Shown one piece after another: positions 1-64,000 of a stretch of 64,000 nt of DNA. The position numbers and the translations under genes were made by a program. The DNA comes from Bacteroidota bacterium (lineage in GTDB: Bacteria > Bacteroidota > Bacteroidia > Chitinophagales > Chitinophagaceae). The stretch lies in assembly GCA_028875875.1 (NCBI GenBank), contig JAGWUV010000002.1, forward strand, positions 1 to 64,000, read 5' to 3'. How positions within the stretch are numbered: the first letter of the stretch is position 1; the number at the start of each line of letters is the position of its first letter. The notes below the pieces were generated by a model. It made no database searches and was not told where the DNA came from. It saw only the letters and a program-made list of their open reading frames with translations.

Positions 1-845
1 AAAGAGTAACTATAGCTTTGATAGTTAAATGTAGCCTGTTCACCAGTATAAGCTGTTAAGGTATTTAATTTCCATGCCGTTATTCCATCAGATGGTACGT
101 TAGGGGTTATATATCCTTGTCCCCCGTAATTAGGGAATGTAACTTCGTTATAATTTCCAAAATAAGCCTTATTCCCATGATCATCTGCTATTGTAAAATC
201 TTGAAGATTACTGAAATCTGAGGTTTGTATCTTAACTGTATTGGGATTTTTCCCATCAATAAAATTATAACTTTTGAAAAAAAAATCCCCCGATCTATCG
301 AGGTAATTATACGAATATTGATCATGTGAAATATCTATAGAATTCGTTTCGATAGAATTCATCAAATCTTGAACAGAAGCATAACCATAGTTAAGAGAAG
401 CAAAATAATTGCTCGTATAAGTATTTGAATTACCAAAATAGCCAGTTTCATCAGGTCTTCCATTTATACTCCTTGCAATTTCTCCCCCTGCACTTAACAC
501 CCATTTTAACCCTACCGCAGTTGGAACATCATCAACCTTTATACCACTTGCCTCATAATTCAGAGTTATTGGAATACTTAAATTCCCAACTTTAGCAGTA
601 TATAGGTTATATGAGATATTGGGAATACCCCTCGCCATATTAACCGAAACCTCATTAATTTTTATTAATTGATCAGCCTGAGGAGTTTTGGGTATTATAT
701 TCGATATATCGACTTTTGGCATACCGAAATTCCCTCCTGCCACTCCACCTCCACCTCCACCACCTAACCCTATTTGCCCAAATACGTTATAACTAATTAA
801 ATCCGAAATTAGCAGACAAAAAAAAGTAATAAATATTCTCTTCAT
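1..845 (-). CDS. Secreted RHS/YD-type shell protein, N-terminal part (cut by window edge)
   Basis: Reading the minus strand from an ATG at 845 gives an uninterrupted frame of 281 codons that runs off the window start. It begins with a Sec signal peptide (MKRIFITFFCLLISDLI, then FGQ), followed by a glycine run. The next segment (GIPNISYNLYTAKVGNLSIP, then ITLNYEASGIKV, then GLKWVLSAGGEIAR) closely parallels the start of the 1313-residue RHS-like protein at 26696-30637 (GIPNINIPIYTVKSGSLEMP, SLSYHAGGLKV). It is therefore probably the N-terminal shell of a second exported RHS protein. The repeats and any toxin tip lie outside the window. It is the last visible gene of the operon 2872 to 1. Confidence 0.8.
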   Translation of the reverse strand, partial: MKRIFITFFCLLISDLISYNVFGQIGLGGGGGGGVAGGNFGMPKVDISNIIPKTPQADQLIKINEVSVNMARGIPNISYNLYTAKVGNLSIPITLNYEASGIKVDDVPTAVGLKWVLSAGGEIARSINGRPDETGYFGNSNTYTSNYFASLNYGYASVQDLMNSIETNSIDISHDQYSYNYLDRSGDFFFKSYNFIDGKNPNTVKIQTSDFSNLQDFTIADDHGNKAYFGNYNEVTFPNYGGQGYITPNVPSDGITAWKLNTLTAYTGEQATFNYQSYSYS

Positions 846-860
846 ATAAGGGCTTTATCT

Positions 861-1391
861 TTAGTTATAATTTTCAATTTTACTAATGAAGTATGTACTA
901 ACAGGGCTATCATTTCTATCAAATACTTGAATAATTCCTCCATTTTCATCTATAAGTATTTTCTGATATAATAGTCCTCTATCCATCTTGAGCTTATTGC
1001 TGGCATGTTGATACAACCATTTGAAAAAAGGATGAACTTCATTACCAGAGGTAATTACTATAGAGGTGACTACAAACTCTTTTGAATAGTTTCTAATTGA
1101 TCTCATAATTTGATCCTCTGAATAATGTATATCCTGAAAATCATTAGTAGGACATAATATGATCTTTAGACGTCTATTATAGTGCTGCGAAAGTTTATTT
1201 AGTTCAGCCATTTGTGAGAAATAAGGTGTTCGTATATTGAACGGTACAACCAACACCTTAGCTCCTTTAAAGTCAGAAAAATCTATAACTTTTTTGCCGC
1301 CTAAAGTATCTAGTTTAAAGGAGTAAAAACTTTGTGCTGCAGAAGTTTGATAAAAAGCCAATAAAAAAACAATACTAAAAATACATTTCAT
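861..1391 (-). CDS. Cysteine-less glutathione-peroxidase-like exported protein
   Basis: This 176-residue protein has a signal peptide ending near TSAAQS. Its core follows the glutathione peroxidase plan: FSDFKGAKVLVVPFN, a helix with LNKLSQHY, then LKIILCPTNDFQ, a later HPFFKWL and a final KILIDENGGIIQVFDR strand pair. The catalytic Cys/Sec loop (normally xCGFT) reads IRTPYF, so peroxidase activity is not expected. It lies directly upstream of an RHS-like gene, as does a similar protein at 26073-26693. I infer a thioredoxin-fold accessory to secreted RHS proteins, perhaps a chaperone or binding protein; the role is unknown. Confidence 0.65.
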   Translation of the reverse strand: MKCIFSIVFLLAFYQTSAAQSFYSFKLDTLGGKKVIDFSDFKGAKVLVVPFNIRTPYFSQMAELNKLSQHYNRRLKIILCPTNDFQDIHYSEDQIMRSIRNYSKEFVVTSIVITSGNEVHPFFKWLYQHASNKLKMDRGLLYQKILIDENGGIIQVFDRNDSPVSTYFISKIENYN

Positions 1392-1402
1392 AGCTATTTA
1401 AT

Positions 1403-2872
1403 TTAAAATCCAAATCCGATTCTAAAAACAATTGGCTGATTATGAGGAATTTGATTATAACTCAAAAAATCCCATAAGACCTGCATTTTTGTTTCTTTTT
1501 TCCCTGCTTTCAATTTTTTTGTTACACCTAGCAATCCACTTCGCTGCCAAGGGCTACAATTCATCAATAGAGGTACTTTGTTTATATCTGGTAAATAATT
1601 CACTTCGTAGCCACCAGAAAGCCATATTTTGTTTTTTATTTTAATATCTAAAAAACTTCTAAATCCTACACCTTGGTTACTAAGATGAATGTCATTTATC
1701 GATTTACCCAACCCCACTTTATCACTAAATCCAATACCTATAATACTATTATCATTTAGTTTATAACCCAAAGAGATTGCCAAATCGGAAATAGCAGGGA
1801 GAGCATACCTTTGACCTGTAGATTGCATGTTGAATCCAAAGTCCAATCTTTTCCAAAATGTTTTAACCTTTTGATTATTGGGCTTAAAATCTATGCTTTC
1901 AGGGGTTCCGTTATTTATATTTAAAGAATTCAAACCCTGCTTCCCTAATTGTGCAACTTGCCCCTGCAACTGTTGTACTTGTCCTAGTATTAGTTGCTGT
2001 GGATTCATTATACTTCTTTGATCACTGCCATTGGAAATTACACCAAGACTTTGTTGTACTATGGCTCCTATTTGATCTCGGGTTTGCAAAGATTGTAAGG
2101 CCAATGAATTCCCATAATTCGCAGGAAAAGGAAACAGTTTAGCTAACAAACTATTTTTCTTCATAAAATCAACAAAGAGAGGTTGATCTCTTAAAATGGA
2201 TAATACTTTTTCCTCCATTTTCTTTTTATCCTTCAACATACTTTTATACTCTAATAAACTTTGCTGGTAGTAATAAACCTGTTTATTGAATGACTTTAAT
2301 GGCTCAAAAAGACTATATTTTTTTAATACATTTTCTAATTGATCTTTTCTGCTACTCAATATTTTTCGTATTTCATTAGAAATAGCCAATTTATTTTCTA
2401 ATTCATTAGCTTCATTACCTAAAACTGAAATTTTCCTTAACTTGGTACTACCAATTTGATTTAAGGCACTATTCGTTCCTGCTAGAAATTTTGATAAGTT
2501 TTGTATACTATCTAATTGCGGCTCAAGTGCAATAAATTTTTGCCAATTATTTGGAGTTTTTTTCAATCGATTTTCTAAATCAGCATATAACTGCTGTGTT
2601 CCGGAAAATAATTGTTTAGCCTCTGAACTATTTTTCTTACTCAGTTTTTTCTCAAGTTTTTGTTCACTTAATCGCAACTGATGTAAACTTTCTTCTGTCC
2701 TATTTATAATCGAGGTTTTAATTGTTTTATAGTCTCTAGTTAATTTTTGTACGCGATTTTCGCTTAACAGATAATTGATCTTCAATAAATGGAGTGAATC
2801 ATTTTCCTGCGCCAAGAGATTATTTGTAAAATAAAGTACACAGACGAGTATTATCAAAGGTAGTTTTCTCAA
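1403..2872 (-). CDS. Exported coiled-coil protein with beta-rich C-terminus
   Basis: The protein has 489 residues, a signal peptide (MRKLPLIILVCVLYF, then LLAQ) and a long charged helical region at about residues 25-240 with many Lys/Glu/Leu heptads (coiled coil). A Gln-rich segment (QVQQLQGQVAQLG) follows at about 290-315. The last 150 residues contain alternating short hydrophobic strands and end in RIGFGF with a terminal phenylalanine, typical of outer-membrane beta proteins. It begins the operon that continues with the peroxidase-like and RHS-like genes (gaps of 11 and 15 nt). It is not assigned to a family with certainty. An envelope scaffold or export helper for the RHS protein is an inference from position. 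Confidence 0.6.
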   Translation of the reverse strand: MRKLPLIILVCVLYFTNNLLAQENDSLHLLKINYLLSENRVQKLTRDYKTIKTSIINRTEESLHQLRLSEQKLEKKLSKKNSSEAKQLFSGTQQLYADLENRLKKTPNNWQKFIALEPQLDSIQNLSKFLAGTNSALNQIGSTKLRKISVLGNEANELENKLAISNEIRKILSSRKDQLENVLKKYSLFEPLKSFNKQVYYYQQSLLEYKSMLKDKKKMEEKVLSILRDQPLFVDFMKKNSLLAKLFPFPANYGNSLALQSLQTRDQIGAIVQQSLGVISNGSDQRSIMNPQQLILGQVQQLQGQVAQLGKQGLNSLNINNGTPESIDFKPNNQKVKTFWKRLDFGFNMQSTGQRYALPAISDLAISLGYKLNDNSIIGIGFSDKVGLGKSINDIHLSNQGVGFRSFLDIKIKNKIWLSGGYEVNYLPDINKVPLLMNCSPWQRSGLLGVTKKLKAGKKETKMQVLWDFLSYNQIPHNQPIVFRIGFGF

Positions 2873-3065
2873 AAGCGATTAAGATTGTTTATAAAACAAA
2901 CATACATTCCAAAATTTTTTTTAGCAATGGGGGTTTTCACCCACTCAGATTAAAAAATTATTAGAAATAACTTTTTTATCGATATAAGAATTTTATTCTA
3001 TAATTTCGAAATACTCCCCATCAACGCATTGAATAGTAACAATAATCATTTAATTAACCTATTAT

Positions 3066-3689
3066 ATGATTTCACTGGCAATCGTAGATGATCATAATCT
3101 ATACAGGGAAGGCCTCAGCACTGTCTTAGAAAACTACTCAGATATACTTCTGATAATTAGAGCGTGCAATGGATCCGATTTTATCAGTCAACTTCAACAA
3201 ACAACAATAATCCCAGATATTGTTTTATTGGATGTACAAATGCCGGTCATGGATGGCAAGCAAACTGCTAGATGGCTGAAAAAAAATCATCCAAACATTA
3301 AAGTAATTTTTATTTCAATGCTAACTCATGAAACCCTGTATTATGAATTCTACGCCATAGGTGCCTCAGGCTTCCTCTCGAAAGATTGTAGTATTCCGGA
3401 TTTGCTGCATACTATTGAGAAAGTTTATAATGGCGAAAACTTACTGGAGGAATATGTCAATTTTCAAGAAGCAAAAAACAAGAAAGTCGATACACTTCTT
3501 ACCGAAAAACAAAAGGAATTCATTTCACTTTGCGCATCGGAACTAACCTATAAGGAGATTAGTGACAAGTTAAATATTTCTATAAAGACTGCAGATAGAT
3601 ATAGAGAGGACCTTTTCAAAAAACTAGGTATATCAAGCAGAATTGGTCTTGTAATGTATGCATTACAAACAGGAATAGCTTACTTATAA
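3066..3689 (+). CDS. LuxR/NarL-family response regulator (orphan)
   Basis: This 207-residue regulator has an N-terminal receiver domain (acidic pair in AIVDDH, phospho-acceptor Asp56 in LLDVQMP, conserved Lys in LSKD) and a C-terminal LuxR-type helix-turn-helix (LTEKQKEFISLCASELTYKE, then ISDKLNISIKTADRYREDLF). It should bind DNA upon phosphorylation by a histidine kinase. No kinase gene is adjacent. It is transcribed divergently from the coiled-coil/RHS operon, so that operon could be a target; this is inferred from position only. Confidence 0.9.
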   Translation: MISLAIVDDHNLYREGLSTVLENYSDILLIIRACNGSDFISQLQQTTIIPDIVLLDVQMPVMDGKQTARWLKKNHPNIKVIFISMLTHETLYYEFYAIGASGFLSKDCSIPDLLHTIEKVYNGENLLEEYVNFQEAKNKKVDTLLTEKQKEFISLCASELTYKEISDKLNISIKTADRYREDLFKKLGISSRIGLVMYALQTGIAYL

Positions 3690-3878
3690 AAGAACCAAAA
3701 TAAGATTGCTAGGATTTACCATTTTATACGCTATCAAAATGAATTTTTATATCAACTCAACTCGAAATAATAAGGTGGACTTTTGAACAGTCCCATTTGA
3801 AACATTGAAGTAAAATACTTTATTTCATCAAGAAGCTCTCTTCATTTATTCGAAAAAATTTTTAAAATTCTATTTTTT

Positions 3879-3891
3879 GTAGATTATCTAC
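3879..3891. repeat. Perfect palindrome GTAGAT-T-ATCTAC upstream of the RM operon
   Basis: This is a 13-nt perfect palindrome in the 279-bp gap 3690-3968 between the response regulator and the first hsdS. It follows a T-rich TATTTTTTG stretch that resembles the promoter-like box 60 nt further on. It could be an operator. No other gene is visible in this gap. Confidence 0.35.
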
Positions 3892-3936
3892 TTAAAATAT
3901 TTTTCAAATAAAGCTTAGTAATTAGAAAAATTTATC

Positions 3937-3944
3937 TATTTTTG
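3937..3944 (+). promoter_or_regulatory. Bacteroidota-type -7 box for the hsdS-hsdM-CBASS operon
   Basis: TATTTTTG matches the Bacteroidota -7 consensus TAnnTTTG and lies 25 nt upstream of the first hsdS start (TTG, 3969). The -33 region is only a weak match. It is the best promoter candidate for the operon beginning at 3969. Confidence 0.4.
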
Positions 3945-3968
3945 TAGCGTCATTACAAAGAAATAAAT

Positions 3969-4526
3969 TTGAAAAAGCTAATAAAAGATATTACAAACAT
4001 CCAAACCGGACTCTTTGCCAAGCCAGCTGGCTTTGGTGAATTGGTGTATCTGCAGTCCAAGCATTTTGACGAATACGGACAGTTGCATTCGGTTCTTCAT
4101 CCTGATTTGCTGGCTGAAGGGATTTCTGAAAAGCACTTGCTAAAAGACGGTGATGTGCTTTTTGCAGCCAAGGGAACCAAAAACTTTGCAGCCGTTTTTG
4201 AAAACCACAACGAACCTTCTGTGGCTTCCACTTCCTTTTTTGTTATCAGAACAACTGACAACAAAGTGCTGCCACAGTTTCTGGCATGGTTTCTTAATAA
4301 CCATACCACACAAACACTTTTGAAAGGACAAGCCATTGGCACTTCCATTCCTTCTATTTCAAAACATGTTTTAGAAAATCTGGAAATAACCATACCAAGC
4401 ATTGAAACCCAGCAAACGATTCTGCAAATCACAAAACTCCGTAATAGGGAAAAAACTTTGAAGCAGCAAATTGAAACACTACGAGAAAAACAAATTCAAC
4501 AACAAATAATCAACGCAATAAAATAA
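3969..4526 (+). CDS. hsdS: Half-size type I restriction specificity subunit (HsdS)
   Basis: This 185-residue protein is about half the usual HsdS length and contains one target-recognition domain plus one conserved helical spacer. Recognisable parts are IPSIETQQTILQI followed by a long coil (LKQQIETLREKQIQQQI). The start is TTG at 3969; no in-frame ATG lies nearby that would keep the N-terminal part. It sits 5 nt upstream of hsdM. Half-size HsdS proteins in other systems can dimerise to specify a palindromic target, or arise by truncation. A full HsdS occurs 3.2 kb downstream in the same operon, so this operon may support two specificities. Confidence 0.8.
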   Translation: MKKLIKDITNIQTGLFAKPAGFGELVYLQSKHFDEYGQLHSVLHPDLLAEGISEKHLLKDGDVLFAAKGTKNFAAVFENHNEPSVASTSFFVIRTTDNKVLPQFLAWFLNNHTTQTLLKGQAIGTSIPSISKHVLENLEITIPSIETQQTILQITKLRNREKTLKQQIETLREKQIQQQIINAIK

Positions 4527-4531
4527 ATATA

Positions 4532-6094
4532 ATGGCTAAAATAACTCAGAAAGATATCAACGATGCAGTTTGGAAAGCTTGCGACACCTTTAGAGGCAGC
4601 ATTGACCCAAGTGTTTACAAAGACTATGTGCTGACCATGCTGTTCCTAAAATATCTCAGCGATGTGCATGACGATAAAATGGAAGGCTACTTAGCTAAAT
4701 ACAACGGTGATGTGGAACGTGCCAAACGTGCCATGCAACACGAACGCTTTATTGTGCCGGAGCATAGCCATTTTAAATATTTATACGAGCACCGCAACGA
4801 AGCCAATATAGGAGAACTCATCAATATTGCGTTAACGGATTTGGAAGAAGACAACCGAGAAAAATTATACAGCGAAGACGGTGCAGGGATTTTCCAAAAC
4901 ATTGACTTTAACAGCAGCAAGCTAGGTGAACCAAAGGACAAAAACACCCGATTGAAAACCTTGCTCATTGATTTCAAATCGGACAAACTGGATTTGCGTC
5001 CTTCACATTTAGATGGTAATGACATTATTGGCGGGGCTTACATGTTCCTGATTGAAAACTTTGCAAGTGATGCCGGAAAAAAAGCTGGTGAATTTTTTAC
5101 ACCTAAAGAAGTTTCTACACTCATTGCCAAACTCACCAAAAGCAAACCCGGTTCAAGAATATGCGACCCAACTTGTGGCTCGGCTTCTCTGCTGATTAAA
5201 GCAGGTGAAGAAGTGGGTTCTGACAATTTTTCACTTTACGGACAAGAAGCCAACGGCAGCACCTGGGCACTGGCAGTAATGAACATGTTTTTACACGGCT
5301 TTGATAATGCTACCATCCGATGGGGCGATACCATTCGCAACCCCAAACTGAAAGAAGGCGACACGCTGATGAAGTTTGATACCGTAGTGGCCAACCCACC
5401 TTTCTCTTTGGACAAATGGGGAAAAGTAGAAGACAAGGATGGAGAAAAAACCACCGTGAGCTACGACCCTGAAAGCGATAAATACAATCGTTTTTGGCGG
5501 GGCGTGCCACCCAAAAGCAAAGGCGACTGGGCATTTATCAGCCACATGATAGAAACGCTGAACGAACACGGCAAAGCCGGTGTGGTAGTGCCGCATGGCG
5601 TATTGTTCCGGGGCAGCAGCGAAGGAAAAATTAGGCAGAAAACCATTGAAGAAAACCTGCTCGAAGCCGTGATTGGATTACCTGCCAACCTGTTTTTTGG
5701 TACGGGCATACCGGCTGCAATACTGGTTTTTAATAAGCAAAAAGGCAGCAAGAATGTATTGTTTATTGATGCCAGCAAGCATTACGAAAGTGCCAAAAAC
5801 CAAAACAAGTTGAGACCAAGCGATATTGAACATATTGTAACTACCTACCGTGATTTTACTGCCGGAAAACTACAGCCCGGTGTGATGGAAGATAAATACA
5901 GCTATGTAGCCACTCCCCAAGAAATACAAGAAAACGACTACAACCTGAACATCCCCCGCTATGTGGACACTTTTGAAGAAGAAGCCGAAGTGGATATTGC
6001 TGCTGTGCAGAGGGAGATTGAGCAACTGGAAGGGGAATTAAAAACGGTGCAGGCTGAAATGGATAAATACCTTAAAGAATTAAATGCTATTTAA
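4532..6094 (+). CDS. hsdM: Type I restriction-modification DNA methyltransferase subunit HsdM
   Basis: This 520-residue N6-adenine methyltransferase has an N-terminal helical HsdM_N domain (DAVWKACDTFRG, then YVLTMLFLKYLSD). Its catalytic domain carries the AdoMet motif DPTCGSASLL (about residues 212-221), preceded by GEFFTPKEV, and the catalytic motif NPPFS (288-292). The C-terminus ends in a coiled coil. It methylates the sequence chosen by HsdS and forms the M2S core of the restriction complex with HsdR at 13224. The CD-NTase gene follows 2 nt after its stop, an unusual hsdM neighbour. Confidence 0.96.
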   Translation: MAKITQKDINDAVWKACDTFRGSIDPSVYKDYVLTMLFLKYLSDVHDDKMEGYLAKYNGDVERAKRAMQHERFIVPEHSHFKYLYEHRNEANIGELINIALTDLEEDNREKLYSEDGAGIFQNIDFNSSKLGEPKDKNTRLKTLLIDFKSDKLDLRPSHLDGNDIIGGAYMFLIENFASDAGKKAGEFFTPKEVSTLIAKLTKSKPGSRICDPTCGSASLLIKAGEEVGSDNFSLYGQEANGSTWALAVMNMFLHGFDNATIRWGDTIRNPKLKEGDTLMKFDTVVANPPFSLDKWGKVEDKDGEKTTVSYDPESDKYNRFWRGVPPKSKGDWAFISHMIETLNEHGKAGVVVPHGVLFRGSSEGKIRQKTIEENLLEAVIGLPANLFFGTGIPAAILVFNKQKGSKNVLFIDASKHYESAKNQNKLRPSDIEHIVTTYRDFTAGKLQPGVMEDKYSYVATPQEIQENDYNLNIPRYVDTFEEEAEVDIAAVQREIEQLEGELKTVQAEMDKYLKELNAI

Positions 6095-6096
6095 TT

Positions 6097-7338
6097 ATGC
6101 TTACAAAAGAACAAAAACAACAATTCAGCGATATTCTGGAAGAGTTAGGAAAGACACTTGACATTTCAGAAACGCAGTTTGACGCAGCAGTACAAAGCTA
6201 CAATGCTGTTGCAAAACAATTATCAAAAGAAGGATCACTCTTAGAAAGATATAAGCCTGAGATCAGACCTCAGGGTTCGTTTTTATTGGGAACGATGATA
6301 AAACCAATTAATGAAGAAGACGATGTGGATATTGATCTTGTTTGTGAGTTACAAGGCAAAAACGAAAGCTGGACTCAAAAAACTCTAAAGGATAATGTAG
6401 GACTACAGCTTAAAGAGAATGAACTGTACAGGTCAAAAGTAAAACTAAAGAATGGAAGAAGGTGTTGGACTTTGTATTATCGAGAAACATCCGATGATCC
6501 AACACAGAGATATCACTTAGATGTTTTGCCCAGCATTATTGATTCTAATTACATCAAAATGTTTTCAGAGTCTTATGCTGCAATTAAGAATATTCAAGAT
6601 TTGGCTATACGAATTACTGACAATGAGCGAAAAGACTATGCGATTGAGACAAACCATCAAAACTGGCTAAAGAGTAACCCAATTGGTTACGGTAAATGGT
6701 TTTTCAGTCGAGCCGACATAAACAAAGATGAAGTTAGATTATTATCAGAGGCGGTACAACCTGTTCCAAAGTTCAGAAAGGAAAAACTCCCATTGCAGCG
6801 AGTAGTTCAGATACTAAAGCGCCATAGGGATATGATGTTTAACGGTGATGAGGATAAACCCATTTCAATAATCATTACCACTTTAGCAGCTAAAGCATAT
6901 AACCAAGAGGCAAATGTGATAGATGCTCTCGTTAATGTATTACATCGGATGCCCGAATTCATTGATGATTGGTACTCAATAGAGCACAAAAAATGGATAA
7001 AGAAAGTTGCCAATCCGGTAAATGAAGATGAAAACTTCGCTGATAAATGGGTTGATTATCCTCAACGACAACAAAACTTTTATAAGTGGCTTGAGGCAGC
7101 ACAGAGAGACATTAGTGGTATGTTAGGACAAAGCGGCAAGGGCTTACAATTCATAAACGAATCCATGGCAAAGCCATTTGGCAAAGACGCTGTCACCAAA
7201 GCGTTCAGCAATTATGGTGAGAACGTGCGTAAGCAGCGTGAAGGTGGAAGTCTTAAGGTGGCTGCTAAAACCGGTATGATTGGGACTGCTGGAACTACTG
7301 TTAAGAATCACAGTTTCTATGGTAAGGAAGAACAATAG
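6097..7338 (+). CDS. CBASS CD-NTase (cyclic oligonucleotide synthase) 1
   Basis: This 413-residue nucleotidyltransferase shows the polymerase-beta active site of the cGAS/DncV-like family: QGSFLLGT (Gly60-Ser61), the acidic pair in DDVDIDL (about Asp76/Asp78) and a third acidic residue in YHLDVLP (Asp142). It should make a cyclic di- or trinucleotide signal upon phage infection. The C-terminal tail ends KNHSFYGKEEQ, similar to the flexible tails of CD-NTases paired with ubiquitin-transfer-like partners. The next gene is such an E2-like protein and overlaps it by 20 nt. It is inserted in an RM operon between hsdM and hsdS. The nucleotide product cannot be read from the sequence. Confidence 0.88.
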   Translation: MLTKEQKQQFSDILEELGKTLDISETQFDAAVQSYNAVAKQLSKEGSLLERYKPEIRPQGSFLLGTMIKPINEEDDVDIDLVCELQGKNESWTQKTLKDNVGLQLKENELYRSKVKLKNGRRCWTLYYRETSDDPTQRYHLDVLPSIIDSNYIKMFSESYAAIKNIQDLAIRITDNERKDYAIETNHQNWLKSNPIGYGKWFFSRADINKDEVRLLSEAVQPVPKFRKEKLPLQRVVQILKRHRDMMFNGDEDKPISIIITTLAAKAYNQEANVIDALVNVLHRMPEFIDDWYSIEHKKWIKKVANPVNEDENFADKWVDYPQRQQNFYKWLEAAQRDISGMLGQSGKGLQFINESMAKPFGKDAVTKAFSNYGENVRKQREGGSLKVAAKTGMIGTAGTTVKNHSFYGKEEQ

Positions 7339-7804
7339 AATATCATTAATAGTGCAAGAGGGAACACTGAAAAATATGTTTCCCGATGGGGTAACCAAAC
7401 GCTTCCGTGAGGAAGCACTCACTTGGACGTGTTCGGTAATACCATCCCCATTAAGCAGTGATTACACACTGAAATTAGAGTACATTAGAAATAAGGGTGT
7501 AAAAGTTTATGTAATTGACCCTAAGCCCTTGCCATTAGCAGCAGGTAAGAAACATTTGCCACACGTTTATTCCACACCGGAGCAAAGATTATGCTTATAC
7601 TATCCCAACAGAATTGAATGGAATGTCAGCATGCTCTATACCAAAACAATTATCCCTTGGGCTTGTGAATGGCTTTGCCATTACGAGTTATGGGTTTGCA
7701 CAGGAACATGGCACGGTGGCGGCATACACCACGAAACAGAAGCAGAGAAACAAGCCAATAAACAAAAAGAAGCGATTGATGAAGCAAGCAGCAATAAAAA
7801 ATAA
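7319..7804 (+). CDS. CBASS-associated E2-like protein (type II short CBASS)
   Basis: With the ATG at 7319 (overlapping the CD-NTase end) the protein has 161 residues; an earlier in-frame start at 7280 would lengthen the overlap. The central motif RLCLYYP (Cys92), followed by IPWACEWLCHYELWV and TGTWHGGGIHHE, fits the prokaryotic E2-like family found beside CD-NTases. In that family the Cys joins to the CD-NTase C-terminus and thereby primes it. The charged C-terminal tail is probably disordered. No E1 or JAB partner is present in this operon, matching the short, E2-only CBASS layout. Its stop lies inside the following hsdS gene. Confidence 0.72.
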   Translation: MVRKNNRISLIVQEGTLKNMFPDGVTKRFREEALTWTCSVIPSPLSSDYTLKLEYIRNKGVKVYVIDPKPLPLAAGKKHLPHVYSTPEQRLCLYYPNRIEWNVSMLYTKTIIPWACEWLCHYELWVCTGTWHGGGIHHETEAEKQANKQKEAIDEASSNKK

Positions 7805-9002
7805 AATTCAAACCAATTATGATATTCCGAGTGATTGGACTGTTATGCCATTAGGTACCTTGGGGTCTTTTTCAAAAGGGAAAGGAATTTTGAAGGAGCA
7901 AGTTATTTCGGACGGATTGCCATGTATTCGTTATGGAGAAATTTATACAACCCACGACTTTATCATTAAGGAATTCAAATCTTTCATTTCCGATGATGTG
8001 GCTGCAGAAAGTAAAGAAATTGAAAACGGTGATATTCTTTTTGCTGGTTCAGGTGAAACAATAGAAGAAATTGGAAAAGCAGTGGCTTACATTGGGAGTG
8101 AAAAAGCTTATGCGGGTGGTGATGTAATTATTCTTTCTACGAAAAAGGACGTTAATCCAGAGTGTCTTTCTTATGCCTTGGAAACGGATTTTGTGAAAAG
8201 GCAAAAAAGGGTGTTAGGTCAAGGCAATTCAGTTGTTCATATTTATCCAAGTGATTTATCCAAAGTAAAAATTATTCTCCCCCCACTCCCCGAGCAAAAG
8301 AACATTGCCCAAGTACTCAGCACAGCAGATGCCGCCATACACACCAACGAAAAACTCATCGCCCAAAAAGAACTCCGAAAAAAATGGCTCATGCAGCAAT
8401 TGCTAACGGGGAAGAAAAGGTTGAAGGGGTTTGGAGAGGAGTGGAAGGAAAATAAGTTGGAATACTTTATTAAAGAGTATAAGCAAAAACCTACTGGTGT
8501 AGATAATTATGAAGTATTGACATCAGCAAAATCAGGTCTAATGAAACAAACTGATTACTACGGAGACAATAGAATAACTAATAGAGATGATGCAGATTAT
8601 AATGTGATACCGCCAAATTATTTAACCTATCGTTCCAGAAGTGATGATGGTCTATTCACTTTCAATAAAAATGATTTAGGAATTACTGGTTTGATAAGTG
8701 GCTACTATCCTGTTTTTACAATTAAGAACGGTGATTTAGACTTTATTTTAATGTACATGAATTACTACAAGCAGAAGTTGACAAAGTATGCAATTGGAAC
8801 ATCACAGCTTGTATTGGCTATGAACTCGCTTAAAGAGGCAAAATTCGTATTGCCAGAGCATGAAGAACAAGCTGCCATTGCCCGAGTGCTGCAATCGGCA
8901 GATAAAGAAATATCTCTTTTGAAATTGACAGCTGAAAAACTGCGAGAAAAGAAAAAAGGGTTGATGCAGAAATTATTAACCGGAAAAATCAGAATTAAAT
9001 AA
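7779..9002 (+). CDS. hsdS: Type I restriction specificity subunit HsdS (two-domain)
   Basis: The protein has 407 residues from ATG 7779; an upstream in-frame extension to 7614 lies inside the E2-like gene and has no HsdS-like sequence. There are two target-recognition domains: the first from DWTVMPLGTLGSF to LPPLPEQKNIAQVL, the second from EEWKENKLEYF to LPEHEEQAAIARVL. Each is followed by a conserved spacer helix ending MQQLLTGKKR or MQKLLTGKIR. It determines the target sequence of HsdM and HsdR. It overlaps the E2-like gene by 26 nt, and the phospholipase gene begins 1 nt after its stop, so CBASS genes lie on both sides. Confidence 0.92.
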   Translation: MKQAAIKNKIQTNYDIPSDWTVMPLGTLGSFSKGKGILKEQVISDGLPCIRYGEIYTTHDFIIKEFKSFISDDVAAESKEIENGDILFAGSGETIEEIGKAVAYIGSEKAYAGGDVIILSTKKDVNPECLSYALETDFVKRQKRVLGQGNSVVHIYPSDLSKVKIILPPLPEQKNIAQVLSTADAAIHTNEKLIAQKELRKKWLMQQLLTGKKRLKGFGEEWKENKLEYFIKEYKQKPTGVDNYEVLTSAKSGLMKQTDYYGDNRITNRDDADYNVIPPNYLTYRSRSDDGLFTFNKNDLGITGLISGYYPVFTIKNGDLDFILMYMNYYKQKLTKYAIGTSQLVLAMNSLKEAKFVLPEHEEQAAIARVLQSADKEISLLKLTAEKLREKKKGLMQKLLTGKIRIK

Positions 9003-9003
9003 T

Positions 9004-10077
9004 ATGGCTGAAAACTTTAAAATATTATCCATTGACGGAGGCGGCATCAGGGGCGTTTTCCCAGCCATGCTTTTAGCCAACTATGAAGCAGAACTTGAAG
9101 CGAAAGGCGTTGAGAAATGGCAGGTGTACCAAAACTTCGATTTAATCTGTGGTACTTCTACCGGGGGTATTATGGCAATTGCACTTTCTTTAGGCATTCC
9201 GGCCAAAGAGATTTACGAACTTTATTTGAACAATGCTGCTACCATTTTCGGAAACAAAAAGGGCTTTCTCAAAAGATTCAAATTTGCTGCATACAAACGT
9301 GAAACTTTAGAAAAATTAATCAGAGACAAATACAAGGCTTACCACTCTGGAGAAGATGGCGAAGACCCAAGGTTAAAGCATTGCAAAACACATGTTGCAA
9401 TTCCGATTTTCGATTTAATGGAGGGTAGACCTTCAGTTTTAAAAAGTAATTACCACCCTGCCTTTGTAAGAGACTTTCACATTCCAGCATATCAGGCAGC
9501 TTTAGCAACTTCGGCTGCTCCAACCTACTTCGACCCATACTCGGCTTCATACATAGATTTAAATGGTTTAGAAAAACCGTTTCAGAATAAAGTGGATGGA
9601 GGCGTTTTTGCTAACAACCCAACGCTTAACGGAATTATTGAAGCCCAAAAAGCTTTCAATCTTGAGTTGAAAGACCTTTCAGTATTGTCAATAGGAACAG
9701 GTCATCAACGCTTCTGTGATGCAGGTATTGATAAGAAAAAAAACCATCGGATAAAATACGGTATTCATTACTGGATGCTTGAGGATGGGAAGAAACGGTT
9801 AATTGAAGTTTTCATGCAAGGGCAAACGCAACAAGCACAGAACTTAATTAGCATATTAAAAAATGGCATAGACAAAAGAGAGCCAGATAATTTTAACTAT
9901 ATCAGAATTGACACCCAATTAGATGAAAGTTGTCTTATTGAAATGGATGAAACCGACAAAGAGAAACTAAAAAAACTGGCTGAAAAAGCAACCATAGAAT
10001 TTCAAAACAATGCTACCAATATTATTAAGAGTTTTGGGAGTGGCAGTCGGTGGACTGATTCTCAAAGAACTGTTTAG
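9004..10077 (+). CDS. capV: Patatin-like phospholipase, CapV-type CBASS effector
   Basis: This 357-residue patatin-fold hydrolase has the oxyanion motif SIDGGGIRG (residues 9-17), the nucleophile elbow GTSTGG (Ser52) and the catalytic Asp in VDGGVFANNP (Asp198). CapV-type effectors are activated by the cyclic nucleotide of a neighbouring CD-NTase and degrade membrane phospholipids, killing the infected cell. The gene lies between hsdS and a second CD-NTase. Which of the two CD-NTases activates it is not clear from the sequence. Its 3' end overlaps an alternative upstream start of the next gene. Confidence 0.88.
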   Translation: MAENFKILSIDGGGIRGVFPAMLLANYEAELEAKGVEKWQVYQNFDLICGTSTGGIMAIALSLGIPAKEIYELYLNNAATIFGNKKGFLKRFKFAAYKRETLEKLIRDKYKAYHSGEDGEDPRLKHCKTHVAIPIFDLMEGRPSVLKSNYHPAFVRDFHIPAYQAALATSAAPTYFDPYSASYIDLNGLEKPFQNKVDGGVFANNPTLNGIIEAQKAFNLELKDLSVLSIGTGHQRFCDAGIDKKKNHRIKYGIHYWMLEDGKKRLIEVFMQGQTQQAQNLISILKNGIDKREPDNFNYIRIDTQLDESCLIEMDETDKEKLKKLAEKATIEFQNNATNIIKSFGSGSRWTDSQRTV

Positions 10078-10102
10078 CGATGACGAAATAAAATACAACG
10101 AC

Positions 10103-10969
10103 ATGGTAAATACACATTACCAATTTTTAAAGTTCGAGCAAGCCATCTCACTTACTAAAGGGAGAAAGGAAAAACTTGTTGCATCCCGTCAGGCGTTGCA
10201 AAAAAGAATTGTAGAATATTTCAAAACCAAAGCAAAAGTTCCGGTACCTAAATTTTATATACAAGGTTCATATAAAATGAAAACCATGGTGGTAAAGAAA
10301 GAAGGCAGCTATGATGTTGATTTAGGAGTTTATTTCCTTACTAAGCCCAATATAGAACCATTGACTTTACAAAAGTATTTAGCAGAAGCAGTGAAAGATC
10401 AAACTGTTTCTGGTATTGAGCATAGAGAAAAGTGTATCAGGGTAATTTACAAAGGCGATTTTGATATTGACTTACCAGTCTATTACAAAACCCCAAATGA
10501 TAAACATCCATTTCTTGCCACCAAAACCAAATGGCAAGAAAGTGATCCAAAAGAACTATGCGATTGGTTTGAAAAACAACGTAAGGCAAAAGACAAAGAA
10601 GGTCAGATGCTTCGCTTGGTAAAATACTTTAAAACATGGGCAAACCAAAGAAGCAGAAAAATGCCGAGTGGTATTGCTTTTAGTGTTTGGGTAGCCACAC
10701 ATTACAAGCCAAATACAAGAGACGATATTGCTTTTTATGAAACTGCCAAAGCCATTAAGAATTCATTTGGTTGGGAAACTTCAAGCAAGAATCCTGCAAC
10801 ACCTGGTGATGATTTTCTTGCAAAATTAGACGTTAATCAGAAAAGTAATTTTAAAGAAGCATTTAATGAATTAATAAAACAAGCCGAACAGGCCTTACAA
10901 CAAGATAGTAAAACCAAAGCACTTAACATTTGGGAACAACAGTTTGGAGATAAGTTCCCTGTAATTTAA
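10103..10969 (+). CDS. CBASS CD-NTase 2 (SMODS nucleotidyltransferase)
   Basis: The chosen start is ATG 10103 (288 residues, MVNTHYQFLKF), because CD-NTases of this kind begin close to this segment. A start at 10010 would add 31 residues, including a hydrophobic stretch, and overlap the phospholipase gene by 68 nt. Active-site motifs are IQGSYKMKT (Gly55-Ser56), YDVDLGVYF (Asp71, Asp73) and FDIDLP (third Asp, about 121). The C-terminal helical domain has LVKYFKTWA and SGIAFSVWVA. It differs strongly from CD-NTase 1, so the operon encodes two unrelated signal synthases. It is followed 10 nt later by a membrane GGDEF-like gene. Confidence 0.85.
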   Translation: MVNTHYQFLKFEQAISLTKGRKEKLVASRQALQKRIVEYFKTKAKVPVPKFYIQGSYKMKTMVVKKEGSYDVDLGVYFLTKPNIEPLTLQKYLAEAVKDQTVSGIEHREKCIRVIYKGDFDIDLPVYYKTPNDKHPFLATKTKWQESDPKELCDWFEKQRKAKDKEGQMLRLVKYFKTWANQRSRKMPSGIAFSVWVATHYKPNTRDDIAFYETAKAIKNSFGWETSSKNPATPGDDFLAKLDVNQKSNFKEAFNELIKQAEQALQQDSKTKALNIWEQQFGDKFPVI

Positions 10970-10979
10970 AAGGAATAAT

Positions 10980-11741
10980 ATGGCAAAATATATACGAGAA
11001 TCCATTAAGAAATTTAAAACTGATGCTTTATCAAAAGGCATTTATGATTTGCTGAAATGGCTCATCATTACATTAATCGTGCTTATTCCAACAAAATGGA
11101 TTCCGTATGTAAAAAATTTGTTTTTAGCTCAACACTATATTACTACTTATACAATCATCATTTCGGCCATTATCCTGATTGCTATTACAACTTTCATTGT
11201 TAGCAGATATTTCCGAAAAAAAATACGTTTAGTTTTAAACGACAACCATACAGATGAACTTACAGGACTAAAAAATCATAAAGCACTAGGTGAGTTTTTA
11301 AATCTAAAATTACAAGATGCGAAGAATAGATCAGAATCACTTTCTTTAATAATAATTGATATTGATGATTTCAAAAACTTCAATACACTTTATGGATTTA
11401 ATGTAGCAGACCAAATACTGAAGAAATTAGGGGAACTATTAGGCAATGATAAAAGAGTCACAGACGAGACTTTCCGTTACTTCAATAGAGGGGATGAATT
11501 TTTAGTTGTAGCCTATGACACAACGTTAAGTCAAGCAATACAAGCAGCAGAAAGAAAACGGAAATTAATTCAAAAGAACCTTTTTTCTGTTGATGGCAAG
11601 AATCACCAATTAACAGTTTGCTGCGGTGTAACTGAGCTCAAAAAGAATGACGATTATACTTCTTTTACAGATAGAGTAACTGAAGCATTAAACGAAGCAA
11701 AGAAAATTGCAGGTAAGAATAATACGAAATCAATAGTTTAA
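10980..11741 (+). CDS. Membrane-anchored GGDEF-domain protein (RGDEF variant)
   Basis: This 253-residue protein has two hydrophobic segments (about 24-37 and 55-75), then a GGDEF-type domain: DELTGLKNH at about 92, IIDIDDFKNFN (metal-binding Asp), and the signature as RGDEF (170-174). The GHxxGD segment reads GFNVAD, and two residues seem inserted before the signature. It could be an active diguanylate cyclase or a nucleotide-binding receptor. Its place directly behind CD-NTase 2, with no PAS or receiver domain, suggests a role in the CBASS response, perhaps as a membrane effector. That role is inferred. The stop TAA overlaps an ATG (TAATG) of an hsdR fragment. Confidence 0.75.
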   Translation: MAKYIRESIKKFKTDALSKGIYDLLKWLIITLIVLIPTKWIPYVKNLFLAQHYITTYTIIISAIILIAITTFIVSRYFRKKIRLVLNDNHTDELTGLKNHKALGEFLNLKLQDAKNRSESLSLIIIDIDDFKNFNTLYGFNVADQILKKLGELLGNDKRVTDETFRYFNRGDEFLVVAYDTTLSQAIQAAERKRKLIQKNLFSVDGKNHQLTVCCGVTELKKNDDYTSFTDRVTEALNEAKKIAGKNNTKSIV

Positions 11742-11845
11742 TGGACAAAACAAGTTTTAAAGAAGACCATATCAGCCAGATTCCTGCATTACATATGCTG
11801 ATGAATTTGACTTGTATATATTATAAAGCAAAATCTGCACAATAA
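11741..11845 (+). pseudogene. Fragment of the hsdR 5' end (34 codons)
   Basis: The frame starting at ATG 11741 reads MDKTSFKEDHISQIPALHML and then MNL before diverging and stopping at 11845. The intact hsdR at 13224 begins MDTPSFKEDHISQIPALQML, then VNL. The DNA of the two matches at roughly 87 percent over about 70 nt by eye. The ATG overlaps the stop of the GGDEF gene (TAATG), the usual coupling in this operon. This suggests that hsdR once followed the GGDEF gene directly and that the fic segment was inserted at or recombined into this point. Confidence 0.75.
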
Positions 11846-11865
11846 AGTGGCTGGCTTTATTGTGC
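11837..11865. repeat. Perfect 11-bp inverted repeat upstream of fic
   Basis: GCACAATAAAG (11837-11847) is separated by 7 nt from its exact reverse complement CTTTATTGTGC (11855-11865). It ends 18 nt before the fic start at 11884. No T-run follows, so it is more like an operator or a leader hairpin than a terminator. Confidence 0.6.
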
Positions 11866-11883
11866 AAAAACAAACATCAAATC

Positions 11884-12972
11884 ATGGCATATAAAATACC
11901 GCAACTTCCTTTGGATTTCGATTTAGAAACCAAAGCCATTTTGAAAAAAACGGCTGCTGCCCGCAGTGCATTGGCTGAGATGAAAGGAGCTGCCCTAAGC
12001 ATTCCGAATGAAAGCATTCTCATCAGCACGCTTTCATTACAAGAAGCCAAAGACAGCTCGGCCATTGAAAACATCATCACAACCCATGATGAATTGTATC
12101 AGGGTGATTATCTGAAAAAGGAGTTCAAATCCATTGCGTCTAAAGAGGTGCATAACTATGCCGAAGCACTACGTTGGGGTTTTGAAACCGTGAGGCAAAA
12201 AGGAATATTGACAAACAATCACATCATTCAGATGCAGGCGACATTGGAAGAAAATGATGCAGGATTTAGAAAATTGCCGGGCACAGAACTCAAAAATGAG
12301 CAAACAGGTGAAATCGTTTATACCCCACCGCAAACCCATGATGAAGTGGTAGCTTTCATGAGCAATCTGGAACAGTTCATCAACGACAATACACTCAGCG
12401 ATTGGGATCCGCTGGTGAAAATGGCTATTATCCACCATCAGTTTGAAAGCATTCACCCTTTTTATGACGGTAACGGAAGAACAGGCAGGATTATCAATAT
12501 TCTGTATCTGGTAAAAGAAGGCTTGTTGAATTTACCTATCCTGTACTTGAGCCGTTACATTAATCAAAAAAAAGGCGACTATTACCGCCTACTGCAAAAA
12601 GTGAGAACCGAAAACGCCTGGGAAGAATGGGTGTTATATATCCTTGATGGTGTTGAACAGACTTCTTTGCAAACCATCAAGCTAATAGACGGTATCAAAG
12701 CCATTATGCAAAAGCACAAACACAAACTCAGAAGGGACTTACCCAAAATTTACAGTCAAGACTTGCTGAACAATCTGTTCCGGCATCCTTATACCAAGAT
12801 TGACTTTGTGATGGCGGACTTGGCTGTTAGCAGACCGACCGCAACACGGTATTTAGATGAGCTTACGGCTATCGATATCGTGCATAAGCACAAGCTGGGC
12901 AAGGATAATTACTATGTTAACCATGAGTTGTTCGATTTGCTGGCCAATGTGAACTCAAATACAGGAATATGA
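11884..12972 (+). CDS. Fic-family AMPylase-like protein (class II, self-inhibited)
   Basis: The protein has 362 residues from ATG 11884. The canonical Fic motif HPFYDGNGRTGR starts at about residue 191. The N-terminal inhibitory helix has SSAIEN (about 58-63), matching (S/T)xxxE(G/N), so it belongs to class II with a built-in inhibitory segment. A winged-helix-like C-terminus (LAVSRPTATRYLDEL) follows. Such enzymes transfer AMP or another nucleotide to protein hydroxyls. Fic genes often ride in type I RM operons, where the function is largely unknown. It lies between an hsdR fragment and intact hsdR, flanked by hairpins on both sides. Confidence 0.9.
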   Translation: MAYKIPQLPLDFDLETKAILKKTAAARSALAEMKGAALSIPNESILISTLSLQEAKDSSAIENIITTHDELYQGDYLKKEFKSIASKEVHNYAEALRWGFETVRQKGILTNNHIIQMQATLEENDAGFRKLPGTELKNEQTGEIVYTPPQTHDEVVAFMSNLEQFINDNTLSDWDPLVKMAIIHHQFESIHPFYDGNGRTGRIINILYLVKEGLLNLPILYLSRYINQKKGDYYRLLQKVRTENAWEEWVLYILDGVEQTSLQTIKLIDGIKAIMQKHKHKLRRDLPKIYSQDLLNNLFRHPYTKIDFVMADLAVSRPTATRYLDELTAIDIVHKHKLGKDNYYVNHELFDLLANVNSNTGI

Positions 12973-13009
12973 CAAGAAAAACGAAAAAATCTTGCCATGT
13001 CCTAACCAA

Positions 13010-13041
13010 CATGTAAAGAAAAAAGCACTTTTCTTTACATG
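13010..13041. repeat. 13-bp perfect hairpin A between fic and hsdR
   Basis: CATGTAAAGAAAA (13010-13022) pairs exactly with TTTTCTTTACATG (13029-13041) around the loop AAGCAC. Related ATGTAAAG units occur at 13053 and 13129, and a second hairpin with compensating changes occurs at 13170. It could be an operator family or a structured leader of hsdR. Confidence 0.65.
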
Positions 13042-13169
13042 ACAAAGACTATATGTAAAGATATTTAAACGTAAGTAGATGTTCTACAAAACAAAATGAG
13101 GGCAAAATATCAGCGAAAAAACAGGTTCATGTAAAGAAAACATGCAAAAACTACACATGAGCAAGACAA

Positions 13170-13201
13170 CGTGTATAGAAAACCGCACTTTTCTATACAT
13201 G
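13170..13201. repeat. Hairpin C, covarying copy of hairpin A
   Basis: CGTGTATAGAAAA (13170-13182) pairs with TTTTCTATACATG (13189-13201) around CCGCAC, with one G-T pair. Compared with hairpin A, the change AAAG to ATAG on the left arm is matched by CTTT to CTAT on the right, and the loop keeps GCAC. It ends 22 nt before the hsdR start. Confidence 0.65.
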
Positions 13202-13223
13202 ATATAAACAAAATTAGAAAGTA

Positions 13224-16200
13224 ATGGACACACCCAGTTTTAAAGAAGATCATATCAGCCAGATTCCGGCACTGCAAATGCTGGTGAATTTGGGTTATAC
13301 CTATTTGAGTCCGGCAGAAGCTGACAGACAAAGAGGTGGTAAAACCACCAATGTGCTACTGGATGATGTGTTAAGAAAACAACTAAAGGAAATCAACAGC
13401 ATCAGAGTAAGTGCGACTAAAACTAGCATTTTCACAGACGAGAATATTGAACGGGGTATTTTGGTATTGAAAAATCTACCCATGAACGAAGGCTACATTG
13501 CAGCCAGCGAAAGGGCATACAACCTGCTCACCTTAGGTCAAGCATTGGAGCAAAGTGTAGATGGCGACAAAAAAAGTTTTACCCTGCAATACATTGACTG
13601 GAAAAACATCAACAACAATGTGTTTCATGTCACAGAAGAATTCAGCGTAATGCGAAGCACCAGCAAAGAGCATTACCGCCCTGATTTGGTGTTGTTTGTC
13701 AATGGTATTCCACTTTGCATTATTGAGTGCAAACGTCCTGATATGAAAGAGCCCTTGAAACAGGCTATCAGTCAGCATTTACGAAATCAGCAAGAGGATG
13801 GAATCAGAAATTTGTATGTGTATTCGCAACTCACTTTAAGCATTGCCACACAAGAAGCCGCTTATGCGACCAATGCCACACCAGAGAAGTTTTGGGCAAA
13901 GTGGCAAGAGAAATTCAGCAACGATGAGGAAGAGCACAACTACAAAAACCAATTACAGGAACTTAAAAACAAACCGCTTCCGATTTCCATAAAAGACCAA
14001 TTATTTGCTGACCGTTTCAAATACGTTCGCCAATACTTTGATGCACTGGAACAAGAAGAAATTCTACCAACCGAACAAGACAATTATTTATTCGGCTTGT
14101 GTCGCCCGGAACGATTGATGGACATCATTTTCAATTTTATTTTGTTTGACAATGGAGAAAAGAAAATAGCCCGTTATCAGCAGTTTTTCGCCATCAAAAA
14201 ATCCATGCAACGTATCAGAAATGTGGAGAACGGCAAACGAAAAGGAGGAGTTATATGGCATACACAAGGCAGCGGAAAATCTTTGACGATGGTGATGTTG
14301 GCACAAGCCATTGCGATGGAACCAAGCATACGCAATCCGAAAATTGTATTGGTAACAGACAGAACCGATTTAGATAATCAAATTACCAGTACGTTCAGAA
14401 AGTGTGGCAAGTTTGTAGAAAACGCCACTACCGGACAACGATTGGTAGAATTACTGGAAAGCAAAAGCGATGCAGTAGTTACAACCATCATCAACAAATT
14501 TGTAGCTGCTGTAAAGAAAATCCATCAGCCCTTAGAAAGCCACGACATATTTGTTCTGGTAGATGAAGGTCACCGAACACAGCACGGAACGTTTAATGTA
14601 GACATGCAAAAGACACTGCCTAATGCATGTTTCATTGCCATGACAGGAACACCACTTTTCAAAAAAGACAAAAGCACCGCAGCAAAATTTGGTGGCGTAA
14701 TTGATACTTACACTGTTGACCAGGCTGTAAAAGACAAAGCAGTTGTTCCATTGCTTTATGAAGGAAGATTGGCTTTGCAGGATGTAAATGCAAGTCCGAT
14801 TGACACATTCTTCGGAATGGTTTCAGAGCCATTAACCGAATATCAAAAAGCTGATATAAAGAAGAAATTTGCCCGTTACGACCATTTGAATTCCGCTGAG
14901 CAAAAAATGCGAATGATTGCATGGGACATCAGTTATCATTTTCGGGACAACTGGCAAGGAAAAACACCTTTCAAAGGTCAGTTGGTTTGCGACAAAAAAG
15001 TGAATGCCATCAAGTACAAAGAGTATTTGGATGAAATTGGTATTGTAAGCAGTGAAGTATTGATTTCCTCAATTGACGAACGAGAAGGGGAAGAAAGTGC
15101 TTATGAAAAATCCCCTGAAAAGGTGAATCAGTTTTGGAAAAAAATGATGGACGAACATGGCAATTCAAAAAGTTATGAGAAAAACATTATTGGCCGTTTC
15201 AAAAATCAAAAAGACCCGGAAATCATCATTGTAGTAGATAAACTACTCACAGGATTTGACGAGCCCAAGAACACCGTTTTATATCTAACAAGAAATCTGC
15301 AGGGGCACAAACTCTTACAAGCTATCGCTAGGGTAAACCGCATTTATCCTGACAAAGAATTCGGATACATTATTGACTACTATGGTGTAATTGAAAATTT
15401 GGATGATGCTTTGCAGATGTACTCTTCATTTGAAGATTTTGATGAAGAAGATTTGGCTGGAACACTCACCAATATTTCGGAAGAAATTAAAAAGCTACCA
15501 CAAAAGCATTCAGACCTTTGGGATATTTTCAAAACCATAGCCAACAAACGAGATGCAGAAGCCTATCAGAAATTATTGAAAGATGAAGCTATACGAGTTT
15601 TGTTTTACGATAAACTGGCTGCATTTGCCAAGAGTTTGAAACTGGGATTGTCCTCTATCCAATTTCATAAAGAAGTAGAAGAAAAAGTTATCAGCCGCTA
15701 CAAAGAAGATTTGACCATGTTTTTGAAATTGCGTTTGGCTGTTGTTGAACGCTACAGTGATGAAATTGACTACAAACAATATGAAGGGCAAATTCAAAAA
15801 CTAATTGACACACACATTACTACTGAGAAAATTGAAACCATCACAGAACTGGTTAACATTTTTGATAAAGACAAATTTCAACAGGAAGTAGAAAACACCA
15901 CAGGTAAAGCGGCAAAGGCAGACAAGATTGCAAGTAGAACAGCAAAGCATATCACGGAAAAAATGGATGAAGACCCTGCTTTTTACAAGAAGTTTTCGCA
16001 AATGCTAAAAGAAACGATTGCCGACTATGAAGCAAAACGAATCAGTGAGGCACAATACCTGAGCAGAGTTAAAGACATCATGAACAATGTATTGGCTCAT
16101 ACCGACAACGATATTCCAGAGCAATTGAAAGACAGAGATGTTGCCAAAGCATTTTATGGTTTGACAGTTGAGGCGTTGTCTGAGAAAATTCAAGACAATA

Positions 16201-16451
16201 TTGTTCGTAAAGAAGTCGCAACACAAACTGCTTTGCAAATTGACGACCTGATTCAAAATTCTGTTTTAGACATCGGAAAACCCATTATTGACTGGCAATA
16301 CAAAACAAACATCACCGGAAAGTTACTGATTGAAATTGGTGACTATCTAATTGATGAAGTACGTGACAAATACAACGTGGATTTGTCATTTAAAGAAATG
16401 GATAAGATTGCCGAAGATTGTATTGAAGTTGCTAAAATCCGATACAAGTAA
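13224..16451 (+). CDS. hsdR: Type I restriction endonuclease subunit HsdR
   Basis: This 1075-residue motor and nuclease subunit has an N-terminal HsdR_N nuclease domain (RPDLVLFVNGIPLCIIECKR, the PD-(D/E)xK core, about residues 155-174). The SF2 helicase follows, with Walker A QGSGKSLTM (about 347), DEGHRTQHG (about 446), a MTGTPL motif and a later AIARVNRIYP. The long C-terminus is helical and binds HsdM. It translocates and cleaves DNA unmodified at sites chosen by HsdS. It is separated from hsdM by more than 7 kb of inserted genes, and its stop overlaps the next start (TAATG). Confidence 0.96.
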   Translation: MDTPSFKEDHISQIPALQMLVNLGYTYLSPAEADRQRGGKTTNVLLDDVLRKQLKEINSIRVSATKTSIFTDENIERGILVLKNLPMNEGYIAASERAYNLLTLGQALEQSVDGDKKSFTLQYIDWKNINNNVFHVTEEFSVMRSTSKEHYRPDLVLFVNGIPLCIIECKRPDMKEPLKQAISQHLRNQQEDGIRNLYVYSQLTLSIATQEAAYATNATPEKFWAKWQEKFSNDEEEHNYKNQLQELKNKPLPISIKDQLFADRFKYVRQYFDALEQEEILPTEQDNYLFGLCRPERLMDIIFNFILFDNGEKKIARYQQFFAIKKSMQRIRNVENGKRKGGVIWHTQGSGKSLTMVMLAQAIAMEPSIRNPKIVLVTDRTDLDNQITSTFRKCGKFVENATTGQRLVELLESKSDAVVTTIINKFVAAVKKIHQPLESHDIFVLVDEGHRTQHGTFNVDMQKTLPNACFIAMTGTPLFKKDKSTAAKFGGVIDTYTVDQAVKDKAVVPLLYEGRLALQDVNASPIDTFFGMVSEPLTEYQKADIKKKFARYDHLNSAEQKMRMIAWDISYHFRDNWQGKTPFKGQLVCDKKVNAIKYKEYLDEIGIVSSEVLISSIDEREGEESAYEKSPEKVNQFWKKMMDEHGNSKSYEKNIIGRFKNQKDPEIIIVVDKLLTGFDEPKNTVLYLTRNLQGHKLLQAIARVNRIYPDKEFGYIIDYYGVIENLDDALQMYSSFEDFDEEDLAGTLTNISEEIKKLPQKHSDLWDIFKTIANKRDAEAYQKLLKDEAIRVLFYDKLAAFAKSLKLGLSSIQFHKEVEEKVISRYKEDLTMFLKLRLAVVERYSDEIDYKQYEGQIQKLIDTHITTEKIETITELVNIFDKDKFQQEVENTTGKAAKADKIASRTAKHITEKMDEDPAFYKKFSQMLKETIADYEAKRISEAQYLSRVKDIMNNVLAHTDNDIPEQLKDRDVAKAFYGLTVEALSEKIQDNIVRKEVATQTALQIDDLIQNSVLDIGKPIIDWQYKTNITGKLLIEIGDYLIDEVRDKYNVDLSFKEMDKIAEDCIEVAKIRYK

Positions 16452-17146
16452 TGACCGAAGCGATACAATTTGGAAGCAGAACAATAGAATTCCGTTTGGA
16501 GTATTCAGACAGAAAATCCCTTGGCATTACTGTAACACCTGAAATGGAAGTGTTGGTGAAAGCACCTACAGACACGACAATTGAAAAAGTCAAAGAGAAA
16601 ATCAGAAGAAAAGCACCTTGGATAATTAAACAACAAAGTTTCTTTCTCTCCTTTCATCCAAAAACACCACAACGTAAATACATTAGTGGTGAAACTCATT
16701 TATATTTAGGCCGACAATACCGTTTGAACATTCAAATAGGCAAAGAGGAATCAGTGAAATTAAAAGGTAAATTCATTGAAGTAATAACAATGGAAAAGTC
16801 TAGAGCGAAAAACCTACTTAAGGAATGGTATTTAGAACATGCACGCACTAATTTCCATTTAATTGCTGCACCACTAATTGACAAGTTCAAAAAATACAAA
16901 GTAGAGCCAAGCTCAATTGTTTTACGAGACATGCCAACACGTTGGGGAAGTTGCACGCCAAAAGGGAAAATTTTATTGAATCCTGAATTGATTAAAGCCC
17001 CTATAGGATGCATAGAATATGTTATTGTACACGAACTATGCCATTTAATACATCACGACCACACTCAGAGGTTCATAGATTTACAGACTAAAGAAATGAA
17101 AGACTGGGAAAAATGGAAAATGAAATTAGAAAGATTTTTAGCATGA
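16451..17146 (+). CDS. YgjP-like (DUF45) zinc metallopeptidase
   Basis: This 231-residue protein has the zinc motif HELCHLIHHDH (HExxH at about 194-198), preceded by RWGSCTPKGKILLNPELI, the signature of the YgjP/WLM-like metallopeptidase family. The N-terminal half carries a beta-rich region (FRLEYSDRKSLGITVTPEME). Members commonly sit at the 3' end of type I RM operons, with unknown substrate. Start and hsdR stop overlap as TAATG, showing translational coupling. Confidence 0.88.
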   Translation: MTEAIQFGSRTIEFRLEYSDRKSLGITVTPEMEVLVKAPTDTTIEKVKEKIRRKAPWIIKQQSFFLSFHPKTPQRKYISGETHLYLGRQYRLNIQIGKEESVKLKGKFIEVITMEKSRAKNLLKEWYLEHARTNFHLIAAPLIDKFKKYKVEPSSIVLRDMPTRWGSCTPKGKILLNPELIKAPIGCIEYVIVHELCHLIHHDHTQRFIDLQTKEMKDWEKWKMKLERFLA

Positions 17147-17295
17147 GAATCTCTGATCAAATGGTGCTGAATAAAAAGCTAATGAAACGGATGGCGGAAA
17201 TTGAAGCATTGCGAGCAGATGAAAAAGACACAGCGTATTACTTTATCGATATAGCACTCTCCCATCATAAAGCCATAGAAGCTTTTGCTAAATAA
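17143..17295 (+). pseudogene. C-terminal remnant of an XRE-family regulator
   Basis: The frame opens with an ATGA overlap at 17143 and encodes 50 residues (MRISDQMVLNKKLMKRMAEI, then EALRADEKDTAYYFIDIALSHHK). This resembles the region after the helix-turn-helix in Bacteroidota XRE regulators (a KxLLxRMxEIExLxxEDKxxVxxxID pattern). The DNA-binding part itself is absent. It may be a truncated regulator of this RM operon or a small stand-alone protein; I favour a remnant. Confidence 0.5.
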
Positions 17296-17434
17296 AATAC
17301 AAACCCTAAAAGGAGCTTTGTTATTATCTCAGATTAAGTGTTAACTCACATAATTTTTTCTATTTTACTATCAAAGGTTTTTCGATAATCTTTCGTGTAA
17401 AAACTATCTAGCTGCAATTTCAAAACAGAAAACA

Positions 17435-17887
17435 TTAGTAGGATGCTTTGTTAATTTGCCTTTTTAGCCTGTTATACAATTGGTAAAGGCTTCTGTATTC
17501 AGCGATATGTATAGCGATTGTAGTAAAATTCTTTTGCCGTTGAAAACAATAAGACTGTAATGTTTTATATAAAGATCGAAACGACCTATCGGCTCTCCAC
17601 ATATCTGCCAACGCAGTCGGGACAAACCCATACGCATTTGTATTAGGATCCATATCCCTCATTTCATTCCGATTTTGAATCGCAATTAAATATTCATTCA
17701 ATTCTCTCATCAACTCATTTTTTATATAATTAGGATTACGATGCGAGGCCACAGATTCAAGAAACTGTTTTGATGCAAGATAATTTTCACGGAATGCATA
17801 TTTCAATTCATTAAATGTAGCCTCGCTGATCGGAGTGGCGAGAACATATTTCTCCAATTCTTTGTATGCATCTTCATAGGTTTTCAT
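17435..17887 (-). CDS. Hypothetical helical protein, partner of KAP NTPase
   Basis: The protein has 150 residues, is predominantly helical and charged, and has no signal peptide or recognised motif. It begins MKTYEDAYKELEKYVLATPI and ends RLKRQINKASY. Its start lies 1 nt after the stop of the 861-residue KAP NTPase on the same strand, so the two are almost certainly co-translated. The function is not recognised; a regulatory or effector partner of the NTPase is plausible from position. Confidence 0.65.
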   Translation of the reverse strand: MKTYEDAYKELEKYVLATPISEATFNELKYAFRENYLASKQFLESVASHRNPNYIKNELMRELNEYLIAIQNRNEMRDMDPNTNAYGFVPTALADMWRADRSFRSLYKTLQSYCFQRQKNFTTIAIHIAEYRSLYQLYNRLKRQINKASY

Positions 17888-17888
17888 G

Positions 17889-20474
17889 CTATGCCTTTCT
17901 AAGTTTTTTGTAAACAGGAATTACCTTAAAATCAAAAGACACATATTTCTCAAACTTTTCTTTCTCAAATACTTCAAAAAATGATTTGAATTCTTCCAAG
18001 TAAGTCCATTGGGTTTCATTTTCACTGTATATATAGGCTTTAAAATGTTCCCAACTATCATATAAAAGCGATGCCGTTGTAGAAACTGCGAATGTTTCTT
18101 GCCGATGCACATCAGGCTCAATTACAGCTTCAATAAATTCATTTAAGTCTATTGCAATAAGTGCTTTGATAATATCTTTTGCTTCCTGCGGGTATTGTTT
18201 ATCCGTCCTATAAGAGCCCCCACCGGCCTGAATAAATTCAGTTTGTTCTGTATTCCAGAATAACCCCAAAGCAGTTAGATCTATTTTTTTTGCTTCCTCG
18301 CAGTAGCGTTTCAGGTATAGTATGGAAATACCTTTCAGTTCTTCCTGGGTAAGGGGAAACATAGTATTGTCAATCATTTTGTTGTTGACAAATTTTACGA
18401 ACTGTGATTCATATTGATAGGGTGATTTAGCTTCGGATAAGACTTTTACAATAAAATCGTGTAAGGCTTTCTTTCCATACTCTCCATACAATGCTGCAAT
18501 CTTGTTGTGATAATCTGCCAGTTTTTCCATCAGGTCTTTGCCATCATAACCGTAAAATCGCTGATAACTGTATTCAGAAGGCTTATTGGATAGATAAAAA
18601 ATGGCGCGGATAATTTTTTCAAACGATTCCTTACTACCGAACTCCTGAAGATACATGAACCTTTTTTGCAGCTCATACCCAAGCCCCCTTTCCACCCAAT
18701 CGTCAATTTGCTTTTTAAGCCCTTCAAGATCATATTCAAGAGCTGCAATAAATTCAGTCTCGGATAAATTATCATCAAACAGACTATAAGAAAAATACCG
18801 GTCGAACTTATCTACATACACAACCGATTGGAAATTATTAATCGAATTAAAATATTCTGTCGCATCATGGAATATCGTTTCAACTAAATCTATGATGCGC
18901 TCAACTTCATTTTTAGGTATTTGCAGCGATTCGTAATGATTATTCAGGTAAAGACGTAGATACTTTTCATTTTTTTCATTATCAGCTATCTTAATATAAG
19001 CTGGCATGTCCTTACCCCTGCTCAATATATACTTTCTTTTCGCACCTTCCTCCTTATCTACCTGTAAGAACAACGCTTTTTGCCTGAATAGCATTTCATA
19101 TACCACCGGATACCTAAGACGAAGAATTTCCAGTTGAATAAAATCTTTTATTTCTACCTCACCGAGTAAAGGAGTGAGGTTCAGCATAATAGAATTGAAA
19201 AGCCGTATAACATCCCGCATCGATTCCATCCATATCAGTAGATCAGCCCCCCTTACCAAGTTATTACCGAATATCGCAACGTCAATACCTTCATGGTATT
19301 TTGTATCAAGAGCTTCTTTGAGCTTATTGGCAAGTACCTTTTGCAGAATATTTTTTTTGAAATAAGGCAGGCTCACTTCAAGTTGAAAAATCTTTTCAAG
19401 GAATTGGATATGATTATAAGCATTGTAGCCTTTCAAAGCCTCAGCGATATATTGTTTATCATAACAGGCAATAAAAAAAGTATTGTAGAAATCAGCAGTA
19501 TTTCTGATCAGCCGAATCACTTCAACAATTTCATTGGTATCCAGCCTATCGAGATCGTCAAGATATACAACAATTTTCTTGTTCCATTGTCTCAGCGAGC
19601 GGTTAATCGTTTCGTGTAAGCTATTTAACGAATCATATCCAAAAATTACAGAAACAGAGGATTGCACAGACTTTGATAAACTGCTATCATTAATTGCAAC
19701 CAGTTTATTGGCATACTTTACCAATTCACCAGCTATTTCAGGCTGACGTTCCCTTATTTTTTCCTCGACCGTATTGAAGAAATCGCGTATAATGGCTTGT
19801 GGCGTTTGGCTATTCCATGGATTGAAATTGATCTCGACAATATCCTTGTTTTTTAGCTTTCTTTTTAGCAGGTCTATGAATGAGGTTTTACCCAATCCCC
19901 ATTTTGCATTAATACCAATAGCAAACGATTTTTCAAAATGACTGACCAATATCTTTTTTGCAAGTACTTCGGCATATTTTGAGTAACCTAACAGATCATC
20001 ACCAGATTCACCAATAGATAGGTCATTTTGCAATGATTCTTTATGGGGTATCAATTCAGTTTTTACCTCTGGCTTCAAGGCCAACCGCCATTGAAGAATT
20101 GAAAAGATCACCAATACATCACCATATTTGAACTTTGAATAGAATGAAAAAGGTGTTGCGGTATAGGCAGATGGCACAAATCGGTAAAACAAGTAAATAG
20201 TTGATAGGAAACTGGAAAATACAATTATTAAAGGAGTTGGAGGAGAAACAATCTTTTTGGAAAAGATTCGGTATATACAAAAAAGAATAACTGTTGAAAA
20301 AATAAAATCATTGTACCAGGCAGAATCAATTTCCGCAAATACGGGACTAACCAGGTATTTGCTGATCAAAAATTCAATAGGCCTATGGAACGGCATGTAG
20401 GCAATAATACCACCAACTGTCCATTTCAGTCCACGTATAAGTTGATGTCTTTTCAAAGATTTAGGGTTAAACAT
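17889..20474 (-). CDS. KAP-family P-loop NTPase with N-terminal membrane segments
   Basis: This 861-residue protein has several hydrophobic segments in the first 125 residues (about 55-70, 80-100 and 118-132). The NTPase domain follows, with Walker A GINAKWGLGKTSF (187-199), FNPWNSQ, and Walker B VVYLDDLDR (302-310), the KAP signature. KAP NTPases occur in anti-phage systems, for example the single-gene Tmn type and QatA. The membrane segments and size resemble a Tmn-like protein, but a 150-residue partner follows directly. It is divergent from a broken PIN-like gene. Confidence 0.85.
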   Translation of the reverse strand: MFNPKSLKRHQLIRGLKWTVGGIIAYMPFHRPIEFLISKYLVSPVFAEIDSAWYNDFIFSTVILFCIYRIFSKKIVSPPTPLIIVFSSFLSTIYLFYRFVPSAYTATPFSFYSKFKYGDVLVIFSILQWRLALKPEVKTELIPHKESLQNDLSIGESGDDLLGYSKYAEVLAKKILVSHFEKSFAIGINAKWGLGKTSFIDLLKRKLKNKDIVEINFNPWNSQTPQAIIRDFFNTVEEKIRERQPEIAGELVKYANKLVAINDSSLSKSVQSSVSVIFGYDSLNSLHETINRSLRQWNKKIVVYLDDLDRLDTNEIVEVIRLIRNTADFYNTFFIACYDKQYIAEALKGYNAYNHIQFLEKIFQLEVSLPYFKKNILQKVLANKLKEALDTKYHEGIDVAIFGNNLVRGADLLIWMESMRDVIRLFNSIMLNLTPLLGEVEIKDFIQLEILRLRYPVVYEMLFRQKALFLQVDKEEGAKRKYILSRGKDMPAYIKIADNEKNEKYLRLYLNNHYESLQIPKNEVERIIDLVETIFHDATEYFNSINNFQSVVYVDKFDRYFSYSLFDDNLSETEFIAALEYDLEGLKKQIDDWVERGLGYELQKRFMYLQEFGSKESFEKIIRAIFYLSNKPSEYSYQRFYGYDGKDLMEKLADYHNKIAALYGEYGKKALHDFIVKVLSEAKSPYQYESQFVKFVNNKMIDNTMFPLTQEELKGISILYLKRYCEEAKKIDLTALGLFWNTEQTEFIQAGGGSYRTDKQYPQEAKDIIKALIAIDLNEFIEAVIEPDVHRQETFAVSTTASLLYDSWEHFKAYIYSENETQWTYLEEFKSFFEVFEKEKFEKYVSFDFKVIPVYKKLRKA

Positions 20475-20536
20475 TGTTAGTTAGTAATAGCCTATTTTTT
20501 TCATTTTCAATAACATATATGAAAGATAATACTTTT

Positions 20537-20561
20537 TACTAAAATACTAATTATTTTAGTA
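20537..20561. promoter_or_regulatory. 9-bp inverted repeat (operator candidate) in divergent promoter
   Basis: TACTAAAAT (20537-20545) and its exact reverse complement ATTTTAGTA (20553-20561) are separated by 7 nt. The repeat lies in the 104-bp divergent gap between the KAP NTPase and the PIN-like gene, 17 nt before the latter's ATG. A regulator could bind it and control both genes. Confidence 0.5.
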
Positions 20562-20578
20562 AATATAAATCAATTGTG

Positions 20579-21902
20579 ATGCGCATATATCTCGACTCGA
20601 ATGTTTTCCGCTATCTTGAAAAACCTGAAAACAGTGAATTCTATGAACTGGTGCTTCCAGACAAAGAGCGGAATTATTATTGCTTTTCTGAGGCTCACAT
20701 CCAGGATTTGGTTCGTGATCAATCGGACAAAAAACTTTCAGACATGACGTTTATGGAAACTATTGTCACAAAGAATTGCTGGTACCATGAAGAAAACAAA
20801 ATGCAGGTTTGCTTCAATACACCTCTGGAATATTACAACAATCATCTCTGGAATGTAGGAACAGATATAATGACAGCAGAGAATACTGTTTCCGCAACGA
20901 TAAGGGAAACCTTTCGGTCTACCCCGCTGAACTGGAATCAATTGATAGATAATAGCCAGGTACCCGTCAATTTTCCCGAAGACTTGCGGGCGATATTGCT
21001 TGAACCAGCAACAATGCTCGATTTCATGCAAGCGATGTTGAATCTCACAGAAAATTTATCAGGAGAACAGCCACGTTTTTAAAAAACTGTTGCAGTACCT
21101 GCACAAAGCAATGGGAGACCATGCCTTGTATGAGAAATTAGGTATCAAAGGATACAATAGAAAAGAAATAACGGATTGGGACATATTTTCCGAATCTATC
21201 TACAAACAGGTTTACCAAAGGGCTACTCAAAAATATCTATACAATCTAGTTATTGAAATGCTTTATTCCCTTGACATTTATGGAATCGTAAAAGGGAAAC
21301 CGAAGAAGCAGAAATTTATGAGTTTGCTCAATGATGGAAAACATGTGTATTATGCTGCTCATGCACATATATTGGTAACAAGTGATGTTGATATGATCGA
21401 AAAAGCAAAAACAGTTTTTCGTATCTGGAACTGGTCAACCAACATCATGACATTTGCTGAATTCAAAGAATACCTGACATATTTAGTCAGGCAGGATATT
21501 TCTGTATCTGCCATGTTTGCGCAGTTCGATGCAATGGCGCATTTGCCGACAGGCCACGAGAGATATACACTCGATGATAGTTTTGTACAGAAAGAATTAC
21601 CATATTGGTATCTCGGTGAGTTCAATACGTTAAATGCAACAACTGCGCGTGGGAATACTTACTATTATTTCAGTCAACACTTTCCTAACATTTATTCAGG
21701 TGTAATGACGATTGAACTTGCAAGGGTCATTGATGTGCTGCTAGATCATTTTGGTATGGATGAACTTAATCTTGGCAAACTTGACCGGAAAGAATTAAAA
21801 GAAGAAACATGGAGAGGTAGGGAATGGAGAGTCGGAGAAATGGGCCTTCTACTATCCTTCAGTCAAGGCATGATGATCTCATTTTTTAAAGCTGCCCAGT
21901 AA
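20579..21902 (+). pseudogene. PIN-like ribonuclease gene broken by a +1 frameshift
   Basis: Two adjacent frames form one gene: 20579-21082 (MRIYLDSNVFRYLE at the start) and the frame running through 21902. They join at CCACGTTTTTAAAAAACTG near 21075-21085. A related fragment at 56416-56562 reads CCACGCTTTAAAAAACTG and stays open, so the copy here carries one extra T. Restored, the product would be about 440 residues with the N-terminal PIN Asp (YLDSNVF) and a C-terminal PIN-type segment, HAHILVTSDVDMIEKAK. Stand-alone PIN-like nucleases often act as toxins or in defence. Confidence 0.72.
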
Positions 21903-22006
21903 GCTCCCCGTTATTTAGTGCCACTATTAGTTAGAGTTTTCTAAGATACCGATATTTTTTTTAATTATATTTATTAAATTTTAAATTTATACATTTTACT
22001 ATTTCC

Positions 22007-22054
22007 CGCAGAGTCATTTAATCAACGCACATGATTATGGAAACAGACTCTGCG
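22007..22054. repeat. 9-bp inverted repeat between convergent genes
   Basis: CGCAGAGTC (22007-22015) and GACTCTGCG (22046-22054) are exact reverse complements 30 nt apart. They lie in the gap between the PIN-like gene (plus strand) and the immunity gene (minus strand). A shared transcription end is possible; there is no clear T-run. Confidence 0.4.
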
Positions 22055-22089
22055 AGACTGAAAATATATAAGTTTTCAAAAAGCCTTTA

Positions 22090-22305
22090 TTAAATTTTTC
22101 TTACTGCAACTAAAACTTGTTCGCCTTCTAATATCTTTTTTTCCACAAACACAATGGTATCCGGGGTAAATTCCCACTTCTCTAAATCCGGATTGTAAAA
22201 GTCCGTTCCACCAACCCTATAGATATTATCTTTTATTTTATAAGATAAAACAGGTCTATAAACAATTGTACCTTCTCCTAACATTTGTACATAAATAAAA
22301 TCCAT
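22090..22305 (-). CDS. Probable immunity protein for the RHS toxin
   Basis: From ATG 22305 the protein has 71 residues (MDFIYVQMLGEGTIVYRPVL, and later YNPDLEKWEFTPDTIVFVE). A TTG start at 22314 is possible but less likely. It is a small beta-rich protein with no signal peptide, encoded 9 nt after the stop of the RHS toxin, the standard position of a cognate immunity gene. It should neutralise the C-terminal RNase-like domain in the cytoplasm. I recognise it by arrangement and general composition rather than by a firm family match. Confidence 0.7.
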   Translation of the reverse strand: MDFIYVQMLGEGTIVYRPVLSYKIKDNIYRVGGTDFYNPDLEKWEFTPDTIVFVEKKILEGEQVLVAVRKI

Positions 22306-22314
22306 AAATAGCAA

Positions 22315-25300
22315 TTAATATTTAAATCCTGGCCCCCCTACATGAATAAGTTCTTTTGTTACATTATCCACTACAATGGATTGACCAGTGGTAGGATGAA
22401 CATATCTAGTTGCTCCATTTTCAGGGTGAACATTATTCACAGCATCATAACTTTTGCCATATTTAATCGCTTCTGATACCTGATCTTCCGTCCACCCTCG
22501 TTGTTCAAATTGATTTTTCCATTTTGTTTCAGATTTAAAATCACCATATTTCCACAAGGTTTCGCTTACATCTGGGGTATTAAAAATAAGAGAAAATAGA
22601 TTGTAAAATCCTTTGCCAAATACTAAACTAAATGCAAAATCTGAAAGAGCCATTCCTACCGGCTTAAGGTGGTGTATAGTATATCCTTTCTTCATGTATT
22701 CACTCTCTGTTTTCCCCTTGTCAACTTTAATCGGTTTACCTCCATCAATAATTAATACATCGTAATTATCATTTGTATGAGTTACTTCTACTTCTTTATT
22801 TTTATTATCAACTTTAATAATGTCTCCAAAAGTATTTTCAGATAATTTATTATTCCCGAAACTCATATTTCCACTTTCATTTTCACTATCTGTTTTTTCT
22901 TTAGAATTATTACCATGCGTCTCTTTATTGTCAACTTCTGACTCCACCCCTGAAATTCTAACAGCATCACCATTTGCAGCAACTTCGTCCATATCATCAT
23001 TACCATAACCCATATATCCTGCATACATCCCATCCGGGTCAATAAATCGTATTGGGTTATTATAAGTATAATTATAAGGACTCCACCTTCTACTTTTTTC
23101 AGCCAAAGGATCAATATTATGCCAAACACCTAGTTGTGGATCAAAAAACCTTGCCCCAAAATCATATTCCTCCAATCCAGTCCCATCGCTAAACTCCTGG
23201 TTTTGTATTTCTTTACCACCAAACTGGTACTTGTTTATCAAAGAACCTATAGCCTGTAAACTTATATTGGCCTGCACTAATCCGAAAGGATAATAACTCT
23301 TGGCATCTAATACAGGCTTCGCTGCGGTATTATCATCTGTTAGGGTCATCCTGATATTGCCTAAATGATCTTTCAGATAATAGTCAAAGATAAATCCGGT
23401 ATTGGTACTATTCACCCTTATCCTGCCCTCTTCCTGCCCTATAAATTGCAATATATCGTTTTGGTACACATACCCGCCAACATACAAAGTGGTAGTGGTA
23501 GTATTATTCGTATTGTCTACTGTTTGTTTCTGTAACTTATCTCCTACTGCATCATAGGTATAAGTGATAGTTCCTTTTCCTGTAACCGTAATTTGATTCG
23601 CTAAATTTAGGTAATTATAATTGATAGAAGATATACTACGATTGGCATCAGTAACAAGGTTGCCATTGGCATCATAGGTATAATCAGTTCCTGTTTTAGT
23701 GGCAGGGTTATATTTAAAATCGCCTAAAGTACTGCTCGGGTTATTCGCATTATCAGTTACGCTTTGCAACTTATTCGTTCCGGGGGTATAGGAATAGATA
23801 AGCTGATCTATAGCAGAAGAACTGGTGGAAATAGCGCTAGCCAAACCGTTTTGGTTCATAGATAAAATATTCCCGTTAGCATCGTACGTTAAATTACTTA
23901 CGGAATAATCTACCCCGGCACTGGTATTAAAACTGCCACTATAATATTGGGTAAACCCGGCATTGGTGAGCCTGTTAACATTGTCATAGCTAAAGTCATA
24001 TTTTCTTATCTGCCCGTCATGCACACTTTTCCAGATCATGCCTGCAATATTTCCATTTAACTGCGTGCCGGATATCCAGGTAGAACTTCCTACGGTTGGA
24101 TTTTTATCATACCCTAACTCAAATCCAAAGTAGTTACCGGCAGAGTAGCTTGGCGGTGTGGTAAAAGCCTCACCTAATGCTGAGGATGCAGTTGAAAGGT
24201 CTCTTACATAATTGCGGTTAACCCCCAATAACCATCCCCTGATATTGTAATCCATGGTAAGGGTTTCCAAAGGATTACCCGTATAAACGCCACTACTATT
24301 GCGGGTATTACCCAAGTTTTTTACTTTCAGTTGCCCCATTGCATTGTACTGCATCGTAGCAGTCGTCGCATAAGCTGTCATATTATTTCCATTCACAAGC
24401 GTATTGCTTAACTTCTTTTGAGTTTGAATAGCTCTTCCCAATGCATCATAAGTAATTTGAGATACCGTAACTGTTGTTTGTGCATTGTTGCCGACTTTTT
24501 GATGCGACTGCACAACAATTAAGGGTTGCCCGGCCCAGCTATATTGGGTGGTTGTTACATCAGCTCCCCCCGTAAAGTTGATACTTTGCACCTGGATAAC
24601 CCTGGCCTTATCGTCATAGATACTTACGGAATTAATATAAGTACTTGTACTACCAATTACCTTAACCTGTGTCCAGGTTGATAAGCCTTGGGTACTGGCA
24701 TTTGTATTTTTCACAGGCATTTGAGGGTAAGGAAAACTACTGTTATTGGTGGCAGCAAACTGCGAGCTCCACCCTCCTGTACTACTTAGCGCCGAAGAAA
24801 GCCCCGTCGGCAAGCCACTATAATCATCATAATGTGTTTGTGTAAGCATTTCATAATTTCCTCCGGAAGTAGAAGGATAGGTGATACTGGTAGCGGCAGC
24901 TGTTAATTCATTTGCTAATGAATTAGCATCCGCAAACAACCCGGTTTGAACCGGCCTGTTTAAATTATTCTCATATACTGTAATTAACCATTTTCCCTGT
25001 GCTCTTAAATTGGCATCTTGGGTCATCACCAACCTGTCTCTGGCATCATATACCATATACACTTCCCCTGCACCGGGTACTTTTTTCATAATCATATGCT
25101 TACGGGCGTCGTATTCGTAACGAAAGCATTGTTCATTAAGGATGGTAGTGTTTAATGACCATCCGTTTCCTGAAAGTGTCTGTACCCCGGCAGGTTGTAT
25201 CACAGCCCTTAGCAGGTTAAAATCATCATAGATATAGTAGGTACTTAACCATCCACTGTAACCGCTTCCGGATCCGTTATCAGCAGTAGCCGTTAATTGA

Positions 25301-26052
25301 ACTTTTTTTAATATAACTTTTCCTTCTTTGTCCTTAAATTCTATTACCTGATGTCCTGCTTCATCAGTAATCGCATTTTTTTGAAGTTCTCCTGCCGGGT
25401 ATGCTCCGGCCATAGTATAAGTGCCAAATGCGCCCGGTCCACTGCTATAAGTTACCGTCCACATTTTTACATCATCTGTAGAAGTATTATACCAATAACT
25501 ATTCTGAACACCTTTGCTGCTCCCTACCCAATTATTTCCAGGTGCCATCGTACTCTGCACGCGATTTAAAGGAGAGGCTTCAAAATTCACCTGTGCATAA
25601 AAATAAGTTTCTCCCTGTCCGCTAATGGGATTATAAGAGGCGGAATTGCTGTAGAAAGCGGACTGTTCCTGGAAAGGGCTCAGTTTAAAGTTTCCATCAT
25701 TACTGGTGGAAGCATAAGGAAGATATTTATACATTTCCCTGCCATAAATATCATACACAACAGGAGTTACCAAATCCGCACTGGTGCCACTGGATGTCTC
25801 CAGTGACCCTTGTTTTGCAACTGTTTGAATCGGTCTTCCTAACCCATCAAAATAAGCTGTAACCTGTTTCACATCTTGCAATGGTCTGCTGGTTATTACA
25901 GATGGATCAGTAATGGGGGCCGTAGCATTCCATGAACGGATATAGCTTACCAGCGAAGAGGAGGTATATGCTGAAGGAGGAGCAACCTGGGCATAACTTA
26001 TTCTAACAGTGAAACTCATTAACAATAAAAAATATATTTTATAGCGTATCAT
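22315..26052 (-). CDS. Secreted RHS-repeat polymorphic toxin with colicin-E5-like RNase tip
   Basis: The protein has 1245 residues and a signal peptide ([20 protein letters not shown], then AQ). An N-terminal DUF6443-like domain ([15 protein letters not shown]) is followed by many YD repeats and the conserved RHS core end ([53 protein letters not shown]). A variable linker leads to a C-terminal toxin of about 80 residues: [45 protein letters not shown]. This pattern resembles colicin-E5-type ribonucleases of the BECR fold. The protein probably attacks competitors after export; an immunity gene follows. Confidence 0.88.
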
Positions 26053-26072
26053 TGAATCAGCTTTTTTTATTG

Positions 26073-26693
26073 TTATTGAAATATGATTTGCATGTACTGT
26101 CTATTCCAGATACTACTTAAGGAAAACTCCCCTTTTAATTCCCCTTGTTCATCTACCAAAAACATAGCCCCTTGAGGAGAAATTTCTCTATCAAAATGCC
26201 CATTACGAGAAGCTGTCGTTAACCAGCTAATCATGTCATCTTTTGTAGAGTTTTTATCGTTCTTATGTAAACTCATTGGCACTGAAAAAATAACCTTATG
26301 ACTTCTTAAAACCTTATACCATTTGGCTAAGGAAATACCCCCGTCTGTTACAAAACTTTTCTTGCTAATAGAAGGAACAACAATTGTTTGCACTTTATTC
26401 TGATTACTTATCACAATAGAATCCATCTTTTGTAAAAGGGATGTATCTGCATTAGAAAGTGAATCGGGTAAAACAATGAGCCATATTTTTTTCCCATGGT
26501 ACATTTCAAATGTTGTTTTTGCTCCTTCGCCATCTATAAATCCGGGTGCACTTGCTTCACTCCTATTACTACGTCCAGTATTTATGGCCTGTGCAGCTGA
26601 AATGTCTTTAATGAAAGCAAATACTATACATAACAGTGTAGCCCTAAGTATAGTACAATACCTTGATTTTAAGTTAGAAGTAATTCTTTTCAT
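26073..26693 (-). CDS. Cysteine-less peroxidase/redoxin-like exported protein (RHS-associated)
   Basis: This 206-residue protein has a long N-terminal signal or anchor ([20 protein letters not shown]). The mature part follows a thioredoxin/peroxidase plan: [48 protein letters not shown] and [19 protein letters not shown]. No cysteine occupies the expected catalytic position. It lies 2 nt after one RHS-like gene and 20 nt before the toxin gene. It is architecturally like 861-1391, which also precedes an RHS gene, so a non-catalytic helper role in RHS export or folding is inferred. Confidence 0.6.
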
Positions 26694-26695
26694 TA

Positions 26696-29600
26696 TTAAT
26701 AAATATTAATCGTATTATAATTTGAAGCCCCTAAAGTGATATTGCTAAAAGTTGCAATAGAGCCGGAAGAATAAAGAGAACTGCTGCCTGATATAGATAA
26801 TATCGCCATTAAACCACCTGTATTACTTGGAGGAGGCGTAATAACAATGTTATATACACCTGGCACAACAGGCCCCATAGAATTGTAGCCCAGACTATTG
26901 ATTACAAAACTTTGTGAGTTGCCACCTGAAACTGCAGTTAATGAAACGGTATAACCCGTATAGGTACTGTTGTTATCATTCACAGTCATATTAAATCCGG
27001 GAGGTGGCGATGCAACTGATCCTGTATTAGCTGCATAGGTATAAGCATTCTGCTTAATAATATTTCCATCCATGTCCCTTGTTCTCAACAATCTGCCTAA
27101 TGCATCGTATTCGAAAGTTGATAAGTATCCTCTTGCATCTGTTTGGCTGGTCATTCCCAACATAGGCGTGTAGGTATAGGTATTTACCAATGCTGAGGGT
27201 AATCCTGATCTAAGGCTACTTAAAGCTGCTCGCATATTCGCGTCTGTTGTACTCATGTTGGAAATGGTAGACTGACTCGGATTAACTAAACTGCTGGCAG
27301 TCGCGTAGTTAGCACCACTTATCTTAGCCACAGGATACTGGTTACCGTAGCCCCATATATAAGCAGTAGTAACACCTGCCTTCGTTGTAACATCAGCTAC
27401 CCTGCCCTGACTATAGTTCACTATATTTTCAACCAGATACCTACCATCCAATAATATGGAACTTCCTGAAACAGTAGCTGGGCTAAAAGTTGTTGAAGGT
27501 GATGACAAGTTGACCAACTGATCACTAACTGGATAAACATATCCATTGATAAATCCGTAATTGGTATAATGCGATTGCAGCAAAGCCCCATTTTTCCAGG
27601 AGGATGTTTCAATTGGAACATTTACGTATTCATTCTGTAATTGCAACACAGGTTTCAACGTAGCATCTGCCGACGATAATGCGGATTGAAAACAGTTGTA
27701 ATAATTATTGCCCGGATCGGTAAAATTAGTTCTTCGATAATTTATAAAATTGATTCGATCCTGTTGTATATTCAATCTGTATTGAGTATAAACTGACCAC
27801 TTACAGTTTGTAGCATCATTTACCTGGGGAGAACATGTGTTAATATTATTGCTTAACCATGAATTATCAGCATTAACTGCACTCGTATAAGTAGCTGTCC
27901 CATCTGATGTTCCATCACAACTTCCGCCCCTTAAATCAAAGGAATATTTGATGGAGGAACTAATAAGCTCACCCTTGGAAGAATATGTATTTTTTAGTGT
28001 CGGCATTGTGTGGTAAGCACTTCCGTAATAAGTCGCCTGCTTGATCGTTTCATAGTTACCGGTTGATGGATCATAGATATTAGTAACAGTACTGTCTGAG
28101 ACCTTCTTGGACGTTTGCAGGTTATATTCCGTATATGTGTACATTCCGGGAAGATTCGTTGCTATATGACCCGGCGTTATCAAAGGATCGGTTGTATATA
28201 CCGGGAAATGATAATTCTCTTTTATCACCTGCCCACTTTGATTGTAAGCAGCATCATATTTTAATTCTCCCCGCATAAAGTCATAAGGAACCGGAGCCGA
28301 TGGATAGTTAGGAATAGTATTATCACAAACACTTGACTGAGTAATGGATCGGACACAAACATCAGAATTACTATTACTCCAAGGAGAACTTCCGTAATAT
28401 TGATAAATAGTCTTACCATTGCCGCTCTGTATTACATCTACCTCGCCGAATCCTTCATTCTCCCCCTGGGCATTTTGCATCGGCTGAACAGACCCCGGAG
28501 TGAGAAAATAAGAATGTCCATTAAAACCGTCCTTTGATGCACAACCGTTAGGACTGTCATAGGGCCATACTAATGCCATGATATCGTTCCTTAATATTTG
28601 AATATAAGTTGGGCGACTATACAAGAAACCTGTTGAAACACTTCCCCCTGCTTTATAATCATAGGAAGTAACAACATTGTTACTTGTGATGCCATCATTA
28701 CTGGTTATAGTTTTAATTCTAAGCCCTCCGACTAATAAAGTCTGGTTAGTAGTAGTAGGTACACTTTGCCACTGTGTTAAATTGGCACTAAAACCTCCTG
28801 TAAGATTCGAATAATTTGGTAATGAAATGGTCATAGTATAAGTTCCTGCCGAAAGTGTAATAGGTATAGTGCCGGTATACGGAGTACTTCCATTGGCATT
28901 AGGTATATTATAATTACTATATACTATGCTGCCATACGAATCTGTAATCACTAATGATGCGGCATAATTAGAGCTGTTATTTACATTGGCAGTAATCTGG
29001 TTATTATTACATGAAAAAGACATTGAATTCGAATAAGCCGACTGCCCGTACATTCTAACAGTAAGGCTGGCTATAGAAGTATTGGAATACGTATAAATGG
29101 TATTTGTATAATTCCCCTGATCCTTCGGCTCATAATCAAATGTTGTATAACCCCCAGTAGGATAAGTAATTTGTTGTAATGCTCCTCCTCGCATGGCAGG
29201 CCATGCAGCATCTCTATTGGCGCCATTATTAACTGTAGAGTTACCTGTATTGTCTGTAATGATATAAGTTGGCACTAACCCGGCAATATTGGAATTGGTA
29301 GTTACTCCGTTTGAATACCCCCAATGATCAATACCAAAACTTAATTTACGAGGTACACTCTCTGAAAAGTAGCTGAACTTATAAGCTGGTTTTACAATGG
29401 AACTATCACAGGAAGATTCCCGAATACTATCTAATCTGAGTCGGTATTGATCCGATTGAATATTATATACCGTATACCCTGAGAAATAAGCATTATTCAA
29501 TGGAGTTGGATCATAAAAATAACCATAGTAAAAATTAAACTTCTTACAAAAACCGGTAGCGCCGGATATGGTTATATTATCTAAAGCAAAAGCATTAGTA

Positions 29601-30637
29601 TTGGCAGCATCCGCCATCTGGATAGTGGATCCTGAAGATAAGTCACTCCTGGCCCATGATGTCGGCCCAAACGTTACCGTTCCGGTGGGCGTTACGATAC
29701 TACTTAACCTGACACCGTTGATAATATTTTTAATCGCATTAATACCATTTTTTGTCGGGTCATTAGGATAATAATTAGAATTCAAAACAGGTGAAAATGC
29801 CAATGTATAGGTTCCCATATTTTCCTGTTGGTAGTTAAATAGAATAGAATCAACTCCATCAGCCGAAATAATCTTATTTAAATACCAGGAAGATGTTGCC
29901 GGGTTAGATGCACCCGTCTCTACATTGTATGGTAGCGTTGTTTCAATAGGGTTTACCGAACCATTATTACCGGTTTGTCCAAAGTAATACTTCACTCCAT
30001 CAGAAGTAGTAATTACAAAGCCCGTAAAACCAGGGCCAATCTGAAGCGTCGGCTCAATTTTGAAATCAGCTTTCGGTAACAATACGACAGTCCTGTCATC
30101 ATTAAAATAGAATTTGCCGGAATACCCACCAAAGTTGAAAAAATACAAATCCGGCTCACCATCTTTATACCCCCTAACAAAGTTCATATCATCACCGCTG
30201 GTTGAAGGGCTGATATAACTTTGAAACCCATAATCACTATAATACCCATTGGTAACATTATCGTTAGAGATAGTATTATTCCCCCTATCATCCGGTGCTC
30301 CTACTACCGTTCTTGTGATTACACCTCCTGCATTTAATGTCCATCCGGCACCAACCCAACTGGCCTGCTCCTGTACTTTTAACCCACCGGCATGATAGCT
30401 TAATGATATGGGCATTTCAAGTGAACCTGATTTTACAGTATAGATCGGAATATTAATATTGGGAATACCTGTAAAATAACTCACTGGGATATCGCCATAC
30501 TTCCCTAATGAAGCAGCATTAGGTGATGCTATTGATACTCTTCCAATGGTATTACTCGTGTCTTGCCCTTTAACAATATGATGAGTAAAAAGCAGAATAA
30601 AAATTAATGATAAAGAGAAGGTCTTATGTAATCGCAT
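26696..30637 (-). CDS. Exported RHS/YD-like shell protein without obvious toxin tip
   Basis: The protein has 1313 residues with signal peptide MRLHKTFSLSLIFILLF. The N-terminal half resembles SpvB/Tc-like shell domains (GKYGDIPVSYFTGIPNINIP, GAGWTLNAGGVITRTVVGAP, DLYFFNFGGYSGKFYF). YD-type repeats are found near the C-terminus (YEYDALGRLLRTRDMDGNI-like segment around 27040-27140). It ends in a beta-rich domain with no RHS core cleavage motif, so it is not itself a classical toxin. It probably forms part of a cage or a surface complex with the toxin encoded downstream. The partial gene at 1-845 is a relative. Confidence 0.82.
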   Translation of the reverse strand: MRLHKTFSLSLIFILLFTHHIVKGQDTSNTIGRVSIASPNAASLGKYGDIPVSYFTGIPNINIPIYTVKSGSLEMPISLSYHAGGLKVQEQASWVGAGWTLNAGGVITRTVVGAPDDRGNNTISNDNVTNGYYSDYGFQSYISPSTSGDDMNFVRGYKDGEPDLYFFNFGGYSGKFYFNDDRTVVLLPKADFKIEPTLQIGPGFTGFVITTSDGVKYYFGQTGNNGSVNPIETTLPYNVETGASNPATSSWYLNKIISADGVDSILFNYQQENMGTYTLAFSPVLNSNYYPNDPTKNGINAIKNIINGVRLSSIVTPTGTVTFGPTSWARSDLSSGSTIQMADAANTNAFALDNITISGATGFCKKFNFYYGYFYDPTPLNNAYFSGYTVYNIQSDQYRLRLDSIRESSCDSSIVKPAYKFSYFSESVPRKLSFGIDHWGYSNGVTTNSNIAGLVPTYIITDNTGNSTVNNGANRDAAWPAMRGGALQQITYPTGGYTTFDYEPKDQGNYTNTIYTYSNTSIASLTVRMYGQSAYSNSMSFSCNNNQITANVNNSSNYAASLVITDSYGSIVYSNYNIPNANGSTPYTGTIPITLSAGTYTMTISLPNYSNLTGGFSANLTQWQSVPTTTNQTLLVGGLRIKTITSNDGITSNNVVTSYDYKAGGSVSTGFLYSRPTYIQILRNDIMALVWPYDSPNGCASKDGFNGHSYFLTPGSVQPMQNAQGENEGFGEVDVIQSGNGKTIYQYYGSSPWSNSNSDVCVRSITQSSVCDNTIPNYPSAPVPYDFMRGELKYDAAYNQSGQVIKENYHFPVYTTDPLITPGHIATNLPGMYTYTEYNLQTSKKVSDSTVTNIYDPSTGNYETIKQATYYGSAYHTMPTLKNTYSSKGELISSSIKYSFDLRGGSCDGTSDGTATYTSAVNADNSWLSNNINTCSPQVNDATNCKWSVYTQYRLNIQQDRINFINYRRTNFTDPGNNYYNCFQSALSSADATLKPVLQLQNEYVNVPIETSSWKNGALLQSHYTNYGFINGYVYPVSDQLVNLSSPSTTFSPATVSGSSILLDGRYLVENIVNYSQGRVADVTTKAGVTTAYIWGYGNQYPVAKISGANYATASSLVNPSQSTISNMSTTDANMRAALSSLRSGLPSALVNTYTYTPMLGMTSQTDARGYLSTFEYDALGRLLRTRDMDGNIIKQNAYTYAANTGSVASPPPGFNMTVNDNNSTYTGYTVSLTAVSGGNSQSFVINSLGYNSMGPVVPGVYNIVITPPPSNTGGLMAILSISGSSSLYSSGSIATFSNITLGASNYNTINIY

Positions 30638-30709
30638 ATCACTGATTTGATTTAATCCTATAGGTTATTTATTATCAAAATGCATTATTCAACTATCATT
30701 ATTAATGAA

Positions 30710-31948
30710 TCAATAATGCACGATCTTAATGGATTGAGAGATTTTGCCGCAATCAATTTTCAATACATAAGTTCCCGCAGCAATATTTTCAACTGGAATA
30801 GGAAGAGAATAGGTTCCAGCATCAAGTAAACCAGATAGCTTATTATATATCATTAAACCTGAAAGCGTATACAACTGTACATTTACATTATATGCCTTAG
30901 GCAAGGTAAATTCAGCATACAATGTTTTACTGGAAGGATTAGGATAAGCTGATAATTTAAGTTGATTAATGACACTATCCATATTCACCAACCCTTTTCT
31001 CGAAAGGGCCACAAACAAAGGCTTCGAGGGTTCCCCCCTTTGTGGAGAAAACATTTCGACACTCCCTGCTAAAAACACACTGTCATTTTTTTGAATTAAT
31101 TCTAGTTTAGCATCCTGAAATGCGTAATTAATATAGGTATTAGGACTATAATGATCCTTCCTGCCGTATTTGGTATTATCAAACAACAAAGAGTCTCCGG
31201 ATAGCCTGGCTTTGAGTTTTACCGTATCTGCTCCTTCTTCTATCCATTGCCCACTTATGTTGTCCGCATCTGAATTTAAGCTTACTTCTAGTTTTTTCGT
31301 AATGACCATATGTGTACCACTCCAGTCATACTGAATTAACCACCCCTCATAGTCCCCTGTGATAAGTTCTCTCGAGTCAATATGGGGCGTCACTTTATTA
31401 AAGGTGTTTAGAATTTTTTTATCCGGTATGGCAGCATTATGTATTTGATCCATTAAAACCTGAGCGGCTGAATCATTTGAATTTTCAGATTGCTTCATTG
31501 CAAGCTCCAACAAAGCCTGCTTATAACCCAAATCAGCTGATTTTTTTAAATAATACTGCGCAGAATCCTCATTCTTTGGAAGACCATAACCATTACGCCA
31601 ACACAACCCATAAAAATATAAACTATTATCTTTCCCCATTCTTGCTCCCTTTGCAAAAAGGTTGGCTGCTAATGTATAATCCTGCTGGCAGCCCAGTCCT
31701 TTGTAACGCATATATGCAATTGCATATATACTCTGCGGATCGCCCAGATTAGCTGCATTATTAAAATATTGGTAGGCTTTATTATAATCTATAGTAACAC
31801 CATCACCATTCTTGTATTGAATAGCCAGCTTATAGTTCTGTGTTATAATTTTTTGAAGAGAATCATTAGAACCATTTTGTGAATAAAGAGCGTTAACATA
31901 GACAAGCAAAATAGAAAATAGGAGTCTAGATTTTAACATAGCAAGCAT
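30710..31948 (-). CDS. Sel1-repeat protein with type IX secretion sorting domain
   Basis: The protein has 412 residues with a signal peptide (LLFSILLVYVNALYSQ). Sel1-like repeats occur at about residues 35-175 (YKNGDGVTIDYNKAYQYFNN, YKGLGCQQDYTLAANLF, YGLPKNEDSAQYYLK). A beta-rich middle is followed by a C-terminal T9SS sorting domain at about 335-412 (AYPNPSSKTLYAEFTLP, LDAGTYSLPI, AAGTYVLKI). It is thus probably exported by the type IX system to the surface. It leads the toxin operon (72 nt before the RHS-like gene) and may connect the RHS proteins to the envelope. Confidence 0.82.
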   Translation of the reverse strand: MLAMLKSRLLFSILLVYVNALYSQNGSNDSLQKIITQNYKLAIQYKNGDGVTIDYNKAYQYFNNAANLGDPQSIYAIAYMRYKGLGCQQDYTLAANLFAKGARMGKDNSLYFYGLCWRNGYGLPKNEDSAQYYLKKSADLGYKQALLELAMKQSENSNDSAAQVLMDQIHNAAIPDKKILNTFNKVTPHIDSRELITGDYEGWLIQYDWSGTHMVITKKLEVSLNSDADNISGQWIEEGADTVKLKARLSGDSLLFDNTKYGRKDHYSPNTYINYAFQDAKLELIQKNDSVFLAGSVEMFSPQRGEPSKPLFVALSRKGLVNMDSVINQLKLSAYPNPSSKTLYAEFTLPKAYNVNVQLYTLSGLMIYNKLSGLLDAGTYSLPIPVENIAAGTYVLKIDCGKISQSIKIVHY

Positions 31949-32203
31949 TTAGTTTTGACTAAGAGATATGTACTATCTCACATAGCGATTATTTTACAAT
32001 ACTAAAGAGGCAATGAGATTCTGAGTACGTGAAAAAACCCGTGTTTATATTAAAATATAATTAAACAAGAGTAGTATAGTGAATTAATAACGTCACTTTT
32101 ATCTTAACTTTTCTTACATTATTAATTCTATGATAGGTAGTAATCTCTCTATATATCTGTTGTTATTATTTGAACTCATCGAAGTGTAAGGATACAAACC
32201 AAA

Positions 32204-32239
32204 AATTCCATTTATATACCTAACTATACAAATGGAATT
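32204..32239 (-). terminator. Rho-independent terminator of the small gene 32277-32504
   Basis: AATTCCATTT (32204-32213) and AAATGGAATT (32230-32239) form a 10-bp stem. On the minus strand the stem is followed by TTTTGGTTTG. It lies 38 nt behind the stop of the minus-strand gene. The rest of the 328-bp gap 31949-32276 shows nothing else recognisable. Confidence 0.6.
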
Positions 32240-32276
32240 CGATAAATATTAAAATAATAAATGTAATAGAAGTTGA

Positions 32277-32504
32277 TCAACAAGGATCAACTCTCCAATG
32301 AGCAGGCTGTGCTCGATCCTGTAAATGACGCACTCTCGCAACATGTACAGGTCTATATCCCCTATCACATGCATATTGTTTTGCAGAATGTTGAGTTGAA
32401 AATGTTCCATGTACCTCTTCTCCGTTTACTACTATAACAAAATACGATGTAGAGGCATACTCACTACTAGAGTATGGACGATGTTCGATAAATGCTGCTG
32501 GCAT
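32277..32504 (-). CDS. Small Arg/His-rich protein of unknown function
   Basis: This 75-residue protein is richer in G and C than its surroundings and rich in Arg, His, Tyr and Ala. It reads MPAAFIEHRPYSSSEYASTS, then YFVIVVNGEEVHGTF, QHSAKQYACDRGYRPVHVAR. The strand-strand-helix-strand look (a short beta pair, a helix with SAKQYACDRGY, then PVHVARVRHLQ) resembles small DUF2188-like folds. It stands alone with its own terminator. No function is proposed. Confidence 0.6.
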   Translation of the reverse strand: MPAAFIEHRPYSSSEYASTSYFVIVVNGEEVHGTFSTQHSAKQYACDRGYRPVHVARVRHLQDRAQPAHWRVDPC

Positions 32505-32585
32505 AATTTAGATTTTAGTTTAGACTAAGTGTTGAGTATTAAAGCAATTAAATAATGATTTTAAATTCATCGAGGTACCCACTAC

Positions 32586-32617
32586 AGCAAACGCCTATCT
32601 TATCAATAGGCGCTGCT
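32586..32617. repeat. Two-part hairpin in the 510-bp gap upstream of the small gene
   Basis: AGCA (32586-32589) pairs with TGCT (32614-32617), and CGCCTAT (32592-32598) pairs with ATAGGCG (32606-32612), giving a stem interrupted by a small bulge. It lies 82 nt upstream of the 32504 start. The gap 32505-33014 holds no gene that I can support. Confidence 0.45.
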
Positions 32618-33014
32618 ATAAGGATTTGATGCATACTCCCCAATCAATACATCAATAAGCTAATTATCTACGAGAACTTATAAAGATTTAATAAAAACCT
32701 TACTTAATTAAAACACACATAACATATTTTCACTTTCTCTTTTAGAGAAACTCAAACATTTTCATTTTTTCCAATCAAGTCAATAATATTTATGTTACTA
32801 AGATAGAATCGCACGAGGTAGTTCTATGTTTTTTTATGCCAAAAGCAATTTGCTCTATGTCAAACTTTGTCATAAGTAACTATCCAGCCTTTCCAGACCT
32901 ACTGTCATTAGTTTTTCTAGTAGGAACTTAGGTGGCGCTATTAGATTTTCGCTCTAATAAAATGAAAATCTACCTTATACCGGTTTCCAAAAAAATTAAC
33001 TGAAAAAGTTTACA

Positions 33015-33724
33015 CTAGTAAAGAAACTTATCTTTCAGTTTACTCATAAAAGTCTCTTTGTAATTGGGGCTGAGTGGAATAGCAACTTTCTGATTTAAAA
33101 GTTTCATTTCATTATTCTCAACGGAAATTATTTTTTTTAGCGGTACTATGTAAGATTTATGGACCGCATAAACGATGAAGTTGGCAGCCTTTCTTCCATT
33201 TCCCTAAGAGATATATGTGCAAGGATATATTTGGCTCCCATATGGAAAGCAATATAATTGCTTCTACCTTCAATATAATCGATATCGCGAAAATCTATCT
33301 TGACCATTTTCCCCTTATGCTCTGTTCTGACAAAAATATAATCATCATCTATATCCTTTTGCTTACCTGCAGACTCCTCTGCTGAAACACGTTGTATAGC
33401 TTTCGTAAAGCGCGCAAAAGAAATAGGTTTCATTAGATAATCTATAGCATTAAGCTCATAGCTCATGACTGCAAATTCGGAGTATGCGGTACAAAAAATT
33501 ACTTTGATAGTTTCATTTAGGCTGGCTGCCACATCAATTCCACTCATTTCATCCATTTGAATATCTAAAAAAAGCAAATCGATCTGAGTAGTCTTAACTA
33601 TTTCCAACCCTTTAATAGGATTTGTTTCCACCCCTACTAATTGTAATATTGGTATACGCTTAATATAATTTTCTATAACCTTTATAGCAGGCTGCTCATC
33701 ATCAATTACAAAACACTTTATCAT
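33015..33724 (-). pseudogene. LytTR-family response regulator broken near its C-terminus
   Basis: The first frame (33724 to 33146) encodes a receiver domain (IDDE, phospho-acceptor Asp54 in LFLDIQMDEMSG, conserved Lys in YLMKPISF) and the start of a LytTR DNA-binding domain. It then reads SSFMRSINLT and stops. One base further along, the minus strand continues as HKSYIVPLKKIISVENNEMK, then LLNQKVAIPLSPNYKETFMS, to a stop at 33015. This is exactly the missing LytTR end. A single base is lost near 33161-33164. It is a recent mutation or a sequencing error. Confidence 0.85.
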
Positions 33725-33727
33725 ATA

Positions 33728-34831
33728 TCAATTCATGATGTTTAGTTCAAAAGTATAAAACTCTTCCTCCTCAATTGTTCTCATATTGTATTTATCAGGA
33801 AAAGTAACATCAAGCCTCCGGGTAAGATTAGACAACCCTATATTGGAAGAAGATAGCTGTATATTATTTTTCTTTTTCTTATTACGGCAGTAAAAAAAGA
33901 TTTCATGAGGTTTTAGTACTACTTTAACCAGCATCGGGTGTAAGGGATCTTTTAAATCGCCATACTTGAAGGCATTTTCTACAATCGTCATTATTGATAG
34001 TGGAGGAAGCATTTGACCAGCCACCTCCCCTTCTACAACATATTCGATCGTTTTTGAATTCCCAAAGCGCATATTATTAATCTCAAGGAGTGTTTGTAAA
34101 TGTTCCAATTCTTTTTGCACCAATACCTTACCACTTTCATATTCCAGGCTTTCCAAAGAATAACGCATTAATCTTGATAACTTAAGAATGTTATCTGCCA
34201 GGTCTTCCGAATAGTCCATTGCCTGTGAAAAAAGAACATTTAAGGTATTATGTAAAAAATGAGGATTAATCTGCGCTCTTAAAAATGCATATTCATATTG
34301 TATTTTCTCTTTTTGGGCTTTTAATTCTTGTTGTTTCAGAATGGCTATTTCCAACTCACTTTCTATTTTTTCTCTTTCTACAGTCATTTTCTCTTTTTCC
34401 AACGCTTGTAATTCCTTCGATTTTTTAAATGCCTCTCGCACATAGAAATACAAAACAGCATAGGCAAAATATTGCACGTAGCCCATAATAGCCTGTTGGA
34501 TAAAATGATCGAAGCTTGTGGTCGTAAACACCTTAACCCCCCATATAGGAAGTAGATGATAAATGTATACATATGCAATAGTGGCCAGAATAATAAAGAC
34601 AAGGAAAAAAGAAACGATAGTTCCGGCAATTCCATTTTTTTTAGAAAGACCTAGAAAAAACAAACCGCAGTAAAAAGTCAGGGCAAAAGGCAGGATGAAT
34701 AGGACTACACTTAAAAAGTTTATCTTAGGTGTAGTAATTAAATTAGTACAGTAAATAAATAGTGCATAGACTAACCAAGCTATAATGTGCACCCATACAA
34801 ATTTCCGATTGACTTTCATCCATGTTTTCAT
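33728..34831 (-). CDS. LytS/YehU-family sensor histidine kinase
   Basis: This 367-residue membrane kinase has hydrophobic segments in the first 135 residues (about four to five passes), then a long coiled coil (LEKEKMTVEREKIESELEIA). The His_kinase domain has AQINPHFLHNTLNVLF (phospho-accepting His, around residue 196), and an ATPase region (MLPPLSIMTIVENAFKYG, the N box) follows. It should pair with the LytTR regulator encoded 3 nt downstream. Upstream, 9 nt away, is an acyltransferase gene, so the pair is probably co-expressed with it. Confidence 0.9.
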   Translation of the reverse strand: MKTWMKVNRKFVWVHIIAWLVYALFIYCTNLITTPKINFLSVVLFILPFALTFYCGLFFLGLSKKNGIAGTIVSFFLVFIILATIAYVYIYHLLPIWGVKVFTTTSFDHFIQQAIMGYVQYFAYAVLYFYVREAFKKSKELQALEKEKMTVEREKIESELEIAILKQQELKAQKEKIQYEYAFLRAQINPHFLHNTLNVLFSQAMDYSEDLADNILKLSRLMRYSLESLEYESGKVLVQKELEHLQTLLEINNMRFGNSKTIEYVVEGEVAGQMLPPLSIMTIVENAFKYGDLKDPLHPMLVKVVLKPHEIFFYCRNKKKKNNIQLSSSNIGLSNLTRRLDVTFPDKYNMRTIEEEEFYTFELNIMN

Positions 34832-34840
34832 CGACTAAAT

Positions 34841-35989
34841 TCATTTGATTAAAATTACTCCTTTATAAATTAAATCATTCTTTAATTCTTCATCCAGTAA
34901 ATTTATTTGTAGAGGAGATATTATGGAACGAAATAGAAGCTCATAAAGTTCAGCAGGTATCATAAAAGATTCATAAGTCCTCTTCATAAACAAAAAGTAT
35001 TTATTTAATAATGTAAACACGCCATATTCAATAGCATTTAAAATAAAATAGTCTCCGGAAGACGAAATTTCCTTCACAAATTCAGCACTTCTCTCGGACG
35101 GCGGGGTAGGAACAGCAAATTTGTGTAGATACAACCACCCCTCCCATTGTGCAGGCACTTTCTTCACAACTTCTCCTAATATCGAATACATCTTTTGAGT
35201 TGCTGAAATCACAAATTCTTCCCGATCCTGAAATTGCTGAGGAGTTATTACGTCTAAAAAAGTCAACCTGCTTTTTTCCAGTTCTATACGTTCACAAATG
35301 ATAGGAAGAATAGGTGCTTTTGCCAGATAAGCAATATAGGCTATCCCCTTCCTGGCCCTAATATAATTTTCCAGAAACTGTATGGAGATAAGATTATTAT
35401 TAACAGATTCATCCTTCCCGGAACCATTATTCCCATCAATATAAATAACCAGAGATCTACCGGATTTCAGTTCTCGAAGCATTTTCAAACCCGCAGTAGA
35501 CTCTTCTGCATCAATCAATTGAAACTCACTCTCCCTTGAGCTTGGTGAATATTTGTTATAAAGTCGCTGAAAACTGTTTCCCTCAGCTTGCAAAACATTC
35601 GAAGCGATAACTAGCGAGAACTGTACTTGATTTTTAATTAAAAACTGGTTGATAAGCCGGTAAGAACCTGTATGAAAGGTACATATGATAGTACCCCCAT
35701 TTCTTAGCAAAGACCAAGTTTGATCCGTTAAATTTTCAAATTCAGCATCGTATAAACTTTCTTCAAAATTTTGATCTACCTGACTTAATTCCTGATGCAA
35801 TAACAAGTCTTTAAAAATTTTATTATGATCTTCAAATGGAATTGATGGAAGATAATTATGCAAATTGGCACTTACCAGGTTAAACTTGCCATGCAAGAAA
35901 TCATTAGCATAAATATTCAGTTCTGTATCGTATTTTTTTAAAAGTAATTTTTTTTCCTCTGTATATTTTAGCCCTACGCTATTCATCAT
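34841..35989 (-). CDS. LABLAT-type acyltransferase (LpxL/HtrB-like)
   Basis: The start is set at ATG 35989 (382 residues, MMNSVGLKYTEEKK). A longer frame up to 36103 would overlap the peptide gene 36061-36210 and pass through a terminator. Conserved pieces are CTFHTGSYRLINQF, where the His sits in the acyl-transfer motif, LVIYIDGNNGSGKDES and YLAKAPILPIICERIE, followed by PAQWEGWLYLHKF. This pattern resembles lysophospholipid or lipid-A type acyltransferases. It is followed 9 nt later by the LytS kinase. Substrate unknown; acylation of the peptide encoded upstream is a hypothesis. Confidence 0.75.
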   Translation of the reverse strand: MMNSVGLKYTEEKKLLLKKYDTELNIYANDFLHGKFNLVSANLHNYLPSIPFEDHNKIFKDLLLHQELSQVDQNFEESLYDAEFENLTDQTWSLLRNGGTIICTFHTGSYRLINQFLIKNQVQFSLVIASNVLQAEGNSFQRLYNKYSPSSRESEFQLIDAEESTAGLKMLRELKSGRSLVIYIDGNNGSGKDESVNNNLISIQFLENYIRARKGIAYIAYLAKAPILPIICERIELEKSRLTFLDVITPQQFQDREEFVISATQKMYSILGEVVKKVPAQWEGWLYLHKFAVPTPPSERSAEFVKEISSSGDYFILNAIEYGVFTLLNKYFLFMKRTYESFMIPAELYELLFRSIISPLQINLLDEELKNDLIYKGVILIK

Positions 35990-36009
35990 ACTATCTATTT
36001 TAAAAATAA

Positions 36010-36029
36010 AAGGAGCCCAATAGCTCCTT
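36010..36029 (-). terminator. Terminator/attenuator between peptide gene and acyltransferase
   Basis: AAGGAGC (36010-36016) and GCTCCTT (36023-36029) make a 7-bp stem with a 6-nt loop. On the minus strand the stem is followed by TTATTTTTA. It sits 31 nt behind the peptide stop and 20 nt before the acyltransferase start. Partial termination here would give more peptide mRNA than enzyme mRNA. Confidence 0.65.
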
Positions 36030-36060
36030 ACAATAATGATTATGGTTAGATAGAGAATAT

Positions 36061-36210
36061 CTATTGTGGCAATGCAGTGAAACCCGACCCCACAACGATA
36101 CATGAGGTATCATCAAAAAAGGTTAAGATATTTTTAGCTTCTTCTTTTACTAATGATGCGATCGATAGAATAGAAATAGGCGTCTCAAAAATGTTAGTTG
36201 AGGATTTCAT
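36061..36210 (-). CDS. Candidate precursor peptide (49 residues)
   Basis: On the minus strand from ATG 36210 the frame reads MKSSTNIFETPISILSIASL, then VKEEAKNILTFFDDT, then SCIVVGSGFTALPQ and a stop at 36061. It has a helical, leader-like first part and a short C-terminal segment with one Cys, several Ser/Thr and two Gly. It is followed by a terminator and then an acyltransferase, kinase and regulator on the same strand, an arrangement typical of modified-peptide clusters. No family is recognised. It is the most plausible small gene here but unproven. Confidence 0.5.
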   Translation of the reverse strand: MKSSTNIFETPISILSIASLVKEEAKNILTFFDDTSCIVVGSGFTALPQ

Positions 36211-36236
36211 TTTACTTTTTTTAGAGAATTAGGAAT

Positions 36237-36256
36237 GATGTATTTATAAATACATC
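36237..36256. repeat. 20-nt perfect palindrome upstream of the peptide gene
   Basis: GATGTATTTA and TAAATACATC are exact reverse complements with no spacer. The palindrome lies 27 nt upstream of the peptide start. It is a good candidate operator, perhaps for the LytTR or another regulator. Confidence 0.5.
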
Positions 36257-36481
36257 CCAAACCTCCAGGTATCAATAGAGCATATAAAATGAATTCCGCA
36301 AGGCATCATTTATCAAATGCCAAACAAGAAATGCAATATGTTTAGAATTCCCTCAACCTCTATTTTTATTTTCTCATAGACAGATATGCTAAAAATAAAT
36401 GAATACACTAACCTCAGCATCTTTTAATACTAGATAATATTGACATACAATCTTTGGATGCGCAAAACCAGGATAACCTTA

Positions 36482-36661
36482 ATGGAACTTATTGAAGACA
36501 GGAACAAAAAATGTGTATTGATCTTCACCTCTCAATTACCTGTAAATAAATGAGATGATATTATCCGAGAAAATACAATTGCAGCCGCTATACTCGATAG
36601 GCTAACAAATAATACTTATCACGTAGAAGTCAATGGCGAATAAATGAGAGAAAACGAATCA
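36482..36661 (+). pseudogene. IstB remnant (IS21-family helper ATPase, C-terminal end)
   Basis: The plus frame from 36482 reads MELIEDRNKKCVLIFTSQLP, VNK, stop (TGA at 36551), DDIIRENTIAAAILDRLTNN, TYHVEVNGE, stop (TAA at 36641), MRENES. This is the C-terminal part of IstB (consensus SQLPVxxWxxxIGExTIADAILDRLxHxxxRIELxGESMR), with the expected Trp and Ser codons changed to stops. Only debris of an IS21-type element remains. The upstream part is out of frame. Confidence 0.8.
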
Positions 36662-37129
36662 ACAGCAATGGACGTGCGAACTACATATGTTATCAAATGA
36701 TAAAAATCTATTGAAGTCATTAACTAAAAAGACACCTGAACAATTAAGTCTTCGACAACAAAAAAGTAGTTAATGTAATCGGCGCTAACAAATTAATCGA
36801 CCCATTCCTTCTAATTCGATTAAAATATCTTCTCTACTTATACATGGCAGATGATATTCTAATTGTAAAGTAATAGGTCGACTTAAATGGCAATAAATGA
36901 TAAAATAATTTATGTAATATGTTGTATTAAGCAAGAGCCTTAAACTCCATTCCTGAACAAAAAGTTATTACATTGGCTTAATACAGTGATCTTTGAATTT
37001 CGTAAACTAAAATGATTTTTTTCTTGAACAGTCCCCGGCAAAGTGTGAAACTATGATCTCTGATAATAGCTCTACACCTTTGTGTCAGTTTAATTCTACT
37101 ATGCCTTTTAATCAATCCGATTTTAGTTC
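36662..37129. other. 468-bp intergenic stretch
   Basis: This AT-rich stretch between the IstB remnant and the FkbM methyltransferase has no supported gene. It probably contains further decayed insertion-sequence DNA. Nothing else was recognised. Confidence 0.5.
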
Positions 37130-37927
37130 TTAGTTTAGTAAAATATTTTTTGATTTATGGATAAATAGAAAATCACCAAGATCTTTTTCTGATAATAAGT
37201 CTTTAAATAATTTTCCCTTGATAAGGGAAAATCTTTCGTATCCTAGACTTTCCATTAATTCAAAAATAACTTTCTTATTTTCTCCCCATATTTCAATTTG
37301 CAATATGGGAAGATGCTTTTCAATAATTCCCTTTAACTCTGGTAGTACATATTTTTCATACCCTTCAACATCACACTTTATGTAATCAATTTTATTCAAG
37401 TTGTTTAATAATTCTGATCCAATTTTCATATCAGCTTCAAAACAAAATTTATCAGTTAAATTATTTACTGAATTCTCAGAAATACTAGCAATCCCAGTTC
37501 TTAAGTAACCCGAATTCGATGGCAATGTCAGTTGCACTTTTCTATTTTCTAACCCTAAAGCACAACGATAAAGTACACAATGTGAATATTTTTTCAAATT
37601 ACTACTTAATACCTCAAAAAAAATCGGAACAGGTTCTATTGAAACCACCAGACCATCTGGCTTAGTAAGTTCAGCAAAAAGAACAGAAAAATAACCCAGA
37701 TTAGCACCAATATCAACCACACAATCCCCTTTTTTAATAATACTCTTTATAAAATAATGATACTTATATTCAGGAATCGATTTTAGTAAGCCAACTCGGT
37801 AAGAAAGACGAAATAGTAAATAATGAATTCGCAAATACGATCTGAGTGATAAGTACCTGAATAAACTTTTTTTTGCTGACACAATAAAATAATTGGCCAA
37901 CTTCAGGTGAATTTTCCTGAAATGCAT
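37130..37927 (-). CDS. FkbM-family methyltransferase
   Basis: This 265-residue AdoMet-dependent methyltransferase has motif I as CVVDIGANLGYFSVLFAE (about 69-86), motif II VVSIEPVPIFFEVL, IDYIKCDVEGYE (FkbM signature Asp-Val-Glu-Gly) and a C-terminal PILQIEIWG. FkbM enzymes methylate hydroxyl groups of sugars or small molecules. It stands alone between insertion-sequence debris and an inverted-repeat element, so horizontal acquisition is plausible. The substrate is unknown. Confidence 0.88.
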   Translation of the reverse strand: MHFRKIHLKLANYFIVSAKKSLFRYLSLRSYLRIHYLLFRLSYRVGLLKSIPEYKYHYFIKSIIKKGDCVVDIGANLGYFSVLFAELTKPDGLVVSIEPVPIFFEVLSSNLKKYSHCVLYRCALGLENRKVQLTLPSNSGYLRTGIASISENSVNNLTDKFCFEADMKIGSELLNNLNKIDYIKCDVEGYEKYVLPELKGIIEKHLPILQIEIWGENKKVIFELMESLGYERFSLIKGKLFKDLLSEKDLGDFLFIHKSKNILLN

Positions 37928-37930
37928 TTT

Positions 37931-38120
37931 GGTCGGTTTGGGTAGATGCTTATAATGCCCCTTTATAAACGGTTCTTACAAAAAAGCGACGTGAGGCAAA
38001 CTTATCGCTACCCTCGCCCGACCAAGAGCGAATACGCAAAATAAGCAGCCCCACGCCTTGACGTGGCCGCACACTTATTTGCGTATGTTTTGCTTTTTTT
38101 ACTTGGTCGGTTCGGGTAGC
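37931..38120. repeat. Nested inverted-repeat element with three related arms
   Basis: GCTACCCTCGCCCGACCAAG (38007-38026) and CTTGGTCGGTTCGGGTAGC (38102-38120) are near-perfect inverted arms. Inside them ATACGCAAAATAAG (38032-38045) pairs with CTTATTTGCGTAT (38074-38086), and a central CCACG/CGTGG stem closes the loop. A third arm, GGTCGGTTTGGGTAG, lies at 37931-37945. The whole could fold as a long hairpin. It may be a MITE-like element, a REP-type repeat or a structured RNA. No coding frame is supported in 37928-38315. Confidence 0.65.
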
Positions 38121-38315
38121 AAAAAGAACGCAGCTATATTTTCAATAAATTAGATTTCCGATTGCAAGTTATAATTTTAAATTGGAATGACTTTAACTAT
38201 TGAAATAAACTTAAAGCTCCAATAACAAGAAGACGAAAAATATATACATTAAAAGATTTGACTTGTCAAAATGTGAGACTTAATGGTGGACATCTTGAAT
38301 GGTTAGTGTAAAATG

Positions 38316-39010
38316 TCAATATTCAAATACATTAGATGAAATAGTTTCCCCTTGAATACTTGGAATAAACAGCAATATTTGAAAAGTGCAACGTTTGTTA
38401 TAAAGCAAAATCCATGCTGACTGCACATTTTGTAAATACAAAATAGTATCTGAGATTAGTCTTTCATCAATTGCAGTCGGGTTACCGTGTACAAATGCAT
38501 AACGCTTCTCCTGCATAAATTTTAAGTTCGCGTAAATATAATCGTAACCAATAGCTTTTAAATCGTCCTTAAAGTTCGCGAAAAAAAATTGTATATAATT
38601 GATCCAGTTGTAGGCTGCCTATAAATGAATATCGCTTTAATAAATCTTTTGAAATGTATACGTGAATTTGTCCCAATCCTTTCTCGAAAAATCTTTCCAT
38701 TAAATGCTCGAACAAACTCCAAAATAAGAGAACAATTAATAACCTCTTTGGAACCTTTTAATTCCCTAATTACATCTCCATCTGACAATATTAGTCTTTC
38801 CCATTTCAGCTGCATCAAATGTAGCAATACATGTATATTATAGCTAATGGCACCCGTGAATGATGATGTGGGGATTTTGCAGGTTACACTTTTGGAATCA
38901 GAAAGTATTTGCTCCTGAGTATTCTGTACATATTCGCAAATTGAACATTTCATCTCCTGAATAATCCCTGAACAATTACCGCAAATAAATTTATAATTCC
39001 AGATGCCCAT
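38316..39010 (-). pseudogene. Zinc-ribbon protein gene split by a frameshift at an A8/T8 run
   Basis: The first frame (39010 to 38558) begins MGIWNYKFICGNCSGIIQEM and carries two CxxC pairs (CGNC, CSIC), a zinc ribbon. It ends YNFFSRTLRTI. At the run of eight A at 38581-38588 the other frame continues openly as FANFKDDLKAIGYDYIYANL, KFMQEKRYAFVHGNPTAIDE, to a stop at 38316. Joined, the product would be about 230 residues. The break may be a mutation, a sequencing error or programmed slippage. It lies at the end of the Ubl-conjugation operon; its function is not recognised. Confidence 0.6.
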
Positions 39011-39066
39011 CCAACTTTAATCATTATGAAGTTTTTCTATCCACATATTTCTGTTTAGTTTATGAG

Positions 39067-39390
39067 TTAACACCATTTTACTTTCCCTTTTCTAATAAAA
39101 AAATGACTTCTGCATCCTTTGTTTCTGCAAACAGATGGAGAAACGCTAATGAAATGTTTATTCTTAACTGTAAAACTCCAACAAGGACTTGCAGATTTCA
39201 AGGTATTCAATTGGATGATATTATGACACCCGCAGGGACATTTAAAAGCTAGCAGCCATGGATCCTGTTTATTACCGACAATATAGACTACTCTTTCTCT
39301 AAGAATAACAGGCAACTCCTGAATGTATTGAATTTTGTATTTTGGTTCAAACCGTTCATCTAGCTTATGTAATATTTTCAAGAATTTCAT
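39067..39390 (-). CDS. DUF6527-family protein of the Ubl operon
   Basis: This 107-residue protein has FKCPCGCHNIIQLNTL and a second Cys cluster near the C-terminus (SVCRNKGCRSHFFIRKGKVK). This Cys/His-rich layout, with SPCWSF between, fits DUF6527, a family found next to bacterial Ubl, E2 and JAB-E1 genes. From memory of recent work, such proteins may process or remove the Ubl. Its start overlaps the E1 stop by 4 nt, so it is co-translated with it. Confidence 0.72.
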   Translation of the reverse strand: MKFLKILHKLDERFEPKYKIQYIQELPVILRERVVYIVGNKQDPWLLAFKCPCGCHNIIQLNTLKSASPCWSFTVKNKHFISVSPSVCRNKGCRSHFFIRKGKVKWC

Positions 39391-40778
39391 ACAGATAATT
39401 CTGGCAATTCGATAAACGGTTGTACATCTCCACGTCCTATTTTTTTAAGCAGATACGCATCCACTTGCAAATCATCTTCGTTTACATTTACAATATACCC
39501 ACCGGTAATATCTATTGTTGAAACGGCAAAGTGATTGCTTGACTCATATTTAAAAGCGTGTATCCGATTCAAAAATTCATTGACTGCATGACTTGCGATC
39601 TGCATATTAACACTAATCACTGCCGGGTTATTAACGTTAATATTTTTTATGTATGAATTCTTCTGCAGATTTTCATATTCTTCCGGATTTTTGCGGTACT
39701 GACTTGCTGCCCGCAGGTCTTCTGTTGTAAAAACCCCTCTTGATATCAGAGAAGATTTTCCAGGTTGTATGTAATGAACTGTTGCACATATTTGCTGAAT
39801 ACCTCCAATTTTATTGGCTTCCAGCTTAACCCCCAAATCAAAATATGGGATTAAATAAAATGTACAAAGCTGGTTTAACAAATAGCGCCCGTCAACACTA
39901 TCAACACAGCCAAAAATCAAATCACATTCAATCAGCGATTGCAATGCTTTTGCAGAATGATACAAATTGGACTGGTAACATTCAATCAAGGTGCCTAATC
40001 CAGTGCGTTTTATTGCCTCCGCAATTACCGCTACTTTTGGCCGATGCAGCTCTGCATCAGATCGGGTAGCATTCAATATCCTGTTTAAATTTTTTAATTC
40101 AATAGTATCAGGGTCTATCAGTATTAATTTCCCTACTCCTAACCTGACCATCTGCTCTATCAATGGGCTGCCTGTTCCTGAACATCCTATAACACCGATT
40201 GTCATTTTTTTTAGTTCGGCATATGTTTTATCACCAAAAGCCTGAATGGTTCTAAGTGCAAAAGCATCGTTTTGAAACATTAAATGAGTTTGATAGATCT
40301 CAATCTGGTCACCAGAAATAACCACTTTATCTATCGGCTCATGGTGTAGGTCATCAAAAAAAAATCGGCCGAAAATTTTACCGCCTGGTAACATAACTGC
40401 ACTGGCATGAGGTTTATCATTTAATGCCCAGCCAAAAGCAGAATCAAAAAACTCTCTGTCCGACCTATCATCAGCATCCGAGAACTGACTGTATCCACCG
40501 GGGTGACTGTGGATCTTCAGGATGGCTAAATCTGATTTACCTAAACGATCAAAATAATGCAAAATCCTTGCTGTAGGCCAAATAAGTATATCAAATTCCC
40601 TTGAGTAGCATTCATTATGCGGAATAAGAGTTATATCATGAACGGTCAAGATAATTTTATTGGAAGAAAAATGTCTTCCACAAATTGCGACAGCAACAGC
40701 TTCTCTTCCATCTTCTGGGAGAAGGTGTTCTTGCAGTATTGTATGATGCAGACCGGATATTCTAAGCTGTAATTCCAT
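39387..40778 (-). CDS. JAB-E1 fusion protein (ThiF-type E1 of a bacterial Ubl pathway)
   Basis: From ATG 40778 the protein has 463 residues; a start at 40805 is possible. The N-terminal JAB/MPN metalloprotease-like domain has HSHPGGYSQFSDADD (90-104), giving the JAMM ligands HxH and Asp. The ThiF-type adenylation domain follows: IGVIGCSGTGSPLIEQMV, LILIDPDTIELKNLNR, CVDSVDGR. Where E1 proteins often have CLxC, this one reads SSLIS (about 39745-39760), so the usual catalytic Cys may be a Ser. It would activate the Ubl encoded upstream. It overlaps the E2-like gene by 17 nt. Confidence 0.85.
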   Translation of the reverse strand: MELQLRISGLHHTILQEHLLPEDGREAVAVAICGRHFSSNKIILTVHDITLIPHNECYSREFDILIWPTARILHYFDRLGKSDLAILKIHSHPGGYSQFSDADDRSDREFFDSAFGWALNDKPHASAVMLPGGKIFGRFFFDDLHHEPIDKVVISGDQIEIYQTHLMFQNDAFALRTIQAFGDKTYAELKKMTIGVIGCSGTGSPLIEQMVRLGVGKLILIDPDTIELKNLNRILNATRSDAELHRPKVAVIAEAIKRTGLGTLIECYQSNLYHSAKALQSLIECDLIFGCVDSVDGRYLLNQLCTFYLIPYFDLGVKLEANKIGGIQQICATVHYIQPGKSSLISRGVFTTEDLRAASQYRKNPEEYENLQKNSYIKNINVNNPAVISVNMQIASHAVNEFLNRIHAFKYESSNHFAVSTIDITGGYIVNVNEDDLQVDAYLLKKIGRGDVQPFIELPELSV

Positions 40779-41178
40779 AAGGTTGTTTAATAAATTCATT
40801 TTCAAACCAAAAGTTCACCAGACTCATATGAGTTGACAAATCATCGACACCTGGTCTCCATGGGTTTTCCGCCGTGCGATGCCGTGACCATCTTTGAAAA
40901 TTTTGTCCTTCTATCGGTTGGCTAGTAATAGCATTAATCGCCTTTCCGTCTTTTCTTGCCAGAGCGGGGAAAAAGTAGGCCATATCCAACGCTGTCCGAG
41001 GATAACCTGTTTCTATTTTAATGGCAACGGAAACCTTTTCTAAGTTATAACCAAGAATGACCGGGTAATCATGGATAATCACCCATTGCATTCCCCGATC
41101 ATGTATTGCCTCCCAAGCCAAGCCTAAACTGTCAAGAAAAAAAATATCCTCCTCCGGTAACTTGAATTGCCTTCTCAT
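40762..41178 (-). CDS. Prokaryotic E2-like (Prok-E2_E type) protein without cysteine
   Basis: This 138-residue protein has the family pattern FFLDSLGLAWEAIHDRGMQW, VIIHDYPVILGYN, GYPRTALDMAYFFPAL, and QRWSRHRTAENPWRPGVDD. It is encoded between the Ubl and the JAB-E1 fusion. It contains no cysteine at all, so a thioester on this protein is impossible. A Ser, Thr, His or Asp would have to take part, or it acts only as an adaptor. The conserved His-Arg cluster (RWSRHRTAENPW) is the likely active-site region. Confidence 0.8.
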   Translation of the reverse strand: MRRQFKLPEEDIFFLDSLGLAWEAIHDRGMQWVIIHDYPVILGYNLEKVSVAIKIETGYPRTALDMAYFFPALARKDGKAINAITSQPIEGQNFQRWSRHRTAENPWRPGVDDLSTHMSLVNFWFENEFIKQPYGITA

Positions 41179-41179
41179 A

Positions 41180-41521
41180 CTAGTTACCTCCTTCTGTTTG
41201 ATCCAATGGAATCGTCATAAATTTTTCGATTCCCGGCTCAGTAAAACAAACAGTTTGCTCATAGTCAATTTTAACCACTTTACCACCTTTAAACCGCTGG
41301 TTAAGCTGGAACCGATTAACAGGATTTTTACCAGCCAGTGATAAAATTTCACGGCCTGTCAAACATTCCTGCTTTACCTTATATTTTTCCCGGTCAACCA
41401 TTATAATATAATGATGACCCTTGGGAACAGGCCTCCCTTCCATAGCAAAAACTTCAATGTCAATCTCAAGGATAACCATTTCACCCCTTTCTTCTTTGTT
41501 TTGTTCTTTCATAATTTTCAA
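41180..41521 (-). CDS. Ubiquitin-like modifier (multiubiquitin-type domain)
   Basis: This 113-residue protein has a charged N-terminal extension and one beta-grasp domain: HYIIMVDREKYKVKQECLTG, REILSLAGKNPVNRFQLNQR, VKIDYEQTVCFTEPGIEKFM, TIPLDQTEGGN. This is the multiubiquitin (PF14452-like) pattern, here as a single unit. The end is GG followed by Asn, so one residue would have to be removed to expose a C-terminal di-glycine for activation. The E2-like gene follows 1 nt downstream. It leads the operon and is divergent from an ECF sigma gene. Confidence 0.82.
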   Translation of the reverse strand: MKIMKEQNKEERGEMVILEIDIEVFAMEGRPVPKGHHYIIMVDREKYKVKQECLTGREILSLAGKNPVNRFQLNQRFKGGKVVKIDYEQTVCFTEPGIEKFMTIPLDQTEGGN

Positions 41522-41613
41522 TTTTGTTTATGTATAAAAGCCAAAAGAGTGACAAGACTACTCAAAAGCACCATGTCACGCTTTGGAGTTTAGAGTGTAT
41601 AAATTATTTTCTA

Positions 41614-42282
41614 ATGCAAGAAATTTTACTAACCCCAACACCCTTCAATAAGGAGCCAGATGAACGAGTCATAACGGGACTTCAGAATGTCTCTGATCCA
41701 TCAGAATTGAAATATTTTCAATTTGAATTTTATACTCGGTATGCAGGATATGTTTATAAAGCCGCATTGCATCATTTCAGGTTATATGATCAGACCCAAT
41801 ATCTTGCTTCAGAGTTACTGCAAAAAGTCTTTATAAAAGCATTTGAAAAAATAGGAAGGTTTGCGTTTCCAGCAAAAGCCATTCCTTCAGAATATACAAA
41901 GATTATTAAGGCCTGGCTGGGGAAAATTGCGTTTAATGAATCGCGAAAGGTTATAGGCCAGATTATTAATGATCAAATAGAATACACTGATATCCTGCCT
42001 GACCATTGCTATGATCAGTTTGATGATATTATGGGGGCAGCTGAAGAAGAAGTGCCAAATGAGTTTCAGCAAATATTGCAGGAAGCAATGAATCAGCTTT
42101 CTAAAAAAGAATTGGATGTTATCCTTACTTATGCAGGTGAAGGTTGCATCAATTCTACCAAGCATTTAAGTAAAAATGCTTTAAGATATCTTTGTGAATA
42201 CTATGAAACAACACCCGAAGCTATACGACAATGTAAAAAGAGAGCATTAGATAAAATTAAAAAACACTGTTTCAAAAATTAA
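41614..42282 (+). CDS. ECF-type RNA polymerase sigma factor-like protein
   Basis: From ATG 41614 the protein has 222 residues; a longer frame from 41524 would enter the divergent promoter. The first half has a sigma region 2-like helix set (YVYKAALHHFRLYDQ, ASELLQKVFIKAFEKIGRF). The end has a region 4-like HTH (LRYLCEYYETTPEAIRQCKK, RALDKIKKH). It probably directs transcription of the divergent Ubl operon or of its own operon; that target is inferred. The next gene starts 22 nt downstream. Confidence 0.72.
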   Translation: MQEILLTPTPFNKEPDERVITGLQNVSDPSELKYFQFEFYTRYAGYVYKAALHHFRLYDQTQYLASELLQKVFIKAFEKIGRFAFPAKAIPSEYTKIIKAWLGKIAFNESRKVIGQIINDQIEYTDILPDHCYDQFDDIMGAAEEEVPNEFQQILQEAMNQLSKKELDVILTYAGEGCINSTKHLSKNALRYLCEYYETTPEAIRQCKKRALDKIKKHCFKN

Positions 42283-42304
42283 CTATCACATTCAATCAAA
42301 CTTT

Positions 42305-42658
42305 ATGAAAAAAACAAACGTGGAAAACACTCAATTGAAACAAGATCTGCTCATACAGCATGCGTTAAGAACTGGCGGGTTCGTTTTTCCACAAACTGTT
42401 GCTGAGGTTGAATCATTTGAAAAAAAATTTGGAACAACCGATGTTCAGTTACCGGAAGAATTACAAACCCCTGTATTTTTAAATACTCCTTCTAAAAAAA
42501 CAGCAAGGCCGAAGGTGATAAAAATACAGCAAGAAAATTTGGCAATGGCTGCCAGAGAAGAAATGGGTAAGCTCCCCAAGGAATTACTTTCCAGGATAGA
42601 AAACGACATTAAAGAAGCCGATAAAAAGTCAAAACAAAAGAAAGCAAAAAAGAAATGA
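42305..42658 (+). CDS. Hypothetical linker protein between sigma factor and ImmA/IrrE gene
   Basis: This 117-residue hydrophilic protein begins MKKTNVENTQLKQDLLIQHA, has a middle part LRTGGFVFPQTVAEVESFEK and a lysine-rich C-terminus (KEADKKSKQKKAKKK). Its stop overlaps the start of the ImmA/IrrE-like protease gene by 4 nt. Small proteins in this position are often the substrate or repressor partner of the protease. No HTH is visible; an anti-sigma or inhibitor role is an inference from order. Confidence 0.7.
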   Translation: MKKTNVENTQLKQDLLIQHALRTGGFVFPQTVAEVESFEKKFGTTDVQLPEELQTPVFLNTPSKKTARPKVIKIQQENLAMAAREEMGKLPKELLSRIENDIKEADKKSKQKKAKKK

Positions 42659-43470
42659 GTACAAATTTACCAGAGATTGCAGCTTTGGCTGAGCATATAG
42701 CCGAGGAAAACATTTCTCGTGGTAAAGTGAATTTAGAAAAAATAATAAAAAAGAAAGGCATAACAATTATAAGTGGCAACTATGGTAATTATTTTGTAGG
42801 AGAGTTAATACACAAAGCCAAAAAATTCTATATTATTGTAAACCAAGACATGATAGACCCGACAGCCCCAGGTCGTTTAAGATTCACCATAGCACATGAA
42901 TTGGGTCATTACTTTATTGACGATCACCGTAAGCTTTTAAAAAAAGGTATTTCTTTATCGCATAACTCGGATTACAATTTAAATACTAAGAGTACACTGG
43001 AAAAGGAAGCCAATCATTTTGCTTCAAACTTATTAATGCCCAAGGCAAGATTTATTAATACTGCAAAAAAGTTTGAACCAGGTTTAAAAGCCATCATAGG
43101 TCTCAAGCAAACATTTGAAGCATCATTTGAGAGTACTGCTATTCATTATCTAAAACAAGATTTGAATTTGGGTATATTCATTAAATGGAAAATGGATCAA
43201 AGCTTTCATTATGCTTCTTATTCTCCTTCTTTTGGTAAAAGAGTTGGTATATCAGGTGCCCCACCTATTAGATTCGAAAAAGAATACATCGAAAATATTT
43301 TTAGCGAATTGGATGAATTAAGGGGTAAAAATGATTATATAGAAAATGCCACTACATTATCAAAATGGTTAGCTACAATTTCTCCAAGCTCCAAGAATGA
43401 CTTAATTGGCTTGGAGCAAACTATCCCACTTGGTAATTATGGTTGGATGACTTTTTTGGCCTTTGCATAG
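42655..43470 (+). CDS. ImmA/IrrE-family metallo-endopeptidase
   Basis: This 271-residue protein has the zinc motif FTIAHELGHYFIDDH (HExxH at 81-85) and a third ligand region in LEKEANHFASNLLMP (Glu in EANHFA), the ImmA/IrrE hallmark. An RFTIAHELGH strand and helix precede. The C-terminal region from about 150 on is specific and unrecognised. ImmA/IrrE proteases cleave repressors and switch on stress or mobile-element genes. Here it follows a sigma factor and a small protein and lies next to a Ubl operon. Confidence 0.88.
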   Translation: MSTNLPEIAALAEHIAEENISRGKVNLEKIIKKKGITIISGNYGNYFVGELIHKAKKFYIIVNQDMIDPTAPGRLRFTIAHELGHYFIDDHRKLLKKGISLSHNSDYNLNTKSTLEKEANHFASNLLMPKARFINTAKKFEPGLKAIIGLKQTFEASFESTAIHYLKQDLNLGIFIKWKMDQSFHYASYSPSFGKRVGISGAPPIRFEKEYIENIFSELDELRGKNDYIENATTLSKWLATISPSSKNDLIGLEQTIPLGNYGWMTFLAFA

Positions 43471-43724
43471 TACTTTATTCTGCTTAAAAACAGTAATGTG
43501 TAGGCTCCTCTTTTTCATATACTTCGAAAGGGTGTGAAAAAGCGAGTTATAGCCGGTCTATATTTTTTCAAAACTTATACTTCCCCCATGTTCAACCGGC
43601 TCAGATGGTTTGACTTATAGACAATTATAAAAAGTTATAATCAGCCATAAGTGGTTTTAAAAACGAGTTATGGATAAATAACAGCTCGAAAAGTGCGATC
43701 GCGATGAATATCACAGGTTTACTC

Positions 43725-44094
43725 CATGAAAAAAGCATGGCTTCTGTTAACGGTTCCTTATACTTGTTTCGCACATCGATCATTAATTCAACTAAGCCTG
43801 TCGCAGATTTATCTTTAATAAATTCGGGGTTATAATGCAAGCCGATATTTTTTCGCATGGAAGACAATACATCAAGTCGATTAGAGCACTCTCCTTCAAT
43901 TTCAGAGGTTTTAATGGCTTCCGTTAAGATAATTATCGACTACCGCCTCTTGCCTTGTTTCCGGTGGCAATGATTCTAAAATACCAGATACACGGCCAAC
44001 TTTTTCTGCAAAAACCAGCAATTCATTCTCTATATTTTTTGAGAGAGAATGTAAAGTGAGGCCAATCCTCGTGTTGCCAATTGTAGACAGTCAT
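43725..44094 (-). pseudogene. Broken 5' fragment of a fic gene
   Basis: This segment matches the first third of the intact fic gene at 56640-57752 (57380-57752) at high identity, for example AATTCGGGGTTATAATGCAA. It has at least two 1-nt insertions (near 43935 and 44035) and changes such as a lost Gln codon. The homology also covers the start codon at 44094 and one arm of the operator, TTATTCGGCTCA at 44111-44122, but the second arm is missing. The rest of the gap 43471-44345 has no supported gene. Confidence 0.82.
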
Positions 44095-44345
44095 GAGTTG
44101 ATTAAAATAATTATTCGGCTCACAAATATTTTGCGTTCATTTAAGCTCTTAAATAAATCAATCTTCAAAAGTTACTTCAAATATTCAATAAAATACTTTG
44201 AACACAGATCGGATTGGAGCAGGTAGTTATTTAAAAAAAACAATAAAACGCTTTTCGAAACAACATTCAAAAGCCACTTCTCTTTTTGAGGTAATCCAAT
44301 AACAGAACTATATCCTCCTTAAAAATATTCGAACTCTCTCCCGCT

Positions 44346-44353
44346 GGGACTAC
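44346..44353. other. Left att-like direct repeat GGGACTAC of the 11.7-kb element
   Basis: GGGACTAC occurs here and at 56046-56053, with the next bases also similar (TAA versus CAA). The preceding TTCGAACTCTCTCCCGCTGG has the look of a tRNA 3' end, but no tRNA body is present. The two copies enclose a set of genes with an integrase at the right side. The repeat is short, so this is tentative. Confidence 0.35.
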
Positions 44354-44354
44354 T

Positions 44355-44379
44355 AAAACCCTTACTGAGTAAGGGTTTT
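44355..44379. terminator. 11-bp stem hairpin at the left element end
   Basis: AAAACCCTTAC (44355-44365) and GTAAGGGTTTT (44369-44379) form a perfect stem with a 3-nt loop, followed by CCTTTTG on the plus strand. It resembles a bidirectional terminator immediately inside the presumed left end and may insulate the element from outside transcription. Confidence 0.6.
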
Positions 44380-44425
44380 CCTTTTGTAAAGATACAGAAA
44401 AGCTACAGATTTACTAAATTGCTTT

Positions 44426-45367
44426 ATGAAATTTATAACTCTTAGCGCACTTAAGGAAATGGCTAACCCTACTTATATCCCTCAAATTGATGCATATAGA
44501 CTTTTTATTTGGTTCAATAGAGCAGTAGATAAGAAAACAGGGGGCGTCATTGGACACCAAATTTATCTTAATCCACAGCGCACAAACACATGGGAGTTTT
44601 TAGCCCGACTTTCAGATAGGAATAGTTTCGATAATAATGGCAAACCATCTTACATCAATTCAGGTTCAGAGCACTATGAAAGGTGTTTAGCCATAAAACT
44701 TGCCACCTTAAAAGAAGAATTCATTTTTAAGGATTTAGATTACGCTGCTGAAAATTATCATGACGGAAGCGAGGATAATATTGATGCTTTTCTAAACCTA
44801 ATCAGTAGTGAAAAATTCAAACAAACGCTCCAGAGCCTAAAATTCATGTGGGTAGAAGACTCTCTCGAATCTATATTAAATGAGTGGGTAAAAAATTATA
44901 ATGGAAGTTTTGTAGAAGCCGTAAAACAGATTTCCTTTAATATACCAGGAGAAGATATTAAAATATTATTGCAAAATAGACTAACGCAAGTTGCTTCAGC
45001 AAAGACGAAAAAATATATTCCTAACTTATTTGAGTCCTCTCTTAAAATACCGATAGAAGTAAATACTACTGCTGCAACACTTGCAGTCTCATTTTACACC
45101 CTTTTGGATAAAAGATATTTGAGCAGTCGCAATTTTGGGCAAGTGGCTAAATGGGTCTCCAAATGTTTCAAAATTTTAGATAGGTCTAAGAAAAATGGTA
45201 ATCGTAAGATATACAAACATCCTTCACAAAGAACGATAGAAGATATTTTTAATGATAAAAAAAGAACGCAAGCCCTTAGCGCAAATAACCTTTTTAGAGA
45301 TTTAAAACTACCCAGGAATAAAAAACACATTGATAATTACGTGAACTTTACGGGAACTTCTTCTTAA
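44426..45367 (+). CDS. Hypothetical element protein
   Basis: The protein has 313 residues, is helical, has no signal peptide and has no motif that I recognise. It begins MKFITLSALKEMANPTYIPQ and has a C-terminal part TLAVSFYTLLDKRYLSSRNF, GQVAKWVSKCF that vaguely recalls RteC-type regulators of Bacteroidota elements. It is the first gene of the element, followed after 49 nt by an excisionase-like HTH gene. A regulatory role is possible; confidence in the gene itself is high. Confidence 0.7.
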   Translation: MKFITLSALKEMANPTYIPQIDAYRLFIWFNRAVDKKTGGVIGHQIYLNPQRTNTWEFLARLSDRNSFDNNGKPSYINSGSEHYERCLAIKLATLKEEFIFKDLDYAAENYHDGSEDNIDAFLNLISSEKFKQTLQSLKFMWVEDSLESILNEWVKNYNGSFVEAVKQISFNIPGEDIKILLQNRLTQVASAKTKKYIPNLFESSLKIPIEVNTTAATLAVSFYTLLDKRYLSSRNFGQVAKWVSKCFKILDRSKKNGNRKIYKHPSQRTIEDIFNDKKRTQALSANNLFRDLKLPRNKKHIDNYVNFTGTSS

Positions 45368-45416
45368 GCCAACCTGACTTACTCTTTGCTGTATAAATTC
45401 GCTTAAAATTTATACT

Positions 45417-45689
45417 ATGAGTATGGTATTTTTAACCCCAGATGAACTGAAACGCTTTATAATAGAAGCAGTAAATGATGCATTTAAAAACGAATTAAGT
45501 ATTATCCCTGCACAAAACCCAAACGAGATTGTAACGCTGGAAAAAGCAGAAGAAATTTTACACTTATCCAGACACACGATCAAAAAATACGTGAGATTAG
45601 GGCTTTTGCAAAAGGCTTTGCCTAATGTGAAGGGATATCGGTTTTACATAAAGGATCTCCATGCATTTGCTTCCCAATACAGGAATTAG
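45417..45689 (+). CDS. Excisionase-like helix-turn-helix protein
   Basis: This 90-residue protein has a MerR/excisionase-type winged helix in its C-terminal half: VTLEKAEEILHLSRHTIKKY, VRLGLLQKALPNVKGYRFY, IKDLHAF. Bacteroidota elements often carry such a helix_turn_helix_17-type protein near the left end as a recombination directionality factor or regulator. It is well placed to serve the integrase at 54516-55880. Confidence 0.82.
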   Translation: MSMVFLTPDELKRFIIEAVNDAFKNELSIIPAQNPNEIVTLEKAEEILHLSRHTIKKYVRLGLLQKALPNVKGYRFYIKDLHAFASQYRN

Positions 45690-45811
45690 TTGTGAATTCC
45701 AAGAAGCTTACGGGTAAAGGGTGTGTTTACGGCTATTACCCTCAATATTTTACATTTTCCGTCGCAATTTTTCTTTAAGCAATCAGCAAATTTTAAAGCT
45801 AAATACTTTTT

Positions 45812-45835
45812 TTATTCAAAAATCCCCTTGAATAA
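45812..45835. repeat. 8-bp inverted repeat upstream of the HUH gene
   Basis: TTATTCAA (45812-45819) and TTGAATAA (45828-45835) are exact reverse complements around AAATCCCC. It lies 44 nt upstream of a small HUH Rep-like gene, where rolling-circle elements usually have their nick-site hairpin. The role is inferred. Confidence 0.45.
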
Positions 45836-45879
45836 GCTACCGCATTACAAAAAAGTAAAGCATATTAAAACATATCAAT

Positions 45880-46305
45880 ATGTATAAAAATTTATTTAAA
45901 GACAATTATGCAAAATACTTGATGTCTTATGACTGGGACATATGGGGAACACTAACTACTGAATACTTTCTTTCTCAATCATCGGCGGAGAGAGCAGTTA
46001 AAAGGCTTGACCTAAAATTGAGAAAGAAGTTTAGGAATTATAGATTATTCTTTGTTGCCGAACCCTTCAAACAAAGGGGTTACCATATTCATTTTATTGG
46101 AAAATTTATTAGTGACAAGCAAGACAAAACTGTCACCCAGATTGGTAAAATAATAGAAAATGAATGGCAGACTACGACCAGCAATAAAAAGCGAAGTGTC
46201 AACAAATTAAAAAAATACGAGCATAAGCAGAATGCAATTTTCTACATCTTAAAAGAGATTTATAACACTAAGGTTTCTTATGACTTTTTGGGAGACGCAT
46301 GGTAA
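45880..46305 (+). CDS. Small HUH-type Rep/relaxase-like protein
   Basis: This 141-residue protein shows the three rolling-circle replication motifs in order: DIWGTLTTEYF (motif I-like), GYHIHFIGKF (HUH metal-binding motif, about 67-76) and NAIFYILKEIYN (Tyr-x-x-Lys, catalytic Tyr about 126). It is short compared with full Rep proteins but has all key residues. It may nick the circular form of the element for replication or mobilisation. Confidence 0.72.
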   Translation: MYKNLFKDNYAKYLMSYDWDIWGTLTTEYFLSQSSAERAVKRLDLKLRKKFRNYRLFFVAEPFKQRGYHIHFIGKFISDKQDKTVTQIGKIIENEWQTTTSNKKRSVNKLKKYEHKQNAIFYILKEIYNTKVSYDFLGDAW

Positions 46306-46399
46306 TAAGGTATATAATCGAAGACAACCGAATACAAATAGAGCAATTTAATTTGAATTAATGTAATTGTAAATGGGTGTATCTAACTTTAGTTGAAAG

Positions 46400-46762
46400 A
46401 TGACTATCATGGAAAAAACATGCCCTTATTCAGGTATTCAATTTAAGCCAAAGCGCCGTAACCAAGTATTTGCTTCGCCGCAAAATAGAATACGCTACCA
46501 CAACGAAAATGCAGCAAAAGCAAGAGAAATGGAACAGGACATTAAAAAAATAAGAAACAACCTGAAGATCTTAGCAAGTCTGGGGATTAAAAATGGAGAA
46601 CGTAAGAGTTTCGATAAAGACTTACTGTTAAAAAAAGGCTACGATCCTTTTGCAGTAAGTAGACTTTTTATGTTCGAAAATACATTGTGTAGCAGAGTTG
46701 AGCATTACGTATTACTCAAATCTTCCGACAATAAAACTTTCACTTTTGTAAATCTCAAATAA
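46400..46762 (+). CDS. Small element protein with CPYSG/NRIRYHN pattern
   Basis: This 120-residue protein has an N-terminal motif KTCPYSGIQFKPKRRNQVFA, then SPQNRIRYHNENAAKAREM, recurrent in Bacteroidota element proteins. It resembles half of a zinc-ribbon-like nucleic-acid-binding segment with one Cys. Another in-frame start lies at 46409. It stands between the HUH protein and two tiny membrane proteins. The function is not known. Confidence 0.68.
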   Translation: MTIMEKTCPYSGIQFKPKRRNQVFASPQNRIRYHNENAAKAREMEQDIKKIRNNLKILASLGIKNGERKSFDKDLLLKKGYDPFAVSRLFMFENTLCSRVEHYVLLKSSDNKTFTFVNLK

Positions 46763-46764
46763 AA

Positions 46765-46923
46765 ATGACTGACCCATCAAACTTGGATTTAGATAAGCTT
46801 GGTATACAAATACAACCAACTAAAAATACTCTTTTAAAATTAGTAATTGTAGGAGTTGCAATGGCTTTAATCGGCGGAACCCTCCTTTTTATTTCAAAAA
46901 AACAAACCAAGTCAAATGCTTAA
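46765..46923 (+). CDS. Tiny membrane protein (52 residues)
   Basis: The frame from ATG 46765 reads MTDPSNLDLDKLGIQIQPTK, then NTLLKLVIVGVAMALIGGTL, then LFISKKQTKSNA. It has a charged N-terminal part and one clear transmembrane helix. It starts 2 nt after the preceding stop and overlaps the next gene by 8 nt, the spacing of a real operon gene. Unknown function. Confidence 0.6.
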   Translation: MTDPSNLDLDKLGIQIQPTKNTLLKLVIVGVAMALIGGTLLFISKKQTKSNA

Positions 46924-47107
46924 TTTTTATAGTGAAGATAAATTACAAAATACTTTAGAGGACTTACTTGATTCTAAATATTTTAAGGTTGCTACAGTAC
47001 TATTAGCAGGAGTTGCGGGGATTTACCTTCTTGGTCATCTTTTTAAAATTACAGCCCACACAGTCCGTGGTTATAATGAACTTAAATCTGCCTTCAAAAA
47101 CATATAA
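46916..47107 (+). CDS. Tiny membrane protein (63 residues)
   Basis: The protein has 63 residues with one transmembrane helix (FKVATVLLAGVAGIYLLGHL) between short charged tails. It overlaps the preceding small membrane gene and ends 3 nt before the serine recombinase. The pair could form a small membrane complex of the element. Unknown function. Confidence 0.6.
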   Translation: MLNFYSEDKLQNTLEDLLDSKYFKVATVLLAGVAGIYLLGHLFKITAHTVRGYNELKSAFKNI

Positions 47108-47110
47108 CAA

Positions 47111-47692
47111 GTGAATAAAGTTGCTTTATACTGCCGAGTATCAACAAATGACCAAGATACAGCAAATCAAGAGCTAAGATTGATTGATTATGCTAAAGAG
47201 CGCAACTTAAATTATGATTTATACAAAGAGGTAGAGAGTACAAGGAAAACCCGACCTATAAAGCAAGAGATGTTGAGTAGGCTTAGAAAAAAAGAATATG
47301 ATGCCGTCATTGTTTATAAGCTCGACAGGTATGCCCGCTCTTCTGCCGAACTAATTTTAGAAGTAAAGGAGTTATTTAATAAAGGGGTCGCATTTATCTC
47401 TATCAGTGAAAGCCTTGATTTTTCTACTGCGTCAGGTAAGTTGCATTTTCAAATATTATCTGCCTTTGCTGAATTTGAAAGAGAGCTTATTCGTGAGCGA
47501 ACAATTGAAGGATTGAAACGTGTTAAAATACAAGGTTCAAGGCTCGGACGTCCCAAAGGAGCAAAAGATTCCAAACCACGTCGTAAGAGCGGGTATATCA
47601 TCCGAGAAGCAAAAAAACGCCAGTCTTCAGATGAAGTTAATGGCAACTATTTAGGCTTAGATACATATATAGAAAAATCCTCCCCCAAATAA
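47111..47692 (+). CDS. Serine recombinase (resolvase/invertase family)
   Basis: The protein has 193 residues from a GTG start. The resolvase domain has YCRVSTNDQD (catalytic Ser11), VYKLDRYARSS, FAEFERELIRERTIEGL and the DNA-binding hinge GSRLGRPKGAKD. The C-terminal tail is shorter than in typical resolvases and lacks a full HTH. It could resolve multimers or invert a segment of the element. It is separate from the tyrosine integrase that should carry out integration. Confidence 0.92.
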   Translation: MNKVALYCRVSTNDQDTANQELRLIDYAKERNLNYDLYKEVESTRKTRPIKQEMLSRLRKKEYDAVIVYKLDRYARSSAELILEVKELFNKGVAFISISESLDFSTASGKLHFQILSAFAEFERELIRERTIEGLKRVKIQGSRLGRPKGAKDSKPRRKSGYIIREAKKRQSSDEVNGNYLGLDTYIEKSSPK

Positions 47693-47828
47693 TTAAACCA
47701 CTTTTTTTACGCCATAACCTCCCCTGTATTTAGTATGTCAAATAATCGGACGTTTTTTTGGTTCTAAAAAGTCAAATTGTTTAAATACACAATTAAAATA
47801 TTTCCGCTCGATAGACTATTAAAAAAAG

Positions 47829-47850
47829 AAGCCCTTATTTCTAAGGGCTT
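47829..47850 (-). terminator. Terminator of the minus-strand gene 47901-48188
   Basis: AAGCCCTTA (47829-47837) and TAAGGGCTT (47842-47850) form a 9-bp stem with a 4-nt loop. On the minus strand the stem is followed by CTTTTTTT. It lies 50 nt past the stop of the 95-residue gene. Confidence 0.75.
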
Positions 47851-47900
47851 AAACTTTACTATACAAAACTTTACAATGCAACACAAAAATGAAATCAGAA

Positions 47901-48188
47901 CTAATTCATACGCTCAAGTGCATATAAATATTCCCAATTTTTTGACCAATAATGCACGTTATCTAAATCATCCTCTTCTAATCTCTTGGCAAGTTTAAAT
48001 AAATCCTGCACAGAAAGTTTACTTGTGAATGATTTCAAAATAACGCTATAACCTTCACTATCCTTCTCTTTTTCTTGATTAGGTGTTACAATAAAGATTA
48101 AGTTGCGATTGAGGTCATGAATCCTAAGACTCCCGTCTTGAATTCGTCTTAGCCTAATAGATGGCTTTAACATGTTTTGTGTTGTCAT
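47901..48188 (-). CDS. Hypothetical 95-residue protein
   Basis: The gene lies divergently beside the second hsdM and has its own terminator. The protein begins MTTQNMLKPSIRLRRIQDGS and contains a short beta-rich part (SLRIHDLNRNLIFIVTP) followed by helices (LSVQDLFKLAKRLEEDDLDN). No family is recognised. A small regulator of the RM operon is possible, as it is divergent from hsdM across a palindromic promoter. Confidence 0.65.
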   Translation of the reverse strand: MTTQNMLKPSIRLRRIQDGSLRIHDLNRNLIFIVTPNQEKEKDSEGYSVILKSFTSKLSVQDLFKLAKRLEEDDLDNVHYWSKNWEYLYALERMN

Positions 48189-48313
48189 TTTTTTAATTTT
48201 GTTTTAAATCTATTTACTATACCAAAAAATATACCATAATTCATTTATTACCAGAATTGTCATTAGGTTATGACAAGAGACTCAATTGGAGTTTTATAAT
48301 TGGATATTTTTTG

Positions 48314-48355
48314 CCTGCATGTATTTATATTTGAAAGAATAAATATGCAAGCAGG
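48314..48355. promoter_or_regulatory. Promoter box inside an interrupted palindrome directly before hsdM
   Basis: CCTGC (48314-48318) and TATTTAT (48322-48328) pair with ATAAATA (48339-48345) and GCAGG (48351-48355). The second arm ends at the base before the hsdM ATG (48356). The loop region contains TATATTTG (48326-48333), a match to the Bacteroidota -7 box. A protein binding here, or an mRNA hairpin, could control hsdM. Confidence 0.5.
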
Positions 48356-49810
48356 ATGTTTGAACAGACCTTTAAAAATATTGATGACATACTCCACAAA
48401 GACGCTGGTTGCGGCAGTGAATTAGACTATGTAGAGCAAACCTCATGGATTTTGTTTCTCAAATATTTGGATGACTTAGAGAAAGACCGTGCCACAGCAG
48501 CCGAACTGACTGGCAAGACCTACACACCTATCATTGAAAAAGCATACCAATGGACAGATTGGGCATGTCCTAAAGGTAAAGATGGCAAACTTGACCATCA
48601 CAAGGCAATGTCTGGAGATGACCTTACCGACTTTGTGAACAATAAACTATTTACCTACCTCAAGAAGTTTAAGACCAACGCTGAGAGTGCCAACACCCTC
48701 GAATATAAAATCGGTGAAATTTTCAGTGAACTGAAAAACCGACTCCAAAGTGGTTACAATCTTCGGGAAGTAATAAACCTTATCGATCAGTTGCGTTTCC
48801 GTACACATGCAGAAAAGCATGAGATGAGTCATTTGTACGAAGACAAGATTAAGAATATGGGTAATGCTGGGCGTAACGGTGGGGAATACTATACCCCTCG
48901 TCCGCTCATTACTACTATTGTAAAAGTGGTTGCTCCAAAAATCGGCGACAGGATATATGATGGTGCTTGTGGTTCAGCGGGTTTCTTATGCGAAGCATTC
49001 AACTATCTGAAAACAAGTAAGTCTCTATCTACAAAAGAAACGGAGATACTGCAAAAGCAAACCTTTTACGGCAAGGAAAAGAAATCGTTGGCGTATATAT
49101 TGGGTGTTATGAACATGATTTTGCATGGTGTGGAAGCCCCTAACATCATACATACCAATACGCTTGCTGAAAACCTTGCTGACATACAGCAAAAAGATCG
49201 TTACGATATTGTGCTCGCCAATCCTCCCTTTGGTGGTAAGGAACGTGCCGAAGTGCAACAAAACTTCCCTATTAAAACAGGGGAAACCGCTTCACTCTTT
49301 TTACAGCACTTCATCAAAATTTTAAAAGCTGGTGGCAAGGCAGGTGTAGTGATTAAAAACACTTTTTTGAGCAATATTGATAATGCTACTATTGCCATAC
49401 GCAAAACCTTGTTGGAAAACTGCAACCTGCATACCGTGTTGGATTTACCCAGCGGCACCTTTACGGGTGCAGGTGTAAAAACTGTGGTGTTGTTTTTTGA
49501 AAAAGGCAAAGCCACGCAAAAAGTTTGGTTTTACCAGTTGAACCTTGACCGCAATTTAGGCAAGACCAACCCACTCAACGAAAATGACTTGGCGGATTTT
49601 GTTTCCTTACAGAAAACATTTGGTGACAGCGAAAACTCTTGGACGGTAAATGTGAAAGACATTGACCAAGATACTTTTGATTTGAGTGTAAAGAACCCGA
49701 ACAAAAAAGAAGAAGTGACGCTCCGATCACCACAAGCCATATTGGAAGAAATGAAAGCATTAGACGAAGAAAGTGCAGAAATATTAAACTCAATTTTGGA
49801 ATTGATATGA
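48356..49810 (+). CDS. hsdM: Type I restriction-modification methyltransferase subunit HsdM (second system)
   Basis: This 484-residue protein has an N-terminal HsdM_N domain (EQTSWILFLKYLDDLEKDRA), AdoMet motif DGACGSAGFL (about 203-212), preceded by GGEYYTPRPLI, and the catalytic NPPFGG (about 288-293). It is clearly different from the first HsdM (4532). The stop overlaps the start of hsdS by 4 nt. It methylates the target set by HsdS and is the first gene of an operon hsdM-hsdS-rhuM/fic-hsdR. Confidence 0.96.
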   Translation: MFEQTFKNIDDILHKDAGCGSELDYVEQTSWILFLKYLDDLEKDRATAAELTGKTYTPIIEKAYQWTDWACPKGKDGKLDHHKAMSGDDLTDFVNNKLFTYLKKFKTNAESANTLEYKIGEIFSELKNRLQSGYNLREVINLIDQLRFRTHAEKHEMSHLYEDKIKNMGNAGRNGGEYYTPRPLITTIVKVVAPKIGDRIYDGACGSAGFLCEAFNYLKTSKSLSTKETEILQKQTFYGKEKKSLAYILGVMNMILHGVEAPNIIHTNTLAENLADIQQKDRYDIVLANPPFGGKERAEVQQNFPIKTGETASLFLQHFIKILKAGGKAGVVIKNTFLSNIDNATIAIRKTLLENCNLHTVLDLPSGTFTGAGVKTVVLFFEKGKATQKVWFYQLNLDRNLGKTNPLNENDLADFVSLQKTFGDSENSWTVNVKDIDQDTFDLSVKNPNKKEEVTLRSPQAILEEMKALDEESAEILNSILELI

Positions 49811-51003
49811 AGAGTTGGGAAAGAAAAAAATTAGGCGATGTATGTGGTTTTGTACGTGGACCATTTGGTGGAAGTTTGAAGAAGAATATCTTCAAGCCTG
49901 AAGGCTACGCCGTATATGAACAGCAACATGCTATTTATGATCAGTTTGATCATATACGATATTTCATTGATGAAAATAAATTTAATGAAATGAAACGCTT
50001 TGAATTAAACTCAGGAGATCTAATTATGAGTTGCTCGGGTACAATGGGAAAGATTGCAATCGTTCCTGAGAATATTAAAAAAGGAATTATAAATCAAGCA
50101 TTGTTAAAACTTACTCCATCCAAAAAAGTTTCAACTGTTTTCTTGAAATTATGGATGCAAAGCGAAAGTTTTCAAGAGAGCTTGAGAGAATATTCAGGTG
50201 GTGCTGCAATTCAGAATGTAGCCTCTGTCGCTACTTTAAAGCGAATTGAAATCCCCCTTCCTCCACTACTCGAACAACAACGCATTGTTGCCATTTTAGA
50301 TGAAGCCTTTGCCGCCATAGCCAAGGCAAAAGCCAATGCCGAACAAAACCTCAAAAACGCCAAAGAACTTTTTGAAAGCTATTTACAGGGTGTGTTTGAG
50401 AAAAAGGGTGATGGTTGGGAGGAAAGAAAATTGGGGGAAGTAGCGGAATACGATAAAAACCAAAACATTCATTTAGGATTGCCTTATGTTGGATTAGAAC
50501 ACATTGAATCAAACTCGGGTAGATTTATTGGAAGTTTGGCATCACAAGAAGTAAAGAGTTCAACTTTTTATTTTGATAAACAACACGTTCTTTATGGGAG
50601 ATTGAGACCGTATTTGAACAAGGTTTTATTGCCAGATTTTAAAGGACATTGTTCAACAGAAATATTCCCAATTAAAGTGAATGGACAAGTTGCAAGAGAA
50701 TTTTTGTTCTATTGGCTAATCGCAGTTTCTACAGTAAAAAAAATAGATGCGACTTGGACAGGTGCAAGAATGCCAAGAGCAAATATGAATCAGGTTTTAG
50801 AATTTGACTTTGCTTTTCCTTCCCTCAAAGAACAACAAACCATCGTACGCCAATTGGGTGCCCTGCGAGCCGAAACGCAAAAGTTGGAAGCGGTGTATCA
50901 ACAAAAAATTGCTGATTTGGAGGAACTAAAAAAATCCATTTTGCAAAAAGTATTTGCAGGGGAGTTGAAAATGGATAGTATAAAAGTTGCCCAAACCGTA
51001 TAA
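49807..51003 (+). CDS. hsdS: Type I restriction specificity subunit HsdS (second system)
   Basis: This 398-residue protein has two target-recognition domains. The first (SWERKKLGDVCGFVRGPFGG to LPPLLEQQRIVAILDEAF) and the second (WEERKLGEVAEYDKN to SLKEQQTIVRQLGAL) are each followed by a conserved spacer helix. It confers sequence specificity on HsdM and HsdR. It overlaps hsdM by 4 nt and is followed 11 nt later by a RhuM-Fic gene. Confidence 0.94.
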   Translation: MKSWERKKLGDVCGFVRGPFGGSLKKNIFKPEGYAVYEQQHAIYDQFDHIRYFIDENKFNEMKRFELNSGDLIMSCSGTMGKIAIVPENIKKGIINQALLKLTPSKKVSTVFLKLWMQSESFQESLREYSGGAAIQNVASVATLKRIEIPLPPLLEQQRIVAILDEAFAAIAKAKANAEQNLKNAKELFESYLQGVFEKKGDGWEERKLGEVAEYDKNQNIHLGLPYVGLEHIESNSGRFIGSLASQEVKSSTFYFDKQHVLYGRLRPYLNKVLLPDFKGHCSTEIFPIKVNGQVAREFLFYWLIAVSTVKKIDATWTGARMPRANMNQVLEFDFAFPSLKEQQTIVRQLGALRAETQKLEAVYQQKIADLEELKKSILQKVFAGELKMDSIKVAQTV

Positions 51004-51014
51004 ATCAACGGGTA

Positions 51015-51986
51015 ATGAATGAAATAGTCATATATACAACTGCTGATAAAAAAACTGAAGTAGAAGTTCAGTTTAATGGCGATACCGTTTGGCTTAACCA
51101 AATGCAAATGGCTACATTATTCAACCAATCCAAACAAAACATAAGCTTACATATTAATAACTGCTTTAGGGAAAAGGAACTCAACAGGAAGGCAACTGTC
51201 AAGGAATCCTTGACAGTTCAAAAAGAAGGTAAGCGGAACGTTACACGTAAGATAGAATATTACAATCTGGATGTGATTATTTCCGTAGGATACAGGGTAA
51301 AATCTCTAAGGGGCACACAATTCCGCCAATGGGCAACCCAACGCCTGAAAGATTACTTGGTAAAAGGCTATGCCATTAACCAAAAGCGATTGGAGGAATT
51401 AGGCAAAATGGTACAACTGATTGAACAATCTGGCAAAGCTGAAGCCTTGCAATTAAACGAAGCCAAAGGACTATTGGATATTTTGAGCCATTACACCAAA
51501 AGTTTTGTATTGCTCAATCAGTATGACAGTCGAAAGCTGCTAACAAGCAACTTAAATGAGAATATTACCTATGAAATTGAGTACGAAGAAGCTATAAACG
51601 CCATAACAGCGTTGAAAAAACAACTCATGGCAAAAAAAGAGGCGACGAACTTGTTTGGTAAGGAGAAAGACAAGGGTTTCAAAAGTTCGTTGGAAAGCAT
51701 TGTGCAAACTTTTGGCGGACACTACTTATATCCAAGTATAGAAGAGCAGGCGGCTCATTTACTGTACTTTGTTATTAAGAATCATTCCTTCAACGATGGG
51801 AATAAACGCATCGGGGCATTTCTATTTATCTGGTTTTTAGAGAAGAATAAACACCGTTTCAAGCAATCAGGTGAATTAAAAGTGAACGACAATGCACTTA
51901 CAGCTATTGCTTTATTGGTAGCGCAAAGTGCCCCCGAAGAAAAAGAACTAATGATACAACTAATCATTAACTTAATCAGAGACTAA
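51015..51986 (+). CDS. RhuM-Fic/Doc fusion protein in RM operon
   Basis: This 323-residue protein has an N-terminal RhuM-like domain (VWLNQMQMATLFNQSKQNIS, then YYNLDVIISVGYRVKSLRGT, then FRQWATQRLKDYL, residues about 24-120). A C-terminal Fic/Doc domain carries HSFNDGNKRIGAF (about 257-269), the canonical nucleotide-transfer motif. RhuM-Fic fusions are frequent passengers of type I systems. It lies between hsdS and hsdR with short gaps (11 and 1 nt). It may modify a host or phage protein. Confidence 0.88.
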   Translation: MNEIVIYTTADKKTEVEVQFNGDTVWLNQMQMATLFNQSKQNISLHINNCFREKELNRKATVKESLTVQKEGKRNVTRKIEYYNLDVIISVGYRVKSLRGTQFRQWATQRLKDYLVKGYAINQKRLEELGKMVQLIEQSGKAEALQLNEAKGLLDILSHYTKSFVLLNQYDSRKLLTSNLNENITYEIEYEEAINAITALKKQLMAKKEATNLFGKEKDKGFKSSLESIVQTFGGHYLYPSIEEQAAHLLYFVIKNHSFNDGNKRIGAFLFIWFLEKNKHRFKQSGELKVNDNALTAIALLVAQSAPEEKELMIQLIINLIRD

Positions 51987-51987
51987 T

Positions 51988-54384
51988 ATGAACGAAGCAG
52001 AAACACGAGCGGAACTCATAGACCCTAAGCTAAGGGCTTGCGGCTGGGGCGTTATAGAAGGCTCGAAAATTCTTCGTGAATATAATATTACTGCGGGTAA
52101 AATACAAACAGGCGGAGGCAGGGGCAAAAGAGAAATTGCCGATTATGTGTTAGTGTATAAAGGTATTAAGCTTGCAGTAGTTGAAGCTAAAAGTGATGAA
52201 TTGGAAGTAGGCGAAGGCGTAATGCAAGCGAAGAAATACGCCCAAAAACTACAACTGGAAACTACCTATAGCACTAACGGAAAAGCCATCTACCAAATCT
52301 GTATGAAAACAAGTGAGGAAGGTTTGGTAACAGATTTTCTTAGCCCCGAAGAACTTTGGAATAAAACTTATGGTTCAATTCCTAATCAACAACTGACTAT
52401 TGACAATGAAAGTTGGTTTGAAAGATTTGCTGCAGTACCGTTTGAGGATATTAATAAATCAAAACCACCGAGATATTATCAGGAAAGCGCAGTAAACGCA
52501 GTGATGAAAGCGATTGCTCAAAAAAAGGACAGAATTTTACTTACGCTTGCTACCGGAACAGGTAAAACAACCATCGCTTTTCATATTGCTTGGAAATTGT
52601 TTCAAACAAGATGGAATATACATTGGGATGGCACTCGTAGACCAAGAGTACTTTTCCTTGCTGATAGAAATATATTAGCCAATCAAGCCTATGGAGAGTT
52701 TACTAAATATTCAGCATTTAAAGATGATGCTTTGGTTCGCATTAGCCCAAAAGCAATTCGGGATTTGAATGATGAAGGAAAATCTACTAAGGTTAATACC
52801 TTTCTTACGGATAAAAAAAGAGCAGTCCGGGTTCCAACAAATGGCAATATCTTCTTTACGATATTCCAAACTTTTATGACTGGTGAACAACCAAACTTCG
52901 GCGAATATCCTGCCGACTATTTTGATTTCATCATCATTGACGAGTGCCACCGTGGTGGAGCTAATGATGAAAGCAACTGGCGGAGCATTTTGGAATATTT
53001 CAGTCCGGCAGTACAACTGGGTTTAACTGCCACACCCAAGCGAAAGGATAACGTGGATACTTACCGTTATTTTGGCGAGCCAGTGTATGTCTATTCTTTG
53101 AAAGAAGGTATCAATGATGGTTTCCTTACGCCTTTCAAAGTAAAACGCATCAAAACAACATTGGACGATTACCGCTACACTTCAGATGATACTATCGTTG
53201 AGGGTGAAATAGAAGAAGGTAAGCTGTATGAGGAGAAGGACTTCAACCGTACCATAGAAATTGTGGAACGGGAAGCCAAGCGTGTAAATATCTTTTTAGA
53301 TGAAGCTAATCAAAATGAAAAGGCGATTATTTTCTGTGCCAATCAAGGGCACGCAGCTTTGATAAGAGATTTGGTAAATCAAAACGCAAAAAGCAAAGAC
53401 CCATTTTATTGTGTTCGTGTTACCGCCAATGATGGAGAAGAAGGCGAAAGACTATTGAGAGAATTTCAGGACAACGAAAAAACCATCCCCACCATACTCA
53501 CCACTTCACAAAAACTGTCTACTGGAGTGGATGCAAGGAACATTCGCAATATAGTACTGCTTCGCCCTGTAAATTCGATGATTGAGTTTAAGCAAATTGT
53601 TGGTCGGGGCACTCGTATGTTTGATGGCAAAGAGTTCTTTACGATTTACGACTATGTTGATGCCTATAAACACTTTAGTGACCCTGAATGGGATGGAGAA
53701 CCCATTGGAGAAGAGCCGAATGAAATAAAAGAACCCAGAGGAGAATATAAACCCAGAGAACCTAAAGAGCAAAACGAAGAGAACGAACGCAGACAGAAAA
53801 TTAAAGTCAAGCTTGCCAAAGGAAAAGAACGGCAAATTCAATACACCAGCCAAACTTCATTCTGGAGTGCCGATGGCAGACCTATTTCAGCAGAAGAATT
53901 TTTAAACAACTTGTTTGGTGAATTACCAAAGTTGTTCAAGGATGAAGAAGAGTTACGTAAACTGTGGAGTAACCCATTCACACGAAAAACCTTGCTGGAA
54001 AAATTAGAAGAAGCTGGCTTCCCCAAATCAGACTTGCTGACTTTGCAGAAGCTCGTGGATATGGAAAAAAGCGACTTATATGATGTGCTGGAATACGTTT
54101 TTAACGGTGATTATATCGCCTTGACAAGGGAAGCAAGAACGAAGGCTGCCGAAGCAACAATTTTTGCCTTACTCAATGACAGGCAAAGGGAGTTCATCTC
54201 ATTCGTATTGAGCAAATACATAGAAACAGGTGTGGAAGAACTTGACCAAGAGAAACTACCTATCTTGCTAACCAACAAGTATCAGTCCTTAGAGGATGCT
54301 AAGGATATTCTGGGTGATGTGGCGAACATAAGCAAGCTGTTCATTGAGTTTCAACAATACCTGTATGAGAAGAGGATTGCATAG
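51988..54384 (+). CDS. hsdR: Type I restriction endonuclease subunit HsdR (second system, EcoEI-like)
   Basis: This 798-residue protein has a nuclease-type N-terminus (IADYVLVYKGIKLAVVEAKS), Walker A LATGTGKTTIAFHIAW (about 187), the DEAH-like box IIIDECHRGG (about 315), LTATPKR and the helicase C-terminal QIVGRGTRMF. It is shorter than the first HsdR (1075), and the C-terminal arrangement is like EcoEI-type R subunits. It translocates and cuts unmodified DNA with HsdM and HsdS of the same operon. Confidence 0.95.
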   Translation: MNEAETRAELIDPKLRACGWGVIEGSKILREYNITAGKIQTGGGRGKREIADYVLVYKGIKLAVVEAKSDELEVGEGVMQAKKYAQKLQLETTYSTNGKAIYQICMKTSEEGLVTDFLSPEELWNKTYGSIPNQQLTIDNESWFERFAAVPFEDINKSKPPRYYQESAVNAVMKAIAQKKDRILLTLATGTGKTTIAFHIAWKLFQTRWNIHWDGTRRPRVLFLADRNILANQAYGEFTKYSAFKDDALVRISPKAIRDLNDEGKSTKVNTFLTDKKRAVRVPTNGNIFFTIFQTFMTGEQPNFGEYPADYFDFIIIDECHRGGANDESNWRSILEYFSPAVQLGLTATPKRKDNVDTYRYFGEPVYVYSLKEGINDGFLTPFKVKRIKTTLDDYRYTSDDTIVEGEIEEGKLYEEKDFNRTIEIVEREAKRVNIFLDEANQNEKAIIFCANQGHAALIRDLVNQNAKSKDPFYCVRVTANDGEEGERLLREFQDNEKTIPTILTTSQKLSTGVDARNIRNIVLLRPVNSMIEFKQIVGRGTRMFDGKEFFTIYDYVDAYKHFSDPEWDGEPIGEEPNEIKEPRGEYKPREPKEQNEENERRQKIKVKLAKGKERQIQYTSQTSFWSADGRPISAEEFLNNLFGELPKLFKDEEELRKLWSNPFTRKTLLEKLEEAGFPKSDLLTLQKLVDMEKSDLYDVLEYVFNGDYIALTREARTKAAEATIFALLNDRQREFISFVLSKYIETGVEELDQEKLPILLTNKYQSLEDAKDILGDVANISKLFIEFQQYLYEKRIA

Positions 54385-54412
54385 GGAACTTGTTATTCTG
54401 TAAATTATTGTA

Positions 54413-54452
54413 CGTTTAAAGCCTAATAGAAGCGTATTAAATGCTTTAAACG
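54413..54452. repeat. 10-bp inverted repeat between convergent hsdR and integrase
   Basis: CGTTTAAAGC (54413-54422) and GCTTTAAACG (54443-54452) are exact reverse complements 20 nt apart, in the gap between the two convergent genes. It could serve as a shared transcription end or an integrase arm site. Confidence 0.45.
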
Positions 54453-54515
54453 CACAAGTCCACAAGAACGCTTGGATAAAATACAGCTATGCAGATAAAG
54501 TAAAGAGAGTGTAAA

Positions 54516-55880
54516 TTAAACAGCTTTCAAAAATTCAATTTTTTCAAGAATATTAGCTCTACTTTGTTTTTGCTTAGCCGTAGCAAGTACACTACTGCTT
54601 AAATTAACGTAACGACGAAATGACCTGTCATCCTTATGCCCCGAAATGGCTTTCACTTCTCTTTCACTCATCCCCAAAATCAATGAATTAGTGATATAAG
54701 ATTTTCTGGCAACGTGACTTGTTAGCACATCACGTAAAGCAAAATCTTTTTGCTCAATATTACCTCTTCTGCTTTCAATAACTTTAACTATTCGATTTAA
54801 TTCAACTTCGCCAGCCATATCCTTTAAACTTCTATTAAAGTGCTGTTCGCTAAATATTGGAAGTGGTTGAATCTCTTCTTCATACTTTGAAAGAATTCCC
54901 AAAGCAATTTCATTTAAAGGAACAGTTATTGAAGCATCTTTTGTTTTCTTAGTTGTAACTTCCCAAACATCTATTCCGTTTCTCTTTGTTAGATGGCATC
55001 TTTTCAACCCAATATAATCGGAGTACCTCTGCCCAGTCCAAGCCATAAAAACAAACAAATCTCTAACTCTTCCTAAATGTTCATCTTTAAAATCATAACT
55101 ATATAAATGCTCTAATTCTGCAAGCTCAACTATAATTACCGGGATTTCATGCTCACTAACCCTGAATTTAAATACGTCCTTCCTTACCTCCTTGCTGAAC
55201 TGTATACCTTGCTCTTCAACAAAACGTAAAAACTGTAAAAACTTTTTTAAACACTTTGCAGCACTATTATCAACCAAATTCTTCTTATCATATAGCCAAT
55301 CCTGATACCTCTGCATAAATAGCATATCAATATCCGACCATCCAAATTTTGGATAGAACTCTGGCAAGAATTCATCTATCTGATTTTGAATGGTCTTAAA
55401 AGTTTTAACGCTATTCTCACCTAATGGAAAACCGTTTTTCATTCTGTAGTTATCTATAAAGTATTGCAACATCTTGCTAAGCCCAGTTTCCTGAAAAGCA
55501 GATGGCGGAATGTAATTTTTATTCTTAATCAAGGCAATAATCTGTTCCTTTCTTAAGATAGTTCTATCTGTTTTGCTTGTCTCAATTAGGTCTGTAAGTT
55601 TTTTATAAACATCCGCAATTTCCTTGTTCTTCTTCTCTAAATCGCTTGGAGTATCAACGGAGGTTTTTATTTCCTGGGTCTTAAAATTCCAAAATCTCGG
55701 AGGTACGCTAAATCCCATTGGAATTTGTATTCGTTGACCATTTATCGATAGGTAAAGTACCAGAGGCAATGGTCTTTTTAGGTAATCGTTATACAAATTA
55801 CTATTTGCCTTTTTTGCTTTCAGCTCTTCCAATGATGATGCAGATAAAGCACCTTTCAGGTAAAAATTAATCTTCGACAT
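54516..55880 (-). CDS. int: Tyrosine recombinase / phage-type integrase
   Basis: This 454-residue integrase has an N-terminal Arm-binding-like domain, a SAM-like core-binding domain (MLQYFIDNYRMKNGF to WLYDKK) and a catalytic domain. The catalytic domain has WTGQRYSDYIGL (Arg), HVARKSYITNSLILGM (HxxR) and SGHKDDRSFRRYVNL (His and Tyr). It should integrate and excise the element between 44346 and 56053. Its position at the right end, facing inward, is typical. Confidence 0.93.
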   Translation of the reverse strand: MSKINFYLKGALSASSLEELKAKKANSNLYNDYLKRPLPLVLYLSINGQRIQIPMGFSVPPRFWNFKTQEIKTSVDTPSDLEKKNKEIADVYKKLTDLIETSKTDRTILRKEQIIALIKNKNYIPPSAFQETGLSKMLQYFIDNYRMKNGFPLGENSVKTFKTIQNQIDEFLPEFYPKFGWSDIDMLFMQRYQDWLYDKKNLVDNSAAKCLKKFLQFLRFVEEQGIQFSKEVRKDVFKFRVSEHEIPVIIVELAELEHLYSYDFKDEHLGRVRDLFVFMAWTGQRYSDYIGLKRCHLTKRNGIDVWEVTTKKTKDASITVPLNEIALGILSKYEEEIQPLPIFSEQHFNRSLKDMAGEVELNRIVKVIESRRGNIEQKDFALRDVLTSHVARKSYITNSLILGMSEREVKAISGHKDDRSFRRYVNLSSSVLATAKQKQSRANILEKIEFLKAV

Positions 55881-56045
55881 ATTTGGATTTATTGATTACG
55901 TACGGGATACACTTTAGGATACACTTTTGTATATCGTGTATAGCAGCAAGTAAACAATAAATCACATAACTGATTGAATATCAACGAAAACGTATCTATT
56001 GGTAATTGTTAGTATTCGATGGTATCACTTAAATGATTTCTTGTC

Positions 56046-56053
56046 GGGACTAC
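56046..56053. other. Right att-like direct repeat GGGACTAC
   Basis: This is the second copy of GGGACTAC, matching 44346-44353, 165 nt outside the integrase start. It is flanked on the right by a strong hairpin. It is tentatively the right junction of the element. Confidence 0.35.
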
Positions 56054-56074
56054 CAAGTTATTTCATAAAATAAG

Positions 56075-56113
56075 AAAAGTGGCTTTTGAATGTTATTTTC
56101 AAAAACCACTTTT
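56075..56113. terminator. Strong hairpin terminator outside the element
   Basis: AAAAGTGGCTTTTGAA (56075-56090) pairs with TTCAAAAACCACTTTT (56098-56113), with one mismatch, followed by CCTTTTT. A decayed version in inverted orientation is seen near 44258-44290 on the other side of the element (AACATTCAAAAGCCACTTCTC). The rest of the gap 55881-56415 has no gene that I support. Confidence 0.65.
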
Positions 56114-56415
56114 CCTTTTTAATGATTGTAGAAACTGTACCATATCCTGCTCATAAACTATTCGAAGGCCGTTCGGATATAAGGCATTATATTATTGTAG
56201 AGAATGATAGTGATCATAAATAAAATTAATGCTTACGAATAGAGTATAAATGGCACGATACTAAATGAAGCAGTTCATATCTATCAAAATCTCTGTTTCT
56301 CAATATTAAGCATGTTAGAAAAATAGAGCATCACAATACACACCATCGATCAATTATCTTTTCCATAATTATTTGTGAAACCTATTTTTTAAATGAAAAA
56401 ATCTAACCTGTAACA

Positions 56416-56562
56416 ATGCTCGATTTTATGGAATCGATGTTGAATCTCACAGAAAATTTAGCAGGAGAACAGCCACGCTTTAAAAAACTGTTACAGTACC
56501 TGCACAAAGCAATGGGAGACCATGCCTTGTATGAGAAATTAGGTATCAAAGCCCGGCAGTAG
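56416..56562 (+). pseudogene. Fragment of the PIN-like gene with internal deletion
   Basis: The frame MLDFMESMLNLTENLAGEQP, RFKKLLQYLHKAMGDHALYE, KLGIKARQ is about 90 percent identical to the middle of the broken PIN-like gene (21016-21150). It then jumps to an ending KARQ that resembles the KAAQ end of that gene. The part upstream of about 56404 is missing. It is therefore a 5'-truncated, internally deleted copy. It preserves the ancestral reading frame across the frameshift site of the 20579-21902 gene. Confidence 0.75.
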
Positions 56563-56639
56563 ATTGAGCATGTAAATCGTCAGCAGAATCTTTGCTAGTA
56601 GTTATCTAAATTTAGAATGTGTTTTATTCCTTAAAAAGT

Positions 56640-57752
56640 CTAAATATTAACATGATAACTTGTACTTCTGCCACCACCAATTCCAGCAGGAATAAATGCC
56701 CCAACTTCCATTAATTGCTGCATATCCCTTGTTGCTGTTGCCTTTGAAGTTTTTGTAATCCCAATATATTTCCTGGCATTCATTCCGCCCTCAAATCCTT
56801 GAGGACCTTCTTCCAACATTCTTTTTATTACAGTAAGTTGTCGCTCATTCAAGGTATCCTTGTATTTATCAAAAAACTTTACTTTTCTTAAAGTGAAATC
56901 AATTTGTAATTCTGCTTCTGTTTGTGCGTCGAGTACTGTTTTGACAAAGTATTCTACCCAAGAACTTATTTCGTTTGATCGTTGTGCTTTTTCCAACGAC
57001 AAATAATAATTTTTCTTATTCGCTTCAATCGTTCTTGAAAGACTTAGCATCACAGGTCTTCCTATACTTTGCGACAATGCTTTTTCTGCAATAGCTCTTC
57101 CTATCCTACCATTTCCATCTTCAAAGGGATGAATCGTTTCAAAGTACAAATGTGCTATTGCTGAACGAACCGGAGATTTTTTGATTTCATTTTTACCCCC
57201 GGGCCCTGTTTGATTAAACCACTCAATAAACTTTCCCATCTCTTCCGCTACCATGAATGGTGGAGGTGCTTCATAATGCACTTTCTCTTTTCCTAATGCC
57301 CCTGAAATTACTTGCATCGGCTCTTCGTGCGTCCGCCACATCCCAACCTGAATTCCCTTGCTCTCACCCAATAGCATTTTGTGCCATGAAAAAAGCATGG
57401 ATTCTGTTAACGGTTCCTTATACTTGTTTCGCACATCGATCATTAATTCACCTAAGCCTGCCGCAGATTTATCTTTAATAAATTCGGGGTTATAATGCAA
57501 GCCGAGATTTTTTCGAATAGAAGACAATACATCAACTCGATTAGGATACTCTCCTTCAATTTCAGAAGTTTTAATCGCTTCCGTTAAGATAATATCGACT
57601 ACTGCCTCTTGCCTTGTTTCCGGTGGCAATGATTCCAAAATACCAGATACACGGCCAACTTTTTCTGCAAAAATCAGCAATTCATTCTCGATATTTTTGA
57701 GAGAGAATCTAAAGTGAGGCCAATCCTCTTGTTGCCAATTGTAGACAGTCAT
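56640..57752 (-). CDS. Fic-family protein (DUF4172-type N-terminus, class II)
   Basis: This 370-residue protein has the N-terminal DUF4172-like domain (YNWQQEDWPHFRFSLKNIEN) with inhibitory motif TSEIEGEYP, the Fic motif HPFEDGNGRIGRA (about 213-225) and a C-terminal winged helix (KYIGITKTSKATATRDMQQL). It should be a self-inhibited AMP-transferase. Its first third is duplicated as a pseudogene at 43725-44094. A palindromic operator lies directly upstream. It is not close in sequence to the Fic at 11884. Confidence 0.9.
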   Translation of the reverse strand: MTVYNWQQEDWPHFRFSLKNIENELLIFAEKVGRVSGILESLPPETRQEAVVDIILTEAIKTSEIEGEYPNRVDVLSSIRKNLGLHYNPEFIKDKSAAGLGELMIDVRNKYKEPLTESMLFSWHKMLLGESKGIQVGMWRTHEEPMQVISGALGKEKVHYEAPPPFMVAEEMGKFIEWFNQTGPGGKNEIKKSPVRSAIAHLYFETIHPFEDGNGRIGRAIAEKALSQSIGRPVMLSLSRTIEANKKNYYLSLEKAQRSNEISSWVEYFVKTVLDAQTEAELQIDFTLRKVKFFDKYKDTLNERQLTVIKRMLEEGPQGFEGGMNARKYIGITKTSKATATRDMQQLMEVGAFIPAGIGGGRSTSYHVNI

Positions 57753-57766
57753 GAGTTAATTAAAAT

Positions 57767-57824
57767 AATTATTCGGCTCAAATATACAGATAAAATGAGC
57801 CGAATAATTTTTATATTCGGCTCA
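57767..57824 (-). promoter_or_regulatory. 14-bp palindromic operator with a third half-site upstream of fic
   Basis: AATTATTCGGCTCA (57767-57780) and TGAGCCGAATAATT (57796-57809) are exact reverse complements 15 nt apart. A further ATTCGGCTCA lies at 57815-57824. The first arm begins 14 nt upstream of the fic start codon. Class II Fic proteins with a winged helix may autoregulate. The same half-site survives at 44111-44122 next to the fic fragment. Confidence 0.7.
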
Positions 57825-57999
57825 CGAATACTGTATCAATACCCATATTAACTGGATAAAATTTTCAAAACAGTTTGACTTTTTGGATACTGTTGGTATT
57901 CAGAGATATTGGGCTTTGGATATTAAATATTTTATCCACTAAACGGCTCTCTTCAATGTGGGAATGCTTTACGTTCGCCGCTTAAACCTTTCCGTGATG

Positions 58000-58590
58000 T
58001 TATCTATTCATATTTAGACGCAATTGCTTTTCCCTATCATTGTCCCAGTAGGCACAATTCAACTGGAGAAAAACCGAAGTGTAGGGGATAGTTTCATTTG
58101 TTTTGATGACCAGAATTTTAAATAATTGAGATTCTGTATTCAGCTTTTTGAAAACGGAGTCATGTAACATAATTTCTACTGGTTGCCTCCCAAATATAGA
58201 CTTCGTTGCCTGCCTAAATTGGTTAACTCCTTTTACCTGACTCTCTGTGAGATAGTTTAATTCTTTATCCTGATAGATAGTAGGTTTCACATGGGTAGAG
58301 CGATTGATTTTATCTACTACCTGCCTTAATACCGATAATAAACTGTCGTTTGCATAGATATATTCGATGCCCGGAGAATTTTGTTCGGGAAAGGCTTTGT
58401 CCACAACGAGTACCCAGTTTCGATGCCCCAGCATCGGCAACTCCTTTTCAAATTGCCCTTCCCATGTAGATAATCCTGGTTTCGACTCATACATTGTTGG
58501 TTTTGAGGCATAATTACATTCAGTCATAATAAAACATGCCCCAATGACTAACGCTACAAGAAAGTATTTTAAAATATTCGATGGTGTCAT
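58000..58590 (-). CDS. RbsD/FucU-like lipoprotein
   Basis: The protein has 196 residues. A hydrophobic start (ILKYFLVALVIGACFIMTEC) could be a lipoprotein signal, with IGAC as a relaxed lipobox. The following ELPMLGHRNWVLVVDKAFPE is like the RbsD/FucU pyranase pattern (LGHxDxIVIxDAGFP), in which the His and Asp are important. It ends 7 nt... from the glycosidase on the same strand, so a role in handling sugars released by that enzyme is plausible. Identification is moderate. Confidence 0.6.
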   Translation of the reverse strand: MTPSNILKYFLVALVIGACFIMTECNYASKPTMYESKPGLSTWEGQFEKELPMLGHRNWVLVVDKAFPEQNSPGIEYIYANDSLLSVLRQVVDKINRSTHVKPTIYQDKELNYLTESQVKGVNQFRQATKSIFGRQPVEIMLHDSVFKKLNTESQLFKILVIKTNETIPYTSVFLQLNCAYWDNDREKQLRLNMNR

Positions 58591-58597
58591 ACAGGTA

Positions 58598-61333
58598 TTA
58601 TGAGAAAATTAAGGTTAGGTTTTCAGTATGTTGCAAGGTTATTTTTTTACTGAATGACACCAGTAGGGCGGTGCCCTCCTGCCTGAAGGTTACCGGTATT
58701 TGAGTAGTGCCAAGTGTTACCAAAACCGAGTTTATTGGACCTCCGGTAATCTGTTCAAGCGCTATCTCATTGAGTTTTAGTTCCCCATACTTTAAAGTCA
58801 AAGTGTGCGTCTGTTTTGATGCTGTCTTTTTTTGCGAATAAGTTCCCCATCCCTTTGCAGTTGTAAATGGTGTTTTAAAGTTCGCTTTGTTCCATTTTGG
58901 TGCAAACTTCAAATAGCCCTTTGGGCCATGATATTCAAACCCGCAAGCTGTAATGAATGTTCCATAACTGGCCATTGCCCGGGCATAATGATCACTAGCT
59001 TCTATTTCGTTAAAAGGATTTCTTTTTGCTGCATGATAGCGCTCGTGAATCATCCGTGTAAGTATTAAACTTTCATCCACCATCCCCTCGGCCATTAGAT
59101 GAGCAGCAACCTGATGTTCAAATCCACTCATACATTCATGGAAATAACCCAATTGCCAGGTTGTGTTCTCGCCATAGGGCTTCGGTTCATTATGTGGATT
59201 TGTATTCATCACCATTCCTCCTTCACCAGCCAGGGCATAAGGGCGCCCGCCGATATGTGTCTTTATGTACGGACCAACATCAGTTGTAAAATTGTATTTC
59301 CATAATGCTTTAAGTGCAGAGGTGGCTTTTTCCTGGCTAATGATTCGTGGAAGACCAACCTGGAAAGCCCAGCTTTGTCCATAGACCTGATCTATATGGC
59401 AGGTATTATATGATCCGAGCTTTTTACGTCCATGGATAGCATCCGGACGGTGAATAAAGTATTCTCCGTTAAAGAGCTCTTTTTCCATATTGCTGCGCCC
59501 TTTTGTCGCAAAATCTTCACAAATTTTTTCAAATTGACTATCACCCATTTCTTTGGCCATCGCCTGGGCAGCACTCGCGGCAGCAATGCATAAACCAACA
59601 ATCCAGGCGATTTCGCCTTCCCAAACTGCATCTAAAGTATTTTCCATCGGGGTATCGATCATACCGTCGCCATTTTTATCCTGGTTAAGCATGAACTGTA
59701 CTGCCTTTTTAATTTTGTTCCAGTTAGTGCGAAGGAAAGTGTTGTCCTCACTCATTTGGTGCTCACGATAGAAACGAAGTATCGTACCTGCTTGTCCGTC
59801 GATGGCCGGACGGGTTACATCTTCCCCCCTGAAAAGAATAGCGCCGCTGTCTTCTTTAAAACCAACGCCCAAATCTACCCGCTGTCGGAGGTCCCTTTCA
59901 AGGTTAGGAAATATTCGGGCCACTGCATGAGCATATTGCCAAACATGCGTACAAGTGCCGGGGCAAGCGCCCACACCTTCCCAACCCCAAAACCTGCCAC
60001 TGTTAAAACGATACGTATTTGCTGTTGCCAATGTGCCAATATTTATAAAAGTTCGCTCCAGAAACCAATGGGGCAGTGTCGAGTCGTTCCATGTACTACT
60101 CCATAGCTCAGTTAAATGCGTAAACTTCTTAAAATTAGTATCCAGGTACTTACTCACTTCCATAGCATCTTTAAACCTGGCACCATAATAAAATCCCATT
60201 TCAGCATCCTTAACGAGCGTTTTAAGTTTTTCATGAGGATTATTGAAATGCCAGGTGATAGAATAATCGGCCATTACAGATTTACCCGGGTCAAGTTGTT
60301 GCGTTGTGGAAATACCACCTACCAATTTTTCAGGAGCATCCGCAGTAGCCGAGTCAGTTGCAGGGATATAAAAATGCTGGCTGGTAACGGGCCAGGGGGC
60401 TATAGCCGCTACAGCCTTACCATTGGCTGTATGCAATGTAAAACACATGGTACCAGCATCTGGCGCTTTTTTAAGTTCTTGATTGGTAGTATCAAAGTAG
60501 GAAAATATACTTGTTGAATTGCCTGACGACGACACAACATTGATGCGTTTACCTGTATTTTTCCCCCCTGTTAGTTTATTGGCGCCATTCTCCATCCAAC
60601 CCAACAACGAGACCTCAACTGAGCTGTGCGTAATGTTTTTTACCTCAAGTCTTAAAATTGTTGCCGGCAGCGCGGAGTTTTCTTCATCTAAAGGTATAAA
60701 TGGTGAATATGTTTTTAAATTTACAGCCACCGGAAAATCCTTGCTCCTATATTCGATTGTTGCTACCGGGTATGCTGGTTTGAATGTAACCTCATCCCAT
60801 TGATCCTCGTTCAATTCCTTAACAAAAGTTTTTCCATTGGTCGTTACTTTTACCGCAAAACCTTGTTCCAGTACACGTTTGCTATCCGCCAATGTTGGGT
60901 CAATATAAGCAGATCCATCCCTTGCACGGATTTTCCTTTCAGTAGTACCGTCATTCCAGGTTGCTATCTTTGGATCGATTCCTTCATGACTGCCTTCAAA
61001 AGTTTCATTGAATATCTGCCATAACCAAAGCCGACCGTCACCACCAACATAAACGGTTCCCGCATGCAAACCGCCAACCGGCATGCCTATATATTTAAGC
61101 TCGTTCTTACTTTTATGGTACGCAGTTTCTTCACCCCGGTTATACAACATTTTTACCCATGCAGGATCTATACCTTTATGTTCCGGTATATTGTGGAGCG
61201 GGTAGCTTTGTTCAAACAGATATTTTTCCCATGACAGTGGTCGGATAACTGCAAGGCCGGCAGTTAATAAACTTGCGTTTTTAATGAAATCCCTGCGACT
61301 ATTATTTTTATTATTCTTAGGAATATGTTTCAT
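58598..61333 (-). CDS. GH116-like glycosidase (DUF608), Tat-exported
   Basis: This 911-residue protein has an N-terminal twin-arginine signal (SRRDFIKNASLLTAGLAVIR). An N-terminal beta domain of the glucosylceramidase family (YIGMPVGGLHAGTVYVGGDG) precedes the catalytic (alpha/alpha)6 domain (GACPGTCTHVWQYAHAVARI, DQNGDGMIDTP-like segment, LDAVWEGEIAWIVG). GH116 enzymes cleave beta-glucosides, beta-xylosides or glucosylceramide. It is followed by the RbsD/FucU-like gene. It is probably part of chromosomal carbohydrate metabolism. Confidence 0.82.
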   Translation of the reverse strand: MKHIPKNNKNNSRRDFIKNASLLTAGLAVIRPLSWEKYLFEQSYPLHNIPEHKGIDPAWVKMLYNRGEETAYHKSKNELKYIGMPVGGLHAGTVYVGGDGRLWLWQIFNETFEGSHEGIDPKIATWNDGTTERKIRARDGSAYIDPTLADSKRVLEQGFAVKVTTNGKTFVKELNEDQWDEVTFKPAYPVATIEYRSKDFPVAVNLKTYSPFIPLDEENSALPATILRLEVKNITHSSVEVSLLGWMENGANKLTGGKNTGKRINVVSSSGNSTSIFSYFDTTNQELKKAPDAGTMCFTLHTANGKAVAAIAPWPVTSQHFYIPATDSATADAPEKLVGGISTTQQLDPGKSVMADYSITWHFNNPHEKLKTLVKDAEMGFYYGARFKDAMEVSKYLDTNFKKFTHLTELWSSTWNDSTLPHWFLERTFINIGTLATANTYRFNSGRFWGWEGVGACPGTCTHVWQYAHAVARIFPNLERDLRQRVDLGVGFKEDSGAILFRGEDVTRPAIDGQAGTILRFYREHQMSEDNTFLRTNWNKIKKAVQFMLNQDKNGDGMIDTPMENTLDAVWEGEIAWIVGLCIAAASAAQAMAKEMGDSQFEKICEDFATKGRSNMEKELFNGEYFIHRPDAIHGRKKLGSYNTCHIDQVYGQSWAFQVGLPRIISQEKATSALKALWKYNFTTDVGPYIKTHIGGRPYALAGEGGMVMNTNPHNEPKPYGENTTWQLGYFHECMSGFEHQVAAHLMAEGMVDESLILTRMIHERYHAAKRNPFNEIEASDHYARAMASYGTFITACGFEYHGPKGYLKFAPKWNKANFKTPFTTAKGWGTYSQKKTASKQTHTLTLKYGELKLNEIALEQITGGPINSVLVTLGTTQIPVTFRQEGTALLVSFSKKITLQHTENLTLIFS

Positions 61334-61441
61334 GTCAAATATATCGTCTAAAAGGTTTAAGATCTTGTGGGATAAATCAAAAAGTACAAATGGTTTTTAA
61401 GCATTTCTGATTTTCGAATTTGCTAATTATCAGAACCAGGT

Positions 61442-62542
61442 TCAATCATTTTTTTGTGTTTCCTCCAAAAACCCCTTCAAATAACTACCCCATGTTTTAG
61501 GTAATGAATGTGTTCCATGTCCACGGGTTTCAGAAGTAATGGGTAGTAAAATGTATTTACCATGCTCAACTTTTAATATGGCTGTATCTAATATTTTCAA
61601 TTCGGGAGGATTGATCTGATCATCAGCCGAATTGATTGCCAGTAAAGGGGCTTTTATTTTCGAAAGATAGGGTGCCGGGTTGTACGCACGGGATGCATCA
61701 AATTGATAGATCATATCATTTGCATCTTTCCCTCTTACCGCATTCATCAAATACCTGTTAAAATAGGCTTCCGCTGATTCTTTTGTAGGCGCTTCTTTCT
61801 GCCATTGCAATGGCGCACTTGACATGATCATTAAAATGTCTAAAGCATGTTTTAAACCTAATGCAGGCTCCTGAACATAATTTCCGTTGTTCCATGCAGG
61901 ATCATCTTTTATAGCATCAATAATCATTTTACGCATTATCCGGTTTCTACCGGCTATTTCAACCGGTAAACTTGCCAAAGGCAGTAAGGCATCCATAAAA
62001 TCAGGATAACGATACCCAAAAACCCAGGTATGCATGGCCCCCATTGATGTTCCCATAATTAACCTTGCATGCTGCACATTCAGTTTTTTTGTCAACAACA
62101 AATAATCAGCATCCACCATATCATCATACGTGTAAGCAGGAAAATGCATCTTCAACCCATCGCTTGGTTTGCTCGATTTACCATGCCCTATTGCATCCGG
62201 TAAGATGATGAAATATTTATTCGCATCTAATATTTGTCCGGTTCTAAATAAATGTCCGGCAAAATTTTCCGTTAGCAAGCTCTCACCGCTTCCACCGGTT
62301 CCGTGCATGATTAAAACGGCGTTATCAATGTTCCCTTCTTTATTCAAATGAGGTGTACCCACATAATAATAATGCAATCTCAGAGTATCTAACGAGGAGC
62401 CATCCGAAAACTTAAAATTTCGGATCACAAAAAAATCATCCTGGTAAGGAACAACTTTTTGTGCGTAACCAAAATTGAGCATCAAAGAAAACAATACGAA
62501 ACATGAGATGCCTTGATAATTCTTCCTGTATTTCAACTTCAT
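61442..62542 (-). CDS. Exported alpha/beta hydrolase (homoserine O-acetyltransferase-like)
   Basis: This 366-residue protein has a signal peptide (ISCFVLFSLMLNFGYAQ). The alpha/beta hydrolase fold has VLIMHGTGGSGESLL (oxyanion), DAIGHGKSSKP, the nucleophile elbow LIMGTSMGAMHTW (Ser about 166), an acid in NSADDQINPPEL, and the catalytic His in GHGTHSLPKTW. The layout is like the MetX-type branch, but export suggests an esterase or hydrolase. It is divergent from an acetamidase/formamidase gene. Confidence 0.85.
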   Translation of the reverse strand: MKLKYRKNYQGISCFVLFSLMLNFGYAQKVVPYQDDFFVIRNFKFSDGSSLDTLRLHYYYVGTPHLNKEGNIDNAVLIMHGTGGSGESLLTENFAGHLFRTGQILDANKYFIILPDAIGHGKSSKPSDGLKMHFPAYTYDDMVDADYLLLTKKLNVQHARLIMGTSMGAMHTWVFGYRYPDFMDALLPLASLPVEIAGRNRIMRKMIIDAIKDDPAWNNGNYVQEPALGLKHALDILMIMSSAPLQWQKEAPTKESAEAYFNRYLMNAVRGKDANDMIYQFDASRAYNPAPYLSKIKAPLLAINSADDQINPPELKILDTAILKVEHGKYILLPITSETRGHGTHSLPKTWGSYLKGFLEETQKND

Positions 62543-62678
62543 TGTATTTAATTTGAAGAATACTTTTTCTTATTAAAAATACAAGTTGTTTGGTAAGAAG
62601 GCAACTACCCTTTACCGTTTTCATCTTTCATGTGTTATATTTATATTCAAACCAATTCATCACACCATTTATACACCA

Positions 62679-63722
62679 ATGATATCGCCCTTTAAATACA
62701 GAATACCTGCTTTCGTGTTTTTGTGTGTAGTTTATAATTTGGTAACTGCACAGAAAACTGGCTCTGCAACAAACCCTTATGTTTTAAACCCAACGCCAAC
62801 AACAGTTGTGTGGGGCAACTATTGGTCGGAAGCAAAACCTGCCCTGCATATTCAATCGGGAGATTATGTTACAGTAAGAACTTTAATTACTTCCAATCCC
62901 GAAAGACTCGAAGCTGCCGGTGTTCCACCAGATCAGGTTGAAAAAGAATTAAGAGATGTTCAATCCATTAAAGAAAAAGGGCCCGGCGGGCATGTATTAA
63001 CCGGCCCCATTTATATTGAAGAAGCAGAACCAGGTGACGTACTGGAAATAAAAATCAAGAGTATTGACCTGGCCATTCCTTATGGTTATAATGCTATCGG
63101 ACAGAGCGGCTATTTATCAGATGAAATATTTGATCGAAAAATGAAGATCATTCCTTTAGATAAAGATAAAATGATTGGGCATTTTGCTGATGGCATTGAT
63201 GTTCCGTTGCATCCTTTTTTTGGAAGTATGGGTGTTGCACCGCCAAAGGAAGTTGGCAAGTGGAACAGTGCACCACCATGGATTCATGGAGGAAATTTAG
63301 ATAATAAGGAACTGGTAGCGGGCTCTTCTTTATTTATTCCTGTTCATGTAAAAGGTGCTTTGTTTGAAATTGGTGATGGGCATGCTGCGCAGGGTAACGG
63401 TGAAGTTGATATTACGGCCATTGAAACTTCTTTGATCGGCCATTTACAGTTTATTGTTCATAAAGGTAAAACCATTCGCTGGCCGAGAGCAGAAACTGCA
63501 ACACATGTTATTACGATGGGTTGCGACAGAGATTTAAATGCTGCAACACATATCGCTATCCGTGAAATGATCCAGTACTTGATGGAAGAAAAAAATTTAT
63601 CGCAGGCAGAGGCTTATATGCTTTGCAGTATTGCTGTAGATGTAAACATCACTGAGTTGGTTGATGGCAACGTTGGAGTACATGCCATGCTTCCCAAAAA
63701 CATTTTTACAAAGCATCCGTAG
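62679..63722 (+). CDS. Exported acetamidase/formamidase family protein
   Basis: The start is at ATG 62679 (347 residues, MISPFKYRIPAFVFLCVVYN, then LVTAQ), which gives a proper signal peptide; the frame is open to 62586 without such a signal. The FmdA/AmdA family is shown by GPGGHVLTGPIYIEEAEPGD, VLEIKIKSIDLAIPYGYNAI, HPFFGSMGVAPP, HGGNLDNKEL and GDGHAAQGNGEVDITAIE. It hydrolyses short amides to ammonia and acid in characterised members. It is divergent from the alpha/beta hydrolase. Confidence 0.9.
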   Translation: MISPFKYRIPAFVFLCVVYNLVTAQKTGSATNPYVLNPTPTTVVWGNYWSEAKPALHIQSGDYVTVRTLITSNPERLEAAGVPPDQVEKELRDVQSIKEKGPGGHVLTGPIYIEEAEPGDVLEIKIKSIDLAIPYGYNAIGQSGYLSDEIFDRKMKIIPLDKDKMIGHFADGIDVPLHPFFGSMGVAPPKEVGKWNSAPPWIHGGNLDNKELVAGSSLFIPVHVKGALFEIGDGHAAQGNGEVDITAIETSLIGHLQFIVHKGKTIRWPRAETATHVITMGCDRDLNAATHIAIREMIQYLMEEKNLSQAEAYMLCSIAVDVNITELVDGNVGVHAMLPKNIFTKHP

Positions 63723-63844
63723 ATCCATTAAAAGAAAGAATAGTTACTACTTTTTTGTAACGCCTGTTTCAAATTTGATTTTAAAAACTATAGCTTATTT
63801 GAAGCTAAAGGTGCATACCATCTTATCACTTCAGGCCAACAGAT

Positions 63845-63929
63845 AACCACATTGAAAACATGAGCTTCACATTTTTCAGTTCTGATAAATTGGAACCAAG
63901 ACCGCTGTTGCTCAGCTTTCAATGTGGTT
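63845..63929. repeat. 13-bp perfect inverted repeat at the right edge
   Basis: AACCACATTGAAA (63845-63857) and TTTCAATGTGGTT (63917-63929) are exact reverse complements 59 nt apart, in the non-coding stretch 63723-64000. No gene is supported in that stretch. It could be a long hairpin, a regulatory site or an insertion-sequence scar. Confidence 0.5.
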
Positions 63930-64000
63930 AATGTTGAAATGAATAGTTAGGGTTTTCTGTTAGTTATAAAATTTAGGAGGATGCTTGGTATAAAAACCTG

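What the first reader, a model, noticed from the sequence alone, without database searches (positions are those of the whole stretch)
39067..41521. Ubiquitin-like conjugation operon in which E2 has no cysteine and E1 has Ser in place of CxxC
The E2-like protein (40762-41178) contains no Cys. The JAB-E1 fusion reads SSLIS where a CLxC-type motif is expected. The Ubl ends GGN. A cascade with oxyester rather than thioester intermediates would explain this; I recall recent reports of such diverged bacterial pathways (Bub type) with DUF6527 proteins, which I cannot check here.
Basis: partly seen in the sequence, partly recalled or inferred. Interest (0 to 1): 0.75.

Follow-up and report, generated by a model that had tools for sequence, protein, structure and literature searches.

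The report
Bub ubiquitin-like operon with sigma switch
This is a bacterial ubiquitin-like protein-tagging operon of a recently described kind that appears to use oxygen rather than cysteine chemistry, and beside it sits what looks like an undescribed on-switch: a sigma factor, a small partner protein and a protease.

Summary
The operon is real and intact. By sequence it belongs to the Bub (bacterial ubiquitination-like) family: its E2 matches Citrobacter BubB (E 7e-23) and its JAB-E1 matches Citrobacter BubCD nearly end to end (E 2e-76). Oxyester chemistry is therefore not new; I recall it from Ye et al. 2026, whose text is not held.

The E2 has an invariant Ser98-x-His100 (83 of 83 dereplicated). 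But the E1 'SSLIS' aligns with the structural zinc CxxC of ThiF/MoeB; in 9 of 84 E1s neither position 350 nor 351 is Ser. The conserved candidate in the E1 crossover loop is Tyr384 (83 of 84), changed to Phe in PDB 9EAV. 'GGN' is not a di-Gly end: the mature end is a single Gly.

The newest part lies outside the given coordinates: a divergent sigma factor / small protein / M78 protease trio, with a mirrored pair of TGTCACKCTT boxes in the shared promoter region. The pair occurs in 17 of 21 sigma-bearing Bub loci and 0 of 67 others; the tree-corrected test is not significant. Whether the boxes are promoters or an operator is open: their gaps keep helical phase.

The parts
41180..41512 (-). bubA: ubiquitin-like protein, one Ubl domain, 110 aa from ATG; mature end predicted at Gly108 (41189-41191), followed by a Gly-Asn tail
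   Evidence: Multi_ubiq 8.4e-8; tail comparison over 92 loci; start codon
41186..41191 (-). GGAGGT: codons of Gly108-Gly109 and a Shine-Dalgarno-like site just before the E2 ATG
   Evidence: sequence
40762..41178 (-). bubB: E2-like protein; predicted nucleophile Ser98 (40885-40887), His100 (40879-40881)
   Evidence: Prok-E2_E 3.6e-36; PDB 9EAE_C/9EAV_D BubB E 7e-23; S98 and H100 in 83 of 83 dereplicated
39387..40805 (-). bubCD: JAB protease domain fused to E1. Tyr384 at 39651-39653 (numbered from Lys1 of the 471-aa translation 39387-40802); SSLIS 350-354 at 39741-39755
   Evidence: Prok-JAB 5.8e-7, ThiF 4.6e-30; PDB 9EA4 BubCD E 2.2e-76; conservation
39067..39390 (-). bubE: DUF6527 protein, candidate Ser-His protease; Ser86 39133-39135, His96 39103-39105; invariant Cys51, Cys55, Cys93
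   Evidence: DUF6527 3.9e-21; S86 and H96 in 84 of 84; no fold match in PDB
41526..41554 (-). box facing bubA: TGTCACTCTT (41554-41545) and a -10-like TAAAC (41530-41526)
41574..41604 (+). box facing SIG: TGTCACGCTT (41574-41583) and a -10-like TATAAAT (41598-41604); 19 bp from the other box
41614..42282 (+). SIG: ECF-like sigma-70 family protein, 222 aa
   Evidence: AF2 pLDDT 85.7, pTM 0.52; Foldseek best hits are sigma factors; Bub-linked homologues over the Sigma70_r2 cut-off; the window protein itself below cut-off
42305..42658 (+). ANT: 117-aa partner, proposed anti-sigma; no Pfam family
   Evidence: conserved next to SIG; no family
42655..43470 (+). M78 (ImmA/IrrE-type) metallopeptidase, CapP-like
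   Evidence: Peptidase_M78 5.2e-14

Best explanation
A Bub-type ubiquitin-like conjugation operon (bubA-bubB-bubCD-bubE) in what looks like a mobile defence island of a genome that is probably Bacteroidota. Inferred working: BubC adenylates the C-terminal Gly of BubA (after loss of the Gly-Asn tail). The Ubl passes through an oxygen ester, most likely on E1 Tyr384 and then on E2 Ser98, to target amines. The JAB domain and BubE trim or remove it. Expression is switched by the divergent SIG / ANT / M78 module: stress activates the M78 protease, ANT (anti-sigma) is destroyed, and SIG transcribes both its own operon and bub through the mirrored TGTCACKCTT boxes. Shown here: homology, synteny, conservation, and the association of the boxes with SIG loci. 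Inferred: all catalysis, the acceptor role of Tyr384, and the whole switch.
For: Family membership. Synteny of A-B-CD-E. E2 Ser98 in 83 of 83 and E1 Tyr384 in 83 of 84 dereplicated. SSLIS aligned to the zinc CxxC and variable. Y->F at this column in 9EAV_A. DUF6527 Ser86/His96 in 84 of 84. SIG belongs to the sigma factors. Box pair in 17 of 21 SIG loci, 0 of 67 non-SIG loci, 4 of 2100 shuffles. One strict box/-10 match in the 3.5-Mb genome, here. The gene next to ANT changes between M78, S8 and C14 proteases. Island context.
Against: No biochemistry here. Ubl similarity to Citrobacter BubA is weak (E 0.8). Tyr384 does not align exactly with the ThiF/MoeB loop Cys (MAFFT puts that Cys at L379), so it could be a helper and not the acceptor. 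The window SIG is below the Pfam cut-offs. Four of 21 SIG loci lack the box pair. Tree-corrected: over six pairs the boxes follow SIG in 3.8 on average, never the opposite, p 0.06-0.25. The 17 gaps are all 8-10, 19-21 or 29-31 bp, a helical phase that fits one cooperative binder (an operator) at least as well as two separate promoters. Most SIG modules away from Bub lack the box. That ANT is an anti-sigma is not tested; four SIG-ANT loci without M78 (L030, L042, L050, L078) show no recognised protease.
Confidence: 0.7

Rival explanations
1. One reading: a Ser of the E1 SSLIS motif carries the Ubl as an oxyester.
For: Ser is the commonest residue at 350 and 351 (76 and 77 of 94).
Against: S351 and S354 align to zinc-ligand positions; neither 350 nor 351 is Ser in 9 of 84 dereplicated E1s, of which some (L002, L049, L076) have neither CxxC nor Ser in the motif but keep Tyr384.
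Confidence: 0.07
2. BubC makes no covalent E1 intermediate: E2 Ser98 attacks the BubA adenylate directly, and Tyr384 helps position or activate it.
For: Tyr384 is not in exact register with the ThiF/MoeB loop Cys; 9EAV holds E1, Ubl and E2 chains with Tyr changed to Phe, which could equally trap a transfer complex.
Against: My recollection of the Ye et al. abstract speaks of oxyester, not thioester, intermediates throughout; not checked.
Confidence: 0.3
3. The mirrored TGTCACGCTT boxes are an operator for a repressor (for instance ANT or an oligomer) and not two promoters read by SIG.
For: Mirrored repeat; gaps fall only at 8-10, 19-21 and 29-31 bp, as if both boxes must lie on one face of the helix; CapS, a known Bub-associated repressor, binds the same half-site at two spacings (PMC13373217, passages).
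Against: The pair tracks SIG; both sides share an outward TTT and A/T-rich stretch that moves with each box; ANT has no recognised HTH family.
Confidence: 0.4
4. The SIG/ANT/M78 genes are passengers of the island with no role in bub control.
For: Five SIG modules lie away from Ubl operons, three beside infB-like, truB-like and ribF-like genes (gene names by eye).
Against: Divergent position in 20 loci, the window included; the SIG label changes 11 times on the E1 tree and the box pair never moves the opposite way; two more modules lie opposite other Ubl operons (L133, L134).
Confidence: 0.12

Closest known systems
Bub pathway (Citrobacter BubA, BubB, BubCD; PDB 9EA4, 9EA5, 9EA8, 9EAE, 9EAV; Ye et al. 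[quoted passage not shown]
   Same: Same protein families, gene order, JAB-E1 fusion and E2 W-S-R-H motif; DUF6527-family gene downstream as in most relatives here
   Different: One Ubl domain on its own gene with a two-residue tail, against three Ubl domains fused to E2 in the Citrobacter relative L012; different regulator
CapH+CapP, CapW and CapK+CapS regulators of immune operons (PMC13373217, passages read)
   Same: Encoded beside Bub operons; M78-type protease as in CapP (CapP's ImmA/IrrE-type identity is recalled); mirrored boxes resemble the CapS palindromes in layout
   Different: Instead of the HTH repressor CapH there is a sigma factor and the 117-aa ANT; box sequence differs from the CapS half-site TTAA
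Bil (bacterial ISG15-like) systems
   Same: Bacterial Ubl, E1, E2 and JAB protease; the Ubl domain resembles BilA (8U38, E 0.006)
   Different: Bil uses E1 and E2 cysteines (recalled); here E2 has Ser and no conserved E2 Cys exists
ThiF / MoeB
   Same: Adenylation domain with ATP site and D-x-x-x-x-C-x-D motif
   Different: Zinc cysteines and loop Cys absent; JAB domain fused

Membership tests
Bub pathway | E2 of the BubB / Prok-E2_E family with invariant Ser | tested here: met
Bub pathway | JAB-E1 fusion homologous along its length to BubCD | tested here: met
   residues 20-470 of 472, E 2.2e-76
Bub pathway | Ubl of the BubA kind | tested here: inconclusive
   Pfam Multi_ubiq over cut-off but BubA hit only E 0.8; position in the operon fits
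Bub pathway | Serine protease with Ser-His dyad (feature recalled; that it is DUF6527 is my inference) | tested here: inconclusive
   DUF6527 present, Ser86/His96 84 of 84; no activity or fold evidence
Bub pathway | Oxyester E1~Ubl and E2~Ubl intermediates | not testable with these tools
   needs biochemistry
Canonical Cys-based Ubl cascade (eukaryotic, Bil) | Catalytic Cys in E1 and E2 | tested here: not met
   no Cys in E2; no conserved Cys column in E2 (top 12 of 93); in E1 only C299, in the ThiF/MoeB core motif
CapH+CapP regulator | M78 protease | tested here: met
CapH+CapP regulator | HTH repressor CapH beside the protease | tested here: not met
   neighbours are SIG and ANT; ANT has no Pfam hit at E 1
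ECF sigma factors | Sigma-70 regions 2 and 4 | tested here: met
   met for the family: L042, L030, L032 over the region 2 cut-off and L042 over region 4, Foldseek of the window model; the window protein itself is below both cut-offs

The most novel reading that the evidence does not exclude
A fourth family of immune-operon controllers: an ECF sigma factor held by a small anti-sigma (ANT) that is destroyed by an exchangeable protease (M78, subtilisin-like or caspase-like), turning on itself and a Ubl-conjugation operon through a mirrored, helix-phased pair of boxes. The operon it controls passes its Ubl through a tyrosine (aryl) ester on E1 to a serine ester on E2.
Probability: 0.35. Interest if true: 0.7.

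Novelty: new variant of a known kind. Interest (0 to 1): 0.5.

Why it matters
The conjugation chemistry is a known kind, but the corrected residue map (E1 Tyr384, E2 Ser98, single-Gly Ubl) tells experimenters which residues to mutate. If the sigma module controls Bub, it would be an activator-type control of a putative bacterial immune pathway, unlike the repressors described in the passages read of PMC13373217, and the defined box pair makes it directly testable.

Tried and rejected
Rejected: SSLIS as catalytic serines; GGN as a di-Gly end; Cys-free E2 as diagnostic; the 150-aa ORF 38558-39010 as an operon part (only one E 0.1 match among ORFs of the other loci); the Pontibacter 200-aa gene as a SIG homologue (no hit). 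Dropped on checking: my first argument that a varying gap between the boxes speaks against a repressor operator. The gaps are helix-phased and CapS tolerates two spacings; for this I lowered the switch reading (novel case 0.45 to 0.35, best explanation 0.75 to 0.7) and raised the operator rival (0.25 to 0.4).

Led nowhere: paper searches for the Bub papers found two citing papers, and the originals are not held. Searches for a sigma/IrrE link: none held all terms; one held three of four terms, of which the 20 listed were irrelevant by title. So novelty of the switch rests on these searches and on passages of PMC13373217. hhalign to ThiF gave a poor C-terminal alignment, so MAFFT was used. The DUF6527 fold search found nothing. 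The box was looked for near SIG in nine stretches fetched apart (L135's sigma-like gene was picked by eye, not by the profile): the pair in L132 (the same locus as L003, already counted); one exact half-site in L130; one half-site with one mismatch in L131 and one with two in L134; none in L127, L128, L129, L133, L135 (L133 has a diverged mirrored element, read by eye).
Full report
WHAT IS THERE. Four minus-strand genes at 41521-39067 overlap or nearly touch. They match Multi_ubiq, Prok-E2_E, Prok-JAB plus ThiF, and DUF6527, all above Pfam's cut-offs. The E2 contains no Cys. The genome held (3,525,333 bases, 74 contigs) has this one Prok-E2_E match, and the family was found in 9 of 395 genomes of the phylum, the window's own included, so the operon is rare but not unique. 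No tool named the organism; the nearest named relatives of the E1 are Bacteroidota.

FAMILY. Against solved structures the E2 matches Citrobacter BubB (9EAE_C, 9EAV_D, E 7e-23). The JAB-E1 matches Citrobacter BubCD from residue 20 to 470 (E 2.2e-76). The Ubl hits are weak (BilA E 0.006; BubA 155-229 E 0.8). The Bub family was defined by Gong et al. 2025 and Ye et al. 2026; I saw these only as citations in PMC13373217 and PMC12687455 (passages), and their texts are not held. That Bub uses oxyester intermediates and has a Ser-His protease is my recollection of the Ye et al. abstract. PMC13373217 (passages) says that 219 of 544 Bub operons are associated with CapW or CapH+CapP and 59 of 544 with CapK+CapS, and that Bub has not been shown to protect against phage.

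HOMOLOGUES USED. I added six plasmid loci (of 40 listed from 213 matching records) and eight genome-search loci. This gave 94 E1, 93 E2 and 84 DUF6527 sequences including the window. L001 is the window itself and was dropped; L021 has no visible E2 or Ubl. Of the ten loci without DUF6527, eight (L002-L009) are short loci that end near the E1; L077 and L080 lack it within the stretch held. At 90% identity 84 E1, 83 E2 (L045 left out, because the wrong segment had been cut) and 76 DUF6527 remain; the real L045 E2 also reads WSRH.

E2. Ser98 and His100 of the Q-x-W-S-R-H motif are present in 83 of 83. No column holds Cys in more than 12 of 93 sequences. Cys-free cores are common (37 of 83), so absence of Cys is not the signal; the invariant Ser is.

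E1. Aligned with E. coli ThiF and MoeB, S351 and S354 fall on ThiF C169/C172 and MoeB C172/C175, which I recall as structural zinc ligands. Five distant relatives keep Cys at both places (L006, L008, L009, L014, L015), and three of these (L006, L014, L015) also have a second CxxC near the C-terminus, as expected of a zinc site. Six other rows carry a C-terminal CxxC without the first (L028, L032-L035, L040), so the second motif alone says little. S350 is Ser in 69, S351 in 68 and S354 in 51 of 84; neither 350 nor 351 is Ser in 9 of 84. The nucleophile-capable columns conserved at 90% or more in the E1 domain are T193, S208, T210, S212, K256, C299, Y316 and Y384. By position S208-S212 lie in the ATP-site Gly-rich loop and C299 in the core motif; only Y384 lies in the crossover loop, 9 residues before the invariant Pro393, where the loop Cys of ThiF and MoeB lies 8 before theirs. 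MAFFT places that Cys at L379, five residues away, with a gap between, so exact equivalence is not shown. Among the three BubCD sequences in the PDB, 9EAV_A differs from 9EA5_A in the printed alignments only by Tyr to Phe at this column, and both carry Asp to Ala at the site labelled D104A. The depositors therefore thought this Tyr important. I put the chance that it is the acceptor at about 0.6.

UBL END. 50 of 92 Ubls are fused to the E2 and 42 are separate. 27 of 42 separate ones end exactly at the conserved Gly (24 end TEG and one each SEG, QDG and TPG). In nearly all fusions the E2 part follows that Gly (L005 and L007 are diverged, and L045 printed blank), and the PDB constructs divide BubA and BubB there (BubA ends ...VNNG; BubB begins EE). 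The window's ...LDQTEG|GN has a two-residue tail whose codons GGA GGT look like a Shine-Dalgarno site before the E2 ATG. Since many Ubls need no trimming, the proteases probably act mainly in deconjugation or on fusions (inference).

DUF6527. Cys51, Pro52, Cys55, Trp71, Pro85, Ser86, Cys93 and His96 are invariant in 84 of 84. The model is all-beta after an N-terminal helix (pLDDT 86.2) with no PDB match (best E 0.79). A Ser86-His96 dyad and a Cys cluster are inferred.

REGULATOR. Divergent from bubA lie SIG, ANT and M78. SIG looks like a sigma factor: Foldseek's listed hits are sigma factors or transcription complexes (best E 5.8e-4, the only one under 0.001; TM-scores low, 0.2-0.3 by the query), and Bub-linked homologues L042, L030 and L032 pass the Sigma70_r2 cut-off; the window copy does not (E 0.08). 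Its profile hits 395 of 395 genomes of the phylum, typically at 1e-8 to 1e-14, as expected of a large family. Of the 95 loci scanned (the window twice), 12 have SIG, ANT and M78, 9 SIG and ANT (one of them L001, the window), 1 SIG only, 40 M78 only and 33 none; M78 hits were taken anywhere in the locus, and some loci end close to bubA, so 'none' includes 'not visible'. Where M78 is missing, a downstream gene is caspase-like in L031 and L038 (Peptidase_C14 5e-15 and 4e-18) or a subtilase in L032 (2e-28); in L031, L038, L050 and L078 ANT is about 280 aa long, without a Pfam match where scanned (L031, L050, L078). L030, L042, L050 and L078 show no recognised protease. A partner that changes between protease classes is what an anti-sigma degraded on demand might show, but this is inference.

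BOXES. Between SIG and bubA lie two mirrored, outward-facing copies of TGTCACKCTT. The pair (up to 2 mismatches each, 3-45 bp apart) occurs in 17 of 21 SIG loci, 0 of 67 non-SIG Bub loci and 4 of 2100 single-base shuffles. Missing: L032, L043, L045 (two half-sites the same way), L047 (one half-site). Within Bacteroidota it is 16 of 19 against 0 of 18, leaving aside L036 (its contig ends just upstream; it has the pair) (set assigned by me from record titles; L040, titled only 'bacterium', was counted in). The Acidobacteriota locus L046 also has the pair. Fisher p is 9e-8 and 1e-14 for the Bacteroidota and the full table, but these ignore relatedness. On a quick E1 tree SIG changes 11 times, 8 forced by well-supported branches. 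Over six independent pairs the boxes go with SIG in 3.8 on average and never against, p 0.06-0.25, which cannot reach 0.05 (83 rows used, 11 left out for short or missing upstream DNA). The strict pattern TGTCACKCTTN{12,15}TAWAC occurs once in the genome, here.

PROMOTER OR OPERATOR. The 17 gaps fall at 8-10 bp (11 loci), 19-21 (4) and 29-31 (2) and nowhere else; six long gaps drawn at random were as well phased in 0.0009 of trials, relatedness ignored. Such phasing suggests that both boxes must face the same side of the helix, which favours one cooperative binder; CapS is an example of a repressor that accepts two spacings of one half-site. For promoters speak the outward TTT and A/T-rich stretches that go with each box and the link to a sigma gene. 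I cannot decide between them. SIG modules elsewhere: two lie opposite other Ubl operons (L133 with DUF6791, ThiF and DUF6527; L134 with JAB and ThiF), five are alone, and most lack the box.

CONTEXT. Further along the window are an HTH_17 gene, a G2P-like replication gene (below cut-off), a resolvase, Type I restriction genes with a RhuM-Fic gene (48356-54384) and a tyrosine integrase (54516-55880). This looks like a mobile defence island; its ends were not determined.

VERDICT. The sigma-linked controller is the part that may be new.

Noticed in passing
window 48356-54384: Type I restriction-modification operon (hsdM, hsdS, RhuM-Fic protein, hsdR) followed by a tyrosine integrase at 54516-55880 on the minus strand.
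   Followed up: partly
window 45417-47692: HTH_17 gene, G2P-like replication protein (below cut-off) and resolvase-domain gene: likely mobile-element genes.
   Followed up: no
window 41545-41583 and 16 other loci: The gaps between the two mirrored boxes fall only at 8-10, 19-21 and 29-31 bp, one helical turn apart.
   Followed up: partly
L133:4831-9813: SIG-ANT-M78 module opposite a different Ubl operon: Ubl, DUF6791, ThiF-only E1, DUF6527 and a protein with a weak HNH match.
   Followed up: partly
L134:4620-9351: SIG-ANT-M78 module opposite a YukD-like Ubl, an unknown 160-aa protein, a JAB protein and a weakly ThiF-like protein with CxxC motifs.
   Followed up: partly
L127-L131: Stand-alone SIG-ANT-M78 modules, three of them (L129-L131) beside infB-, truB- and ribF-like genes (by eye): perhaps an ancestral chromosomal stress regulator.
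   Followed up: no
L010:2117-3913: Pontibacter Bub locus with a similar three-gene divergent block whose first gene is not recognised as a sigma factor, next to umuD and a Y-family polymerase.
   Followed up: partly
L032:1-6020: Two Bub operons on opposite strands with a SIG-ANT-subtilase module between them in Chryseosolibacter histidini.
   Followed up: no
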